Source: Prorocentrum cordatum (taxonomy: Eukaryota; Sar; Dinophyceae; Prorocentrales; Prorocentraceae). Taken from it: a DNA stretch of 64,000 bases. The stretch lies in contig CAUYUJ010022059.1 in the NCBI GenBank assembly GCA_963575745.1, forward strand, positions 1,266,331 to 1,330,330, in the 5' to 3' direction. The notes below the pieces were generated by a model. It saw only the letters and a list, made by a program, of their open reading frames with translations. It had not been told where the DNA came from and ran no database searches. A program made the position numbers and the translations under genes. Positions 1 through 64,000 of the stretch are shown here, piece by piece (the first letter of the stretch is position 1; every line of letters starts with the position of its first letter).

Positions 1-2
1 CG

Positions 3-59
<57 letters not shown>

Positions 60-72
60 GCGCGTGCGTGTG
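1..72. repeat. (CGTG)n microsatellite
   Basis: Uninterrupted GTGC/CGTG tetranucleotide repeat running off the left edge of the window, ending in a short alternating CG/GT stretch. Confidence 0.95.
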
Positions 73-1026
73 ATATTTTTGTATAACAAACAGAAATCGA
101 ATGATCTAGGTGCAGTGTGCGCAATGCATTCCCACCCTGCCGGACCTGAAATTGTTAATTCCATTACTCGGCAATCATCCCACCAACCCGCCCGCATTTT
201 GGCTTGCAGAACCCATGGGGCGGCGATTGCCATGACTATTTGGCGCTGGTCTGCGCATCGCCGCGGCCAGGCTAGCGCGCGCAGGCTCGCGCGCAGAGCA
301 GCCAGCTAGTCTGGCGCGACCGACGCGGCCGCGGTGGCGCTGACCGCTGGGCATTTCCGAGCGCGTCACACAAGCTGCGCTGACGCGCGGGTGCGGTATC
401 ATGTTGACGTCGACAACGGAAACCGCGATGATGATAGTACCAGTGCAGGTGACGAAAAAGACGACGACGACGGTGGAGCCAATGACGGCGCCGATGCTGA
501 TCTCGCCGATGACGGCGATGCCGTGCACGCGTCGGTGATGAAGGCTTCGGAAAGATTTCAACATGCGTTCGCGGACGACGGGCGCGAACGGATCGCATGG
601 TACTGTTTGACAGAGATCGCGCGGTCCCCAGCACGCGCATCTGGCCGCTCGAGTAATGTCGGCATGCTCGCGCGAGAGGTCAGTTGGGTCAAAGTTGGTG
701 AAAAGGTGGGAACATTTATAGTTGTCCGATCCGCCGATACGGCATGAGTTTCTGAGAGCGCGAGCTTGAGCTCGCTCAAGCTTCGCTCTGAAAGGGAGGG
801 GGGGCGACGCCGTTTCCGACGCATTTAGTGCTCGCCGACGCTGGCCCCAGCCTCAATCCTTGCCCCGGCCCAAGCTCCGGCCCTAGCTCCGGCCCCAGCC
901 CCAGGTCCCGGCCCCGGAACCGGTCCCAACCCCGGTCCCGGCCCTGGGCTCAGCCCCGGCCCCACTATGATGATTGCGAACCAATATGTGTTTTTAGTGT
1001 CGCTATAGGATGCTATTTTAGTATAT
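73..1026. other. no recognisable gene
   Basis: Several open frames occur on both strands, but none resembles a known protein. The apparent hydrophobic (minus) and Asp-rich (plus) frames near 390-540 are two readings of the same GAY-rich DNA. Positions 840-965 are a degenerate GGCCCC/CCGGCCCCAGCT tandem repeat. Confidence 0.6.
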
Positions 1027-1480
1027 GTGAGGATATTTCGGTGGCAGTTTTACTTCCGCGGGCAAGGGTATCGGTGGCAGTGCCCAGCCAGTGGATGAGG
1101 ATACTTCGGCGGCAGCTTTCAGCCAAGGGGTGAGGATATTTCGGTGGCAGTTTTAAGCCAGCGGGTGAGGATATGTCGGTGGCAATTTCAAACCAGCGAG
1201 TGAGGATATTTCGGAGGCAGTTTTATTTCCGCGGGTCAGGATATTTCGGTGGCAGTCTTGAGCCAGCGGGTGAGGATATATCGGTGGCAGTTTTTAGCCA
1301 GTGGGTGAGGATATTTCGGTGGCAGTTTTAAGCCAGCGGGTGAGGATATTTCGGTGGCAGTTTTAAGTCAGTGGGTGAGCATATTTCGGTGGCAGTTTTA
1401 AGTCAGCAGGTGAGGATATTTCGGTGGCAGTTTTAAGCCAACGAGCGAGGATATTTCGGTGGCAGTTTTAAGCTAGCGGG
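1027..1480. repeat. 35-bp minisatellite, about 13 copies
   Basis: Head-to-tail 35-bp units beginning GTGAGGATATTTCGGTGGCA and ending in AAGCCAGCGG-like variants. 454 bp divided by 35 gives 13 copies. Units differ by point changes; the first few are the most divergent. It ends directly against the (GGA)n tract that borders the LINE. Confidence 0.95.
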
Positions 1481-1517
1481 GGAGGAGGAGGAGGAGGAGG
1501 AGGAGGAGGAGGAGGAC
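1478..1517. repeat. (GGA)n microsatellite at the LINE 3' end
   Basis: About twelve GGA units, followed by two TGACTAAA-type repeats. On the minus strand these form the junction between the LINE 3' UTR and a (TCC)n tract. The matching tract lies at the other end of the LINE (8065-8105). Confidence 0.85.
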
Positions 1518-1821
1518 TAAATGACTAAATGACTGCAAGAGTACCTTGTCACATGACTGCTTGACAGCAACGGGCGCGCGCGCGCCCGCCTGGATCTGGT
1601 CGAGCAGCGAGCGGCCGCCGCTCTATCGGGAGGGGGTTGTGCCTCGGGCAGCCTCCTCCTTTGCCTTGATTCGGGCATGCAATGCTGCCATGCGAACCTC
1701 GTAGGACAGGACAGAATCGGGATTCGATCGAGTGACGCTTGTGGAACTCGAAGAGGGCTGGGCACTGTCGAGGGCGACTCTCTGAAGAGGCGCAACGGAA
1801 TCGATGCGTCTGGCCAGCCGC

Positions 1822-4800
1822 TTATGCGGACCGACCCCCCTTCCTGAGATTTCGCAGCACTTCTTCACCCTTAGCCGTAGGCTTCACGCAAGGGGAGCGA
1901 AGCTTGTCTTTGCGACGCTGCTGAGCCCAGGCCCCACACAAATAACAAACAAAAACTGGAGCTGCGCAGGCAGGCCCCGCGCAGCTCCAGCTGGACACGC
2001 CCCCCTGGGAAACAGCAACCAACTGGTGGCCCAGGGGATTTTGCCTGACATCTCGCAAAAACTGGGGCAACCCTCTGCAGCCCAGCATGGGCCTGTCACG
2101 CCCAGGCTCCAGAACGCTGAGACAATTCCTACACTGAGTGCCGATAGATGTTCTGCACCAGTCATGCCAGTTGTCTTTCATAGTGTGCCTCGACCGCTCG
2201 AACACAGGGAGCCTGGAAAACCTCTCCTCAAGCTCGACACACGGGAGAACGTGGACACACAACTTCACAAAGTGATTGGCCTGGGTGCAAGCTTCCTCTA
2301 CTCTCACAAGGAACTCAGGAGATGCAGATGGGTGCAAGAGCGCAGCTTTTTTGGCGAACACATCGGCGACCACGCTGGCGTCCGTGATCCGCCTATCCTC
2401 GTCCGAGGGCGCCTGGTACTGCTCGCCAGACTTGCGGGCCTTGACGTGGCGGACGCTCTGGATGTTGTCGTAGCCGCGCATCTGGTGGCCGAAGAACTGC
2501 ACGCACGAGTACATTGACTTGGCCTGCAACTGTTCCTGCTTCGACTTCAGTGCCGCCTTCACCACTGCCATGAAATCTGCATATACCGTGGACGGTCGGT
2601 CGGCGATCTGCCCAACGAAAGCCATGCTAAGGAACTCCGCCATCGCTGACGACTGGGGCATGGCTCTGGGGACCGCGCCGTACATGACTGCAACTGGTGT
2701 GTCAGCCGTAGGGTTCATCAGCACCACAGCCCACCCAGCTCTCTGAAGAGTGACCAGTGAAGGCTTGCTGCAGGATCCATCAACTGCGAATTCCAACTTG
2801 TCACCTTGTACAAGCTGCTCGGCTAATTGCTCAGGCTCAGCATCAATATCTTCGCCCTGAGGAGTGACTAAATGCGCCTCAACACCTGGATCGAGCTCTG
2901 GGATGTCGCTGTCCTCGCAGATGAAACAGCCATGGGTGAAGCATCTCTCGTCTGGATGATCACAACCAGCTTGGGTAAAAAATGCTGGCACCTCGGATTC
3001 GGCTCTAGCTGCAATCACCTCTGGCAAGGAACAAACAACCAGCCTGTGGTGAACCGTATCTGATGCTCCACACTTGCAGCGACCATCAGTTTGGTATCCT
3101 CTGGGACGTGCACGCGCCTTGGTCCAATGGCCTTCCACCGCCGATGTACGAACAAGAAATTTCTGATGCATATTGAGACGACGGCTCTTGGGCCGAACTG
3201 CTGCACGAACCAGATCAAATGAAACGCGGGATCCTGGAGGCGCCCCCCATGCGTCTGCCAAGGTCATCTCAAGTTGACGCTGCATGGCTTTGGCCATGAG
3301 ATCCTCGAGAATGCCTGGCGTGAGCTGCTCCAATGGTATGTCAGCTCCTCGGTGATCTTTCCAAACTGTACTTGACTGAACTGAACAACCAACTCTGCGT
3401 ACACACAGTGCTGCGCGAACCAGGGGACCTCTCGATTGCTTCCATTCCAGTGCTGCAACATCAAGGTGGAGTAAGGCCTTGCCCCACCATGACTTGAGCA
3501 CCTGCAGGGATACAACTGCTGTGTCTGGCTGCGATACTGCCATCCAGACCATTCGACTCCATTGCAACGCTGGTGCCACAGCCTGACGCAATGCGGGGTC
3601 GCCGTCTAATACCAGCTTTGCTGTGATCGAAACGCCTCCGTGGAATGGTTTGGCCTGCCTGCAGTAATCACGCCGCAGCTGCAATAACTCAGCGTTGACA
3701 AGACCCAATATCTCCACTCCGTAAGTTAGCGCTGGCCTGGCGCCAGCGCGAAAAACTTTGCCAAACCTTTGTTCTTTAAGCTCAGGCGAGGCCCTCGTGT
3801 ACCGTCCCAGCTTGAGATAACGCAGACGGTGCTTGGCCTTGCGCTTGGACATCTTCGCTCGGGTTCTCGGTGCCACACGAACTCTGCCTGCTGCCTTATC
3901 CGTGCCAAGATAGGTGGTCGCTGTGACAGCCTTGTCTGCCGAAAAACCGAGCTGGATAGCAACTTCCTCGGCCAGATCTCTCGTGTTGGCGAGGACTGCG
4001 AACTTCTCATTGATTGCGGCTCCAAGTGCAGCGGCCGTCTCCAAGAAACCTTTGCCAGCTTCGACCGCGAGGGAGATGACTGAGGACCTGTCAGCACTTT
4101 CGACTCCCATGCTCGAGTCGTCTATGTAGCTGGCGAAGTCGACTAAGGGATGGAGCGCCACATAATAATCGTACTGCTCGACTGCGTGCACTTTGATGGC
4201 TATGCCAGCCACCCCGCAGCCAGCAGGAATACCGTACTCTGCATGTCCAGGTTGATTGCCGTGATGCTGCAGCAGTCGGATCAGTCTTGGCGCACGCCAG
4301 GTGTTGTAGGTGAGCTTGACTGATGCCGTGGCCGCTCCGAAGCGAATAAACTTCTGCCGCAGCTGCTTCAACCCGATGTTCTCGTAATACTTCGAATAAT
4401 CTGCTATGAGCGTGACAGAAAACCGATCTGAGGCTGTGCTGGCTTCCGTTCGAGCTGCTAGCTTCCATGCACTGTCGATTGGACTACGGCCTTTGCCAGC
4501 GCCCCAGTATTTCCTGTCCAACACCTTCATCAACTCATCATATTCGCAAATTCTCATCCTTTGCCAAACGCGGTAGGCCGACGCGTACAAGATAATGAGA
4601 CGGTGGTCTCCCTGAGGCGTTGGCAACATAGGCATGATAATCCATACCAATTGCTTGGGAAGCATCCCAAGTGATTCCATGGCTTCGTACAGAACTGCTA
4701 GCACTCTCAATGCATCGCCACTGAGATGCAACAGGTGTCGAGGATGAAGTCCGTCGAGGCCCGCCGACGTGGTGCTTGGAAAAGCGCGAGCGGCTCTGCG

Positions 4801-6773
4801 GGTGTCTTCAGGTTCCGCTCGTCGATGAGAGCTTCTGTCGGGAATCCAAGCTCTAGGGGCCTCCGTGGAGCTTCGCCATATCGATTTGTATTCAGCTTCC
4901 ATGGCAGCAACGACATCATGAGGATGAGCTGAATACTTCCCAGCGCTAGTTATAACTGTGGTGGGAGCCTGTACTTGTCGAACTTGTGTCAGTCTGTGAA
5001 GGCCTCGAAGTCCTCCAGCGCTGGCTTGACGACACCAATCTTTCCATCTCGCTTTACTGTCTCTGTCGGCTTCCTGAAAGGCTTGGCCAACATCATCCTG
5101 CCATTCGTCTTGCAACTCACGTATGGCGCCTGCATGAAAGTGACCGCTGACGAGTCGACGTGCTTGCTCGACGCTGGCGCCCAACCTGCGGTTTAGGCCT
5201 TGCCCAGGGTAAGCGGAAGACTGCAGAATGAGAACCTCGTCCTGCAACTTGTTAAACTCCTCGGGCTGACGGCCTTCACGCAGTTGAGCAATTGTTGGAA
5301 CCACATCAGCAAGCCATTTCCATCCGTCTGCACGCGCTTGGATACCAGGAGCGCCCTTCAGCTCATAGTGGATGTCCACCCATCTTGGCTGTAGGAATTT
5401 GGAGTATGCGCCGTAATATTTGACCTCTGTGCCAGTAATATGAGCAATACGACGGGCTGCTTGCACAGCGAACTGACCCCATGCCAACGTTAGAAGTCCC
5501 CAAGCTGCATCTGGCCGTGCTTCTTAGGCTAGAACCAACGCCTCGTCAGCATACCTGGCAGCCCGACTCCAGGAATCATCTGGCAAGTGAGGGCCTTCAG
5601 GGATGACTGGTGACAACTTCGGCGCTGCGCCGTAGGCCAAAACTTGCAAGGACTTGCCTACTGCCGCCATGTGCAGGTGAACTGGCCTGTGCGGCTTGGT
5701 GTGCCACTCGGCGTCCACCGTGACGGTACGAAAAAGAAGCATGGCAGCCTCGCTCAGTGCGAAGTAGTCGATCGTAGATGCTGAAGTTGGAGTGCGGCAG
5801 GTGGCCTCTTTCGGAGCGGTGATCTCCACATGCGCAGGTAGTGGAAAGGTCGACTCCTCAACAACATCTGTGCTCATATTCCAGTCACCTCCAATGAGTG
5901 CTGGATGTGTGAGCCCAGCCATCTCTTCTCCAACTCTGGCGAGAATGGTCGCATTCCTGACTGGCATGCCCTCGCACGTGTGGAGGTAGATGTTAACTAT
6001 ACTCAGGGTCGGCCAGCCTGGGGCGTCCACTTGAATGTGCTGCGCTCTGTGTGCAACTATCTCCGACGTGTTAGCTGCAGGTGGCCAGCGCAGACCAATC
6101 CCATTGCGAGCAAAAACAGCGACGCCTGCTGTGGGGAGGTCACCTGCTGTGGGAGCTCCTGGTAGTGCGATGACTGACCAACCCATCTTTGCGGCGAAAC
6201 TGTAGAGCTCCTCCACGTCATGTGTGAAATAACAGATCTCTTGGGCCAGGATGATCTTGGCCTTGCTTGCTTTGACTCGCTTCTTTAACGTATTGCGCCC
6301 CTGTTGGCGTTGAAGGTCTCGATCAAATGCATCTGGAGAGCGCTCTCGGGAGTAGCAGGAGCCTGACTGCGACCACCACATACTCTGAGGCGGCTCACTC
6401 TTGGAAGCCGATCTCGGCTGGCGTTAGACGAATTCTGCGCGCCAGATTGCCAGTTTGCATGAGCTGCTTCCAACGACTGCGGCGACGAGTCCGTCGACTC
6501 GGACTGCCCAGGGACCCCCGAGATCCAGGGGGCGCCAGTGATGGGATCGTTGGCATGTGGCCTGCATCCAATATCAGACTGACCATACCCATCAGCTGCA
6601 GTACTTCCACCAATTGCGGAGGCTGCAAGAATCTGAACTGACGAAGCCGAGCTCATCGAAGTCGGCCCAGTACTGGAACTGCGTGTGCTATCTCCTCCTG
6701 CGTCGAAATATTGACCTTGGAGGGTAGCGGTGAACGTGTTAGGAGCCAGTCGCGCGCTGACCTGGAGCGCCAT
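1822..6773 (-). pseudogene. LINE ORF2: endonuclease-reverse transcriptase-RNase H, interrupted
   Basis: A first ATG at 6773 overlaps the ORF1 stop by 35 nt in another frame. A Ser-rich leader precedes an AP-type endonuclease domain (WN-like FNANRG start, LAQE, GGDWNM, TIDYF, and HRPVH where SDH is usual). The RT domain has YIDD where LINEs usually have YADD. A Cys/His cluster (CKCG..H..C) follows, then RNase H with DGS, AEF, YADF and a late Asp. Two lesions interrupt it: a one-base frameshift near 6300, just after the NANRG motif, and an in-frame TAA at 5524-5526. Downstream of the TAA the frame stays open for 1,233 codons to the TAA at 1822. Few lesions in about 1,650 codons suggest fairly recent inactivation. 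Confidence 0.88.
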
Positions 6774-7881
6774 GATCAGGGCTGCGAGTACGACTCCTCT
6801 TGGCTTTGTTGAGCTTGTTGATGAGCTCGAGCAGCTTGGTGGCCTCGTCACCTTGGGCTGCGTCACTCTGCAGGTCGCTCCACAATTCTTGAGCTTCCTG
6901 CAGGTTGAGTTCATCGTCGGTGCCACGCTTGTTGCTGGCGTCGGTGCCCGCTGCGGGTGGAGATTGCTGCTGCTCCGCCTGCGGCATGGGCACATCCTTC
7001 TTCTTGAACTTCTCGCGAATGAGCTGCTGGTACTTGGTGAAAACGGGGTCGGCCGAGAACTTGGCATAGAACTCCACGAGCTCTGGGACGGCTTTGACCT
7101 CTTCGCTCTCCGCATCCAGCTTGAACGTCTCCTCATCGAGCGCCTCGTCCTTGACATTGGTCGAGGGCTGCTGCGGGTTGAGCTTGGCCGCGCTCTCGGC
7201 GACCTCCTGCTGCAGTATCTTGACCTCGGACGTCTTGGCGATGATCGCGCTCTCTTTCCCTGAAATATCTTGTTGTAACTGTGCCATCTTGCGCTGCAAC
7301 TCTTCCCGCTCGCTCTGCTGCCTGACCAGCTGCTGCTTGGACTTCTCGAGCTACTGCATCGCTGTCTTGTGCGCCGTGGCGGGGGGGCGCAGCGCTTTAG
7401 CCTGGGCCCGAAGATCTTCGAGCGCAGCCTTGTTCGCGTCGTGCACGCCGCCGCCGAACTCGGCAGCGCCCCTGGCGACCTTCTCGTGCACCTCGATCTG
7501 CTTGAGAAGTTTGGCACGCTTGGCCTGAGCTGGGTCCTGAGCAGCAGCTGCTTCTTCTTGAGACTTGTCACTGTTGCCACTCTTGACTTTGCGAAGCTCT
7601 GCCTCTGTGGCCTTGAGGCGCTGCTCCATCTGCTGAATGCACTTGAACTCGGCGCTCCACGGGGCTGGCGACGGGCGAAGACCAGAGCCGCCAACTCTCT
7701 TGGACGGAGCGCCTGCTGCTGCTGCTTTGTCTGCCCCACGAGCGACGGCCACCGCCCACATCGGCGCGCTGGCGCCGCACAAGCATGCGACTCGGCTCGC
7801 CCAGTTGGCCGCGCGGCCACAGTGGCTGCAGCCCCAATGCGGCTTGCGCGGCCCGCGCAGCACTGCAGGGCTCGGCGCCAT
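6739..7881 (-). pseudogene. LINE ORF1: zinc finger plus coiled coil, one premature stop
   Basis: The ATG at 7881 is the first in frame, 165 nt downstream of the spliced leader. Residues about 10-35 contain a Cys cluster (HWGCSHC...NWASRVACLC) resembling a RanBP2-type zinc finger, although the last pair is C-x-C rather than C-x2-C. A long Lys/Glu/Gln-rich coiled coil follows, then a basic C-terminus (KAKRSRTRS). A single TAG at 7351-7353 interrupts the frame, which resumes immediately after. The composition fits the RNA-binding ORF1 of LINEs. The assignment rests on position and composition, not on a recognised catalytic motif. Confidence 0.72.
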
Positions 7882-8045
7882 GGCTGCGAAGCTGCTTGGA
7901 AAGGGGCTCGGACCGACAGGCACCTTCTGTCGGGATCGGGATCCCCTGAAATGGACTGGACTGGTTTGGAGAGATGCCTCAAAGCGGAACCTCCCTCGCG
8001 CTCAGTCGCCCCGAAAGACTCGCGGTCGCCGGGACGGTTCATTGC

Positions 8046-8067
8046 CTTGAGCCAAAATGGCTACGGA
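8046..8067 (-). other. dinoflagellate spliced leader (DinoSL), exact 22-nt match
   Basis: The minus strand reads T-CCGTAGCCATTTTGGCTC-AAG, the canonical 22-nt DinoSL with T at the variable first base. It sits exactly at the 5' boundary of the LINE, and the next bases upstream are (TCC)n. It marks the start of a reverse-transcribed trans-spliced mRNA. Confidence 0.95.
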
Positions 8068-8105
8068 GGAGGAGGAGGAGGAGGTGGAGGAGGAGGAAGG
8101 AGGGA
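8065..8105. repeat. (GGA)n microsatellite at the LINE 5' end
   Basis: Imperfect GGA/GGT tract abutting the spliced leader. It mirrors the GGA tract at the other end of the LINE (1478-1517). Confidence 0.9.
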
Positions 8106-8277
8106 CCGAGAAGAGCTGTGCTCGGCGCGGGCATCCAGCCGCCACGCGATGCGTCATTCGCTTGGTTGGCCCAGCTGGCAGCTACGCATCCAGCGCGGTT
8201 CTGCGCCCGTATATATGCTCGCCCCTTGGCGCGGGGCTGGCGGGGGGGCAAGGGGCGAGCTGTCCGGTGATTACTTG

Positions 8278-8364
8278 CTCCTCCTCCTCCTTCTCCGCAT
8301 CAGCATCATCATCGTCATTATCACCACCACCACCACCATCATAATCATCATCACCACCACCACC

Positions 8365-8395
<31 letters not shown>

Positions 8396-8760
8396 CCATC
8401 ATCATCAGCATCATCAGCATCAGCTTGACCATCATCATCATCATCATCATCACCATCAGCATCATCACCATCATCATCAGCATCAGCATTACCCTCACTG
8501 CCATCATCATCAGCATCAGCATGAGCATCATCATCATCATCATCAGCATCAGCATCAGCATCAACATCAACATCATCATCATCATCATCATCATCATTGT
8601 CGTCCTCATCCTCGTCCTCATCATCGTTCTCATCAATCTCCTCCTCCTCGTCCTTCTTCTCCTCCTCCTCCTCCTCCGCCTCCTCCCCATCCTCCTCCCT
8701 CCTCCCTCCTCCCTTCTCCCTCCTCCCTTCTCCCTCCGCCTCCCGCCTCCCTCCTCCCGT
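8278..8760. repeat. (ATC/CAT)n then (TCC)n trinucleotide array
   Basis: Imperfect CAT/ATC repeats to about 8635 pass into a CTC/TCC and CCCTCCT-rich pyrimidine tract. The long Ile/Leu or Met/Arg open frames across it are repeat translations, not genes. Confidence 0.95.
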
Positions 8761-8828
8761 TAGGTCGTAAGTCGTCCATTGTCGGCGTCGAGATCGCCAT
8801 CCTCGTCGTCGTCGTCACCAGCGTCGTC

Positions 8829-9029
8829 GTGTCAACCACCAGCACCTGGAGCGCCTCGGATCGGCGGCACTGGCCGGAGGCCATTCAAATATGGGAACAG
8901 TTCTGGTTGTCCGAGGAATCAAGAGAGCGCGCGCAGACTTTTGTTCGAAATCGCATGTTGCAAAACTATTGGGATTACAGATTTTCAGGACACTCGATGG
9001 TGAACCCCCTTAAGGAACCATGTGTTTGA
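8829..9029 (+). CDS. candidate exon or gene remnant, unknown protein
   Basis: A 66-residue open frame with ordinary, non-repetitive composition (HWPEAIQIWEQFW, then RMLQNYWDYRF) lies between the trinucleotide array and the retrotransposon left end, and ends at TGA 9027-9029. It is rich in Trp, Glu and Arg, which satellite-derived frames here are not. I do not recognise the family. It could be an exon fragment cut off by the retrotransposon insertion. No splice sites were assigned. Confidence 0.25.
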   Translation: MSTTSTWSASDRRHWPEAIQIWEQFWLSEESRERAQTFVRNRMLQNYWDYRFSGHSMVNPLKEPCV

Positions 9030-9071
9030 TTGTGCCTTTGTTTGCATTAGTTTGTTCCCTTGTCTGTTACT

Positions 9072-9502
9072 GGGCAGTAATAACTTGTTATTGCAAGTCA
9101 TAAGTCGACGCCCCCAGGCGGGGGTGCCCCGCCGTCGGCGCACCGCGCGATGGCGGGCGCCCGCGTGCCCACCCGCCACGCGCCGCCGCTACGTCGGGCG
9201 GGCCAGGCCCCGCGCGGGCATGCTGGCGTGCCGCGCGGCCGTGCGTCGGGGTCCTTCCTCCCTCCGCTCCTCCGTGCACGGTCGCGATGTCCCCTCTTTG
9301 CCGCCTGGCCGCGGGGCGGGATATCAAGTGCCCGGTCATGTCTGCAGCGCCCCTCCTGCCTATTGCGCACTCTTAAGGTGGGGCGGCTGGCCGGGGTGTG
9401 GTCCTCTGTCTGCCAGCGTGCGGCTCTGGACCAACCCTGGGGGCGACGCGCGGGGCGTCCGTTCGCCAGAGTGCGTCGGGCGCGACCGCGGTCGCGCTTC
9501 TT
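9072..9502 (+). repeat. split direct repeat A1
   Basis: Starts GGGCAGTAATAACTTGTTAT and is collinear with 17712-18141, with scattered substitutions and single-base indels, until both copies reach GGTCGCGCTTCT, after which they diverge. Confidence 0.93.
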
Positions 9503-9869
9503 TTCCTTCTCCACCCTGGCGGAGTCTGTTTCACGGCCCTGAGGGGTCACGGCATTGCTATCAAGCCCAGAGTGGCCTCTTACGTCGGCCCAGTGTGACC
9601 AACGTACCCATAGGGTTCCCCCTCGCGGGTCCAGAGCGACCCTCGTCTGGCGGCCCAGAGTGGCCATTCAGTAGCAGGGCAGCCGATGCCAGCCCGCATG
9701 TCTGGCGGCCCTAGAGCGGCCAATCTTCGATGGGGCGGCCGTTGCGGCTTGCCTGATTGCCAGCAGACCCGCGCGTCTCGCTTGGAGGCCCATAGTGGCC
9801 AATCGTTGCAAACGTTTCTTTCGCATTCCCAGTGCGCAGTCGAGCGCGAGACTCGCAGCGCGCCAGACT
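9503..9869 (+). other. 5' leader of the DIRS element
   Basis: Non-coding as far as can be seen. It contains degenerate repeats of a GGCCCAGAGTGGCCA-like, partly palindromic word (near 9566, 9588, 9652, 9705 and 9790). Confidence 0.5.
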
Positions 9870-9963
9870 CGCAGCGCAAAGGCAGTGAACCCCCGCCGTC
9901 GGTCGACGGTTTTTGCTCTGGCTGCCGCAGGTTCGCAGCGGCTCCGAATGTCGGGCGAAGTCA
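9870..9963 (+). repeat. permuted duplicate of the recombinase-gene sequence
   Basis: 9870-9920 matches 16460-16512 (inside the recombinase coding region) and 9921-9963 matches 16404-16444. In the recombinase gene the second segment lies upstream of the first; here the order is reversed, as if cut from a tandem or circular copy. Confidence 0.8.
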
Positions 9964-9983
9964 GCGGCTTCTGCTTGCTTGCG

Positions 9984-10484
9984 ATGGCGGAGCAGGCTAC
10001 GCAGGCGGCGCTCGTGCCGTTCGAGGCGAGAACAGAAAGGGGCCCCTTGGTGCGCACCGCATCCCGCGCGCGGGTCGCGTACGCAGACACGGTGTTGTCG
10101 CAGGCGCGCGAGCGGCTTCGCTACCTGCCGGTTAAGGGGGCGGGCCCCAGGCTGCAGGGGCGAGCGCCAAGGGGCCCGCCCCTAGCAATGCCAACACCAC
10201 CTGCCAACGAGAGCTGCTGGTCGCCAGTCCGACTCGGAGCAGTCGGCCCTCGGTTAGTAAGGCTGGAGCAGGTGCGGGCTGAGCTGCGCTTCGCCCTGGC
10301 CCAATGCGCACCGCGTTTGCCGCGCGACGTCTGCCGTGTCATAATGGGCTACGCTAAGCCCCAGATCGTCTCTGCGCCCGTGATACGCTACCGTCTAATG
10401 GACAATCCAGACAGCGGCGATGAAGCGCACTTCCGCCTGGTAAAGCTGCGAGTGCGCCCGCCAGCGCGGGTCGCGGGCGCCTAG
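9984..10484 (+). CDS. uncharacterised ORF in the DIRS leader
   Basis: 166 codons from ATG 9984 to TAG 10484. Two stretches look protein-like: residues about 1-50 (Arg/Ala/Glu-rich helical) and about 90-165 (charged, ending near MDNPDSGDEAHFRL). The central Gly/Pro/Arg-rich part (about 10131-10250) may be an unrecognised intron or simply GC-rich filler. It precedes gag and follows the permuted repeat. No family was recognised. It might be a 5' extension of gag, but no joining intron was established. Confidence 0.3.
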   Translation: MAEQATQAALVPFEARTERGPLVRTASRARVAYADTVLSQARERLRYLPVKGAGPRLQGRAPRGPPLAMPTPPANESCWSPVRLGAVGPRLVRLEQVRAELRFALAQCAPRLPRDVCRVIMGYAKPQIVSAPVIRYRLMDNPDSGDEAHFRLVKLRVRPPARVAGA

Positions 10485-11185
10485 GGCGGCGCGCGCGACC
10501 ACAACGTTTTTAACAAACGCGCGCACTCGTGCCGTGCGTGTCGTCCCAGTGTGGATTTGCGCGCTCCCCCCCGCAACTGGAGGCCGCATGAGGGTCGCTG
10601 CGCGGGCTACTAAGTACGCCGTGTAGCGATGTCGTATGACGACGAGGTGCCGTCAACGCAGCCCGCCTCATGTCGCGAGACGTGTCACATGGGCCCTTCT
10701 GTGTGTTCTTACTGTCGCGTGCGCGGGCGGCGGGAGCATCCAGCCCCCCAGCGCGATCGCAGCACATCGTCGCCACGGAGGCGCACATCTGCCGCAGGGC
10801 CCTCAGGCAGCCCCTCGATGGAGCTGACGGCCACGGTGCCGCTTGGGCCGTGCGTACGAAGCGCGAGGATCGACCAGCTGGCCAGCGCCTGCCCGCTCGG
10901 TAAGACGCGTGACCCGCGCTCACGGCCATAAGCGGACCAGGTTTCCGCAGGCATCTCGCGTTGCGTTCCCGGCGCCGCCGTTCCTTCCGCGTTCGGGGTG
11001 CGCGCGTTCGTTTTGCGTCTGCGAAGCGGCGGACCAGGTATCTGCAGGCACCTCGCTCGTGTTGCTACCGGCGTCGCCGTCTTTCTGTGCGCGTGTTGAG
11101 TGCGCTGCGTTGCAGTCGGCCCGCCGCGTGTTCCCCGCGTGTGCGAGCAGTGCGACGCTGGTGTTTTCTGGCTGCTTTGTTCGTG

Positions 11186-12427
11186 ATGGCGGACGGACCG
11201 CTGCTGAGCTTTCTGCGCCAAGACCCCGTGTTCGGGGCAGAATGGTCGGACATCGAATACAAGGCTTCGATTGACTGCCTAGGCGCTAATAAGCTGCTGA
11301 CGCCGGCACAGCTGGCGAACATTCGGCTAGAGGAGCTGTCAGGCTCGGAGGGCCTGCCAGCGGGCGTGAAAGGCGTGCTCCGCCGCGCACTGGAGCGCGC
11401 CACAACTGCGGGTAAGCAGGTAGCGTGAGCGAGCGCGCCCGGCGAGCCCCCCTGGTCTGCACGCTCGCATCGGGGCGGAGGCCAATGTGGAAATGGCCGC
11501 CCCCGTACACCACGTAGACGTGGGCGCTGAGTTGGCGACGATTACGTTGAACGGCCTCGGCCAGACGATCTGGCCGAGGCGCGCCCTCACGTGAGCGCGC
11601 CAGCGGCGGTGACAGCGGTCGCTGCCTTGCACAGGAGCGAGAAATGTGATTGGATGGCTGCCGAGGTCGTACGCGCGAGAAAGAAGGGCTGCGCGAATCC
11701 TTTCGTTGACACTGATTTGCGCGGCTTTCTCCCGACCTGGGCCGCGAGCGCCCGCGGGGTCGACGACGCAGACGCCAACGGAGTGACGGCTGAGTGCGGC
11801 AGTAAAGGTCAGCGCGCGTTGTCGTGGGCCGAGTTTCACCTCGCCTACGACGCATGGGCGATTGCGGCTGCTGCCACTAAGCAGCTATCTTACGCACGCT
11901 GCTCGGAGCATAAGCGATTTGTGCCCCAGGTCCGCGACGTGCCAGCGCGCGCGCGCAGCGGCGCGCGCACCCGTTGCCTTTCGCGAGGTGGCCTTGGAAG
12001 CTCCGCTCGCGGGCCGCAAGGCGGGGCTTGGGCTCCTGTGCGACGAAATCGTCCGCAAGAGCTGGGCCGAGCGCTCGAGACAGAGCGGCGTCGAGAAGTT
12101 CAATATTGAGGAGGCCTCGAAAGGGCTCGACGCGTTGTCCCTGCGGTCTGCCGAGAACGAGATCGACCGCGCAGCCAAGGTCGCCCGCGCGCGCCGGCGC
12201 AGGGGCAGGCCGCCCAGGCCACGCCCGCGGGCAACGGCCGCGGCAGTGGCCGCGCCGCGCCGAACAAGGGCGCGGCGGAGACGCGCTATTCGCATTCCGG
12301 TGCGTCCTGGCACAGCGGCGGCTGGGGCCGATCTACGTGGAAGACGGGCGCGTGGGGCAGCTCGAAGAGGCCGGCGCCGAACGCGCCGCGCACGCCGCCC
12401 CAGCCCGCGAAATGGGCCAAGAAGTAA
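11186..12427 (+). CDS. gag-like protein of the DIRS element (spliced)
   Basis: Proposed exons are 11186-11419, 11481-11578, 11635-11929 and 11988 to about 12179, with a final segment to TAA 12425-12427. The first exon encodes a small helical domain (DIEYKASIDCLGANKLLTPA). The middle contains YDAWAIAAAATKQLSY followed, after splicing, by DEIVRKSWAERSRQSG. The C-terminus is Gly/Ser/Trp/Lys-rich (SGASWHSGGWGRSTWK) and probably binds nucleic acid. The first three introns keep phase exactly. The last junction (12180 to about 12217) would need an intron of only 23-38 nt and is unresolved. Gag identity is inferred from its position before the RT gene. Confidence 0.6.
11420..11480 (+). other. intron g1, 61 nt, GT-AG (gag)
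   Basis: Junction CAG|GTAGCG...GCGGAG|GCC, phase 0. Removing it joins the TTAGKQ exon to ANVEMAAPV and bypasses the TGA at 11426-11428. Confidence 0.65.
11579..11634 (+). other. intron g2, 56 nt, GC-AG (gag)
   Basis: Junction CCGAG|GCGCGC...GCACAG|GAGCG, phase 2. It restores the frame past a TGA. A GA-AG alternative three bases upstream also keeps frame. Confidence 0.6.
11930..11987 (+). other. intron g3, 58 nt, GT-AG (gag)
   Basis: Junction CCCCAG|GTCCGCG...TTCGCGAG|GTGGCC, phase 0. It joins KRFVPQ to VALEAPLAG across a frame change. Confidence 0.7.
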
Positions 12428-12689
12428 GGGAGCGCTTGACGCCCCCGATTCGCGGCGCCCTCGCAATGTTTGCGCGGTGGCGCCGTTCGCTCCGCGGCCG
12501 CGCGCGCGGCAGGCGCTGCTGCAGATGACGCCGGCGGTGCCCGTGACCTGCGTGGCTTTCCTGCCTGGCGCAGCGCGCCGGCCTCGCGCTGAGGCATTTT
12601 GACGCATTCGCCTGCGGTTACATTTCTATGAAGAGAGGGCCATTCGCGCGCGGCCCGCCCCAAGGCACGTAGCGTTCCTGCTCGCGCGC

Positions 12690-15600
12690 ATGGCGCGGCG
12701 CGCGGCGTTGCACGCAGGTCTGGTCTCGCCTTATCCGCGGTGGGCGCACCCGTGGAAGGCGTACAAGCATCCCGCAGAAGCCAGGGCTTCTCGTGCGAGG
12801 CCCTGCTCGGCTTGGGGGTGCGCGACCAATGCTCTCGCGCCCTCGTCCTACCCACGCGCATTGGTGGAGCGTGGCGGGTGGCATCGGTTGCCACCGCAAA
12901 CGCGCGCGTCGGCGGCGTCGCGCCTCTCGCGGAGTCAGCGGCGGCAGAGTTTTGTTGCGAGAGAGGGCGCGCAGGGGCTCACGGTTGCGCAGTCTTCGCA
13001 CTCTTGTATTATGGTGGTGCGGCCACAACGGTCAAGCATCATACCGGCGCCGCCGCCGCCGCCGAAACGACGTTGCACGGCGAAGGGCGCGCCGCCCGCA
13101 CAGGCGCCGCCGGCGCGGGACGGCGCAAAGCGCGCCCTCAAGCGCGACTTCATACGTCAAGCCCAAGGCAGGACATACGAATTTGAAAAGAAGATCACGT
13201 TGGCGACAGACGTCTCAGACGCGGCGCGCTGGATCAGCGAGCGCACGCCCGGCGCGGTCCGGCGAGCGCGCGGAGAAGCCGTTTGGCGCATTGAAACTCG
13301 GGCCCGCCAGCTCGAGCAGAGTGGCGCCATCGAGGCGTGGCACCGCGGCGCAGACGAAGGCGTTCGCGGGGCCGCCTGGCATGTCAACGGGCCGCTGCTT
13401 GCAGAGTTGGCGGCCAGCATTGGACACATTGATCGCGAATGCGTGGAGTTCTTTCGTCAGACGTGCCCGCGTGCCGCCGACGTTTGCCATCGCGCGCCCG
13501 TCGCGCGCGAAGGGGCGCCCCTGCTGGGTGAATTACCGGCGTCGGGCATTGGCGCGCCTGCTACATTTCCGCAAGAGAAGTCCACCGAGGTTCTTTTAAA
13601 AGGGCGCCCGGGCGGCAAACAAGCGTCTGCTCGCGCGTTTACGCTCCGACCCCAACGCGCAAGAGTTGCGGGGCCTCACGGATAAAGATTTCCGACTATG
13701 GAGGATGCGAGCGCCCGAGGGTCTGTCAGACCTCGACTTGGGCAGTGCCATTATGGTGCGCCGGTTCGGGGTAGTACAGGGTGTCAGGAGCGACGGCACC
13801 CGCAAGGCGCGCGCGCGCGCCCGCGCGAAGCGTTGTTTAAAGTTTGTCGTGCGCGCGCACTTCGCGGCAGGTTCGCGCGGTGGACGATTGCTCCATTGCC
13901 GGCATCAACACCGCAACGCGTCCGCGTGAGCGCATGCGGCACGAGACAATTGATCACCTATACCTGCTTTGCCGACTATTTACTGAAACGGTGGCCGCTA
14001 CGTCGCGAGGGCGCAAGGGCCACGCGCGCCCGGGTTGCAGGCATCCGCTGTGCCGCGCTTGTTTAAGCTCGACATCGACGCCGCCTTGCGGAGGCTTCCG
14101 CTGCGACCTGAGCATCGGGCTTTGATTAGGGTCATATTCCGTTACAAGGATGAAGTCACGGCGCATGCTCACTGCGCGTGCCCATTCGGGGCAGGCGCGC
14201 CGTCCGCTCTCGGCACACACCGCGTCGCACTTGCCCCCCGCGCAGTTGCAAGCGTTCACAACTGGGAACGCGTTGGCGCCCTCATATGCGCGATTCTACG
14301 CCGTGTACTCCACGCGGCGATCCTTCGTTACGTGGACGATATGTTCGGCGCCGAAAGGTGGGCCGAGGCGCGGGGTGTCACGCGAGCCGGCCGATCGGTC
14401 GCCGTCGCGCGCCGCGCGGCAAGTCGAACACCTGCTGGATTGCATCGCGCGCATCATAAGATGCTTATTGGGCCAGTCCGCGCTGGCAGACGAGAAGATT
14501 TCCTGTGCTGTCCCGCTCGGTATCCTGGGACTTCGCGTCGACCTCTCATCGGAGGGGATGTCGTGCGTTCCGCTGCCCGACAAGATCGCTAAGTGGACAG
14601 CACGTATCACGTTGGCACTCGATTCGGGCATCTTGCGCGCAGGCGTGGACCCAGTTTGCGGCCCGCCACGCAGCGTCGCGGCGCGCGCGGCCAGGTGACG
14701 CGAGCAAACTCGCGGGCGCACTAGCCTGGGCATCCGGTAACATGTTCAACCGCGCGGGGCGCGCCATGCTCAGGTGTGTTTTTCTGCACCGCGCGCCGGC
14801 AGCGCACCCATTTGCCACGCCCACGTTGCGGCAGGCCGATCTACGCCCAGGCACATCGCGGCTCTCCCGACATGCCGCAAGCGCTACGGCTAGTGCTGCG
14901 GTGGTGGTTGATCGTGCTGGGCGGCGAGCTGGCACAGTCACGAAGGTGGTGCGACGAAGCGGCGGGCCCCGTGGCCCATCTGTTCTGCGACGCAGCCAGC
15001 CGCCCGCCCATGGCGGCCGCCGTACTGTTCGTTGACAACAAATGCTACTGGACGTGCATGCCACCTGCCGCCCGGCACGGCTGCGCAGGTCAGCGTCAGT
15101 TTTGGTCGCGACGCGCGCGCACGCGTGCGCCAGGATCTTGAAGGCGTTCCAGCCCAGGGAAGATCATCAAATCATGGGCTTGGAAATGCTGAGCATTGCC
15201 CTGGGCTTGCGCTCGTTTGAACACCTGCTCCGCCGTCGGCGCGTCGTAATCTGGTCTGACAACGCAGGCGCGCAGGCCGCCGCCGGCAGCGGCGCCGCGC
15301 GCGCGTTCGATCACGCTTGTCTCCCACACGGCCTCTGGGTCAAGATTGCGCAATTGCGGTGTCTAGCACGTGTGGAGCGGGTGCCGACAGGCGAAAATAT
15401 CGCAGATGATCCGTCCAGGGGTGAGTTCGGGCTGCTGCGGCAGCTCGGCGCAGTGCGAATTGATCCGCACCTGGACGAGGCGTTCTGCACGCCAGCGTCA
15501 TGGACGTCGATGCTCATCCCGACAAGGCGAGCCAGCGCTCGCAGCACGGCTATGCTGCGAGGCAGCCGAAACTCGGCGCCAGCTATCGGGCATCTCGCGG

Positions 15601-15737
15601 CGCGTGCCACGGTTGACGCGCGCCACTCAGCAGGGGCTCGCGCCGCAGGGTCCACGCGACCTAGCCTGTATCATTATGTCTCACGACGATTTCGCCGCTC
15701 ATCTGAGCAATGTTCTGCCCAGAGCGTCACGTGCTGA
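12690..15737 (+). CDS. RT-RNase H polyprotein of the DIRS element (spliced)
   Basis: The 5' end is uncertain. From about 13010 an open frame encodes a pol N-terminal region (WISERTPG, EFFRQ, then GAPLLGELP). A one-base frame change near 13580-13625 is unexplained. From about 13628 to the TGA at 15735-15737 a single frame runs through exons ending at 13806, 13990, 14194, 14374, 14642, 14773 and 15074, and all phases agree. Motifs are VRAVDDCSIAGINTA, FKLDIDAA (RT motif A), ACPFGA/VASVHNWER, YVDD at 14329-14340, VIWSDN and ENIADDPSRG (RNase H). These are typical of DIRS-type RT-RNase H. The end overlaps the recombinase ATG by 62 nt in another frame. Confidence 0.82.
13807..13870 (+). other. intron p1, 64 nt, GC-AG (pol)
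   Basis: Junction CGCAAG|GCGCGC...GCGGCAG|GTTCGC, phase 0. It joins GTRK to VRAVDD, recreating a contiguous RT motif. Confidence 0.8.
13991..14040 (+). other. intron p2, 50 nt, GT-AG (pol)
   Basis: Junction GAAACG|GTGGCC...GGTTGCAG|GCATCC, phase 0. It joins LFTET to ASAVPRLFKLDIDAA. Confidence 0.78.
14195..14245 (+). other. intron p3, 51 nt, GC-AG (pol)
   Basis: Junction GGGGCAG|GCGCGCC...CGCGCAG|TTGCAAG, phase 1. It is a multiple of three without a stop, so unspliced RNA would carry a 17-residue insertion between CPFGA and VASVHNWER, which are adjacent in related RTs. Confidence 0.72.
14375..14423 (+). other. intron p4, 49 nt, GT-AG (pol)
   Basis: Junction GCGCGGG|GTGTCACG...GCGGCAAG|TCGAAC, phase 1. 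It joins the YVDD-bearing exon to VEHLLDCIARI. Confidence 0.72.
14643..14694 (+). other. intron p5, 52 nt, GC-AG (pol)
   Basis: Junction GCGCAG|GCGTGG...GGCCAG|GTGACG, phase 1. It joins ILRAG to DASKLAGALAWA. Confidence 0.78.
14774..14834 (+). other. intron p6, 61 nt, GT-AG (pol)
   Basis: Junction GCTCAG|GTGTGTTT...TTGCGGCAG|GCCGATC, phase 2. It joins GRAMLR to PIYAQAHRG. Confidence 0.82.
15075..15133 (+). other. intron p7, 59 nt, GC-AG (pol)
   Basis: Junction GCCGCCCG|GCACGG...GCGCCAG|GATCTT, phase 2. It joins CMPPAAR to ILKAFQPREDHQIMGLE. A shorter alternative starting at 15093 also keeps frame. Confidence 0.68.
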
Positions 15738-17349
15738 TGTCGACGCGGTTTGCTCTTGCCTGCGGTTTAACGGGATGACGCGCTGGCAGCACCTCGAGGG
15801 TGCGCTGTTCGATGACTCTCTGGGTCGTGAACGCCTTTCTGTCACCGCAGCGACAGCAGTGCGAGAGCTGCTGGCACGCCCGCAAGGTGGCGCGCATCGC
15901 GGGCGCGCGGGTCGCGCGCGCGCGCCGCGCGTATTCTTAAGGACGATGGGCGAACGCCAGGCCCAACGGTGGCGAGGCGGCGCGGGCACGCCCGTCGAGT
16001 CAAGGCTCTGCGAGCTCGGCTTCTTCATCGTCCTCTTCCTCGAGTGTGCGAATATGGGCACCCCGCGTGGTCAGTCGCAGACCGCTTTTCTCCGCACGTT
16101 GCACGCGCGCGACGTCTTCGCGCGCGGCCGCGCGCGCAGGGCATCCCAGGGCCGGCGCCGCCGCCGGGGCCTCCAGCCGCGATGCTTACGGCCCGTCGGC
16201 GGCGCAGCCGCAGCTCGGCAGCGGACCCAGTGGCAGCGGTGCGCCGTGCGCTACGTACGGCAACGGAAGGTTTCGAGCGTCAGATGGGCGATCCGCGTTG
16301 CGAGATCGCAAGGGCTGCCGCAGCCGTCGCGTCGCCCGAGGCGGGGCGGGCGTGGGCCCAGGTTGCCCGCAACAGCGCCCTGCTCGGATCGCGCCCGCGG
16401 TCACTACCGCAGGTTCGCAGCGGCCTCGAATGTTGGGTGAAGTTCGCGCGCGACGTTTTGCAGCGCAAAGGGCAGCGAACTCCCGCCGTCGGTCGACGGT
16501 CTTTTGCTCTGGTCTACGACGTTCAGGTGTCGCGCGACGTTCTGCAAGTACCTTTCGCATTTGAAGGAGGCATGCCACGTCGCGCGCGTGGCGGACGCAG
16601 CGTTCACACACGCGTCGCTGGCCGGCGCCGAGCTGGCTATCGAGAAGCGTTCGGGTTGGTCGGCGCGACCCCGCATGGCGGTCCGGATGCGCGCGCTGGA
16701 ACAGCTACTGGAACGCCCAGGCGCGTTGCCAGAGGGATCCGGGCTGGGTCTCCTCTTCGTGACCGCGTACGCGTTTCTACTTCGCCCCCCGTCGAAAACG
16801 CCGGTCATCCAACGGGCCGCCTCGCTCGACGACGCGTCGCATTTACGCGCGGGCCTTTTCATCTGCGAAGAGGCGGCCGTCTTATCGCTCGCCAGACGGA
16901 AGAACCGGGAAAGACGGACAACTATTGTGCGCAATTGCTGGTGTCAGCGCTCACGCGCCACGTGCCCCGCACACGCTCTCGGCGCGCGGTTCAACTCGCA
17001 GTCCGTTGGAGAGGCCCCGTGGGCGGGCTGGCGCGCCGCGGGTGTACGCAACGCGCTGCGGTCGGCACTGCGTCACACGGGAGTAGTTAACGCCGACGCC
17101 TACGGCACCCACTCGTTCCGTCGGGGCCACGCCCAAGACACTGTGGAGTTCGGCGGCCGAGCCGCCGACATCCTGAAGGCAGGTGACTGGCAGATGCCAG
17201 CTTGGATGCGCTATCTTGACGTTGTGAAGATGGAGCGCCAGGCCGTCGCCGAGGCGCATTTCGGCGCGTCGTCCAGTGACGACGAGGGTGGGGATTTGGA
17301 CCCCCCCGGCGTCCAGCGACGTCATTCCACGCTTGGTCGGTGCAAGTAA
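15676..17349 (+). CDS. tyrosine recombinase of the DIRS element (spliced)
   Basis: The ATG at 15676 opens a short helical domain (DFAAHLSNVLPRASRADVDA). Intron y1 (15887-15941) leads to a Ser-rich segment; the junctions between about 16050 and 16470 are unresolved. From 16471 to the stop at 17347-17349 the frame is uninterrupted. It contains the conserved fold SELPPSVDGLLLWST, a catalytic Arg in ARRKNR, a Cys-rich insert (CWCQRSRATCPAH), HSFRRGHA with HxxR at 17110-17121, GDW, and the presumptive nucleophile Tyr at 17212-17214 (MRYLDV). In DIRS-order elements this enzyme integrates a circular cDNA intermediate in place of a DDE integrase. An acidic tail (SSDDEGGD) ends the protein. Confidence 0.82.
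15887..15941 (+). other. intron y1, 55 nt, GT-AG (recombinase)
   Basis: Junction CCGCAAG|GTGGCG...TTCTTAAG|GACGATG, phase 1. It leads into a Ser-rich frame. Support is weaker than for the pol introns because no conserved motif spans it. Confidence 0.5.
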
Positions 17350-17528
17350 CGTCGCGCCAGGCCCCTTCGCGCGCTCGGTCGCCCTCGTTCGGTCCATCGG
17401 TCGCTCTCTCGCGGGCCACGCGTCTGCGGCCGTCTCTCTGCCCGGCATTGGGTGGCAGCGTGCCTGCGGGTGCCGCAGGCCCGCTGTGTGGGGCAGCGCT
17501 CGGCCTCAGCCCCTGGGCCCGTGGCAGT

Positions 17529-17708
17529 GGGTATGGCACCCATGTGCTTCGGCCTGCGCCCTGGCGCGCCAGCCGCCTGTGTCGTTTGACGCGGTGGGCT
17601 GGCGTGTCGGCTGTTGGCGCGCGGCCGCGGCCTCACCCGGCGTTGTTTGGGTGCCGCATTCCCCCCTCTGGGTGGCATCGCGGTCGAATGTCGCCGCGAA
17701 GGAGACTT
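17529..17708 (+). repeat. split direct repeat B1
   Basis: 180 bp, starting GGGTATGGCACCCATGTG and ending AAGGAGACTT. Collinear and equal in length with B2 (18168-18347). Confidence 0.93.
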
Positions 17709-17711
17709 TTG

Positions 17712-18141
17712 GGGCAGTAGTAACTTGTTATTGCAAGTCATAAGTCGACGCCCCCAGGCAGGAGTGCCACGCCGTCGGCGCACCGCGCATGGCGGGCGCC
17801 CGCGTGCCCACCCGCCACGCGCCGCCGCTGCGTCGGGCGGGCCAGGCCCCGCGCGGGCACGCTGGCGTGCCGCGCGGCCGTGCGTCGGGGCCCTTCCCCC
17901 CTCCGCTCCTCCGCGCACGGTCGCGATGTCTCCTCTTTGCCGCCTGGCCGCGGGGCGGGATATCAAGCGCCCGGTCATGTCTGCAGCGCCCCACCTGCCT
18001 AGTGTGCACTCTTAAGGTGGGGCGGCTGGCCGGGGCGTGGTTCCCTGTCTGCCAGCGCGCGGCTCTGGACCAACCCGGGGGGCGACGCGCGGGGCGTCCG
18101 TTCGCCAGAGTGCGTCGGACGCGACCGCGGTCGCGCTTCTG
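17712..18141 (+). repeat. split direct repeat A2
   Basis: Second copy of A1. It begins three bases after the end of B1, giving the B1-A2-B2 order typical of split-direct-repeat elements. Confidence 0.93.
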
Positions 18142-18167
18142 TTCTCCCACCCACCGCCCTCGAGGGG

Positions 18168-18347
18168 GGGTATGATACCCATGTGATTCGGCCTGCGCCC
18201 TGGCGCGCCAGCCGCCTGTGTCGTTTGACGCGGTGGGCTGGCGTGTCGGCTGTTGGCGCGCGGCCGCGGCCTCCCCCCACGTTGTTTGGGTGCCGTATTC
18301 CCCCCTCTGGGTGGCATCGCGGTCGAACGTCGCCGCGAAGGAGACTT
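18168..18347 (+). repeat. split direct repeat B2 (3' end of element)
   Basis: 180-bp copy of B1. It ends AAGGAGACTT and then unrelated flank begins (ATGCGCCCTG). Confidence 0.93.
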
Positions 18348-19052
18348 ATGCGCCCTGTGCACTCCGTCTTATCTGTCGCAAGACATGGTTGACAACGAAC
18401 GAGTAGTGATGAACGGTTGTGCGCGCCTAGTGCATATTGCAAGTGATGGTCGGGGGGGGGGGGGGGGGGAGGGGTCCGGGCCTGGCTACCCAGAGCGGCG
18501 AGCTGGCCCATGCGTCGCGGCCCCGCAGCCGCGGACTGGAGGCGCAGGTCGGGCCCGCGCGCCAAGTGGGACCCCCATGCTATTCAAGTACGCGCACGTT
18601 CACATGAAAGGCAGGAGCGGCAACGGCGACGACAGACGTGGCCGCGACAGGACGGGACACCTACACACATATATATAGTTGTGCGTATGTGTATAGGTGG
18701 GCGTACATACACGTATACAGACCTACGCAAATATTCACGCACGTGCCGTGTATATATATATATATACACATATATATATATATATATATACATGTATCGG
18801 GCCGAAGGCGGGCCAAGAGATATCCAGATCCAGCGCCTCGCAGGGTCCTGGGAGATCGGCTCCCCAGGCGGTGGATCTTTCGAAGTTCCAGCCTCGGCCG
18901 ACGCCGTAAGCTAGCAAGTGAAACAGAGCAGCGATAGGAACAAGCGAGCGGAATCGTCGCACAGACCATCGCGACTACTCGCCACGGCGCTAGCGGGCGC
19001 GCTTCTGCTCCTTGAGGTCTTCTGTAGGAAGAAAGACGGCATAAACACAAAC
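18348..19052. other. no recognisable gene; G-run and (TA)n
   Basis: Contains a poly-G tract at 18452-18469 and a TA/TATACA tract at 18655-18792. The open frames across it are low-complexity. Nothing else was recognised. Confidence 0.7.
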
Positions 19053-19164
19053 ATTCGGAGGTCCGCGCAGACTTCTTGGATCGGCGCTGCAACCCCCTCC
19101 CCGGCGCGCAGAGCGTCGCCAGCGGGGCCCAGCGCTGATCCAAGAAATCCCCGCGGAGCTTAAA
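19053..19164. repeat. foldback (introner-like) repeat, copy 1
   Basis: Inverted arms: TTCGGAGGTCCGCGCAGACT.. on the left and ..ATCCCCGCGGAGCTT on the right, around a GC-rich centre. TCTTGGATC occurs in both arms. The similarity of the arms continues outward (AAACACAAACA / AACATTGCGTTTGCAC). It lies just beyond the kinase stop codon, so possibly in a 3' UTR intron. Confidence 0.75.
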
Positions 19165-19318
19165 ACATTGCGTTTGCACAGTATTTCGTCCCTCGGCTCC
19201 CGCCACTTCCTCGCCGCCCCCGCTCCCTCCACCTCTTGCCGCGGGGCGCCCCTCGCGCTTGCACAGGCAAGCGCCCCCCCTCCCGCGGCGCTTCTCCTGA
19301 TCCAGCCACGTCCGCGCA

Positions 19319-21691
19319 CTACCCCGACGCGAACGCAACCTGGGCCGCCAACTGCGAGGTCGAGACTCGAGGCGCCGCCTGGCTACGCCGAGCTATCTCC
19401 CGCATGAGCTCGCCCCGCGCGGAATGGTCGATCAGGCTCCTCTGCAAGGCCCAATCGACAATGTCGGTGGCGACGGAGTGCCTGTCCCTGGGCCCCCGGG
19501 CCAGCAGGAGCGCCTGGCTCCTGAAATCGACTCCCATCTCGCCGTCCCGGGGAAACAGAGGAGCCCCAACAACGGCGTCGCCACGAGCTTTCGGAGGTCC
19601 CCGCTGCCTTCTTGGATCGGCGCTGACCCCCCTCCCCGGCGCGCGGAGCGCGCCCGGGGCGGCGGCCCAACGCCGAGCCAGGAACTCCGCGGTCAGCTCC
19701 GAGACTGTGTGCGTGTGCAGTGATTTGCTCCCCTGGGAAACCAGCTCGGCTCCCCGCCCACTTCCACCGGCAAGTCGGCCCTGGCAGTTATCTTCACACG
19801 GGACGCCTGGGCCAGTCGCGTCGCCGTGCACAGGCCGACCTGGGCGGCACCCGACTGCAAGATCCCATGCGCGCCGACCACCCCCAGCTCCCTGTCCTGC
19901 TTCGACTGGCGCGTGCCAACCAAATCTTTCGTCTTGTCCAAAAGAAGAAAGAGCAACGCGTGCATCAACTTTTGGAGGTCCGCTCGGATTTCTTAGATCG
20001 GCGCCGGGTCCCTCTCCCCGGCGCGCGGAACGAGCCAGGGGCGGCGCTGGAGGCGCCGCCAGGGGGGCCCAGCACCGATCCAAGAGATCTGCGCCGAGCT
20101 CCGAACATTTCTGCTTATGCTGTTTATTATGATTCGATTGTCTGGGGCCGTGCTGGCAGGCTTTGGAACAACCTTGACTGGGGACGCGTCACCCTTGTCC
20201 GTCTCCTCCTCCTCCTCTGAGTCGTCCTCCTCCGACTCGTCCGAATCGAGCTCGTCCTGGCCCCAGAGGTTCGTGCCGCCGGAAAAGCTGGAGATGTTCA
20301 GCACGATGACACCCTCTAGTTCCTCAGGGATCTGTACCTCCTCCCCGTCACACTCTAGCTTCACCTTGGAACCAATATCTTTGCAACGATTCTCCATCAG
20401 AGTGGTGGCACCACTGGTCATATACCACAACTTTGTCACAACCCGGGAAAAAAAGAGGTGCGGCAAGCGTTCCCTCTTCTGATGGAAGTCCAGTGCTACG
20501 GCAGCGTCCACGCCCAGCCCGAAATAGTTACACATCACGTACGATGTTCGGAGTCTTGGAAATGGGCACCAACACCGACACATGGGGGTTGCCTCCACAG
20601 ACAGAAGATGATCCTTGCTTTGGTGTCGGTGGTAATCTTTCGGCCACCTAGAAGCCCGACAGTTACCACCATCGCCGAGATCGGGATCATCTTCGCTAGA
20701 TGGAGGCACACCGCCGATATTTGTGCTAGTGCCAACCTCTAGGCCTCCGAGATTTGCGCTCTGGCTTGGGCACCGCGGGGAGACACGACGGCCTTGTTTT
20801 GGGCATCCGGCTCCGCCGGCTCTCTCCACGGCAGGTCACGGCCCACCTGTCCAGCAGCTCGACGTGCGCCTCGTCGACCAGCTTGAGGCACGCCAAGACG
20901 CTACCGCCAGTGTAGCCGCCACCCCAGCCAGTGACTCGGGCCAAATCGTTGCCAGTACCCAAAGGCAGAATCGCCACTGTCGGGACGTATTTGAGGGCCT
21001 TCTGTTCCAAGACGCCCAGCACCCATCCCACGGTGCCATCGCCACCGCAGACCAGAATGCGGTACGTGAGGTCTGTCTTGTTCCACCACTCCAAGGCGGC
21101 CTCTGGACCTTCCCTCTGCAAGTCTACGATCTGCAGCTCGTGAAGGTACGCAGACAGCTCGCAGAATATGTTCTCGCCCTGTTGGCCCCCGCTGCGGCTG
21201 TTGACGAACACCAGAACTGGGCGCCCGTCCTTCAGCTCCGCGCGGTCCACCTGGACGTGTTCCCACCGGTCTGGGTCCCGCAGTCTGGCCGTCGCAGCCT
21301 GCCGCAGAGCCCACAACTTGGTCGACGCAGCCTCGCCGGCCTGTCGCAATCACTTGGCCTGCCGCAAATCATTGACGCCCGCCACTCCCGCGGCCTGGCC
21401 TTCTGGGGCGCGCGGCACCCGCTTCACTGCCCTCGAAGGGAAGACCAAGTGGCAGATCTCTCGCCGGGCCCACTTCTGCTCGAACACCTGAACTCTGGAG
21501 CGTGGGACGAACAGGCTGTCATACAGCACGGCCAGCAGCAGCGCCACGGTGCACGCCAAAACAACGGTGGCCACCACGACGCCGACGAGCGACCGCTCTG
21601 GGCCCTCGGCGTTCAGAAACCACCGCAACTCCCACCAGAGCTCCGGCACGCGCCCGTTGGCGAACGCGTCGCCGACCGGCACCGAGCTCAT
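19319..21691 (-). CDS. diacylglycerol kinase, five exons
   Basis: Proposed complement(join(19319..19520, 19742..19896, 20173..20554, 20745..21340, 21395..21691)): 1,632 nt, 543 residues, phases consistent, ATG 21691, TAG 19319. The enzyme phosphorylates diacylglycerol to phosphatidic acid. Residues about 34-56 form one transmembrane helix. The catalytic domain (about 140-280) has VLVFVNSRSGGQQG, the ATP-binding CGGDGTVGWVL and PLGTGNDLAR. The accessory domain begins NYFGLGVDAAVALDFH, is interrupted by an acidic insert (DSDESEEDDSEEEEE), and continues DRELGVVGAHG to the GEPSWSQ-like end, which only appears after splicing. No C1 or EF-hand domains were seen. A spliced-leader relic lies 87 nt upstream of the ATG. 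N-terminal anchoring suggests membrane location. Confidence 0.85.
19521..19741 (-). other. kinase intron 4, 221 nt, contains foldback copy 2
   Basis: Minus-strand junction AGCTG|GTTTCCCAG...GATTTCAG|GAGCC, phase 2. It creates GEPSWSQALLL. The core 19590-19703 is a copy of the foldback repeat, with TCGGAG-type arms and TTGGATCGGCGCTG. Confidence 0.75.
19897..20172 (-). other. kinase intron 3, 276 nt, contains foldback copy 3
   Basis: Junction GTCAAG|GTTGTTCC...CGAAGCAG|GACAGG, phase 0. It joins the acidic insert to DRELGVVG, the second half of the accessory domain. The core 19971-20106 is another foldback copy. Confidence 0.75.
20555..20744 (-). other. kinase intron 2, 190 nt, near-complete palindrome
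   Basis: Junction TCGGAG|GCCTAGAGG...TTTCCAAG|ACTCCG, phase 2, GC-AG. Arms of about 80 nt (20561-20640 and 20662-20742) are imperfect reverse complements, so the intron is essentially one terminal-inverted-repeat sequence with a loop of about 20 nt. Confidence 0.75.
21341..21394 (-). other. kinase intron 1 (proposed), 54 nt, GC-AG
   Basis: Junction GGCCAG|GCCGCG...GCGACAG|GCCGGC, phase 0. Its removal deletes the in-frame TGA at 21350-21352. Other start points in the same frame are possible (for example GTGGCGGG, 45 nt). Confidence 0.5.
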
Positions 21692-21777
21692 CTGGCGGGG
21701 CCCGCCCAGCTGCCTACTCCGGGCCGCGCCGGGCCAGACCGAGGCAGGCCCCCTGTGGGCCGCGCTGGCTCGCGGCG

Positions 21778-21799
21778 CTCGAGCCAAAATGGCTACGGT
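21778..21799 (-). other. spliced-leader relic upstream of the kinase
   Basis: The minus strand reads A-CCGTAGCCATTTTGGCTC-GAG, one difference from the DinoSL (GAG for AAG). It is oriented with the kinase gene and lies 87 nt before its ATG. It indicates that the locus derives from a reverse-transcribed trans-spliced mRNA. Confidence 0.88.
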
Positions 21800-22333
21800 A
21801 CCAGCGGGGGATGCGCGGAGAGGTGGAGCGAGGAGGGAGGCTGGCGAGGGGATGTACGACGAGGCGAACGAAGGCCAGGCGATACAAGCGAGCAAGCGAG
21901 ACCGACGGGAAACGGGGGCCTTACAGGTTGGCATGGGCGGGCTCGAGCAATCGTCGCTGGAGGCATGGAGGAGCAAGGCCGACATTCATTTGCGCTGGCG
22001 GGCGCTGTCCGGCGCGTGGGAAAGAACACGCGTTGATTCCAACAATATAATTTTACTCGCTGCTGCCTTCCGAAATATCCTCATAGTCCCAGGACTGGAC
22101 ATGTTCGGTGTCCTCGTGTTTCCGTTGCTCCCGTTTTTACTGTTTGCGGTATCCCTTCGGCACGCTCTGCTGCCGGGCTGCTGCGCTTTACGCTAAATGG
22201 TTTGACGGTATCCATTTGCGTCAGCCGTATGTGGCAACCATGTCGTCGATTTTGGTTCGATCTTCGCGGGCGTCGGCTGCGTGCGTACCGCGCGTGATGA
22301 ACTCCATCCACGGTTCGAATTCAATCCTTCGAG
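21800..22333. other. no recognisable gene
   Basis: Upstream region of the kinase, GC-rich to 22020 and more AT-rich to 22330. Nothing was recognised. Confidence 0.5.
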
Positions 22334-22334
22334 C

Positions 22335-22419
<85 letters not shown>

Positions 22420-22420
22420 T
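22334..22420. repeat. (CAA)n microsatellite
   Basis: About 28 perfect CAA/ACA units. Confidence 0.98.
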
Positions 22421-22639
22421 AAATCCGCCACAGTGTCTCCTGGCACGTTGAGGCGTGGAAGAATGCCAAGAACTGTCTGGCAGAGTTTCTGTAGCCTTCT
22501 CAGGAACCCACCCCTCTCGTCGCCCCCCCGAGCGCGCACCGCCCCTACTCCTGGAGGCCCTAGGGCGGCTGTCGCGATTCCCCGGGGTCACGAGGGCTGC
22601 CAAGACGGTCAAAGACGGCTGACGTCCGACCATGCCTCT

Positions 22640-23130
22640 AAAACTGCCTGAATTGGCTACAAGACGGCCCACGATGGTTTCATCACAGACGGCTCAGGAT
22701 GCTCCAAGAGAAGCCGCAGAAGAGCCCGGCGAAATAGAAACCAATTGTTGTCCTTTGGTTTCATTGTTTTCGGGATTATCGCGCTTCCGGTGCTTCTGGG
22801 TTTCCGTCAGCGCGAAACGGCCCAGGAGGCCTTCAAGATCGCCAAAGAGGGCCCGCGAGAGCTCCAACATGAGTTCACAAGCGTCCAAGACGGCCTCGAG
22901 AAGGCCAAGAGGGTGCATATTTGGTGTCTCCCTGGGGTCACGGAAGCTGCCAAGACGGCCGAACAAAATCATCAAAACCGCCAAGACGGCCACGAGTCTC
23001 AAACCGGCCCAAGAGAGCTATACGACGGCCAGGAGAGCCCAGTGGCCCCTAAGACTGCCCTACAGGAGCCCCAGACAGCCCTAAGGCGTGAGCTCAGGCG
23101 TGCGCTCCATAAGGACTTCGAACGAAATAA
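22640..23130 (+). repeat. composite CCAAGACGGCC-type repeat, block 1
   Basis: Degenerate array of CAAGACGGCC / CCAAGAGGGCC words, with an AT-richer linker (about 22740-22810) containing TTTCGGGATTATCGCGCTTCCG. It runs into a (TCC)n tract from 23160. Same architecture as the blocks at 34.7, 45.5, 49.6 and 60.8 kb. Confidence 0.75.
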
Positions 23131-23160
23131 AAACGAACAACGCTATATGAGACATCCTTC

Positions 23161-23357
23161 CGTTTCCTTCTCCTCCTCTTCCTACTCCTCCTCCTTCTCA
23201 TCGTCATCTACCACTCCTCTTCCTCCTCCTCCTCCTCCTCCTCCTCCTCGTCCTCCTCCTGTTGCTGCTGCTGCTGCTACAGGTAGTACTCGTCCTCCTC
23301 CTCCTCCTCCTCCTCCTCCTCATCCTCCTCCTCCTCCTCCTCATCATCATGATCACG

Positions 23358-23433
<76 letters not shown>

Positions 23434-23471
23434 ACACCATCACCATGATAATCGACAGCCTCAACATCCGT

Positions 23472-23510
<39 letters not shown>

Positions 23511-23880
23511 GTCATCATCATCATCACCGTCATCATCATCAGCAGCATCACCATCATCATCCCCATCATCATCACCACCACCATCATCATCACCATCACT
23601 ATCATCACCATCGCCATCAGCAGCATGACCATCACCATCGCCATCAGCAGCATCAGCAGAATCAGCATAAGTATAAGTCTCAGCATTCGCATCAGCATCC
23701 GCATCAGCGTCGTCATCATCACCATCACCATCATCATCATCACCATCATCAGCATCATCAGCAGCAGCATCGGCATCAACATCATCATCAGCAACAGCAG
23801 CATCATCATCACCACAAGCATCATCAGCATCATCATAATCACCGTCGCGGTCGTCATCGTCATCGTCGTCGTCATCAAGC
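23161..23880. repeat. (TCC)n then (ATC/CAT)n array; 5' border of LINE 2
   Basis: TCC repeats to 23340, then long CAT/ATC runs with CAG/CAC interruptions to 23880. It gives spurious poly-His, poly-Asp and poly-Met frames. Confidence 0.97.
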
Positions 23881-24075
23881 CGCTCTCCTCTCGAGCCTTT
23901 GAGAGATAAGCGACCTCCCCACGCGTGCCCGCTCGCGCCCCCAGGCCCACGGCGGGGGGACTGCGGACCGCGAGGCGGTGGTGCCCGCGGCTCGCGGCGC
24001 GAGCGGGGGCCAGGCCCCCGCAGGCTCCCCCTCTTCTCCCGAGGCACGCCCTTCCTCCCACCCGCGTGCGCGCGC

Positions 24076-27000
24076 ATGTATGTGTACGTGCTGTTCATCA
24101 CCACCATCGCGCGCATCATGAGTCACCAGATCAAGATCGTAGGGTGGAACCCGTTCTCGGCCATAGGTGTGGGACGCATAGACGAGATTTCTGAGGAATT
24201 TAACACGTTCCACATCGTGATGATGCCTGGGACCAAGATCAGGGCCAAGCAACGGGCCCATCATCACTACGATAAAGGTCATCGACACTGGTTTCTACAC
24301 TTCGGGTGGGATCGAGGGAGCATGACAAACTCATCATGTGGATGCAGCATTGGGTTTCGGAATTCCAGGTTCCGCACTCAGGACATCACTCGTATCACTA
24401 CGCCTCCAGCAGAACTCCAAGGACGGGGCGGATGCGCCGACCTCATGCAGGGGAGTCTTCGGTTACGACTTATAGTGGCCTACTTCCCCCCACATCCCGC
24501 ACAAAGTACCCCAGCTGCCGTACGCCACTGGAAACTCAGCTTTGTCAGGCTCTGGGAGTGGGTCCTTCGGGAAGCATCCTCAGCACCATCGCGCATGGTC
24601 CCTATCATTTTCACGGACCTTAACCAGCCCCTCGGCCGCGTGCACCGTGCCCCTGCCCACGACCAGAGTATAGGACCACACCAGGCTGGCGCCGAGTCTG
24701 AGCTCGGCCAACGTGTTCATCGCAACCTATGTGAATCTGAGTTTGCGTCTCCCAACACCTTCTACGACCTCGGCTTTAGCTTCTTTGGGAACCGAGAGTC
24801 CCGCTCGCGTATTGATTATTTTTTCTGTCCACAAGCTCTTTTACCCTTGGTTCGTCGCATGTATATGTGTTGGCGCTCACACCGACGACTGCATTACCTT
24901 CCACACATGCTTGATCATATACCGATGGGCATGGAGGTCACAGTCTCGGCACCCCCTTCACCTCAAGATCGGGGCTATTGCGTTTGGGATTGGGGTCTCT
25001 TGGCCGCAGGCCTCGAAGTTGGTCACAGGCGTCGGGAATTTCTTCAGGACCTCCACGCGTCCCTGAGCCAGGTGCGCCCCCTCCTCGAAACGATTCTCAC
25101 CGACCAGGACCCTAGCCGCCACAACGCGGTGCTCGCATATCTCATTCGGCAGAGTGCAGCAAAGTTTTACTCCAAAGATCATGCGACCCCCCAGTGGGTC
25201 AAGGACGACAGAAAACATCGACTTACTCTTTTGCGTGAGCGGGCTGATCTTCGACAGCAGGGTCTCTCTCCCGAATCCAGCGAGCTCAAGATCATATCCC
25301 AGAAGATTAAGAAGTTCGAAAGGTTCAAAAATGCGTGGTGGAGACACAGCATAGAACAGGAGTTGCGTATGGCGTGGGCACGGCGCGAGACAGCACGAGT
25401 AGCAGAACTGGCACGCTTACGCGCAGGCACGCGTACCGGTGTACGCAAGCGCTCGTACCTCGCCCTCCCCTCGGCTCGCCCTCTGGCGTCATCCTTCCTT
25501 GGTGCTCTCTCTCGGCCTGGAGTGGAGGGAGGGCTTACTGCGTCAGAGGTCTTCGACAGTATCTGGACAGAGGATTGTTCGGCAGTCCAAAGCCTACTAG
25601 CTCGCCCTCCAGATCAGGTCTTCCCTATTGGCGTATGTTGTGAGGAGCCCTCGAGTGACGACATTACCCAGGCACTTGATGATTTAAGATTTATGCATGC
25701 ACGTTTGTTTCGTCAACGTCATCGTCGGTACAGTCCCCCCTGGTCGTGGCCATCCGAAGTGAGTATCATGATCATGAACCCACGTCACCTTAGTCGGCCT
25801 GGCTTGCCTGGCGCAGGTGTCGGCCATGACGACGCCGATTACCCTTTCGGTCTCGGTTGGGAGCCACAGAGAGCACGTGTTCCACGACCCGACAAACGTC
25901 GCTTAGGAGGCTTCAGTAACGAGGTCATGGCTGAGGGCCCTGCTGCACTGGCTTCCCTACTAGCTCACGTTCGGTGCTCTCGGCGGTTACCTCGGCAAGC
26001 TTACACCAGCCACGGCATTATGATTTCAAAAAAGAACAAACAGCCGACGGGGGACCCTATCAAAGACATTAACTCGTGCCTCAGGATGATTCATTGTTTC
26101 TGCCCATGGTGGCGACTTTATTTGCGAGTAGGAGTACTTGATTATGGATACGCGTGTGTATTTCCTGACTGGGCCTATGGGGGTATACGTAACAGACGAC
26201 GTGAGGCCTTGATGAGCATCGTTAAGATACTAGAATGGAAATTACGCACATGTAAATTATCATATCTAATCAAGTCTTACGACATGCGGAACGCTTTCGG
26301 CACCGGTTTCACATCCAAGTTGATCGAGAATTCTGATTGGCGATGCGAGTCTCGACACTTTCGGCAGATGCTGGCCATGCACCGCGAGAAGGCGGTGATT
26401 CACGTTGACGCGGCGGACCGTAGTATCTGCCTTCGACCCGCGTCAGGAGGGAGGATGGGGGATTCCAATGAGCCCGAGTTCTTCATGGGTAACTTCTACG
26501 GCCCCGTTATTAGGTGGAAGCTCCAGATGAAAGACCTCACAGGGCCCCTCCTCCAGGCCACCTGCCCCATCACTCAGAAGCCCCAGGACCTTTCCCTCGG
26601 CGCCTTCATCGACGACCTTATAAAAATCATGATTGTTCCAGATGGTTCTTATCGTCAGGCCCTCACCCTCGATTTGATTGATAACAACACCCTCAACGAT
26701 GAGCTCGAGCACGACGGATATGCCCAAAACGTAGCGAAGCAGGACACAATCATCAAGCTAGCCACTACGCAAGCTACGAAGCAAGCCGAGCAACATATCA
26801 GCGGAAATGCCGTCACTAACTTAATTCATCTGGGAGGGTATGTTAACGTGGGAGGGTCTAACGCCAGGGAGGTCACGGAGCGCATACGGTCCTGCAACAT
26901 AGGTTGGAGCATGCTCTCTCGCTTTCTTACCTCACCCGCCCCCATCATGAGCAAGCGGATGACGTTCATCGCCAACGTCGCTGGTCGTGCCTGGTCGGGT

Positions 27001-29400
27001 CTTGAATCTTATTGTTTGCTAGCAGGTGAGACGGCCCGCATTGATCGGAGTCTGGCCAAGAAAATGAGGGCCATGGCTATGGGGCGCGCACACCAGGAGT
27101 CCGAGGAGGGCAGGCACCAGTCTTGGACAACGCGTCAGGTATTCGAACACTGGTCAATGGCTCCTACATCGATTGAACTCCTCGTGCGCCGCCTCTCCTG
27201 GTGGCAACAGATCGTCACGGAGCCTAATCATCACTCGCATTTCTTAGCAGCTTTCTTCGGCCAGTGCACCTTCGAGCTGACAGTCGGCCAGGGACAGGTG
27301 GCCCCCTCGATCGCGGACAACGGTACATTGAGTACTGCTCCCTCCACGCATCCATGGCTCAGGCAGTTACGAGACGATCTTGCATGTCTGCTTGAACACC
27401 CCGCGGGAGAGAGGTTGAAGGTCGAGTGGGACCCCCCCCTGGTCCGAGACTTGTTCCACAATCATCATGTATCCGATGCTTTTCGAGCTTGCGATCCTCG
27501 TGTTCTTCGATCCAGTTTCCTCTCGAAGTCGTGGGCCCCTCCAGGGTACTCGTCTGTGGCGCAACACCTTCCTCGGGACGACACGATTCAGGACGACTCT
27601 GATGAGGAGGAGTTGTTACTCATATGTGGTCTGGATGGGTGCACTATGCGGTTCGAGAATTTACATAAGCTCACTATTCACCAAGTGCATTCTAAAGCTC
27701 CAGGACATGGCTGGCCCCCCATATTGACCACCCTTACCCTGGATAATCAGTGCCTTGTATGTAGAACGGTGTTTTCGTGTATCGAGCACACAGTATTACA
27801 TCACCGTCGGTCCTGGCTCCAGGCACGCTGTTTACCCAACCAGACTCGGCACGTATATGAGTGGAAACCTACTAGTATTCGTTTATGCCCGTACTCCCAG
27901 GTCTCCGAGAATCACCAGTGCCAGTCCCCTTTCGAGAGTATGGGAATGTTTCGGAAGCACCTTCTCTCACACATCCCTCCGTCACCATCTGGCCCATGGG
28001 CACAGCCTCGCGTGCCCGCGGCGCGCGCACCCGCGGGGGATCCCCGCTCTTCCACTACAGCTAGCGCGCCGCGATCGACGTGGGCGCCTTCTGATACGGC
28101 CAGTACACGACAGGAGGTACAGCGTGCCTCTCAGCTGCTGCTGTCTCCCCCACCTCCGAGCACTGCGGGTCTACCTGCTCGTCGGCCTCGCGATCGACAC
28201 CCCCGGCCTGCAGCATCGGCGGTAACATCGCCAGCGGATCCAACGCCAGCTCGAGCGACTACTACACCTGCACCAACGCCAGCTCGAGCGACTACTACAC
28301 CTGCATTGCCTGTGCTACCTGCTGCAGCCCCTGATGGCGACGATGGCAGGCACCCAGCGGGCAGCTTGGCGCCTCCCGAGATCCTCAGCGGGGTCTGGCA
28401 GTGGTGGCAAGCCAAACGAGCCGAGCGGGCCGCGCGCGAAGGAAGCGCGGCGGGAGGCACCAGCAGAGGGTCGGGGCTCGGCGGAGGCGGCGGCCGCGGA
28501 CGAAGGAGCACCAGAGGAGCCTCGGCGTCGTCGCCGAGGCGGCCGCCGCCGCCGCGGCCAACACTCGGACAAGAACTGGACATCGAAAGACAAGAACCTG
28601 GCGGAGTTTCTTCTAGTCATCGCGAAGCTGGTGTTACAGAACACGCATCGGACACGCATGAACTCGGCGGCGACCATCGACACGATGGTGTTCCCGACGA
28701 CCCACCCCGTGATAGTGGCCATCGGCGACGAGGTCGACAACTTTCGCGGCGAGGTGGACAAGCTCCGCAAGCAGGAGACGGGCTCCAAGGAGGCACTGAA
28801 GGCGCTGGGGGCGCCGACCGCCAGCCTGTTCGTGGCCTTTCTCGAGGCACTCAGCACGTGCGACATCGGCGGCAAGTCGAAGGCAGCACTCAAGACGTGG
28901 CTGGACAAGGTGAACGGCACCGCGGACGAGGCGATCTGCATCAGCCGCGAGGACTTAGAGGACGAGGTGCCCATCCTGCGCCTGGAGAAGTGCTACAAGC
29001 CCGACGAGACCAAGCTCATCGTCGCCATGCGCGGCTGCCCGATGCGCTCGACCATCCTGGAGGCAGTCAGGAACGACGGCAAGGCGACCGTCCACACGGG
29101 GATGGCGCCGCCAGGCTGGCTGGAGGAGGAGTTGTCATGCTGGGTCGACGCCCTGTCGAAGTAGGTGCTCTGAGCAGGCCCGTTCGATTTGTAAGGTCTA
29201 GCTCTCTTCCTCCCCCTTCTGAATGTGGTGACGTTTACCCGGCCGGTCACTCCGGAGCTGTAAGGTCTAGCTCTCCTCCTCTCTTCTCTGAGCCCGCTGC
29301 TCGGAATGCCCCCAGTCCGACCTTAGTTGCAGCACTTCCGCCACAGACGGAAGACGAATATGAAGCCGATGCCGAGGCTGCCGCATTTCTCGCCATTTGA
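24076..29400 (+). CDS. LINE 2 ORF: endonuclease-RT with C2H2 fingers
   Basis: ATG 24076 (or 24118), frame open to the TGA at 29398-29400. The conserved part ends near 28000; beyond about 28570 the other frame is the real one, so the true C-terminus is unclear. An AP-type endonuclease starts KIVGWNPFS and has TDLNQP, RIDYFF and MLDHIP; the usual catalytic Glu position reads PGTK. RT motifs are SYDMRNAFGTGF (A), GGRMGDSNEPEFF (B) and AFIDD (C, replacing F/YADD). Near the C-terminus are two zinc-finger-like clusters (CGLDGCTMRF...H...H and CLVCRTVFSC...H). The absence of stops over about 1,300 conserved codons suggests a young copy. Confidence 0.85.
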   Translation: MYVYVLFITTIARIMSHQIKIVGWNPFSAIGVGRIDEISEEFNTFHIVMMPGTKIRAKQRAHHHYDKGHRHWFLHFGWDRGSMTNSSCGCSIGFRNSRFRTQDITRITTPPAELQGRGGCADLMQGSLRLRLIVAYFPPHPAQSTPAAVRHWKLSFVRLWEWVLREASSAPSRMVPIIFTDLNQPLGRVHRAPAHDQSIGPHQAGAESELGQRVHRNLCESEFASPNTFYDLGFSFFGNRESRSRIDYFFCPQALLPLVRRMYMCWRSHRRLHYLPHMLDHIPMGMEVTVSAPPSPQDRGYCVWDWGLLAAGLEVGHRRREFLQDLHASLSQVRPLLETILTDQDPSRHNAVLAYLIRQSAAKFYSKDHATPQWVKDDRKHRLTLLRERADLRQQGLSPESSELKIISQKIKKFERFKNAWWRHSIEQELRMAWARRETARVAELARLRAGTRTGVRKRSYLALPSARPLASSFLGALSRPGVEGGLTASEVFDSIWTEDCSAVQSLLARPPDQVFPIGVCCEEPSSDDITQALDDLRFMHARLFRQRHRRYSPPWSWPSEVSIMIMNPRHLSRPGLPGAGVGHDDADYPFGLGWEPQRARVPRPDKRRLGGFSNEVMAEGPAALASLLAHVRCSRRLPRQAYTSHGIMISKKNKQPTGDPIKDINSCLRMIHCFCPWWRLYLRVGVLDYGYACVFPDWAYGGIRNRRREALMSIVKILEWKLRTCKLSYLIKSYDMRNAFGTGFTSKLIENSDWRCESRHFRQMLAMHREKAVIHVDAADRSICLRPASGGRMGDSNEPEFFMGNFYGPVIRWKLQMKDLTGPLLQATCPITQKPQDLSLGAFIDDLIKIMIVPDGSYRQALTLDLIDNNTLNDELEHDGYAQNVAKQDTIIKLATTQATKQAEQHISGNAVTNLIHLGGYVNVGGSNAREVTERIRSCNIGWSMLSRFLTSPAPIMSKRMTFIANVAGRAWSGLESYCLLAGETARIDRSLAKKMRAMAMGRAHQESEEGRHQSWTTRQVFEHWSMAPTSIELLVRRLSWWQQIVTEPNHHSHFLAAFFGQCTFELTVGQGQVAPSIADNGTLSTAPSTHPWLRQLRDDLACLLEHPAGERLKVEWDPPLVRDLFHNHHVSDAFRACDPRVLRSSFLSKSWAPPGYSSVAQHLPRDDTIQDDSDEEELLLICGLDGCTMRFENLHKLTIHQVHSKAPGHGWPPILTTLTLDNQCLVCRTVFSCIEHTVLHHRRSWLQARCLPNQTRHVYEWKPTSIRLCPYSQVSENHQCQSPFESMGMFRKHLLSHIPPSPSGPWAQPRVPAARAPAGDPRSSTTASAPRSTWAPSDTASTRQEVQRASQLLLSPPPPSTAGLPARRPRDRHPRPAASAVTSPADPTPARATTTPAPTPARATTTPALPVLPAAAPDGDDGRHPAGSLAPPEILSGVWQWWQAKRAERAAREGSAAGGTSRGSGLGGGGGRGRRSTRGASASSPRRPPPPRPTLGQELDIERQEPGGVSSSHREAGVTEHASDTHELGGDHRHDGVPDDPPRDSGHRRRGRQLSRRGGQAPQAGDGLQGGTEGAGGADRQPVRGLSRGTQHVRHRRQVEGSTQDVAGQGERHRGRGDLHQPRGLRGRGAHPAPGEVLQARRDQAHRRHARLPDALDHPGGSQERRQGDRPHGDGAARLAGGGVVMLGRRPVEVGALSRPVRFVRSSSLPPPSECGDVYPAGHSGAVRSSSPPLFSEPAARNAPSPTLVAALPPQTEDEYEADAEAAAFLAI
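28334..29164 (+). CDS. protein of an uncharacterised family, overlapping the LINE 2 ORF
   Basis: 276 codons from ATG 28334 to TAG 29162-29164, in the +1 frame relative to the LINE RT. The N-terminus is basic and Gly/Arg-rich (PRRRRRGGRRRRG). From residue about 80 a helical domain follows (KNLAEFLLVIAKLVLQN, LGAPTAS, STCDIGGKSKAAL, LRLEKCY, HTGMAPPGWLEEELSCW). A second member lies at 40307-40735 on the minus strand with the same landmarks, which shows this frame is real here. Function is unknown. A basic tail plus a helical domain next to an RT suggests an ORF1-like RNA-binding role, but that is inference. It could also be the start of an adjacent, separate element. Confidence 0.65.
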   Translation: MATMAGTQRAAWRLPRSSAGSGSGGKPNEPSGPRAKEARREAPAEGRGSAEAAAADEGAPEEPRRRRRGGRRRRGQHSDKNWTSKDKNLAEFLLVIAKLVLQNTHRTRMNSAATIDTMVFPTTHPVIVAIGDEVDNFRGEVDKLRKQETGSKEALKALGAPTASLFVAFLEALSTCDIGGKSKAALKTWLDKVNGTADEAICISREDLEDEVPILRLEKCYKPDETKLIVAMRGCPMRSTILEAVRNDGKATVHTGMAPPGWLEEELSCWVDALSK

Positions 29401-29603
29401 TTTCCCACCAGGCCTGGCACACCCGCTCTGCTCGCCGCTCGAGCCCCGTGTGTGCACGCCGCGCCTCGCGAGTTTTAGCCCCTCCGCTAGCCACGGGTTC
29501 ACCAGCAAATGGCATGTACCAGCAATTGTCTGCACACGTTTCGCCATCCTGCTAGTCCTGACAGACAGAGCCCAGATGTGGAAGTATAAAAATGTCGTCG
29601 TCA

Positions 29604-29610
29604 TCATCAG

Positions 29611-29676
<66 letters not shown>

Positions 29677-29740
29677 TGTCATCGTCATCATCAGCATCAG
29701 CATCATCATCATAATCATCATCATCACAATCACCATCATC

Positions 29741-29834
<94 letters not shown>

Positions 29835-29835
29835 G
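29604..29835. repeat. (ATC)n array; 3' border of LINE 2
   Basis: Nearly perfect CAT/ATC repeats with a short interrupted middle (29690-29755). Same motif and strand as the array at the LINE 5' side. Confidence 0.97.
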
Positions 29836-29898
29836 AACAATCACCACCAAAGGACTTGAGCTCACATGCTGGCAGAACTTGCCGTAAGCAACTGGATA

Positions 29899-30318
29899 TC
29901 ATACTACCATGACCACGAGCGCGATTACGAATATGTGCAGGGGCAGGTCTCTCCAGAATCGTGTGCGGCAGCCCATGCTCCAAGCTAAAATGATGGTGCA
30001 GGGCGTTCCCTGGGCTACGCACTTCCATGTGCGAATGTACCACTCGTCGTGCGCCTCCTGGTCGTTCACGCACGGGTATGCGCCAGCGCTGAAGCTGCCA
30101 CCGGCAAGTGCGCAGGCAGCAACGCAGACCAACATTGACAGCAACGCCCACAAAGTGTCTGATGTGGAATCCAGACCGATTACCCTGCCCGTCCCTGTAT
30201 TGGCACCGGGAGGAGGTCCATCGGCCAAGCCCTGCGGGTTGCCCACAACAACCGCGCGGGGCTCTGGCGACTGCGGCGCCTCGCCTCCGGCGGGGCGGGT
30301 GCCGCGCCCCGAGCTCAT
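29899..30318 (-). CDS. candidate membrane-protein exon, unknown
   Basis: 139 codons from ATG 30318. After a Pro/Gly-rich start, one clear hydrophobic helix (LWALLSMLVCVAACALAGG) is followed by a Cys- and Trp-containing segment (YPCVNDQEAHDEWYIRTW) and a second hydrophobic stretch at the end (HIFVIALVVMVV). The composition is not repeat-derived, which distinguishes it from neighbouring frames. No family was recognised; downstream exons, if any, are lost in the (ATC)n array. A chance open frame in GC-rich DNA is the alternative. Confidence 0.3.
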   Translation of the reverse strand: MSSGRGTRPAGGEAPQSPEPRAVVVGNPQGLADGPPPGANTGTGRVIGLDSTSDTLWALLSMLVCVAACALAGGSFSAGAYPCVNDQEAHDEWYIRTWKCVAQGTPCTIILAWSMGCRTRFWRDLPLHIFVIALVVMVV

Positions 30319-31146
30319 GACGCCGCAGGTGTGGGAAGTGAGCGGACGGGTTCAAACCCAGAGCGGCGCAGCCCTGTGACCTGGTGGTGCCGCCTTCAGC
30401 CAAAGAGGCTCGTGTGATCCGTCCTCAAGGAATGCCGAAGAGCCCCCCTTGCTTCTCGGCGCGTGCATGGGTCGCCGCCGTCGGGGACATCCGATGCCCT
30501 CCGCGAGCGTCGCCCTCATGCTGAGCAAACCCCACGGGCGGGCCCGGGCGCGTCCGCGTACGGCTGGGGATGAAGCCCCTCGGCGGCCGCGCCCCTGCGG
30601 CACCGTCTCCGCCTGGGGCTACGGACCTACCCTGACATCCTAGCGTCGCGTTTAGTAACAACGGGCGATTGTGCTTTGTTTCGGGCCCCGACACCATCAC
30701 AAATTAATCCTGCGTGGAAAATGCAGCAAAAAGATGTGGTTCAGGGCTCCAGTCGTGATTTCTGCTCACGATGCTGCATTTTCTCGCAACGTCCGATCGA
30801 AAGATCCGCCGAACTCGAGGGTGTTGCGACGGATGCGAGAGGGCACGTGCAGCCGCCGCGTACCATCATGCCAGAACGCCCAGCCGCACCGCCCTGCAGA
30901 GCCACGACGCCATCGGTGCCCGCCGCGCGCCACATTTCGAGCACGACGACAGATGGGGCGTCGGGCTGCAAGTCTGGCTCGCGCTCCGCCGCAGCGGGAG
31001 AGGTGGTCCTAACGACAGCGTTCCGAAGACGAACGGTGCGTCTCCCCCAGGGAAGGTGTCAGAAAGGGGCAACGGGGACCGCAAACTTCGAGGCACGGAA
31101 CTGTGTCTCGGCGGCGCGCGTGAGGGGAAGCGATAATTAGGGTGCA
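30319..31146. other. no recognisable gene
   Basis: Moderately GC-rich sequence with only short, unremarkable open frames on both strands. Confidence 0.5.
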
Positions 31147-31270
31147 GGCCTTCTCAAAGGCGGCGGGGCTTCTCAGAAGCCCTCCAGCCTTCTGAGAAAC
31201 CGTTTCTGTCTTCGGAGAAGGCTTGACAACTTCTCAGCAGGCCCGAGTCCTTCCGAGCCTTCTGGAAAGG
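31147..31270. repeat. TTCTCAGAAG hairpin-rich dispersed repeat, copy 1
   Basis: Clusters of TTCTCAGAAGCC / CCTTCTGAGAAAC words form several overlapping short palindromes around TCTGTCTTCGGAGAAGGCT. Homologous in order and sequence to 62595-62710. Confidence 0.8.
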
Positions 31271-32990
31271 CCCGTCTCCTCTGCAGAACCCCCCAGGCGC
31301 GCCGCCGCGCGTCTGCCGCGGCCAACACGTCGCCGCGCCCGCCGTGCTCTCGAGCGGGCGATGGAGACACGAATGCCCGCGCGAGCCCAAGGCCTCGGGC
31401 AACCAAGGGCAGGATACGCATCAGATTGAGGAGGAACAGCAGTGGCAGCAGCCAGAAGATGAGCTGATGCAGGATAACAAGCATGAGGCGGCGGAAGCAT
31501 GAGCAGGAGTGGAAAAAACATTGCTTTTTGAAGTCCGTGCCGTCTTTGCACCTCTGGCGCCGCCTGAGGTTCCAGCAGAGATCCGCGCGGATCTCAAACA
31601 AATCATATTCATGCCGTTATTTTCTCTTCTGTGTTGTTGGCGAAAGACTGGGGAGACAGAGAGGTACCGATACCGCTCAGAACGGTTCGTTTTGGAACGT
31701 TGTGGAACGCTTTGACAAGCGCAGCGTGCGCGGGGAAAAGAGAAAGCGAGCTTTGCCAGCCACAGCGTCTTTGAACGACAGGGAGGAAAGAAGCACGAGC
31801 AGGAGCAACGGGAGGCGGACCGAGAGCTGCCTCGGTACATCCAAAGCGCACGGGAAGTCCGTGTCGTGACAACCACGGCGATGGTTTCTGACACCGCTTG
31901 GATCGTTCAACCTTGAACTTTCTTCGGTTTCTCGATCGCTGGATCGCTTCATATTGGCAAATTCTGGGCCATTGGCGTTCTACCAACGCTCGCGGCGGGG
32001 TCGGTGCCGCGTCGGCGCGACGGGAATCTGTAGTGCGGACCGGAGCACGCCAGTGCCGCGCGCGCGTGAGCTGCGCCTGAAGCTCCTCGGATGCCTCGAA
32101 GACGAGGCCCGCCCGCAGCTGCTCGCGGACCCGCAGCAGGACCTCCGACCAGGGGTTCCTCGGCAGGAAGGTGTGCGGCGGGCGCGGGGCGGGCAACGCA
32201 AAGTTTGTGGGGCCTCGTCAAGCAACGTCAGCACGGGGCCCAAAGGTGGGTTCAATGATCCCCCGGTGGCGTGTTGGCGCCAAGTGCGCTTGCCCATTGA
32301 GCGAAGGAGCGAACGAACGAGTCCGCAGTCGCCCTGAAGCGACCGAAGAAGGGCGGCAGGAGCGTCAGGCGCGCTGGTCTCCAAGAAGGCCGGGTTGCAA
32401 GAAACGGGCGTGAAACGACCGGGGATCCTAGCGATTCAACGCCACATGCGGTTCGCGTACAAATCTTCAGAACTGTGCTACAACAGCTACGCAGCTTTGC
32501 CATTCAAGCTACAACGCAGGCGGCGCTCTGATGGCGACGCACGCTGCGTGCGATCGGTGGAGGCGAACGGGGTATACATACATAGGAGAGCCAAAAATGA
32601 TACGAGGCACACAAGGAATCGGTTCTTCAATCCTCGGTCCCAGCCCATCCCCTAGGGCAAGCACGTTAAAAACGGCGCAGGACCTCGGGGCACGTTCCAT
32701 TCGGGACCCGTCTGTGTCATGGGGGGCGCCAAGGGCCAAGGGGGGGCACCCGGCAAACCAGGGGGGGTGCACCAAGGGGTGGCCAGGTAAACCGAGGGGG
32801 TCCCCTCGGTGCATCAAGGGGGGTAACGTTTGGAGATTTGTAATGTTGTGCCCCCCCTTCTGTTTCTCTCGGCGGGGACCACGCTCCGCCCATCCACCTC
32901 CTCTTCCTGATCGTGGTCCTCCTTCTCCTCCCCCTCCATCTCCCCCTCCTCCTCCTCCTGCTCGTCCTCCTCCGAATGGTATTGCTACTA
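31271..32990. other. no recognisable gene; foldback copy 4 at 31513-31619
   Basis: 31513-31619 has the foldback signature (AACATTGCTTTTTGAAGTCC.. left arm; ..GATCCGCGCGGATCTCAAAC right arm). The rest gives only ordinary short frames. 32730-32825 is a GGGG-rich, imperfect repeat, and 32890-32970 is a TCC tract leading into the next array. Confidence 0.6.
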
Positions 32991-32996
32991 TCGTAT

Positions 32997-34657
<1,661 letters not shown>

Positions 34658-34659
34658 GC

Positions 34660-35600
34660 TAAGATTGCCCCAAGAAACCTTCAAGACGGACCAAGATGCA
34701 CCCAAGACGGCCGAAGTTGGCCTCAAGATGGCCCAAGAGGCTCCCAAGAGGCCTCCCAGACAGCCCAAGAGGCTCCAAGAGGTCCTCCAGGAGGACCCGA
34801 AGAGATCACAATAAGTGATTTTCCTTAGGTTGTTGAAGGATTTTTGGCATTTGCTCTGTGTCTGCATTCCGACGGCTCAAAACGGCCCATGAGGCCCCCA
34901 ACATCGCCCCAAGATCGCCCACGAGGCCTCCAAGATGGCCCCATGACGGCCCAAGAGGCCCCAAAGACGGCCCCCAGACGGCCCCAACAAGCCTCCAAGA
35001 CGGCCAAGATGGCCTCCGACACGGCTAAGATGGCCCCAAAATGGCCTCGAAGACGGCCCACAATGCACTCAAAACGGCCCAATATGGCCTCAAGATGGCC
35101 TCAAGATGGCCCAAGACTGCCTAAGAGGCCCCTAAGAGGCCTCCCAGACGGCCCAAGAGGCCTCCAAGAGTTCCTCCAGGAAGGCCCGAAGAGGCTCCAA
35201 TCATTGTTGTTGTTCGTGGGTTTTCGAAAGATTCTGGCATTTGCGCCTTGTCGGCCTTCCGACGGCCCAAGAGGTCCCCAAGGTCGCCCCAAGATCGCCC
35301 AAAAGGCCTCCAAGATGGCCGCATGACGGCCCAGGAGGCCCCAAGACGGCGACCTCTAAGACGTCCAATGTACTCTCCAAGACGGCCCTGAAGCGCCCCA
35401 AGAGAGCCCCAAGTCGGTTCAGAGATGCCCCCGAGACGGCTTCCGACGGTGTCAGACGGGTCGGGAACGCCATAAGACGACCAAAGAGGCCGCCAAGAAG
35501 TCCCCAAAGGCCTCCAAGAAGCCCCCAAGAGGCCCAGGGAGGCTCCCAAGAGGCCTCGCAAGACGGTTCCCAAGAAGTTTCCTCCTCATACTCCTCCTTC
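34660..35600 (+). repeat. composite CCAAGATGGCC-type repeat, block 2
   Basis: Two higher-order units. Each array of CCAAGATGGCC / CCAAGAGGCC words ends in a TCCTCCAGGA..CCCGAAGAGG segment, then a linker (34812-34875; 35195-35265) with TTTTTGGCATTTGC-like sequence and ATTCCGACGGCTCAA. It closes with a 150-bp segment shared with 50520-50690, followed by a TCC tract. Confidence 0.85.
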
Positions 35601-37080
35601 TTCCCCATCATCCTCATCCTCATTCTCATCCTCCTTCTAATCATCATCCTCCTCCCTCTCCTGATCCTCCTCCTATTGCTCCCCCACGCGTTCCCCGAAG
35701 GCTTTCCAAACTGACTCGGGGATTAACTGGCCCGATAGCTTGGCCAAGCTCTAGCCCAGCTGTCGGCCACATAGGCGCTTCCAAAGGGACAGGGGGCCGC
35801 GGTGATTCGCCGTATGCGTCTTCGATAACACCAACTTCTCAATATGCGCTGATGATCCCTATCCGCCCCCAGCATGTTCCCAGATGCGCCAGGGCACCGC
35901 CGAGACGCACCGACGCGACCCTGGTACATCCCCTTCTGAAAGAGTGAGGGCTGGCGGCAGGGGGCGAAGCCCTTACGGATAACAATTATGTTATGTATGG
36001 ATATGTGGCTGCGCACGCTTACTACAAGCATCAGGAACAAGAAAAGCGAGGGAAGAGGGCAACACGAACCCCGTACACCTGCATGTGTTGCCCGTGCCCT
36101 GGTGCTGGGTGTGGCGGGGTCGCGACGCTCCTGGGCGCCGGCGTCGACAAACCTGGCGTATCCAGCTTGCCTGCGGCGCCCGGGGGCCGCGCACCGCCTC
36201 CTCCTCCTCCCGATGCTGCGGCCCCTCCTCGTCCCCCGTGGCCATTTTGATTCAAGGCTGGGCCTTCCGCGCGCACGTTTTCGGGGCGCGCAGGCGTGTG
36301 GGAGCCACGCGGGCGCTGAACAGAAAGAGCGGGGCCCTACGCGATAGCACACGGCGACTTTACATGAAAGCTCACATAGGCCGCCAGCGCGGCACGCCGC
36401 GTGGAAGATACAGCCCTCACGCGCGACCCATCGCGGACAACTCACGCGCGACTGCCCGTGCACTCCGCCACGTGTTTTTCACGCTCGTGGGGGGGAGGGG
36501 CATGCACAGCGTTATTCGAGGTGAGTGGCTGTTGAGCTCTCGCTCGGTTTTTGCAGATTGGAAAGGTTAGCCAATCAGTCGCGTTGTGATCACAGCTTGC
36601 GGTGGCAAGGGGGGTTACCCTGGCGACGGCCAGATCGTGCGCCGCATGCTGTGCGGGCGCCGCGATTACGCGGCTCACGCCGAACAGAAACGCTAACGTT
36701 TGACCCTGGGGGTCTTGGGGCCTCGCTGCTGGAGGACTGCTCAGGAACGACGGCCAACCACGTGGCCCAGGAGCGGCGCGAGAACCAGGTAGCTTTCTCG
36801 GCGGAAAAACGCCGTGGGCGTACATCAGCGCGCCGCCCGTCCTCTAGCTTTCCAGGACTCATGGCCGTGGCCGCCCAGCTGATGGACCTGATTGCTGCCG
36901 TTGCTCGTGGCCTCCCAATCTCGCATTGCCCTCCTTCCGACGGCGCTATTTCTCTCTGACGTAGGCCCGCGGGGACATCGACCCTTTCCGCGGGGCCGTC
37001 GTTTGTTCCTCTAGGGCCAGACACCCTCGGGCCCACCGCGTACGAAAGGCGCCCCTCCTCCACCGCAATTGTTTTTTATT
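35600..37080. other. no recognisable gene
   Basis: TCC-rich to 35690, then GC-rich sequence without protein similarity that I can recognise. A spliced-leader relic is at 35-36 kb (listed separately). Confidence 0.5.
36235..36256 (+). other. degenerate spliced-leader relic
   Basis: Reads CCGTGGCCATTTTGATTC-AAG, three changes from the DinoSL, on the plus strand. No convincing coding sequence follows. Confidence 0.55.
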
Positions 37081-37084
37081 TTTT

Positions 37085-37092
37085 TTGTTGTT

Positions 37093-37144
<52 letters not shown>

Positions 37145-37225
37145 CATATATACATATATATATACATATATATATATATATGTGTGTGTTTGTGTGTATA
37201 TATATATATATATATATCTATATAT
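37085..37225. repeat. (TC)n then (TA)n/(TACA) microsatellite
   Basis: TCTC run to about 37130, then TATATA/TACATA with a GTGTGT interruption. Confidence 0.97.
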
Positions 37226-37499
37226 ATCGAGGCGCCCCCGTCCGCGAGGGCACCCCGAGCTGCGCCGCAGAAGCCCCTACCCTCGGGTTCACCCGAGCGG
37301 CCGCCAAGGCCAATGTCGGCCGAGCCATATTGCAGCGACGACCCACACTTTCAGCGCCCTTCAATCACCAAGGCGAAGTTGTATTATCTGTTGTCTCTCG
37401 GATCCGTTTTCGGGTTCCCAGGCTGTTACGCTGAAAACGAAAAAGAACAAATGAAACAACCGTAACTGGACCCCCCTCCATTCCATGGCGCGCTCCGCG

Positions 37500-37590
37500 C
37501 GCCAGGGGCGGCGCCGCAGGCGCCCCCAGGGGAACCCAGCGCCCATTAGCAAAATCCGCGCGGAGCTCCGAAAATTCGCGCTTGTGCAAA
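37500..37590. repeat. foldback repeat, copy 5 (right half)
   Basis: Matches copy 3 (19971-20106) from the GCCAGGGGCGGCGCC centre through the right arm ATCCGCGCGGAGCTCCGAA. The left arm is replaced or diverged. Confidence 0.7.
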
Positions 37591-37730
37591 TATTGTTTTC
37601 GCGGCCCGGGAGCTCGAGCAGCCGGGGCATTCCTCCCCCCCATGACGGGCGCTCGCGGGGGGCAGCGAACGGGGGCGGTGCAGGGAAGCGGCCCCCGAGG
37701 GACCCAAAACTGCCACCCCCCGTCTGACAT

Positions 37731-37850
37731 GTGCTTGGAAGATGTGCCTGTCTTGCCCAAAACGCCAATTTGCCCTTCCAGTGCTAGTTGTCGGACATCA
37801 CTTCTCAGGTCGTCCACCTCCCGTTCGTAGTGTTCCTCTTCCTTCCCCAT
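37731..37850 (-). CDS. candidate coding exon beside foldback copy 5
   Basis: From ATG 37850, about 40 codons of charged, coiled-coil-like sequence (GKEEEHYEREVDDLRSDVRQ, then EGQIGVLGKTGTSSKH). The frame stays open but becomes Gly/Pro-rich towards the foldback copy, which would then lie in the following intron, as in the kinase gene. No family was recognised and no downstream exon could be assigned; the pyrimidine-rich TTTTCGTTTTCAG near 37430 is a possible acceptor. Confidence 0.3.
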
Positions 37851-37949
37851 CCCCGGTCCTTATGAATGACTCCTTCCTGTCGGGCCCCCAGACGCGGCCG
37901 TGGGGCGTGCCGCTCGTTTCGCCTGGAACCCCCCCGTTGTTTACGATCC

Positions 37950-39130
37950 TGAAATTTGAGAGAGCGTGATCCACCGCCGCTTTACTGTGGAAAATTGCCA
38001 ACCTTTTCCTCCGGAACCCGGGTCGCCCCCCCCCCCCCTCCGAAAATCCCCCCCCCCCTGCAGAACCCCCTCCCCCCTTCCCCCCCCCCCCCCTCCCAGG
38101 CAAAACCCCCCCCTCCCTAAACCCTCCCCCCCCCCCCCCCCCTCCCGCTCGAAAACCGGGGGGGGGTCACTACCGGTTCGAACCCCTCCCCCCCCCCCCC
38201 CCTTCGGATTCCGGAAAACCGGGGGGGGGTCACTACGGTTCGAAACCCTCCCCCCCCCCCCCCCCCCCCCCCCCCCCTACTCACCGCCAGCAAACGACTC
38301 CCGGTCCCCACCACCGTCCGCATCACATCCCCCACTGGTGTTCCCAGCACCACTGTCCTCACCACCGCTGTCCCCACTGGTTCCACCACCGCCCCTACTG
38401 TCCCCACCAGTGGCCCCACCACTGTCGCACTGTCCCCGCTGTCCCCAGCACTGTTCCCACCACGGTTCCACTCTCCCCACTGTCTCCACGGCCCCAACCA
38501 CTGCCCGACTATCCCCACTGTCCCCACTGTCCCACTGACTCCTCCGCTGTCCCACTGAGCTGTCCCACTGTTCCCACCACTGTCCCCACTTTCCCCACCA
38601 CTGTCCCCACTGTACCTCTGTCCCATTGTCCCACCGCCGTCCTCGCCACCGCCTTCACCACTGTCCCCACCACCATTGTACCCTCCACTGTCCCACTGTT
38701 TCCACCTCATTCCCATTGTCCCCACACCACTGTCCCCACCACCACCGTCACCACCACTGTCCACTGTCCCCCCCTGTTCCCACCATTGTCCCCACCACTG
38801 TCCCCACCACTACCGTCCCCACCACTGTCCCACTGTCCCACTGTCCCCACCACTGTCCCGCTATCCCCTCACCACTGTCCCACCAACACCGTCCCCACCT
38901 CTGTCCGCACCCCCACTGGGTTTTCGAGAGGGGGGGGGGGGGGAGGGGTTCGAACCGGTAGTGACCCCCCCCCCCCTTTTCATGATGAGCAGGGGGGGGG
39001 GGAGGGGTTCGAACCGGTAGTGACCCCCCCCGGTTTTCCGGAGGGGGGGGGGGGGGGGTTCGAACCGGTAGTGACCCCCCCCGGTTTTCCGCCAGCAGCG
39101 GTAGAACACGCTCTTTCTGAAATTTGGATC
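37950..39130. repeat. 1.2-kb foldback element with poly-C/poly-G arms
   Basis: The left arm 37950-38280 has two copies, and the right arm 38915-39130 three inverted copies, of a unit built from CCGGGGGGGGTCACTACCGG + TTCGAACCCCTCC. The outer ends also pair: GAGAGCGTGATCCACCGCCGC on the left with the complement of TAGAACACGCTCTTTC on the right. The loop (38280-38915) is a separate minisatellite. Confidence 0.85.
38280..38915. repeat. CCACTGTCCC minisatellite (loop of the foldback)
   Basis: Degenerate tandem CCACTGTCCCCA / CCCACTGTTCC units of about 10-12 bp. All three frames are largely open, giving meaningless Pro/Ser/Thr or Gly/Asp-rich frames. Confidence 0.93.
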
Positions 39131-39668
39131 CGCTTTCAAGATTGAAAGGGGGTCCCGCGTTCAAAATGCGGTTCTGACCCTAGCGCCGCGCACTTTCGCC
39201 GTAAACGTTAGACGCAACTTCAAGGATTGAGGTCGGCCGGTTTTCGAAATGCGCCCCCCCCCCTCCATTCCGCCCGCGGCCGGCAAAAGACGCCCGAGGT
39301 CTCGAACGGAGGGATGGGGTCAGGGGGAAGAGGAAGATTCGCGGCAGCAGCAGCAGAAACATTACATGAAGAGGAAGAAAGGGTGCGAAGGAACAGCATT
39401 AGCAGAAACAGCAGGACGGACAGACGGGGGCGGAAATGGGAGGGAGAAGGGAATGAGAGACGGACACGAGCGGGAGGGAGAAGAGGAGGGGGGAGGATGA
39501 GGGATGGGGGGGGGGGGGAATAAGGGGGAACAGAAGGACAGGAGGACGAGTTTTATACGTCGACCTGATGAGGGATGGTGCAAACGCCTGATCGGGCAGT
39601 TCTCCTGCAAACTGAAAGGCCGTGATTCGGCCACTCGAAAAGATCCCGTCGCACGGGAGGCGGGCTCC
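39131..39668. other. no recognisable gene; purine-rich
   Basis: Includes a long G/A-rich tract (39300-39530). No gene was recognised. Confidence 0.6.
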
Positions 39669-40100
39669 CGTATCTCGCAAGGCGCAGGCGCGGTCAGGAG
39701 CTCTAGCGGCGAGCAGGGCAGGCAGCGCGGGGTGGAGAGAGGCGGAGGTTCACAATCCTAGACATGCAACGGCTCCCTCATCATCGCTGAAATCGGGCTG
39801 ACCTGTGGGACTCTGTGATTCACCCTCGCGACCGCGGTTTGCTACTCCGCTGGGAGCACGGTTGGGAATGGACGCTGGCCGTGTCACACATATCAAAGCC
39901 GGAAATCAACGCTCACCGTGGGCTGCTACCCCCGTCTCTCGCAGGGCGCAAGTTCGGTCAGGACCTCTAGCGGCGAGCAGGGCTGGCAGCGCGGGGTGGG
40001 GAGAGGCGGAGGTTTACAATCCTAGACATGCAGCGGCTTCCTCATCAGCGCTGAGGTCGGGCTGGCCTGCGGGGCTCTGTGATTCACCCTCGCGATCACG
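39669..40100. repeat. tandem duplication, period about 264 bp
   Basis: 39669-39835 and 39933-40100 match closely. Both carry CTCTAGCGGCGAGCAGGGC, ACAATCCTAGACATGCA and CTCTGTGATTCACCCTCGCG. Confidence 0.92.
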
Positions 40101-40306
40101 TGGCTAGTCCCAGGGGGCCTCATCCGAGCTTGTGGGCTGTGCGGGGCGGCTTGCAGCGTGCACTATTACTGGCGTGCGAGGCTGGGGAGACGCCCGAGGC
40201 GGCGAACTCGAGCGAACGAAAAGGACAGGGAGAGAGAGGTCGCGGGCCGCGGGCCCGCGTGTCTGGGGCAACATCGGCGGCGTCAGATCGTGATCTTCGG
40301 GTCCGT

Positions 40307-40735
40307 CTACACCGCCAGCGCCTCCAGCCACGTCGAGAGTTCCTCCTCGAGCCAGCCTGCGGGCATCACGCCGGTGTGGATGAGACCTGGGCCCTCGCAC
40401 CTCAGCGCTGTGAGGACGGTGGGCCTCTGGTCCCACTCGCCCATGGCAATGAGGACCTTCGTCTGGGAGTTGTCGTGGCACTTCTCGAGCTTGATGAAGG
40501 GGGCGGCGTCCTCAATCGCCGCCCTGGGGATGGTGTTCTCGCTCTCGGGGTTTCCGTTGGCCAGGGTGAACCAGGTGTTCAGCTCCTTCTTGCACTTGCC
40601 TCCGATGTCGCACTGAACCAGGGCCTCCACAGCGGCCATGACCAGGGAGGCCGTCGGCGATCCGAGAGTCTTGAGCTGCGCCTTCTGCGAGTCGTCGCCT
40701 GAGCGTAAGCGCTCCACCCGTGCCTTGAAGGTCAC
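40307..40735 (-). pseudogene. second member of the uncharacterised family, 5'-incomplete
   Basis: Minus-strand frame of about 142 codons ending at the stop 40307-40309. It shares the landmarks of 28334-29164 in order: LKTLGSPTAS, QCDIGGKCKKEL, IKLEKCH, HTGVMPAGWLEEELSTW. The frame opens at GTG (40735) without an ATG, and the first half of the domain present in the 28.3-kb copy is absent upstream. It is therefore either a 3' exon whose 5' exon is unrecognised, or a 5'-truncated retrocopy. No RT is adjacent, so the family can occur apart from a LINE. Confidence 0.6.
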
Positions 40736-41614
40736 AGGAGGACGAGGGGGATGAGGACGAGGGCGAAGACATCAACCGAACCCTCCGCCTCTTCCTCCGG
40801 GGCCTGGCGCGACTCTCTCTGGCGCGCGTCTGGCATGGGGTGGGATAGCAGGCAGCGCCCGGGCAAGTCAAGAAGCCCCCTCCCCCGCGCGCAACCCTTG
40901 ATTCGATCCAGAGGTGACCCGCACTTTCCAGCGCTCCTTGGTTCAAAGATGATATTTCGGGAAGAGATTCTATGACATTCTCTCCAGGCACCCATCCAGA
41001 AGGCACCCATCCAGAATTCAGAAAAACATCGCTGCGATGCACTGGAGGTTCGGGGAATCCCTGGCACGGGATCCGAGGCCCTCGCTCAGGCTGTCCTCGA
41101 ACACCCCCGCGCGGCGGTGCCCGAAGCGCCCCTCGCGCTTCCCTGGCTGTCCATCGCGCCTCGCGGCCGCCCCTCGACCGCGGGGCTCAGACGCCCAGCG
41201 CGGCAAGCAGCGGGCTCCCAGCGGGGCCGCAGTGGGCGGAGGACGCATTCGGAGCTCGAGCTGGTCGGCGACTCGGAGCTGTCGGACGGCTCGGCTCGGA
41301 CGTCTCGGCTCGGACGGTGGAGCGCCAAGCAAACGTCGGCCGTTGGCGCGGGGCTCGCGCCCCTCGCGTTCGCGAGCGGCCGCCTGACCGATCCCAATGA
41401 ACCACTCCTCTCGTCGATGCCGGACCAGGGCTTGCTGCTGGTCTCGGGGGGCAGCGACAAATCAAATCGCGTAAACAAATTCGAGGAGGGCGAGTTGAGG
41501 CAACGACAGTTGGCCTTCTGGGGGGGCCCTTGTCGCCACGGCTGTGTGCAGCTCGGGCAACTGGTGCGTTTGGCCCCATGGAGAGCCTCCGTTGCCCCAA
41601 CTTGCCCTGCTCCG
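40736..41614. other. no assigned gene
   Basis: A plus-strand frame (about 41117-41600) has fairly normal composition (LTDPNEPLLSSMPDQG, LVSGGSDKSNR) and ends just before a foldback copy, so it may be an exon. No family was recognised. Confidence 0.3.
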
Positions 41615-41775
41615 AAAAACATGAGAAGCTGCTGAAGGTCCGCGTGGATTTCTGGGGCCCCTGGCTGCGCCTCCCGCGCAGCCCCCGGCGCGTCCCGTGC
41701 GCACGGTAGAGGGGTCTCACCGCGGACTCGATAAATCCGCCCAGGCATTCGGAAGAATATGTTTATGCGGTTGTT
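41615..41775. repeat. foldback repeat, copy 6
   Basis: Left arm AAGGTCCGCGTGGATTTCT; right arm with ATAAATCCGCCCAGGCATTC. The A/T-richer outer ends also pair (AAAACATGAGAAG with ATATGTTTATG). The spacing is like that of the kinase intron copies. Confidence 0.6.
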
Positions 41776-42023
41776 TGTTCTTCTCAAGTCGTCGCCTGCC
41801 CAGCGCGCGAGAAGCGCCCCTTCTCGGAAGATTGCTTCGTGGCTGGTTGTTGCGACGTGGCGGGCGCCAAGAGCCGCGTGACGGCCGCGCCAGGCTCGGC
41901 GCGGCGCGCGAAGAATTGCACCCCGAGCGCAACGAGGGCCTGCGTCGCGCCGCAGCCTCAAACGAGCCCCACCCGCGCGGATGCCGTCGCGCCGGGGCGA
42001 AGACGCATTGTTTCTCCGCGCGC

Positions 42024-42345
42024 ATGGTGGACGCCGGCAGCGCCGACCCTGCGAATCGACCAGACGAGCTGGGCCTACTGAAGGCCGCGCGCGACAGGAG
42101 GATCGGCGCCTTCGCTTGCGAAAAGTGGAACGTCTTCAGTGACGAAACCGTACGTGTGCCAGGCGTGCCTATCATCGCGGTGGAGGACGAAGACAACAAT
42201 TTCTACCTCGCCAAGCGGAAACAGACCCGCACTTGCATCATTACTGGATTGCACTCCCCGATGGCGATCAGGTTCGGATCTGATGGGTCCAGGTACACGC
42301 CTATGGATTGGGTGGCGAAGGTCGACTGCGACGCGGCGTTCATGC
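42024..42345 (+). CDS. partial glycosyltransferase-like domain
   Basis: From ATG 42024 about 105 codons read like the N-terminal half of a multicopy dinoflagellate domain: a FACEKWNVFSDE segment, a VPGVPIIAVEDEDN segment, then DWVAKVDCDAAFMPSRPR. The last resembles the DWxxKVDPDxxFxPxRLR block of that family, with a DxD motif. Immediately afterwards the expected continuation (IHFACPDNC..MRGWFGNPDVMS) is found in another frame up to TAG 42502, so a frameshift or small intron separates them. Family assignment is from memory of the motif pattern, not a search. Substrate unknown. Probably a partial or decaying copy. Confidence 0.45.
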
Positions 42346-42599
42346 CGAGCCGCCCAAGGACGTTCCTGGCAGCGCAGGGCGCGCCGGCGGTCGGATCCAC
42401 TTCGCGTGCCCAGATAACTGCAGGGGCGCAATGCGCGGCTGGTTTGGCAACCCCGATGTCATGTCGGCGGCGGCATTCGACGCGCCGCTGCCCAGCGCTT
42501 AGTGGCGCGACGGCACCCTGGACTGGGAAACGGGGACCGAGGGCGGAAAGCGCGGCCCCAAAGGCGAGGAAACACTGGGCCTTGCGCAAACTCCGCCAA

Positions 42600-43000
42600 T
42601 CTCTCCCAGGAGGCGAGGGGCTTGAATGTGTAATCTGGCCAGGAATCCGAAGGTTTCGAGCGGGCGGCAAGGGGATTGAGCAGTGGGGCCTGAAAGCGAA
42701 GGATGTAACCAGGTGGCGAGGCCTGGGCGCGGGGGATCTGATTGAGCATGAGCAGTCTGGCCTGAAGAAGCTAAGGATTCGAACGGGCGGCGGGGCTCGG
42801 AGGAGTCCGACGGGGGGTCGGGCCTGGAAGCGAAGCATTCGATGAGGCCGCGGGGCCTGGAAGAACTGGGTTTGACGAAGCAGTCTGGCCCGGAAGCCAA
42901 GGGTGCGAGCGGGCGGCGGGACCTGCAGCAGAAGAACTTGCTTTGGGGGTCGGGCCCGGGGGCCGTGAATTTCTCACGGGCGGTGAGGGACCCAGCGGGC
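42600..43000. repeat. degenerate GC-rich tandem repeat, about 45-50 bp
   Basis: Recurring word GGCCTGGAAG..GAAGGATTCGAGCGGGCGGC. Units are strongly diverged. Confidence 0.6.
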
Positions 43001-43400
43001 CTGGCTTCGGAACGGGTTCTCTCCAGGGCGTGTCCAGGCCGTGATTGGCGACGTGTCAGGCCCGACCGCCGCGCAGGTGGATGCCTGGTCGCCCCGCCTG
43101 CGATCGCAGGCGCGCGGCGCGGATGGCGCTGTCAAAGCGGCGGTCGGCACCGCCGCCGCATCTCAAGGGCCGGGGGAACGTGCTGGTCCGTCGTCGTCGG
43201 CCTTGTCGTCGTCGGTCTATGGGCTGAGGCTCCCCCAGTTGATTGATTCGGAGGTGGTCTCCCTCCACGGCTTTTTGTCCCCCACTGCTGTTGTTCAGTT
43301 TGCAGCAGAGTACTGTGGGGTTCGTGCGGAGGCCACGCTTTTCGAGCCCCCTCAGGCCGAGGAAGGAACTCTCTTTTTTGTTCGCAGTCCTTGAGCCGAG
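43001..43400. other. no recognisable gene
   Basis: A plus frame (about 43041-43394) is open and not obviously repetitive, but it matches nothing I know. Confidence 0.4.
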
Positions 43401-43945
43401 CGTTTCCTCCGGGATTCGATGTAGTCGGTCTCAGTCTCAGTCCCTGATCCCATTCCTCCTCTGTTCTCGATTCTCGGTCCTCGATCCACGGTCCTCTGTC
43501 TTCGGCGACGCCCTCGACTGTCATCCTGATCTTAATCCTCTGTTCTGTATCCTCTATCCGCTATCCTCGATTCTCGGACCTCGATCCTCGGTCCTCTCCT
43601 CCTACTTCTCCTACTACTCCTCTTCTTCCTCCTCCTACTCGACTCCTCCTCCTCCTCCTCCTCCTCCACCTCCTCCTCATGGTCGTCCTCCTCTTTCCCC
43701 TCTTCCTCTAATCTCGATTATTCGATCCTTCGTGAAAATAGACTATCTTCCTACTTCTCCTCCTACTCCTCATTCTCCTCCTCCTCCTCCTCCTCCTCAT
43801 CTATCGTCGGCTCTCGATTGTCAAGCCTCGATTATCCGTCCTCCGTCCTCCCCCGTCCTCCGTCCCTCGTCTCCGTCCTCCTCCTCCTCCTCCTCCTCCT
43901 CCTCCTCCTCCTCCTCCTCCTCCTCCTCCTCCCTGCCTCCTCTCC
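43400..43945. repeat. TCCTCGATCC-type repeats and (TCC)n
   Basis: Short degenerate TTCTCGGTCCTCGATCC words, then TCC/CTCCT arrays with a perfect (TCC) run at 43876-43930. Confidence 0.85.
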
Positions 43946-44121
43946 ATTCAAAATCCGCTCGAAATCCATCCTCAGACCTTTCCTGACCTCTATCCTGGCC
44001 AGCTTTTCGAGGCTCGCCTAGCCCTGGCCACGAGGGCCCAACAACAGCGACCCTCGATCCCCACTCGATCCATTTCGACACCCCTCTTCTTCCTCGGAAG
44101 AACAGCAAACACAAAGGATAT

Positions 44122-44315
44122 AGCGTATAGCCATCAACTGTTGAAGTTCCCAACGGGTTTCTAGGGTCGGCACGTCGGGCCCCCACTCCGTACATGCCCC
44201 CTCCCGCGCCGGTGGCGCAGCCGGAGGTGTCGCCAGGAGAGTGGGCATGTCCGTCCAGCGCCGACCGAAGAAATTCGCAGAGAGATTTGACAATTTACGC
44301 TCTTGTCGCCTTACT
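44122..44315. repeat. foldback repeat, copy 7 (diverged)
   Basis: Left arm TTCCCAACGGGTTTCTAGGG + TCGGC; right arm CAGCGCCGACCGAAGAAATT. The central GC-rich spacer is similar in layout to the other copies. Confidence 0.5.
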
Positions 44316-44975
44316 CCTCCCTCGAGGTCTCGACCCCTTCCCCAGGGGCACCTCTCCCTCCCGGACCAGTTTCATCGCCCAGGGCCCAGGGGAGGGCCCC
44401 GCGAGAGGTCAGAATCCACAAGAATCCAGGGGGCCAGGAAATCACATAATCCCACATCCCAGATCCAACAATACAAGATCCAGAGCACGAAGCCCAAAAC
44501 CCACAGCCATGACGCTGGAGGCCCGAAATGCAGAATGCTTCTGCTGCGACGGCCCGACATCTGCGGGGCCGACGACCCAAAGTGCAGTCGGGGGCGGCCA
44601 ATAGGGGGGCGTCCAAGAAGGGGGGGCGCGAATCATGGCTGGCGGCATGTGCGCGACCCAAACGGGGGCCAGAGACGTAATGAAATAAGAAGAGGCGCCA
44701 TGAAATCTGGGAAAACATAATGGCCCACGCCATGAGATCCACCCCCCCCTAGTCATCACCCCCCTCTTGGCCGCCCCCGATGCAGGTCGCAGGGCGCCCG
44801 GGGCCGCCCCGGGAAGTGGGGGGGGGGGGGGCGCGTCGCCAGAGGCAGCTGGGCCGCCGCCCAGGAGGCACCCGCCCACGCCGGACGCCACTGGGCCGCC
44901 GCCGAGCAGTCGTCCGCCCAGCGCGGGCCTGGCCCGGCCGATCCCTCTGCGCGGAGCCGCGCCCCTGAGGCAGGT
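44316..44975. other. no recognisable gene
   Basis: Only low-complexity or anonymous open frames. Confidence 0.5.
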
Positions 44976-44979
44976 CGCC

Positions 44980-45033
<54 letters not shown>

Positions 45034-45039
45034 CTCGCC

Positions 45040-45095
<56 letters not shown>

Positions 45096-45330
45096 CTTTG
45101 TCATCGTGGTCGTGTCGCCACCGTCGTCGGCGGACGTCGGCGTCGCCGTCGTGATCGTCGCGGTCGACGGCGTCGTCGTCGGCGGATGTCGACAAAGTGA
45201 CTGTTGTCGATGGACTGCGTCGGCGGACGTCGACGACATGATAGGAGGAGGAGGAGGAGGAGGAGGAGGAGGAAGAGGAGGAGGAGGAGGAGGAGGAGGA
45301 GGAGGAGGAGGCGGAAGCAGGAGAGGGGAT
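44976..45330. repeat. (GTC)n and (GGA)n arrays
   Basis: GTC/CGT array at 44976-45100 with an imperfect continuation to 45235, then (GGA)n at 45243-45312. Confidence 0.97.
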
Positions 45331-45339
45331 AGAGGAATC

Positions 45340-46085
45340 CCACCAACCCTCTGGGCGTAGGTGGTTTAGGGAGTTTCCGCTTCCACCCCTCCTTCTTCCC
45401 CTTCGGGGGGGAGTTTACCCCTCCTCCCAACCCCCTCCCATGGACCTGGACGGGGGGCGCGGCGACGCGTTGGAGCGCCCAAGATGGCCCAAGACGGCGC
45501 GCCTCGGAAAGCCCAAGATGACCTCCAAAATGGCTCAAGATAGGCCAAGCTGCATCAAGATGGCTCTGAAGATGCTCCAAGAGGCCCCAAGACCGCCCCA
45601 AGACGGCTCCAAGAGGCTAAATAGCTCCCCAGGAGTCCTCCAAGAGGCTAAAATCCTTCAAACACATAAGGAAAACAAATGATTTGTGCCTTCTCGCCTG
45701 TTCGCTTCCAATGGCCTTCCGAGGCCCAAAATGGCTCCAAGATAGCCCAAGATAGCCGCAAGAGGGGCCCCAGAGGGCCCCAAGACGGCCCAAAGAGCGC
45801 CCAAGAGCGCTCCAAGAGCGCCCCACGAGGGGTCCAGGAGGCTATTTTTTGGGCTCCCGAGGGGCGGTACGAACTGGGGACCCCCCTTCTTTGATCGATC
45901 GCCTCCAAGATGACCCCAAGAAGACCCTCAGCGGCCCCAAGAGGCCCCCCCCGAGGCACCCATGACCCCGAAGAACCCCCCAAGATCGCCAAGAGACCCC
46001 CCAGACGTCCCAAGAGGCCACCAAGAATCGCCCAAGAGATACCCCAAGAGGCTCCGAGAGGCATCCAAGAGACCTCTGGCCCTCG
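45340..46085 (+). repeat. composite CCAAGATGGCC-type repeat, block 3
   Basis: A 5' module (CCCTTCGGGGGGGAGTTTAC + CCC..CCATGGACCTGGACGG) is shared with 49250-49340. The CCAAGATGGCC array follows, with linkers at 45650-45720 and 45840-45905. It ends in (TCC)n at 46085. Confidence 0.82.
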
Positions 46086-46783
46086 TGCTTGCCCTCCTCC
46101 TCCTCCTGTTCCTCCTTCCTGCTCCTACTCCTTCTCTTCTCTTCTTCCTCCTCCTCCAACTCCTCCTCATCATATTCACCCTCCTTCTTCCTACTCCCTC
46201 ATCCATCCATCCATCCATCTCGTCCTTCTCTTCCTCACTCCTTTGCACGGTTCGGCCGTCCTCATCTTTGCTGCCGCACTTCCCTGATCACCTCAACTCG
46301 CCTGGACATCGTTTCTGGATGGGCTGGTGGGGATACTTGTTCGGTCGCGTCCGCGAGCGAAGAACGCAGGCGGAGACAGAAGCTGTCCGGGGCACGGAAA
46401 CAGACCTAATTAGCTGCAGGGCGCGGGACGGGCCAGCCGAGCCAGCTCACAAGGCGGCTGCTGAGCCGCAGGGTGAGGGCTGACTGGCTGATGGCACCCA
46501 AGGAAGCTCAGGCATCGTGCAGCCCTGAGCAAAATGCCAGGGAATTCGGTGTACGCCCTGCGGCGTGGACCACTCTGTGAAGGCGAGAGCGTAAGCGAGC
46601 TGATGCCCACACCCCTCTCACGCCTGGTGGTCGCGAAGGCGAGGTGAACGATGAACGAGTCGCCAGCGGGGCGCCACGTCCAGGCCCGTACCAACGGCGT
46701 ATACCAGCTAGGTGGGCTGAGCAACCGAGGTGACGTCGTAGACCTGCCTGAATGGCTGGGACGGAGCCCGGGTGAAGCGCAGC
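46086..46783. other. no recognisable gene
   Basis: TCC and CATC tract to about 46225, then anonymous sequence. GGGCTGGTGGGGAT occurs at 46321, a word repeated at 47604 and 50858. Confidence 0.5.
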
Positions 46784-47610
46784 GTGAAACGGAAGGCTGA
46801 ACCACTCCGACGCGACAGCGGGGCTCCCGGGGCCCACCATCCCAAGCACGTGGAGCAGGCCGGCCCTGTGGAGAACCCTTTGGGCCTGGCCCCAGTCACC
46901 CGCCTGTCATAGCGTGGTGAGGCGCCGCACTGAGTGTGACAGTAGCCAGACTGGCGGGGATGAACATCGCCAGCGTGGCTGAAGAAGGTACCAGGGGGCA
47001 GCCGCGTCAGGGGACGAACCCCCGTTGTGATGCGGGGGCACGTAATCCTGGCAGCCCGCCCTGCCCGGGTGGGACCTCCGAGGGGGGGGCGGTGGGGACA
47101 GTCATCACCAGCCATCCACGCGGAGGGGCACACCAGGGGCACCTGGCGACGGGAGGAGGACAGGGGGAGGGCCGAAGCCCGGGCCCTAACTCCAGGGATG
47201 CAGCTAATGGCTGCTCATGGTTCTACCATGACGATGGCGTTACCTGCCTGGGCTCGGTGGGACGAAATGGAAGCACCTTGTCCGGCGGAAGGATGGACCA
47301 CTCCGAGACGCTGGCGCCATCCAGGGAAACGCCACTCCCGAGCAGGGGCAACGGACCGACCGGCCCGAGTGTGGGGCACCTGCGGGCTCGCCCCGTGGCC
47401 CCAGGGTCACGACGCGAACGTCGTAGAGAACCGCGTATTGCGCGGAAGGGAAGCCGGACTGGCGGGGATGAACGTCGCCAGCGCAGCTGGAGAGTAGGCA
47501 CCAGGGGGCGACAGAGCCAGGGGGCAATCACCCACGTGCGGAGCAGTGTCACGGGACCTGACGGGTCACCCTGCCCGTGCGGGACCCTCCTGCGGTGGGG
47601 GCTGGTGGGG
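46784..47610. repeat. tandem duplication, period about 485-500 bp
   Basis: 46784-47085 and 47268-47610 share, in order, ACCACTCCGA, GTAGAGAACC-like words, ACTGGCGGGGATGAAC + TCGCCAGCG, ACCAGGGGGC and CCTGCCCG.GTGGGACC. Divergence is substantial. No protein-coding signal was recognised in either copy. Confidence 0.7.
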
Positions 47611-48730
47611 ATACGCGAAGCGTCTAGAATTCCGAGTCAGCCCCAGGAAATCGCTCGACTGCTGCTGATGCCTTGCCCTGCGTGGTGTGCAATGCTAAGT
47701 GCAAGCAGAAGGGGAGGTCGACTGAAATATCATCCAATCGCCGACGTGCCCAAACCGTGAAGCGCAGGCTTAATCGCAGGCTGAGTAGGAAGAGCAAGAG
47801 CACATGCGATGTTGTCGCTGCTGCACGTTGATGAATTCACCATCCACTTTCTTTTTTTTGTTTCCCAAAATGCGTGGTGCTGCAAGTTGAAAGATTTCCC
47901 AGTGGCAATATAAGCGGTCGCAGCCCAGACCGGGCAACTCATCATCCACTTTCTGCTGCTGTCCAACACATGTTTGCATCTTTTCTTCGAGTAGGGCCTC
48001 CTGGTATTGTATGCGGCTGGTGTATTCCTGATGCTGTATGTGGCTTCTTATCGAGGGCGATCAATGCGCGTTCTTGCCCTTGGCGCCGGATGTTGACACT
48101 ACGTCTGCTTCCCATTCCTCGACTGCGCCCTCGTGATCAAGATTTTTCTCGTTGCCTCCGTCTAGCTGGACAAGGCAGTTGCACACAGGCCCTAGCTAGC
48201 CAAATCCACTGGCTAGGAGTATGGCGGGCGTTGACGTCGCTAGCCAATGAGGACTGGGAGGTGGAGATAGAAAAAGACGACGAGAGGATGAACAGGAGGA
48301 AAAGGAGGAAGAGAAGGAGGGGAGGAGGAGACGGCGGAAAGGAGGAAACGGTGCACCAAAAAGAGGAGGGAGAGGAGGAGAGAGGAGTAGGAGGAGAAGG
48401 AGGAGGAAGAGGGCAAGCAGGGAGAAGGGGAGGAGGACCAGTGTAAAGTCAAGACGCATCAACGATATTGCAATACACCCTCCAAGTTCCCTCTGCATAA
48501 GTCCCTGCACCAATGTATGCTCATTACGGGAGATGGCCAATCGAAAAAGAAGTGACGGAGCACCTTCAAACGTGAACTTCAGCGCCACGAATCAACATGA
48601 CGGTTGTGTCCTCGCAACCCAAAATCGCGCCAAGACGCCATTCATGGAAATTCATCACCGCGAATCAACTTGACGGTTGCCCCCGGACAATCCTAAACAG
48701 TGCCAGGACACCATTCCCGGGACCTCAAGC
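47611..48730. other. no recognisable gene
   Basis: Two copies of ATCCACTTTCT near 47843 and 47946, and a GGAGGA-rich stretch at 48270-48435. Nothing else. Confidence 0.5.
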
Positions 48731-49170
48731 CTACGGATCCTTGAAACGAATGCGCGCGGCGCTGAAACGATAACCACATTTTGAAAAAATGAGCCGCCAT
48801 CCATCCTTGAGAAACTGTTGCAAACGTTTGAAACGAATGTGCGCGCTCCTGAAAGCGAAAAACACGTTTTGACAAGGACCCGCCCTTCATCCTCGCTGTT
48901 GCAAACTGTTGAAATGAATGTGCACGGCGTTGCGGCGAAGGCCACATTTTGAAGACGCCCATCACCCATCCTTGAAACTGTTGCAAACACGAAGGTTTGA
49001 AGCCGCTGCAACGCAACATTTTAGAACACGATTGTGCGTGGCGCTGATGCGACAGCCACATTCAACAGGACAAGCCCTCAACCGTTTGAATGTTTTGCAA
49101 ACGTTTGAAACGAATGTGCGCGGCGCTGAAGCGGGAATCGCATTTTGACAAGGGCCCGCCCTCCACCCTT
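48731..49170. repeat. degenerate tandem repeat, about 90-95 bp, 5 units
   Basis: Units contain GTTTGAAACGAATGTGCGCG + GCGCTGAA, then CCACATTTTGA, GGACCCGCCC and CCTTGAAACTGTTGCAAAC. Confidence 0.8.
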
Positions 49171-49369
49171 GAAACACTGCTAAGTCCCACAAGCCCTTTG
49201 GGCGACAGGTGGTCTAACGAGAGTCCTCTTCCCTCTTCAAACAAAAACCCTATCCCCCTACGGGGGGAGGGGTTTGCCCCTCCCCTTACACCTCCCCTGG
49301 ACTTTGTTTGGGGGCCCCGCGAAGTGTCAGGGCGTCCAAAACGGCCTCGTCGAGGAAGCCAACATCACT

Positions 49370-49625
49370 ACTTTTTACTCAGGTTTTGACCCCATCGTGG
49401 CCTCTTTGGGGGGGGGGGGGGGGCGAACGTTACCCCACCAGCCCTCTGGGCGCCCAAATCATTGGTTTTACTAAGGTGTTGGCCCCATGTTGGCCTCTTT
49501 TTTTTGGGGGGGGGGGGGGGCTGAACGGTATCCCACCAGCCCTCTGGGCACCACAACCATTATTCGTACTAAGGTTTTGGCACCACGTTGGCCTCTTTGG
49601 GAGGGGGGTGGCTGAACGTTATCTA
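49370..49625. repeat. 95-bp tandem repeat, 2.7 copies, with poly-G runs
   Basis: Units start AAGGTTTTGGCCCCATGTTGG, have CCTCTTTGGGG with a variable G run, and end with CCCACCAGCCCTCTGGGC. Spacing is 95-96 bp. Confidence 0.9.
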
Positions 49626-49639
49626 AGCTCCTCCTTTGA

Positions 49640-50690
49640 CCGATGACCTTCAAGATGGCCTCAAGAGGCCTTCCAGGACTCCCAAGAGGGCCCCAAGAGA
49701 GCCCCAAGAGTGCCCCAAGAGGGCTCCAAGAGGGCCCCAGAGGCCCTCAATACGCCCAAGATGGCCTCCAAGAAAGCTAAGATGGCCCCAAGATGCCTCC
49801 AAGACGGCCCAAGATGCACCCAAGATGGCCTGAGATGGCCTCCAGATGGCCTAAGACGGCCCAAGAAACCCCCAAGAGGTCTCCAAGACGGCCCAAGAGG
49901 CCTCCAAGAGGTCCTTCAGGAGGGCCCGAAGAGGCCAACATCAGTGGTGTCCCTAACGTGTTTGAACGATTGTGGCATTTGCTTCTTTTCGGCATTCCAA
50001 CAGCTCAAGGCGGCCCCAAAGATTGCCCACGAGGCCTCCAAGATGGCCCCATGACGGCCCAAGAAGCCCCCAAGACGGCCCCAAGAGGGCCCAAGAGGCC
50101 TCCCAGACGGCCAACATGGCCTCCAAGACGGCTAGGATGGCCCCAAGATGCCTCCAAGACGGCCCAAGATGCACCCAAGACGGCCTAAGAGGGCCTCAAG
50201 ATGGCGCAAGCCGGCCCAAGAGGCCCCCAAGAGGCCTCCAAGATGGCCCCCAAAGCGTCCAGGACTTCCAGGAGGACACACAGATTTTGTCAGTTGCTTC
50301 TTTTCGGCATTCCGACGGCTCAAGACGGCTCAAGAGGCCCCCAAGATCGCCCAAGAGGCCTCCAAGATGGCCCCTATGACGGCCCAAAAGACCTTCAAAA
50401 CAGCCCCAGGAGGGCCCCCAAACGGCCCAAGAGGCATCCAAGACGCCCACGATGTCCTCCAAGAACCACTGATATGCCCCAAGAGCGCCCCAAGACGACC
50501 TAGACGGGCCCCCAGGATGGCTTCTGACGGCGTCAGGCAAGCCGGGAACGCCCTAAGACGGTCAAAGAGGCCCCCAAGAAGCCCCCAAAGGCCTCCAAAA
50601 ACCTTCCACGAGGCCCCCACAAAGCTCCCAGGAGGCCCCAAGAGTGCCCCAAGAGGGGCCCAAGAGGCCTCCTCCTCCTCCTCCTCCTAT
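49640..50690 (+). repeat. composite CCAAGATGGCC-type repeat, block 4
   Basis: Three array segments separated by linkers at 49940-50005 and 50275-50325 (CTTCTTTTCGGCATTCCGAC). The last 150 bp is homologous to 35440-35590. It ends in a TCC tract at 50668. Confidence 0.88.
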
Positions 50691-51239
50691 TCCCCTCGCC
50701 CTCACGCGGCCCCCAGGGATGGCCCGAAGAGGCTTTCCAAGGCCACCCCCTTGCTCCCAGAGATCTCTCGGTTCATCCTGGTTGCTCGCTTTGTTTCCCT
50801 AGATGTGTCCCTTCGTCCCTTTTCCCGTCAGCTCTCGTGGGCAGGGCTTCTGAATGGGCTGGTGGGGATGCGCGAAGCGTGAAGAACTTGATCGTCAGGA
50901 TCACGAAATGGACGTCTCTGGCGAAACGCCCGTCCAGCCCTATCCACACGTCTGGGGGTGCGACAAGGGGGGAATTACTGGAAAAGAGAACGGATGGAGG
51001 AGGAGGAGGAGGAGGAAACACATTGGAGGGATCCGCCCCCCCCGGGCCTCGGGAAGAAGGCGGCCGCGCACACCTAGGCGCCGGGCGAAATTCAGGCGGG
51101 ACGCGGCGGGCCAACGCGCGCATTTGAGTTGCGCCGCACACTTAGAGCTTGTAGCGACAAGGGAAGCACGCAACGACGCCCCGCCGTCCCCACCGTTTCC
51201 ATGCTCATCCTCCCGTTCCTGCCATATCCTCCTTTTCCC
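50691..51239. other. no recognisable gene
   Basis: Contains a GGCTTTCCAA word shared with 35700, GGGCTGGTGGGGAT at 50858 and a short GGA run at 51000. Confidence 0.5.
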
Positions 51240-51484
51240 TCCTCGTTCTTCTCCTCCTTTGAATCCTCCTCCTCCTCCTCCTCCTCCTCGTCCTCTTCTT
51301 ACCCCTTTTTCAGCATCCTCCTCATTTTCCCCACAACAATCACGATATGTCCGGGCCAACATGTTCCACATACCGCATCCTCCCCCTCCTCTTCCTCCAC
51401 CTCCTCCTCCGCCTGCTCCTCCTCATCATCATCACCACCACCATCGTCGTCATTCTCATCACCACCACCACCACCGTCATCATC

Positions 51485-51536
<52 letters not shown>

Positions 51537-51622
51537 CCATCACCATCACCATCACCATCACCATCACCATCACCATCACCATCACCATCACCATCATGAT
51601 CATGATCATGATCATGATCATG

Positions 51623-51694
<72 letters not shown>

Positions 51695-51890
51695 GCCATC
51701 GCCATCATCAACAGCATCACGGTAGTCGTCGTCATCAACATCATCATCACGATCATCATCACCATCGCCACCGTCATCGGCATCAGCATCACCACCATCT
51801 TCATTATCAGCATCGCCATCATCATCAACATCCTCACCATCCTCATCATCATCATCATCAGCATCAGCATCAGCATCAGCATCCACTCGG
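51240..51890. repeat. (TCC)n and (CAT/ATCACC)n arrays
   Basis: Perfect CACCAT hexanucleotide run (51535-51595), ATGATC run (51596-51625) and long CAT runs. Poly-His, poly-Asp and poly-Met frames are artefacts. Confidence 0.97.
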
Positions 51891-52321
51891 CTCCTTTAGG
51901 CCTTAAGTGCTTGAAAGGGTGCTCCTGTCTCATTCGTAGGTGCTGCGGCACGCGGCGGAGTGCAACAACATCCGTCGCAATGCACTACGAAGTCAATGTT
52001 GGTGCTGTGCTGCACACCAGCGTTGTCGGTTCCCCGCCTGTACCCACGTACACGTTGATTGTTACTCGGCATCCACGCGGCCATAGACTATTATCCTGCA
52101 CATGATGCGGCGTTGTGGCACTGGGCGGTGCAGCAGTTCATGCTTCCGTTCACGTCCACCTACATTTTCCCCCTCGGGTTCCAGGTGTCCCTCGTGCGCT
52201 GGCGGCATCGGCGCCAGGCAGCCTATGGGCTCGGCCTGTCCATGTGCTGCTCAACTTGCCTTTCGGTTTGTATGTGGTGTTCGATTTCGGCCCCGCTCGT
52301 GGCGGCTCCTACTTGCAATGC

Positions 52322-52728
52322 TGGGCGGCCCATTTCAGGCGGCGGTTCCCACGGAAACGGTTCCCACGGCGGCGGCTCCCACGGCGGCGGCTCTCCAAGA
52401 CGGCGACTCCCACGGAGGTGGTTCCCACGACGGCGGCTCCCACGGTGGCCCCCGAAGCGGCGGCTCCCATGCAGGCGGCTCCCAAGGAAGCGGCTCCCAC
52501 GACAGCTCACGGCGGCGGTTCCCGCGGAGGCTGCTCCCACGGCGGCGTCTCCGTCGGCGGCGGCTCCCAAGGCGGCGGCTCACACGAGGGCGGCTGCTAC
52601 GGCGGCGGTTCCCGTGGAAGCGGTTCCCACGGTGGCGGATCCCACGGCGGTTCCCGCGGAGGTGGTCTCCATGGTGGCGGCCCCCACGGTTCCCACGGCG
52701 GCGGCTCCCACCATTGCGACTCTTGAGG
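52322..52728. repeat. 15-bp GC-rich minisatellite
   Basis: GGCGGCTCCCACGGC-type units with substitutions. Because 15 is a multiple of three, all plus frames stay open. Confidence 0.88.
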
Positions 52729-52899
52729 CGGGCCCTCCTAGCTTTGTGAGTTGCCCGCTTGGCTAATCCTTGGGAAATGATGCAATAATTCCCCATATCC
52801 AAAGAACGGGGTTCTTGTTATTCTCCGACCGCGCCGGACCACCCACCCATCCCTTCCTCCCTCTCTGCCCCTCCCCTCCTCCCTCTCTGCACTAGACAA

Positions 52900-52987
52900 T
52901 GATGATGCTTGTCATGATGATGACCATGGTACGGTGAGAGTCTGATGTGGGTATGATGGTGATGGTGGATGATGGATGAGTATGACA

Positions 52988-53026
<39 letters not shown>

Positions 53027-53045
53027 CTGATGCTGATGCTGATGA

Positions 53046-53079
<34 letters not shown>

Positions 53080-53111
53080 GATGGTGATGGCGATGGTGAT
53101 GGTGGTGATGG

Positions 53112-53153
<42 letters not shown>

Positions 53154-53165
53154 CGATGAGCAGAT
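52900..53165. repeat. (GAT)n array
   Basis: GAT repeats with GCT and GGT interruptions. Confidence 0.97.
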
Positions 53166-53168
53166 GAT

Positions 53169-53560
53169 GAGGATGTCTCGAGCGGCTTGCTGGTTTTAAT
53201 ACTCCTAAGGGGGGGCCGCCAGGGGTATTGCACGGCCTCCGTTCGCGCCCAAATGGTGGTGATGTCTCAAGCGGTTTGCCTGTTTTGGTCCCCAACATCC
53301 TCCGTTTTCGGAGCAGATTCTGAGGATGTCTCGTGCGAGGCGCCTCCTATGGGGGGGCCGCCAGGGGTATTGCACGGCCTCCGTTCGCGCCCAAATGGCG
53401 GGGCTGTCTCAGGCGGTTTGCCTGTTTTGGTCCCCAACATCCTCCACTTTCGGAGCAGATTTGGAGGATGTCTCGAGCGATGCGCTCATTTTCGCCCCCC
53501 AAAGTGGGCCAGATTTGGAGGATGTCTCGATCGGTTTGCCTGTTTTGGTGGCCAGACTCG
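53169..53560. repeat. 142-bp tandem repeat, about 2.7 copies
   Basis: GGGGGGCCGCCAGGGGTATT recurs at 53211 and 53353. Each unit also has GAGGATGTCTCGAGCG and CGGTTTGCCTGTTTTGG. The third unit is partial and diverged. Confidence 0.92.
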
Positions 53561-53574
53561 TGGGCACATATTCT

Positions 53575-54260
53575 CCCCAGGATGCCACAGGAGGCTCCAG
53601 CAGGCTTCAGGAGGCCCCAGGAGGCCACATGAGGTCCAAGGAGGCATCAGAAGGCCACAGGAAGATTCAAGAGGCCACAGGATGTCCCAAGAGGCTCCAG
53701 GAGGCCCCAGGAAGCTAGGCCTCAGGACGCCACAGGAGGCCCCAGGAGGCCACAGGAAGCGCCAGGAGGCCCAGGCAGCAGGAGGCCCCGAGAGGCCCCA
53801 GGAGCAGGAGGCCTCAGAAGGCAACCGGAGTGGCTCCAATCCCATGTGTTTTACGCATGATCCTATAGATTGGGCCTCACCTGGAGCACGAATCCTTGAT
53901 GTTATACGTTTGTTTCTACATAGTGTCCTTCTCCTATGTATACAATCCTAGATGTTTTACGTCTGTTCCTAAAGATTGGGCCTCCCCTGGGACACGAGTC
54001 CTTGAAATTTTACGTGTGCTCCTATAGACTGCCCTTCTCCTGTGCCTCCAATCCGCAATGCTTTATGTAAGTCTGTTCCTATAGATCGGACTTCTCCTGG
54101 GGCACGAATCCCCCCTAGGTCCCAGGATGCTCCAGGAGGCTCCAGGAGGCTACGCGAGACTCCAGGAGGCCTCAGGAGGCCACTCGAAGCCCCAAGGGGC
54201 CCCAGGAGACCCCAAGAAGGCCCAGGAGGTTTCTGGAGGCCCCAGGAGGCCCCAGGCTCA
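53575..54260. repeat. CAGGAGGCCCC array plus 55-65 bp repeats
   Basis: 53575-53830 and 54115-54260 are CAGGAGGCC(A/C)C-type arrays. Between them, 53845-54110 holds about five diverged copies of a unit with CCTATAGATTGGGCCTC, CTGG..CACGA and TTTTACG. Confidence 0.8.
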
Positions 54261-54949
54261 TGTGCAGAGACGCGCTCGTACTACCGAGACTCATTCACGC
54301 TCCAATCCGTTCGAAATTAGATTCATGACCAGACCGTCACAACTCAAGCCTTTTATATTCGAAAACTCTTGCGCCTAGACTCTCACGGCGGACAGGTCAA
54401 CGCGAATAGATGCAAATATGGGGAGCTCCACGCAGTGAACAATTATTTAATCGCTTCGCTCATTCCGCCGGCCCATGATGAGGCACCGCGGTCGATTGGG
54501 CGAGAGGTCGTCGGCAGTGCGGAGCTGCAGGGGTCGGCGCATGTTTTTTCTGAGGCGTTGCGTTCGGGATGGTGGTGTTGAAGCTGCCCCCGCGAAACAG
54601 CTTCGTGTCGACCTTCTGAGGAGGTGTCGGGGGAATCGTTGTTTCCACGGGGCTTCTAGGTTGTGCCGCTCTGGGGTGTCCCTGACGCCTTTGTGGGGGC
54701 TCGTTGCTCGTGGACGCTCATGCGGGGGCCATGAACACAGTGTAACTGTTGCGACAGGTATGCCCCTCGACGTGAGAGGGAAAAGAGAGAAAGAGACAGA
54801 GAGTGGCGGCTCTTGGGGCCTCTTGGGGGCCTCTTGGGGCGTCCTGGATGCCTCTTGGAGCGGAAAGCTCGGATTTTCGGTTCGTGGTCTCCATCTTGGG
54901 CTCCTCTTGGGGCCCTCTTGGGCCGTCTTGGGCGCCTTTTAGGCTGTCT
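54261..54949. other. no recognisable gene
   Basis: 54800-54950 is a short reverse-orientation stretch of the CCAAGAGGCC array (CCTCTTGGGGCC). Confidence 0.5.
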
Positions 54950-56316
54950 TGGGGCGGTTCAGCGGAGGTACGTCATACGCAGATCACCACTATAGCGCGC
55001 GGTGCCCTGGGGGGCTGCGATCCGCGAAACTGTCGGCAATGTCGTGGGCTCCTGGAGGGCCCAGCGGAGGTACGTCATACGCGGATCACCACTAGAGCTC
55101 GTGGTGCCCTGGGGGGCTGCGATCTGCGAAACTGTCGGCACTTTCGTGGGCTTCTGGAGGCCCAGCGGGGGTACGTCATACGCAGATCACCACTAGAGCT
55201 CGCGGTGCCCTGGGGGGCTGCGATCTGCGAAACTGTCGGCACGTTCGTGGGCTCCAGGGAGGCCCACTGGAGGTACGTCATACGCAGATCACCACTATAG
55301 CTCGCGGTGCCCTGGGATGGTGCGATCCGCGAAACTATCGGCAATTTCGTGGGCTCCTGGGAGGCCCAGCGGAAGTACGTCATACGCAGATCACCACTAG
55401 AGCTCGCGGTGCCCTGGGGGGCTGCGATCTGCGAAACTGTCGGCACTTTCGTGGGCTCCTGGGAGGCCCAGCGGAAGTACGTCATACGCAGATCACCACT
55501 ATAACTCGCGGTGCCCTGGGGGGCTGCGATCTGCGACACTGCCGGCACTTTCGTGGGCTCCAGGGAGGCCCAGCAAGGGCACGTCATACGCAGATCACCA
55601 CTATAACTCGCGGTGCCCTGGGGGGGCTGCGATCTGCGACACTGCCGGCACTTTCGTGGGCTCCAGGGAGGCCCAGCGGAAGTACGTCATACGCAGACCA
55701 CCACTATAGATCGGCGGTGCCCTGGGGGGGCTGCGATCTGCGAAAATATCGGCACTTTCGTGGGCTCCTGGGAGGCCCAGCGGAGGTACGTCATACGCAG
55801 ATCACCACTATAGCTCGCGGTGCCCTGGGGGGCTGCGATCTGTGACACTGTCAACACTTTCGTGGGCTCCAGGGAGGCCCAGCAAGGGCACGTCATACGC
55901 AGATCACCACTGTAGCCCGCGGTGCCCTGGTGGCTGCGATCTGCGACACTGCTGGCACTTTCGTGGGCTCCAGGGAGGCCCAGCGGAGGTACGTCATACG
56001 CGGATCACCACTAGAGCTCGCGGTGCCCTGGGGGGCTGCGATCTGCGAAACTGTCGGCACTTTCGTGGGCTTCTGGGAGGCCCAGCGGGGGCACGTCATA
56101 CGCAGATCACCACTAGAGCTCGCGGTGCCCTGGGGGGCTGCGATCCGCGAAACTGTCGGCACTTTCGTGGGCTCCTGGGAGGCCCAGCGGGGGTACGTCA
56201 TACGCAGATCACCACTATAACTCGCGGTGCCCTGGGGGGCTGCGATCTGCGAAACTGTCGGCACTTTCGTGGGCTCCTGGGAGGCCCAGCGGAGGTACGT
56301 CATACGCGGACCACCA
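54950..56316. repeat. 102-bp satellite, about 13 copies
   Basis: Units contain GTACGTCATACGCAGATCAC + CACTATAGCTCGCGGTGCCC, TGCGATCTGCGAAACTGTCG and CACTTTCGTGGGCTCC. GTACGTC starts at 54968, 55070, 55171, 55273, 55375 and so on. 102 bp equals 34 codons, so long periodic frames exist on both strands. Confidence 0.97.
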
Positions 56317-57040
56317 CAAATGCTCCTTGTGTGACTGTTTTGTATGTTCGCCGCTGCTCTTCTTGCTGCGCTCTTCTGAAATCACTTCTGGGTGTTCTTC
56401 TTGCGCACTGCGAGTCATTCAGAATGCCGAAACATGCTCGCGGTGTTTTATTGTCTATTTCAAAATATGCTCCAATGAACACAAGAGTCAGTACGCAGAT
56501 GAATAAACGAGATTCGAACGCTTGCATATCTCATCCTCAATATCATTCGTGTTGTGGGGCGTCGGAGCGTTATCTGCTCAGTTAGCGATTACACCATCGC
56601 CTACCCAGCGGTGCAGCCGCGCCGTGGCCCAAGCGGCGCAATGTCCCAATGCCGAACGGCCCTAACCAAATTCTGTAATCTGCACATACACACGCGCTGG
56701 CTGCCGGCACAGCCACCCGATGACCGTGCAACGAGATACCTGACCGCCTCGGCGGTCAAGTGATTTCACCGGTTTCGAAACACGAATTCTGAGTAGTCGA
56801 GGCTCAATGGGTCTAGGCCCACATTGGCAGCATTGCAGCTTCAGTGGCCCAGCGGTCAGCGCCCCAATCTCGCAAAAGCTCGCCAACACTTTCAAAAAGG
56901 TAGATTTGACGAATCATCGTCGATCATCCTCCTGCCCCGCTACCACGCTCACGCAACCAGTGGCCAGTGATTAGTTGCGTGATGCCAAGGCCGATAACAG
57001 AGGCATGACGTGAGGCAGAAAACGGCAACGACAAATTGTA
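56317..57040. other. no recognisable gene
   Basis: Relatively AT-rich for the window. No ORF or RNA gene was recognised. Confidence 0.5.
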
Positions 57041-57330
57041 AATTCATACGGAGGAGGAAGCGGAGGAAGAGGAGGAAGGAGAAAGGAGGAAGGAGGAGAA
57101 AGGAGGTTCAGGAGAGGGAGGCGAAAGAGGAAGTGGACCGACGAGAAGGACTGAAAGGAACACGGAGGGGAAGGATAATGATGAGGAGGCGGCGAGGTCG
57201 GTGAGGGGGAGAAGGAAGAGAGATGCGGGACGAAGAAGGCGGTGGGTGAAGGACGGGGGGACATAGGGGAAGGGGCGGAGGGAGGGAGGAGGAGGAGGCG
57301 GAGGGGGGGCGGGGAGGAGGATGAGGAGTG
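57041..57330. repeat. GGA-rich purine tract
   Basis: Degenerate GGAGGA/GAAGG sequence. Confidence 0.85.
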
Positions 57331-60055
57331 AACGGGCGAGGCCTGTTGGACCGGGCGTGCTCCCCCTTGTCCCCCCTTCCTTCCTTGCCCTCCTCCCCCC
57401 TTGCCCTCCTCCCTCCTACATCCTCGGGAGGCCTGTCTGGTTTCTTAACCGATCGCGCCGCCGAGGATCCACTTCTTAACCAATAGCGTCGCCGAGGATA
57501 CATTCGATCTCTTCGTCCACATCGCATTCGGGTGACAGGTGCCCATTCTCCAATAGGGGCCCGCTCCAACCCATGATGTAATACCAGCCTGTGTGGCGGC
57601 CATCCCGGGCCAATGAATTCAGCCAGAAATAATTGAGATTCCCCCTCGGAACTACAACAGAGGCGACCGTTGCGCTCAGGAGATCACGCCAGCCCTGGAT
57701 GGGGCGAGGGAGCGGGACCAGGAGACAGGAGGAGGGGAAAGGGAGGAGGAGGAGCAGGAGGGGGACGTAGGAGGAGGACAAAGGGGCGGTGCCTCACCCA
57801 CGATTCGGCGTACGAGTTTGTCCACACAAAGCTAATGGAGGCGCTTGCTGCAACTCCTGACGCATCGGATTCCACACGCTATGTCCTGTCAGGGATTGCA
57901 CCTGATATTGCATTGTACATTGTAGAATAATGTGTTCATATCTCGACGTAATTTCTCACCAGCGCCCTGGGACCCTGTCAAACCTCACCGCTGACCCTCA
58001 AAATCTCACCCAGGCCACCTTTGCGAAACTCGGCGTTCTCAACGGCAGCAGCGGGGCGGCGAACGTGTCGTAGGGGCGCCGATCCAGACTCTCATCCCAC
58101 AATATCGCGGCGGCCCGCTCGTTGCTCAAAATCTGCTCTCGACCCTGCTTGAGCACTCCTCCTCATCCACCTCTTCCTCCCTCCTCCTCCACCTCCCCCT
58201 CCTCGTCCCGTCATCCTCCACCACCCGCCCAACCTTTTCCACGTCCACATTCCACCCCCTTCACTCTCATGCGTTTGTTGGCCTAACTCCTAACTCGCCG
58301 CAACTCGCCTTCTCTGCGAGGCCTGCCAGCTCGTTGCAGCACGAAGCGGGATCCCGAAGGAAGGTCGGCGGCAGTCATGCAACATACCTAAGGCTTCGGC
58401 CAGATGTAAGACGACGAAGGCGCTTAGGCCCCGGACGGCCCACAGGAGCCCGGGAGCTGGGAGACCCAAGCTGGTCCAAGAAGGGAGCCACGGACCAACG
58501 ACAACGATGTTTCGAAGACGGCCCAGGATGACACCATACAGCATACATCACGCACGTATATCCGCACAGCCCCCCCCACGTAGGCCATGGCCCAGGGCCT
58601 CCCCAAGGTCCGCCTTCAGCGTCACAGTCTGTGCAAGGCGGAAGTTTTTGTCGCTTGTGGATGTCGGGCGGAGGGAAGGTGGGCGGGTGGCGTCGTGCAT
58701 GATATACGGAGGCTACGCTTAGCCCGGTGTTGCCTCTCACGTCTCAGTGTCCAGACCGCCCTCCGACCAAGGACCTACGACAGCAGATATCGAGGCTTGC
58801 GAAGGGGAGTGTCCCCAGTTGGGCTCGGCAATACAAAGGGTGGACGGCCACATGCCATCGTTCGCCCTCGCCCTCTGATCTTGTGTCCTTCATTCATGCG
58901 TCGTGAAAGGGGGTCCAGATTTCTACGGGGGCGGAGGCAAACAAATTTGTTGATGGCCTGTGGGAGGAGATGAGGTGTAGTAGAATGGTCAGCGGCTCTG
59001 TGGGAACACGTCGGGAAGGCCCGCACGTCGGCGCAGGGGTTTGCAATTCCAACGAGTTCCTGGAACTAGACCGCAGAAGTCGTGCCACCCAGACTTCTGT
59101 TGAGCTCGCAAGGCACGTCGAACGCACGCATCGTTGTAGTAGGGGCCATGGTCAGTGCCGCGCACAAGTGCGCAACGCCGGAGGACTGCAGACATGGCTT
59201 CGCCAGCCGAGAGGCTCGAGACGAGCAAGACATGCAACGTCTGACTCGACAATGCACTCGCGAAACTCACGGCGCTGACGCTTCCGCCTCCATAGGATGC
59301 GTGCCCCCCCTCGACTAACAACGCACGTTGCCATGCAATTCCCTTGACATCTCGAAGGTACTGGGCCAGGAAGCTCAACTTTCAACACGACTATGAGGGC
59401 GTGCTGAAACGCAGGCGTCATGCACTCCTCACAGTCCTTCAACTTCTACTCCTGGCACGTAGCTGGCTGCCCAAGCGTGTGTTCCAAAGGACGCACGACG
59501 GAAATTCGCTGGTAAGATGGCGCCGTGAGGCTCTGCAGAGTGCAGCTGTTTTTCTTTTTCTGTAAAGCCAGGTTGGCATCCTGCTGGATGTGCTAAACAA
59601 TCCAACGCACTTCGGCCCGCAGAGGTCGCTGGTGGCGCCGAAGCCTCCTCGAAGCTCGCGGACGCCACAGCGAGGCCGTCAGCACGTGATGCCGACGCGG
59701 CGCGGGGACCCACGCCCCGAAGAACCAGAAAGATGGCAGAGGAACTACGAGGCCTCCTCGCCAGGCCATTGGGCAGCGCCTGGGAAAGCAATGAGCAGAC
59801 CCCTAGCGCCGAGACTGGTGTGAGGGAAGGGGAGGCCTCGGGGGAGAAGGAGGACGAGAGAGGATGACAGATGCCAAGGCGAAGGGACTGACTACGCAGG
59901 ATGAAAGAGGAAAATAAATGAGTCTGCATGATGCAATCCCAGGATGGGTCCTTCCCGTGGTGGCAGCCCAATATTGGGCTGCAGCTCGCAGCCTACCTGA
60001 TCGAATCGCCCTCCTTGGGAAATGGCACAATACATCTGCATGACATTGAGGGCTG
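57331..60055. other. no assigned gene
   Basis: 58140-58260 is pyrimidine-rich. A minus frame near 57480-57670 (LNYFWLNSLARDG, ECDVDEEIECILGDAIG) has gene-like composition but no recognised family. Confidence 0.35.
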
Positions 60056-60190
60056 GACCCACACCCACACACACACGCATGCGCGCAGGTTCGTATTTAC
60101 ACATACATGTACGGTATATGTACGTATATATATATGTATGTATATACATATATACATATGTATATATGTACGTACACATATCTGTGCGTA
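60056..60190. repeat. (CA)n and (TATACA)n microsatellite
   Basis: ACACAC run followed by TA/TGTATATA repeats. Confidence 0.95.
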
Positions 60191-60829
60191 TGAGGCCGAC
60201 TGAGGCGAATTGTACTTGAAACTGCAGCGCTGGCAGCAATGGAAGAGGAGGGAAGAGAGAAGGGAAGAGAGGTAAAGGGAGGAGGAATCGTGAGAAAGAG
60301 GAAGAACATCTCAACAAAAGCACGAGGCAACATATATTGACGATATGCGCAAGTACGGCGACGCCGCGAGGGATGTAAGGCAGGGGATGGAGGAAATGGG
60401 AAGGTGCGCAATGTAGACAAATACGAACTCGTCGACTCAACTTAACATGAGGGGTATGCCGTCAACAAGAGGATGCCATACAAAGAAACTCATGAACCAG
60501 CGCAACGAACAGACGGCTGAACATTGAAAGCCTCCTTCAGGGAGCTCTCGTCTGGTATCTCCCAGATGTCGCCGAACTCAGGGTCGAAACACCCTGTGTA
60601 AGCAGATGCATCCATAAATGCAAGGATACATCTACTGTAGCACGTCGCTGCGTCCAGCGAGGCAAATCCGCCGACCCCCGCTTGCCAGAGGTGAAAGGCG
60701 TGTGAGACTTTTGACTGTCCACCTCCCCCTTTTCCCCTTCCCCAGGGTCCCAAATCCCATTAGAGGGTAGGGGGCGGGTCTGAGGCTCCCCAACGCCCCT
60801 CTGAGGCCACCGGAGCCTCCAAAGAGCTC
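60191..60829. other. no assigned gene
   Basis: A minus frame (about 60490-60700; AATCYSRCILAFMDASAY, DPEFGDIWEIPDE) looks exon-like. Its family was not recognised. Confidence 0.3.
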
Positions 60830-61560
60830 CCAGACAGCCCAAGAGGGTCCACACAGAGCGCCAAGACAGTCCGAGGGAGCGTCGAGACGGCCCAGGGTAG
60901 CCCCACGACGGTCCAAGATGGCTTCGAGACGGCCCACGAGGCCCCGAAGACGGCCGAAAAGTGCTTCCAGAGAACCGCCGAGAGAGGCCCTATAATCGGC
61001 GGTGGACAAACCTCCCTTTAGTGAACCTCCTCTTAGTGACAACGGCCTGGGACCGAAACCGGCGGACCTGGACCCGCAAAAATGACGGCCGCGACGCCCT
61101 CTCGCGAACCGAAAACGGCCAATTCCTTAATCGACGTGTCAGGGTAGGAGGTCTTTCCACCTCCGATATAAGCAAGGGTTGCCTCATTCCTCATGGAAGA
61201 ACTTTTCTTAGAGTGCTCGCCTTTTTCGTGTTGGCAACGTCCAAGACGGCCCAAAGGGCCCCCAAAACCGTCCCAAGACGGGCCATGAGGCCCCCGAAAG
61301 CACCCAAAGACGGCTCGGGGCCCCGAAGACGGCCGAAGAGAGGCCCTCTTGGGCCCCAAGAGGGGCCCAAGAGGGGGAATACGAACTGTCAATTCGAGCC
61401 TTCCTCCTCAAGATGACCCCAAGCACCCTAGAGGCCCCCGAGGCGCCCCCAAGAGGCGCCAAGAGGCCTCCAAGAGCCCCAAACGGGCCCCCAAGGAGCC
61501 CCCAAGAAACTAAACAAAGACCCGCAGGTGCCACAATGAGCCCTCCAAGATGCCCCTGAG
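60830..61560 (+). repeat. composite CCAAGATGGCC-type repeat, block 5
   Basis: Arrays at 60830-60960 and 61240-61560 of CAAGACGGCCC / CCCAAGAGGGCC words, separated by a linker of about 270 bp unlike those of the other blocks. Confidence 0.75.
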
Positions 61561-62594
61561 AATCATCCAAAGAGCCCCTCATATGCATCCACGCGCCTCT
61601 TGACCCACTTCATTCCTTCCACGAACGCTGCAAACTCTCACTGCATCTCCACACTCCGTGGACGCCCCCCAGTGGCCGTCACGAGACCCCGACAACACTC
61701 CGAAGCTGTTCCCAGAACGCTTTACGATTGCCTCCCATAACCTTCCCTGGGCCTTGCCAACAGACTCCCGCACGCATAGACGCGGAGATCGCCTACCCAC
61801 ATTTCCAAGGGTAAGACCGCGCGCGACATGCTCGGCCCCAACCTTCCCCATTGATCTCTACTTTCCCAGAGCCCCGAATCCTGCTCGAGAAACGGGCAAC
61901 GAACATGACATCGTGTCTTCCAAGCCAACACAACCTTCCGACGTAGACCGCCCGGCTCCGAAGGACCCAAGAGAGCCGGAAATCCAAATGCTCCGAATGA
62001 CTTCCGCGATCGTGCATTCATCTTGTCTTTTCTGGAGGTCGGCCGACTGGCGCAAGCCACTTGAATACCCAGAGAAGCTCAGAGAACAAGTGAACATTGT
62101 GTTGGCGACCTTTCGAACCAAACAGCCGCCTGCAACATGCACAGGGCAGGCCAGCAGCTGGACAAGCATGACCACCTCATCCGAAACTCCCTTAGCCCCG
62201 AATCTGGAACAGCACAAGCGCGCATGGACACGCGCACACACATTCACACACACACACACTCGCACGCCCCTCGCTCTGCGTCGGGACGGTGCAGCAGCGC
62301 CAAGGCCGGGAGCAGAGAAGGCAGGAGCGAGCAGCGGTGGCAGACGGAAGACAAATGGAGAGCGAAAGCGCGACACAAGACGGGTGACCGCGCGGGCGCC
62401 GCGCGGGACGGGGCGGCGGCACTGATTACATCGGAAGGCAGAAGCGATGATCCCGCGCCAATCGCACTGCAGCGGCGGATGGAGGGGGCGGCACTGACAC
62501 CCGCCACAGCCCCTCGAGCAGAGTGGGGAGGAATGGCGCAAACTACCCTCGGCGGCAAACCCAAGGAGAAAGATAGAGGGGACTGATCTTCTCT
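61561..62594. other. no recognisable gene
   Basis: Includes a (CA)n run at 62242-62262. Open frames are anonymous. Confidence 0.5.
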
Positions 62595-62710
62595 AAAGCG
62601 GCCTCGCTTCTCAGAAGCTCTCCGGCCTTCTGAGGAGCCGTCTCTGTCTTCGGAGAAGGCTAGAGAGCTTCCGAGAAACCGCGCCACCATCTGAGAAGCC
62701 CTGGCCCCTC
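62595..62710. repeat. TTCTCAGAAG hairpin-rich dispersed repeat, copy 2
   Basis: Homologous to 31147-31270: CTTCTCAGAAGC, CCTTCTGAGGAGCCGT and CTGTCTTCGGAGAAGGCT, in the same order. Confidence 0.8.
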
Positions 62711-63929
62711 TCGCTTCCCCCCTTACCCTGCCCTCCGTAAGTGGTGCAACCTCGCACTGCCTGGCGAGCGCCGGGCAGCAGAGGAGGCAAGCAGGGCCCT
62801 CGGGGGCGAGAGCGCGCCCCAGGTGATTCAGAGCGTCTCCCAGGAAGGCGGGTGCCGAGAGGGCGCCTGGGGGCTCCAGGCGCAAGCCGTGCCAACTGCA
62901 GGAAACACGATGTGGCCTGCGCGCCGCTCACCAGGTGACGAGCAGGCCGAGCGGCCACGGGGCCCTGAGAGGGGTCACGGCAGAGCGAGCGAGCAGCCCA
63001 GGGCGGCAGGAGTCGAGGGGGCGCCAGGGGACCCAGGGGGCACGCGGGGGGCGGCAGGAGTCGAAGAGGCACCAGGAGTCGTGTGCTGCTCACGCGGGCG
63101 CGCGCGCGCGTGCAGCACACACACACACAGACACACACACACACGATCAATGCGCTAACTGCGCAAGCTCAAAGGAAGGTCTACAAGGATACACAAGGAT
63201 CACATTCATGAGCAGCCTGCTCGCTAGTAAGCAACTCTGGACCTCTGGAGTGCAAAGTGGCTGGCGAAATCCAAAAATTGCGAGGCTGGACAAAAGTGAG
63301 TCTGAGTAGCTGAGGTCCCGTGAGACGGAGGGGAAGTTCGAGAGGGGGGTGACATTGTAGGCGGGCTGGAGGCGGGGGGGCATGAAGCAGGATGATGAGG
63401 CGGAGGGAAGATAATGTGTGGGAGGCGAAAGAGGGCAAGCCACCCCTCCCATGACTGCCATACGTAGACAACTTACCGCGGCGATCCTTCAGGTCTCTCT
63501 CCGTCTCCGTGTGTTTGTCTGTCTCTGCCTGCCTCAGTCGTTACTTTTGTCTCTGCCTCTCTTTCGATTCCCCTGACTGCTGCTCCCCTCGACCTCAGCC
63601 CTGCGTGTTTTTTTCTCGCTGATGACTCATACTTTCCCCCGTCGTCTCTCTGTGCTGACACCCCTGCCTTCTCCGAGACAGGGAGGAAGGAGGGGATGGA
63701 TCGGCCAGGCCCCTGAGAAGGCGTTCCGTCGCAGGGCAAGCCTCGGGAATGCGGAACACCCGAGGGGGCCCGCGAAAAGGTCGGGAGACAAGCGCCCAGG
63801 AGTCGGAGGCGGGGCCTCGGAGAAAACAACACCCCCAGACGGAAGGAAGAGGGTGGAGATGGTGGTCTGACCTCATTGACGCGGTAGCGTCTCAATTCCA
63901 AATGCACTCCTCGCCGCCTCTCATCCCTG
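62711..63929. other. no recognisable gene
   Basis: (CA)n at 63110-63145 and a TCTC-rich stretch at 63490-63560. Nothing else. Confidence 0.5.
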
Positions 63930-64000
63930 CCTCCTCTTCCCTCCTCCTCCTCCTCCTCCTCCTCCTCCTCCTTCCCCTCCTCCTCCTCCTCCTGACCCCA
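63930..64000. repeat. (TCC)n tract at the window edge
   Basis: TCC repeats with one CTTCCCC interruption; runs to the right edge. Confidence 0.95.

What the first reader, a model, noticed from the sequence alone, without database searches (positions are those of the whole stretch)
11420..15941. At least eleven 49-64 nt introns inside a retrotransposon
Seen: frame breaks in gag and pol coincide with segments that begin GT or GC and end AG, usually at AG|G-type junctions. Removing seven of them gives one frame from about 13628 to 15737 with every phase matching and every RT/RNase H motif joined. Five of the eleven are GC-AG. A retroelement replicating through spliced RNA should lose introns, so either splicing is regulated or the introns were gained in this copy.
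Basis: partly seen in the sequence, partly recalled or inferred. Interest (0 to 1): 0.9.

Follow-up and report, generated by a model that had tools for sequence, protein, structure and literature searches.

The report
Retrotransposon that keeps its introns
A jumping gene in a dinoflagellate-like alga carries about a dozen short intron-like segments in its genes, and its many genomic copies still carry them although copying through ordinary spliced RNA should have removed them.

Summary
They lie in a 9,279-bp tyrosine-recombinase (YR) retrotransposon, 9072-18350, with split repeats A1...B1-A2-B2. The window copy has 12: four in gag, seven in RT/RNase H, one in YR. Intronless relatives, up to 47% identical over the whole spliced RT, match it across the junctions.

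The host is dinoflagellate-like, where GC donors are ordinary. "Gained in this copy" is refuted: in 20 genomic copies, 234 of 234 covered intron sites are occupied. Two spliced-junction probes found no spliced version among 40 scored copies each. A second, very young family keeps one GC-AG intron in 40 of 40 scored loci. Three loci of other families have intronless RT.

So introns were acquired by particular lineages and survived transposition. No intron-precise loss, even partial, was seen, so the copied template apparently bypasses splicing. Which template is used (unspliced sense RNA, antisense RNA or DNA) is inferred, not shown; no RNA data were available. Intron retention is documented for Penelope-like elements. 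I found no report for YR retrotransposons, but the founding papers were not read. New variant of a known kind.

The parts
9072..18350 (+). whole YR retrotransposon, 9,279 bp
   Evidence: ~95-96% identical copies end here with different flanks; 6 of 7 fetched 3' ends at 18350, one 3 bases short
9072..9505 (+). split direct repeat A1
   Evidence: 95% identical to 17712-18144
17529..17711 (+). split direct repeat B1
   Evidence: 95% identical to 18168-18350
17712..18144 (+). split direct repeat A2
18168..18350 (+). split direct repeat B2
11186..12427 (+). ORF1 (gag-like by position), 342 aa when its 4 introns are skipped
   Evidence: no homologue tested
11420..11480 (+). intron G1, 61 nt, GT-AG (GC donor in 5 of 18 covered copies)
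11579..11634 (+). intron G2, 56 nt, GC-AG
11930..11987 (+). intron G3, 58 nt, GT-AG
12180..12217 (+). intron G4, 38 nt here, 76 nt in 18 of 19 covered copies, GT-AG
   Evidence: weakest of the twelve
13600..15737 (+). RT/RNase H coding region, 7 introns
13807..13870 (+). intron I1, 64 nt, GC-AG, phase 0
13991..14040 (+). intron I2, 50 nt, GT-AG, phase 0
14195..14245 (+). intron I3, 51 nt, GC-AG, phase 1
14368..14422 (+). intron I4, 55 nt, GC donor, phase 0; acceptor degenerate in the window copy, intact in the 20 others
14643..14694 (+). intron I5, 52 nt, GC-AG, phase 1
14774..14834 (+). intron I6, 61 nt, GT-AG, phase 2
15075..15133 (+). intron I7, 59 nt, GC-AG, phase 2
15676..17349 (+). tyrosine recombinase ORF; the window copy is frame-broken near 16,470
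15887..15941 (+). intron Y1, 55 nt, GT-AG

Best explanation
A split-direct-repeat YR retrotransposon family of a dinoflagellate acquired about twelve short GT/GC-AG introns and then amplified to many copies without a detected loss. Its proteins need the introns removed (inferred), so spliced mRNA must be made. The nucleic acid that is copied into new insertions keeps the introns (shown for the copies examined), so it bypasses splicing as a whole: most likely an unspliced full-length RNA kept apart from the spliced mRNA (inferred). A younger family in the same genome does the same with one different intron.
For: Split repeats and shared ends with different flanks. Cre fold for YR. Relatives align without indel across I1 in 45 of 52, I3 60 of 61, I5 61 of 64, I6 59 of 63, I7 51 of 54 that cover the junction in one alignment. 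Introns present at 234 of 234 covered sites of 20 copies, 240 possible; donor GT or GC in 227 of 234, acceptor AG in 225 of 234. Spliced probes: none contiguous among 40 scored copies for I5+I6 and 40 for I1-I3. Family 2: five copies, 98.9-99.8% identical over their longest shared stretches, intron in 5 of 5; none of 40 scored loci contiguous, all 40 with two exon halves about 109 nt apart. Against one outside relative (P0076) exons differ at 7-10 of 184 residues and intron frames at 13-14 of 76, Fisher p 0.0002-0.007 (4 of 20 copies, 7 hand-picked segments).
Against: No RNA evidence of splicing or of an unspliced template. As first drawn, I2 and I4 failed the junction test (4 of 54 and 0 of 62 without indel). 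Within the family, variation shows no codon-position bias, so the copies say nothing about selection on the spliced protein; that rests on one small comparison. The template could be antisense RNA or DNA. The window copy is decayed. The probes scored 40 of 96, 104 and 83 candidates, and two of three tested family-1 introns only.
Confidence: 0.68

Rival explanations
1. Copies arise without an unspliced sense RNA: from an antisense RNA (proposed for Penelope-like elements) or at DNA level by YR-mediated excision and reintegration of circles.
For: Complete retention (234 of 234 covered sites) is easier if the template never meets the spliceosome in sense orientation; YR has a Cre fold; PMC3846280 passages discuss an antisense template for Penelope.
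Against: In the young family A1/A2 and B1/B2 within a copy differ only at the first few end positions and by a few private changes. In family 1 three positions differ in majority between A1 and A2 but none is fixed. Near-identity of the repeats is what the published reverse-transcription model for split-repeat elements requires (PMC6681497 passage). Not decisive.
Confidence: 0.22
2. Family 1 was a passenger copied by proteins of other families, so its introns never had to be spliced.
For: Other families with intronless RT and related YR exist in the genome.
Against: Twelve introns with matched phases and splice dinucleotides in nearly all copies, and open spliced frames, would be unlikely after long neglect; the young family 2 keeps its intron too.
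Confidence: 0.08
3. Introns were inserted into this copy after it landed.
For: None left.
Against: Same introns in the 20 copies and, read through in frame, in close relatives P0050, P0076, P0115.
Confidence: 0.005
4. The segments are random indels of a decayed element.
For: The copy does carry decay elsewhere.
Against: Boundary rule, phase closure, relatives' junctions and identical positions in the copies.
Confidence: 0.015

Closest known systems
SymbioDIRS elements of Symbiodinium (PMC5890265, passages read)
   Same: dinoflagellate YR retrotransposons with A-coding-B-A-B repeats
   Different: the methyltransferases they carry are reported as intronless genes embedded in the element; no intron of the element is reported in the passages seen; no methyltransferase was seen here, but none was searched for specifically
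Ngaro-like elements, e.g. of Cafeteria (PMC8547959, passages read)
   Same: A1-[ORFs]-B1A2B2, gag/RT-RH/YR order, GC-rich
   Different: about 6 kb, no introns described in the passages seen; here 9.3 kb with 12 introns
Penelope-like elements (PMC3846280, abstract and passages read)
   Same: introns retained through retrotransposition
   Different: GIY-YIG endonuclease instead of YR; that paper contrasts Penelope with all other retrotransposon types in the ability to disperse intron-containing genes
Introner elements of dinoflagellates (PMC7789003, PMC10666404, PMC11453091, passages read)
   Same: intron gain in dinoflagellates
   Different: terminal inverted repeats and family similarity were not found in the seven pol introns tested

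Membership tests
Split-repeat YR retrotransposon (order DIRS; Ngaro/PAT/VIPER type) | A1-ORFs-B1-A2-B2 repeats | tested here: met
Split-repeat YR retrotransposon (order DIRS; Ngaro/PAT/VIPER type) | RT with RNase H | tested here: met
   71 relatives at E<=1e-5; RVT_1 in relatives P0053 and P0058 below Pfam's cut-off, none in the window's own spliced query; RT_RNaseH E 0.023, below cut-off
Split-repeat YR retrotransposon (order DIRS; Ngaro/PAT/VIPER type) | tyrosine recombinase | tested here: met
   invariant R, W and Y columns in 32 sequences (catalytic roles recalled); Cre structures best in PDB, E 7e-6; no Pfam match
Split-repeat YR retrotransposon (order DIRS; Ngaro/PAT/VIPER type) | gag-like ORF1 | tested here: inconclusive
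   342-aa frame in the right place; a stretch of it, 11531-12109, had no Pfam match
Ngaro-like subgroup | RT/RNase H phylogeny | not tested
   no tree built
Spliceosomal introns | GT/GC-AG borders and junctions confirmed by relatives | tested here: met
   junctions tested for the seven pol introns only
Spliceosomal introns | removal from RNA | not testable with these tools
   no RNA data
Introner elements | terminal inverted repeats of 8-20 nt (criterion of PMC7789003) | tested here: not met
   1 of the 7 pol introns (I1, a GC run) reaches 8 nt (I4 with its earlier borders; the five others not tested)
Introner elements | direct repeats of 3-5 nt at the borders | tested here: inconclusive
   4-6 nt shared near the borders in 7 of 7, no chance control
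Introner elements | introns alike in sequence | tested here: not met
   only GC-rich words up to 15 nt shared among the 7
Penelope-like elements | GIY-YIG endonuclease and no YR | tested here: not met
   YR present
Crypton | YR without RT | tested here: not met
   RT present

The most novel reading that the evidence does not exclude
YR retrotransposons of dinoflagellates separate template from messenger completely: the copied molecule never enters splicing, so introns are heritable and accumulate in the element as in a host gene, lineage by lineage.
Probability: 0.45. Interest if true: 0.8.

Novelty: new variant of a known kind. Interest (0 to 1): 0.66.

Why it matters
Retrotransposition is usually taken to erase introns, and intronless copies are used as its signature. 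A family with twelve retained introns, and a very young one with one intron in 40 of 40 scored loci, shows that this does not hold for these elements. It gives a natural system for asking how template RNA escapes splicing, and a clean record of intron gain in a multi-copy sequence.

Tried and rejected
Gain in this copy, and random indels: rejected. Special RNA folding of the introns: 11 of 12 folded, z from -1.7 to +1.3, nothing beyond composition (G4 not folded). Introner origin: not supported (seven introns). Codon-position test for selection within the family: no signal, star-like neutral decay. C19196 and C392 as closer out-groups: ordinary family members. Three copies with odd lengths were checked: a 94-nt deletion across an exon and part of I2, a 34-nt deletion inside I1, a 32-nt exon deletion; none is intron-precise. 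L036 has a decayed RT region and was not used as evidence of intron absence. Viral contigs, one scan with YR: no relative. Rfam and tRNA: none. Pfam on six other long frames of the window: none.
Full report
What is there. The finding lies inside a tyrosine-recombinase retrotransposon of 9,279 bp (9072-18350). Its ends carry split direct repeats in the order A1 ... B1 A2 B2. In copies from the same genome the ends fall at the same bases with different neighbours: 6 of 7 fetched 3' ends at 18350, one 3 bases short. The internal B1|A2 junction reads as right end joined to left end. ORF1 (11186-12427) is gag-like by position only; then come RT/RNase H (13600-15737) and YR (15676-17349). A model of the YR piece (pLDDT 84) matches Cre recombinase best in the PDB. 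The window's YR is frame-broken near 16,470, so this copy is decayed.

Host. An exact 21-base dinoflagellate spliced-leader relic (pattern recalled) lies at 8046-8066, minus strand; the shuffles gave none. The genome held is 4.13 Gb in 21,875 contigs. That and the window's GC (0.51-0.70 in 2-kb steps) resemble Prorocentrum cordatum, 4.15 Gb and 59.7% GC (PMC10666404, passages); the species is an inference. There, GC donors are 51.4%, GT 24.7%, and AGG acceptors 79.7%. So GC-AG borders are ordinary here.

Are they introns? Leaving out seven segments gives 581 codons without a stop, and four give a 342-aa gag. Independent support comes from 71 relatives at E <= 1e-5 found with the spliced RT; those that cover the whole query are 35-47% identical, with a few below that. 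Of the 70 of these with ids P0053-P0122 (a few are close copies that carry the introns), those covering a junction in one alignment show no indel in 45 of 52 (I1), 60 of 61 (I3), 61 of 64 (I5), 59 of 63 (I6) and 51 of 54 (I7). As first drawn, I2 (4 of 54) and I4 (0 of 62) failed. A profile scan over 457 excisions per site moved I2 to a GT donor (50 nt) and favoured a longer I4. The rule-obeying excision ties the best at I1, I3, I6 and I7, is 0.2 bit below at I5 and 0.5 bit below at I2. Twenty genomic copies then placed the I4 acceptor one base earlier than I had drawn it, giving 14368-14422 with a GC donor. That pair was 1.8 bits below the best. The count was not rerun with the new borders. 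The gag introns and Y1 rest on frames and on the copies, not on relatives.

Do they survive copying? Twenty copies were fetched from a family with at least 40 YR matches 86-92% identical to the window's. Of 240 intron sites 234 are covered, and all 234 hold the intron, none reduced below half of its window length. The donor is GT or GC in 227 and the acceptor AG in 225 of them; the rest are damaged in single copies. A spliced I5+I6 probe found 40 scored copies (of 96 candidates), none contiguous. A spliced I1-I3 probe found 40 scored (of 104), none contiguous; three odd lengths were ordinary deletions. Zero of 40 puts the spliced share below about 7% (95%). Spliced forms of I4, I7, G1-G4 and Y1 were not probed. 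Copies differ from each other about as much as A1 from A2 within a copy (4.6-5.1% against 4.7%), which fits one burst followed by neutral decay.

A younger case. A second family (27 rows at 45% YR identity) was sampled with five copies. Their longest shared stretches are 98.9-99.8% identical; the 5' part of one copy (L033) is 97.6-98.9%. A1 and A2 are 99.4% identical in the two copies listed. Its RT has one intron of 109-110 nt, GC-AG, at a different place, in 5 of 5 (one copy has a changed exon base beside the donor). A spliced probe found 40 scored loci (of 83 candidates). All 40 show two exon halves about 109 nt apart; one half is 100% identical in 40 of 40, the other in 32 of 40. RT in L034, L035 and L037, three further fetched loci, aligns as one piece without introns (L034 carries a stop; L034 and L035 look like one family). 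So intron content differs between families in one genome.

Wider spread. In 73 RT relatives (P0050-P0122), in-frame inserts of 10-28 residues occur at many places besides a variable linker. By my count from that output, 17 of 67 outside the window's own family carry one. P0051 and P0118 share the I3 position, and seven lie near I4. Only proteins were available, so these are candidate introns, not shown.

Selection. Against P0076, exons differ at 7-10 of 184 residues and intron frames at 13-14 of 76, as expected if the spliced protein was conserved. I used 4 of 20 copies and seven segments chosen by hand, leaving out I5, so this is modest evidence.

Mechanism. Shown: introns persist through many insertions, in one family very recent. 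Inferred: proteins come from spliced mRNA, because the spliced frames match intact relatives; and the copied template is unspliced. The absence of even single-intron losses argues against random partial splicing of a shared RNA pool and for a template that bypasses splicing altogether. Whether it is sense RNA, antisense RNA or DNA is open. The near-identity of the repeats in the young family fits the published reverse-transcription model (PMC6681497, passage), without deciding it.

Literature. Intron retention is documented for Penelope-like elements, contrasted there with all other retrotransposon types (PMC3846280, abstract and passages). Dinoflagellate YR retrotransposons with the same repeat plan are described with intronless methyltransferase genes (PMC5890265, passages). 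Word searches of the main text of two YR-retrotransposon surveys found no 'intron' (PMC3266345; PMC3783388). In the listings I noticed no title or abstract start reporting introns in YR retrotransposons; one search showed 30 of 55 papers. The founding papers (Goodwin and Poulter 2001, 2004; Poulter and Goodwin 2005; Poulter and Butler 2015, recalled) were not read; I have an unverified recollection that introns may have been mentioned for some such elements.

Noticed in passing
window 8046-8066 (-) and 6285-8060 (-): Exact DinoSL relic at the upstream end of a 591-aa open frame without Pfam match: looks like a retroposed mRNA.
   Followed up: partly
window 21778-21798 (-), 36236-36256 (+): Two weaker DinoSL-like matches, 1 and 3 mismatches.
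   Followed up: no
window 9878-9966: Two short pieces alike to the YR coding region 16404-16504 but in swapped order, in the element's 5' region.
   Followed up: no
window 9505-9507: About 114 nt that many other copies have here are missing from the window copy.
   Followed up: no
L017 5340-5760: Intron I6 carries a large GTGT/GTGC microsatellite expansion with a run of N.
   Followed up: no
L034, L035, L036: Loci with YR 59-77% alike to family 1 but RT only about 38% alike in L034 and L035: possible module exchange.
   Followed up: no
window 54960-56317: 102-bp tandem repeat, about 13 copies.
   Followed up: no
window 23839-29400 (+): 1,853-aa open frame without Pfam match.
   Followed up: partly
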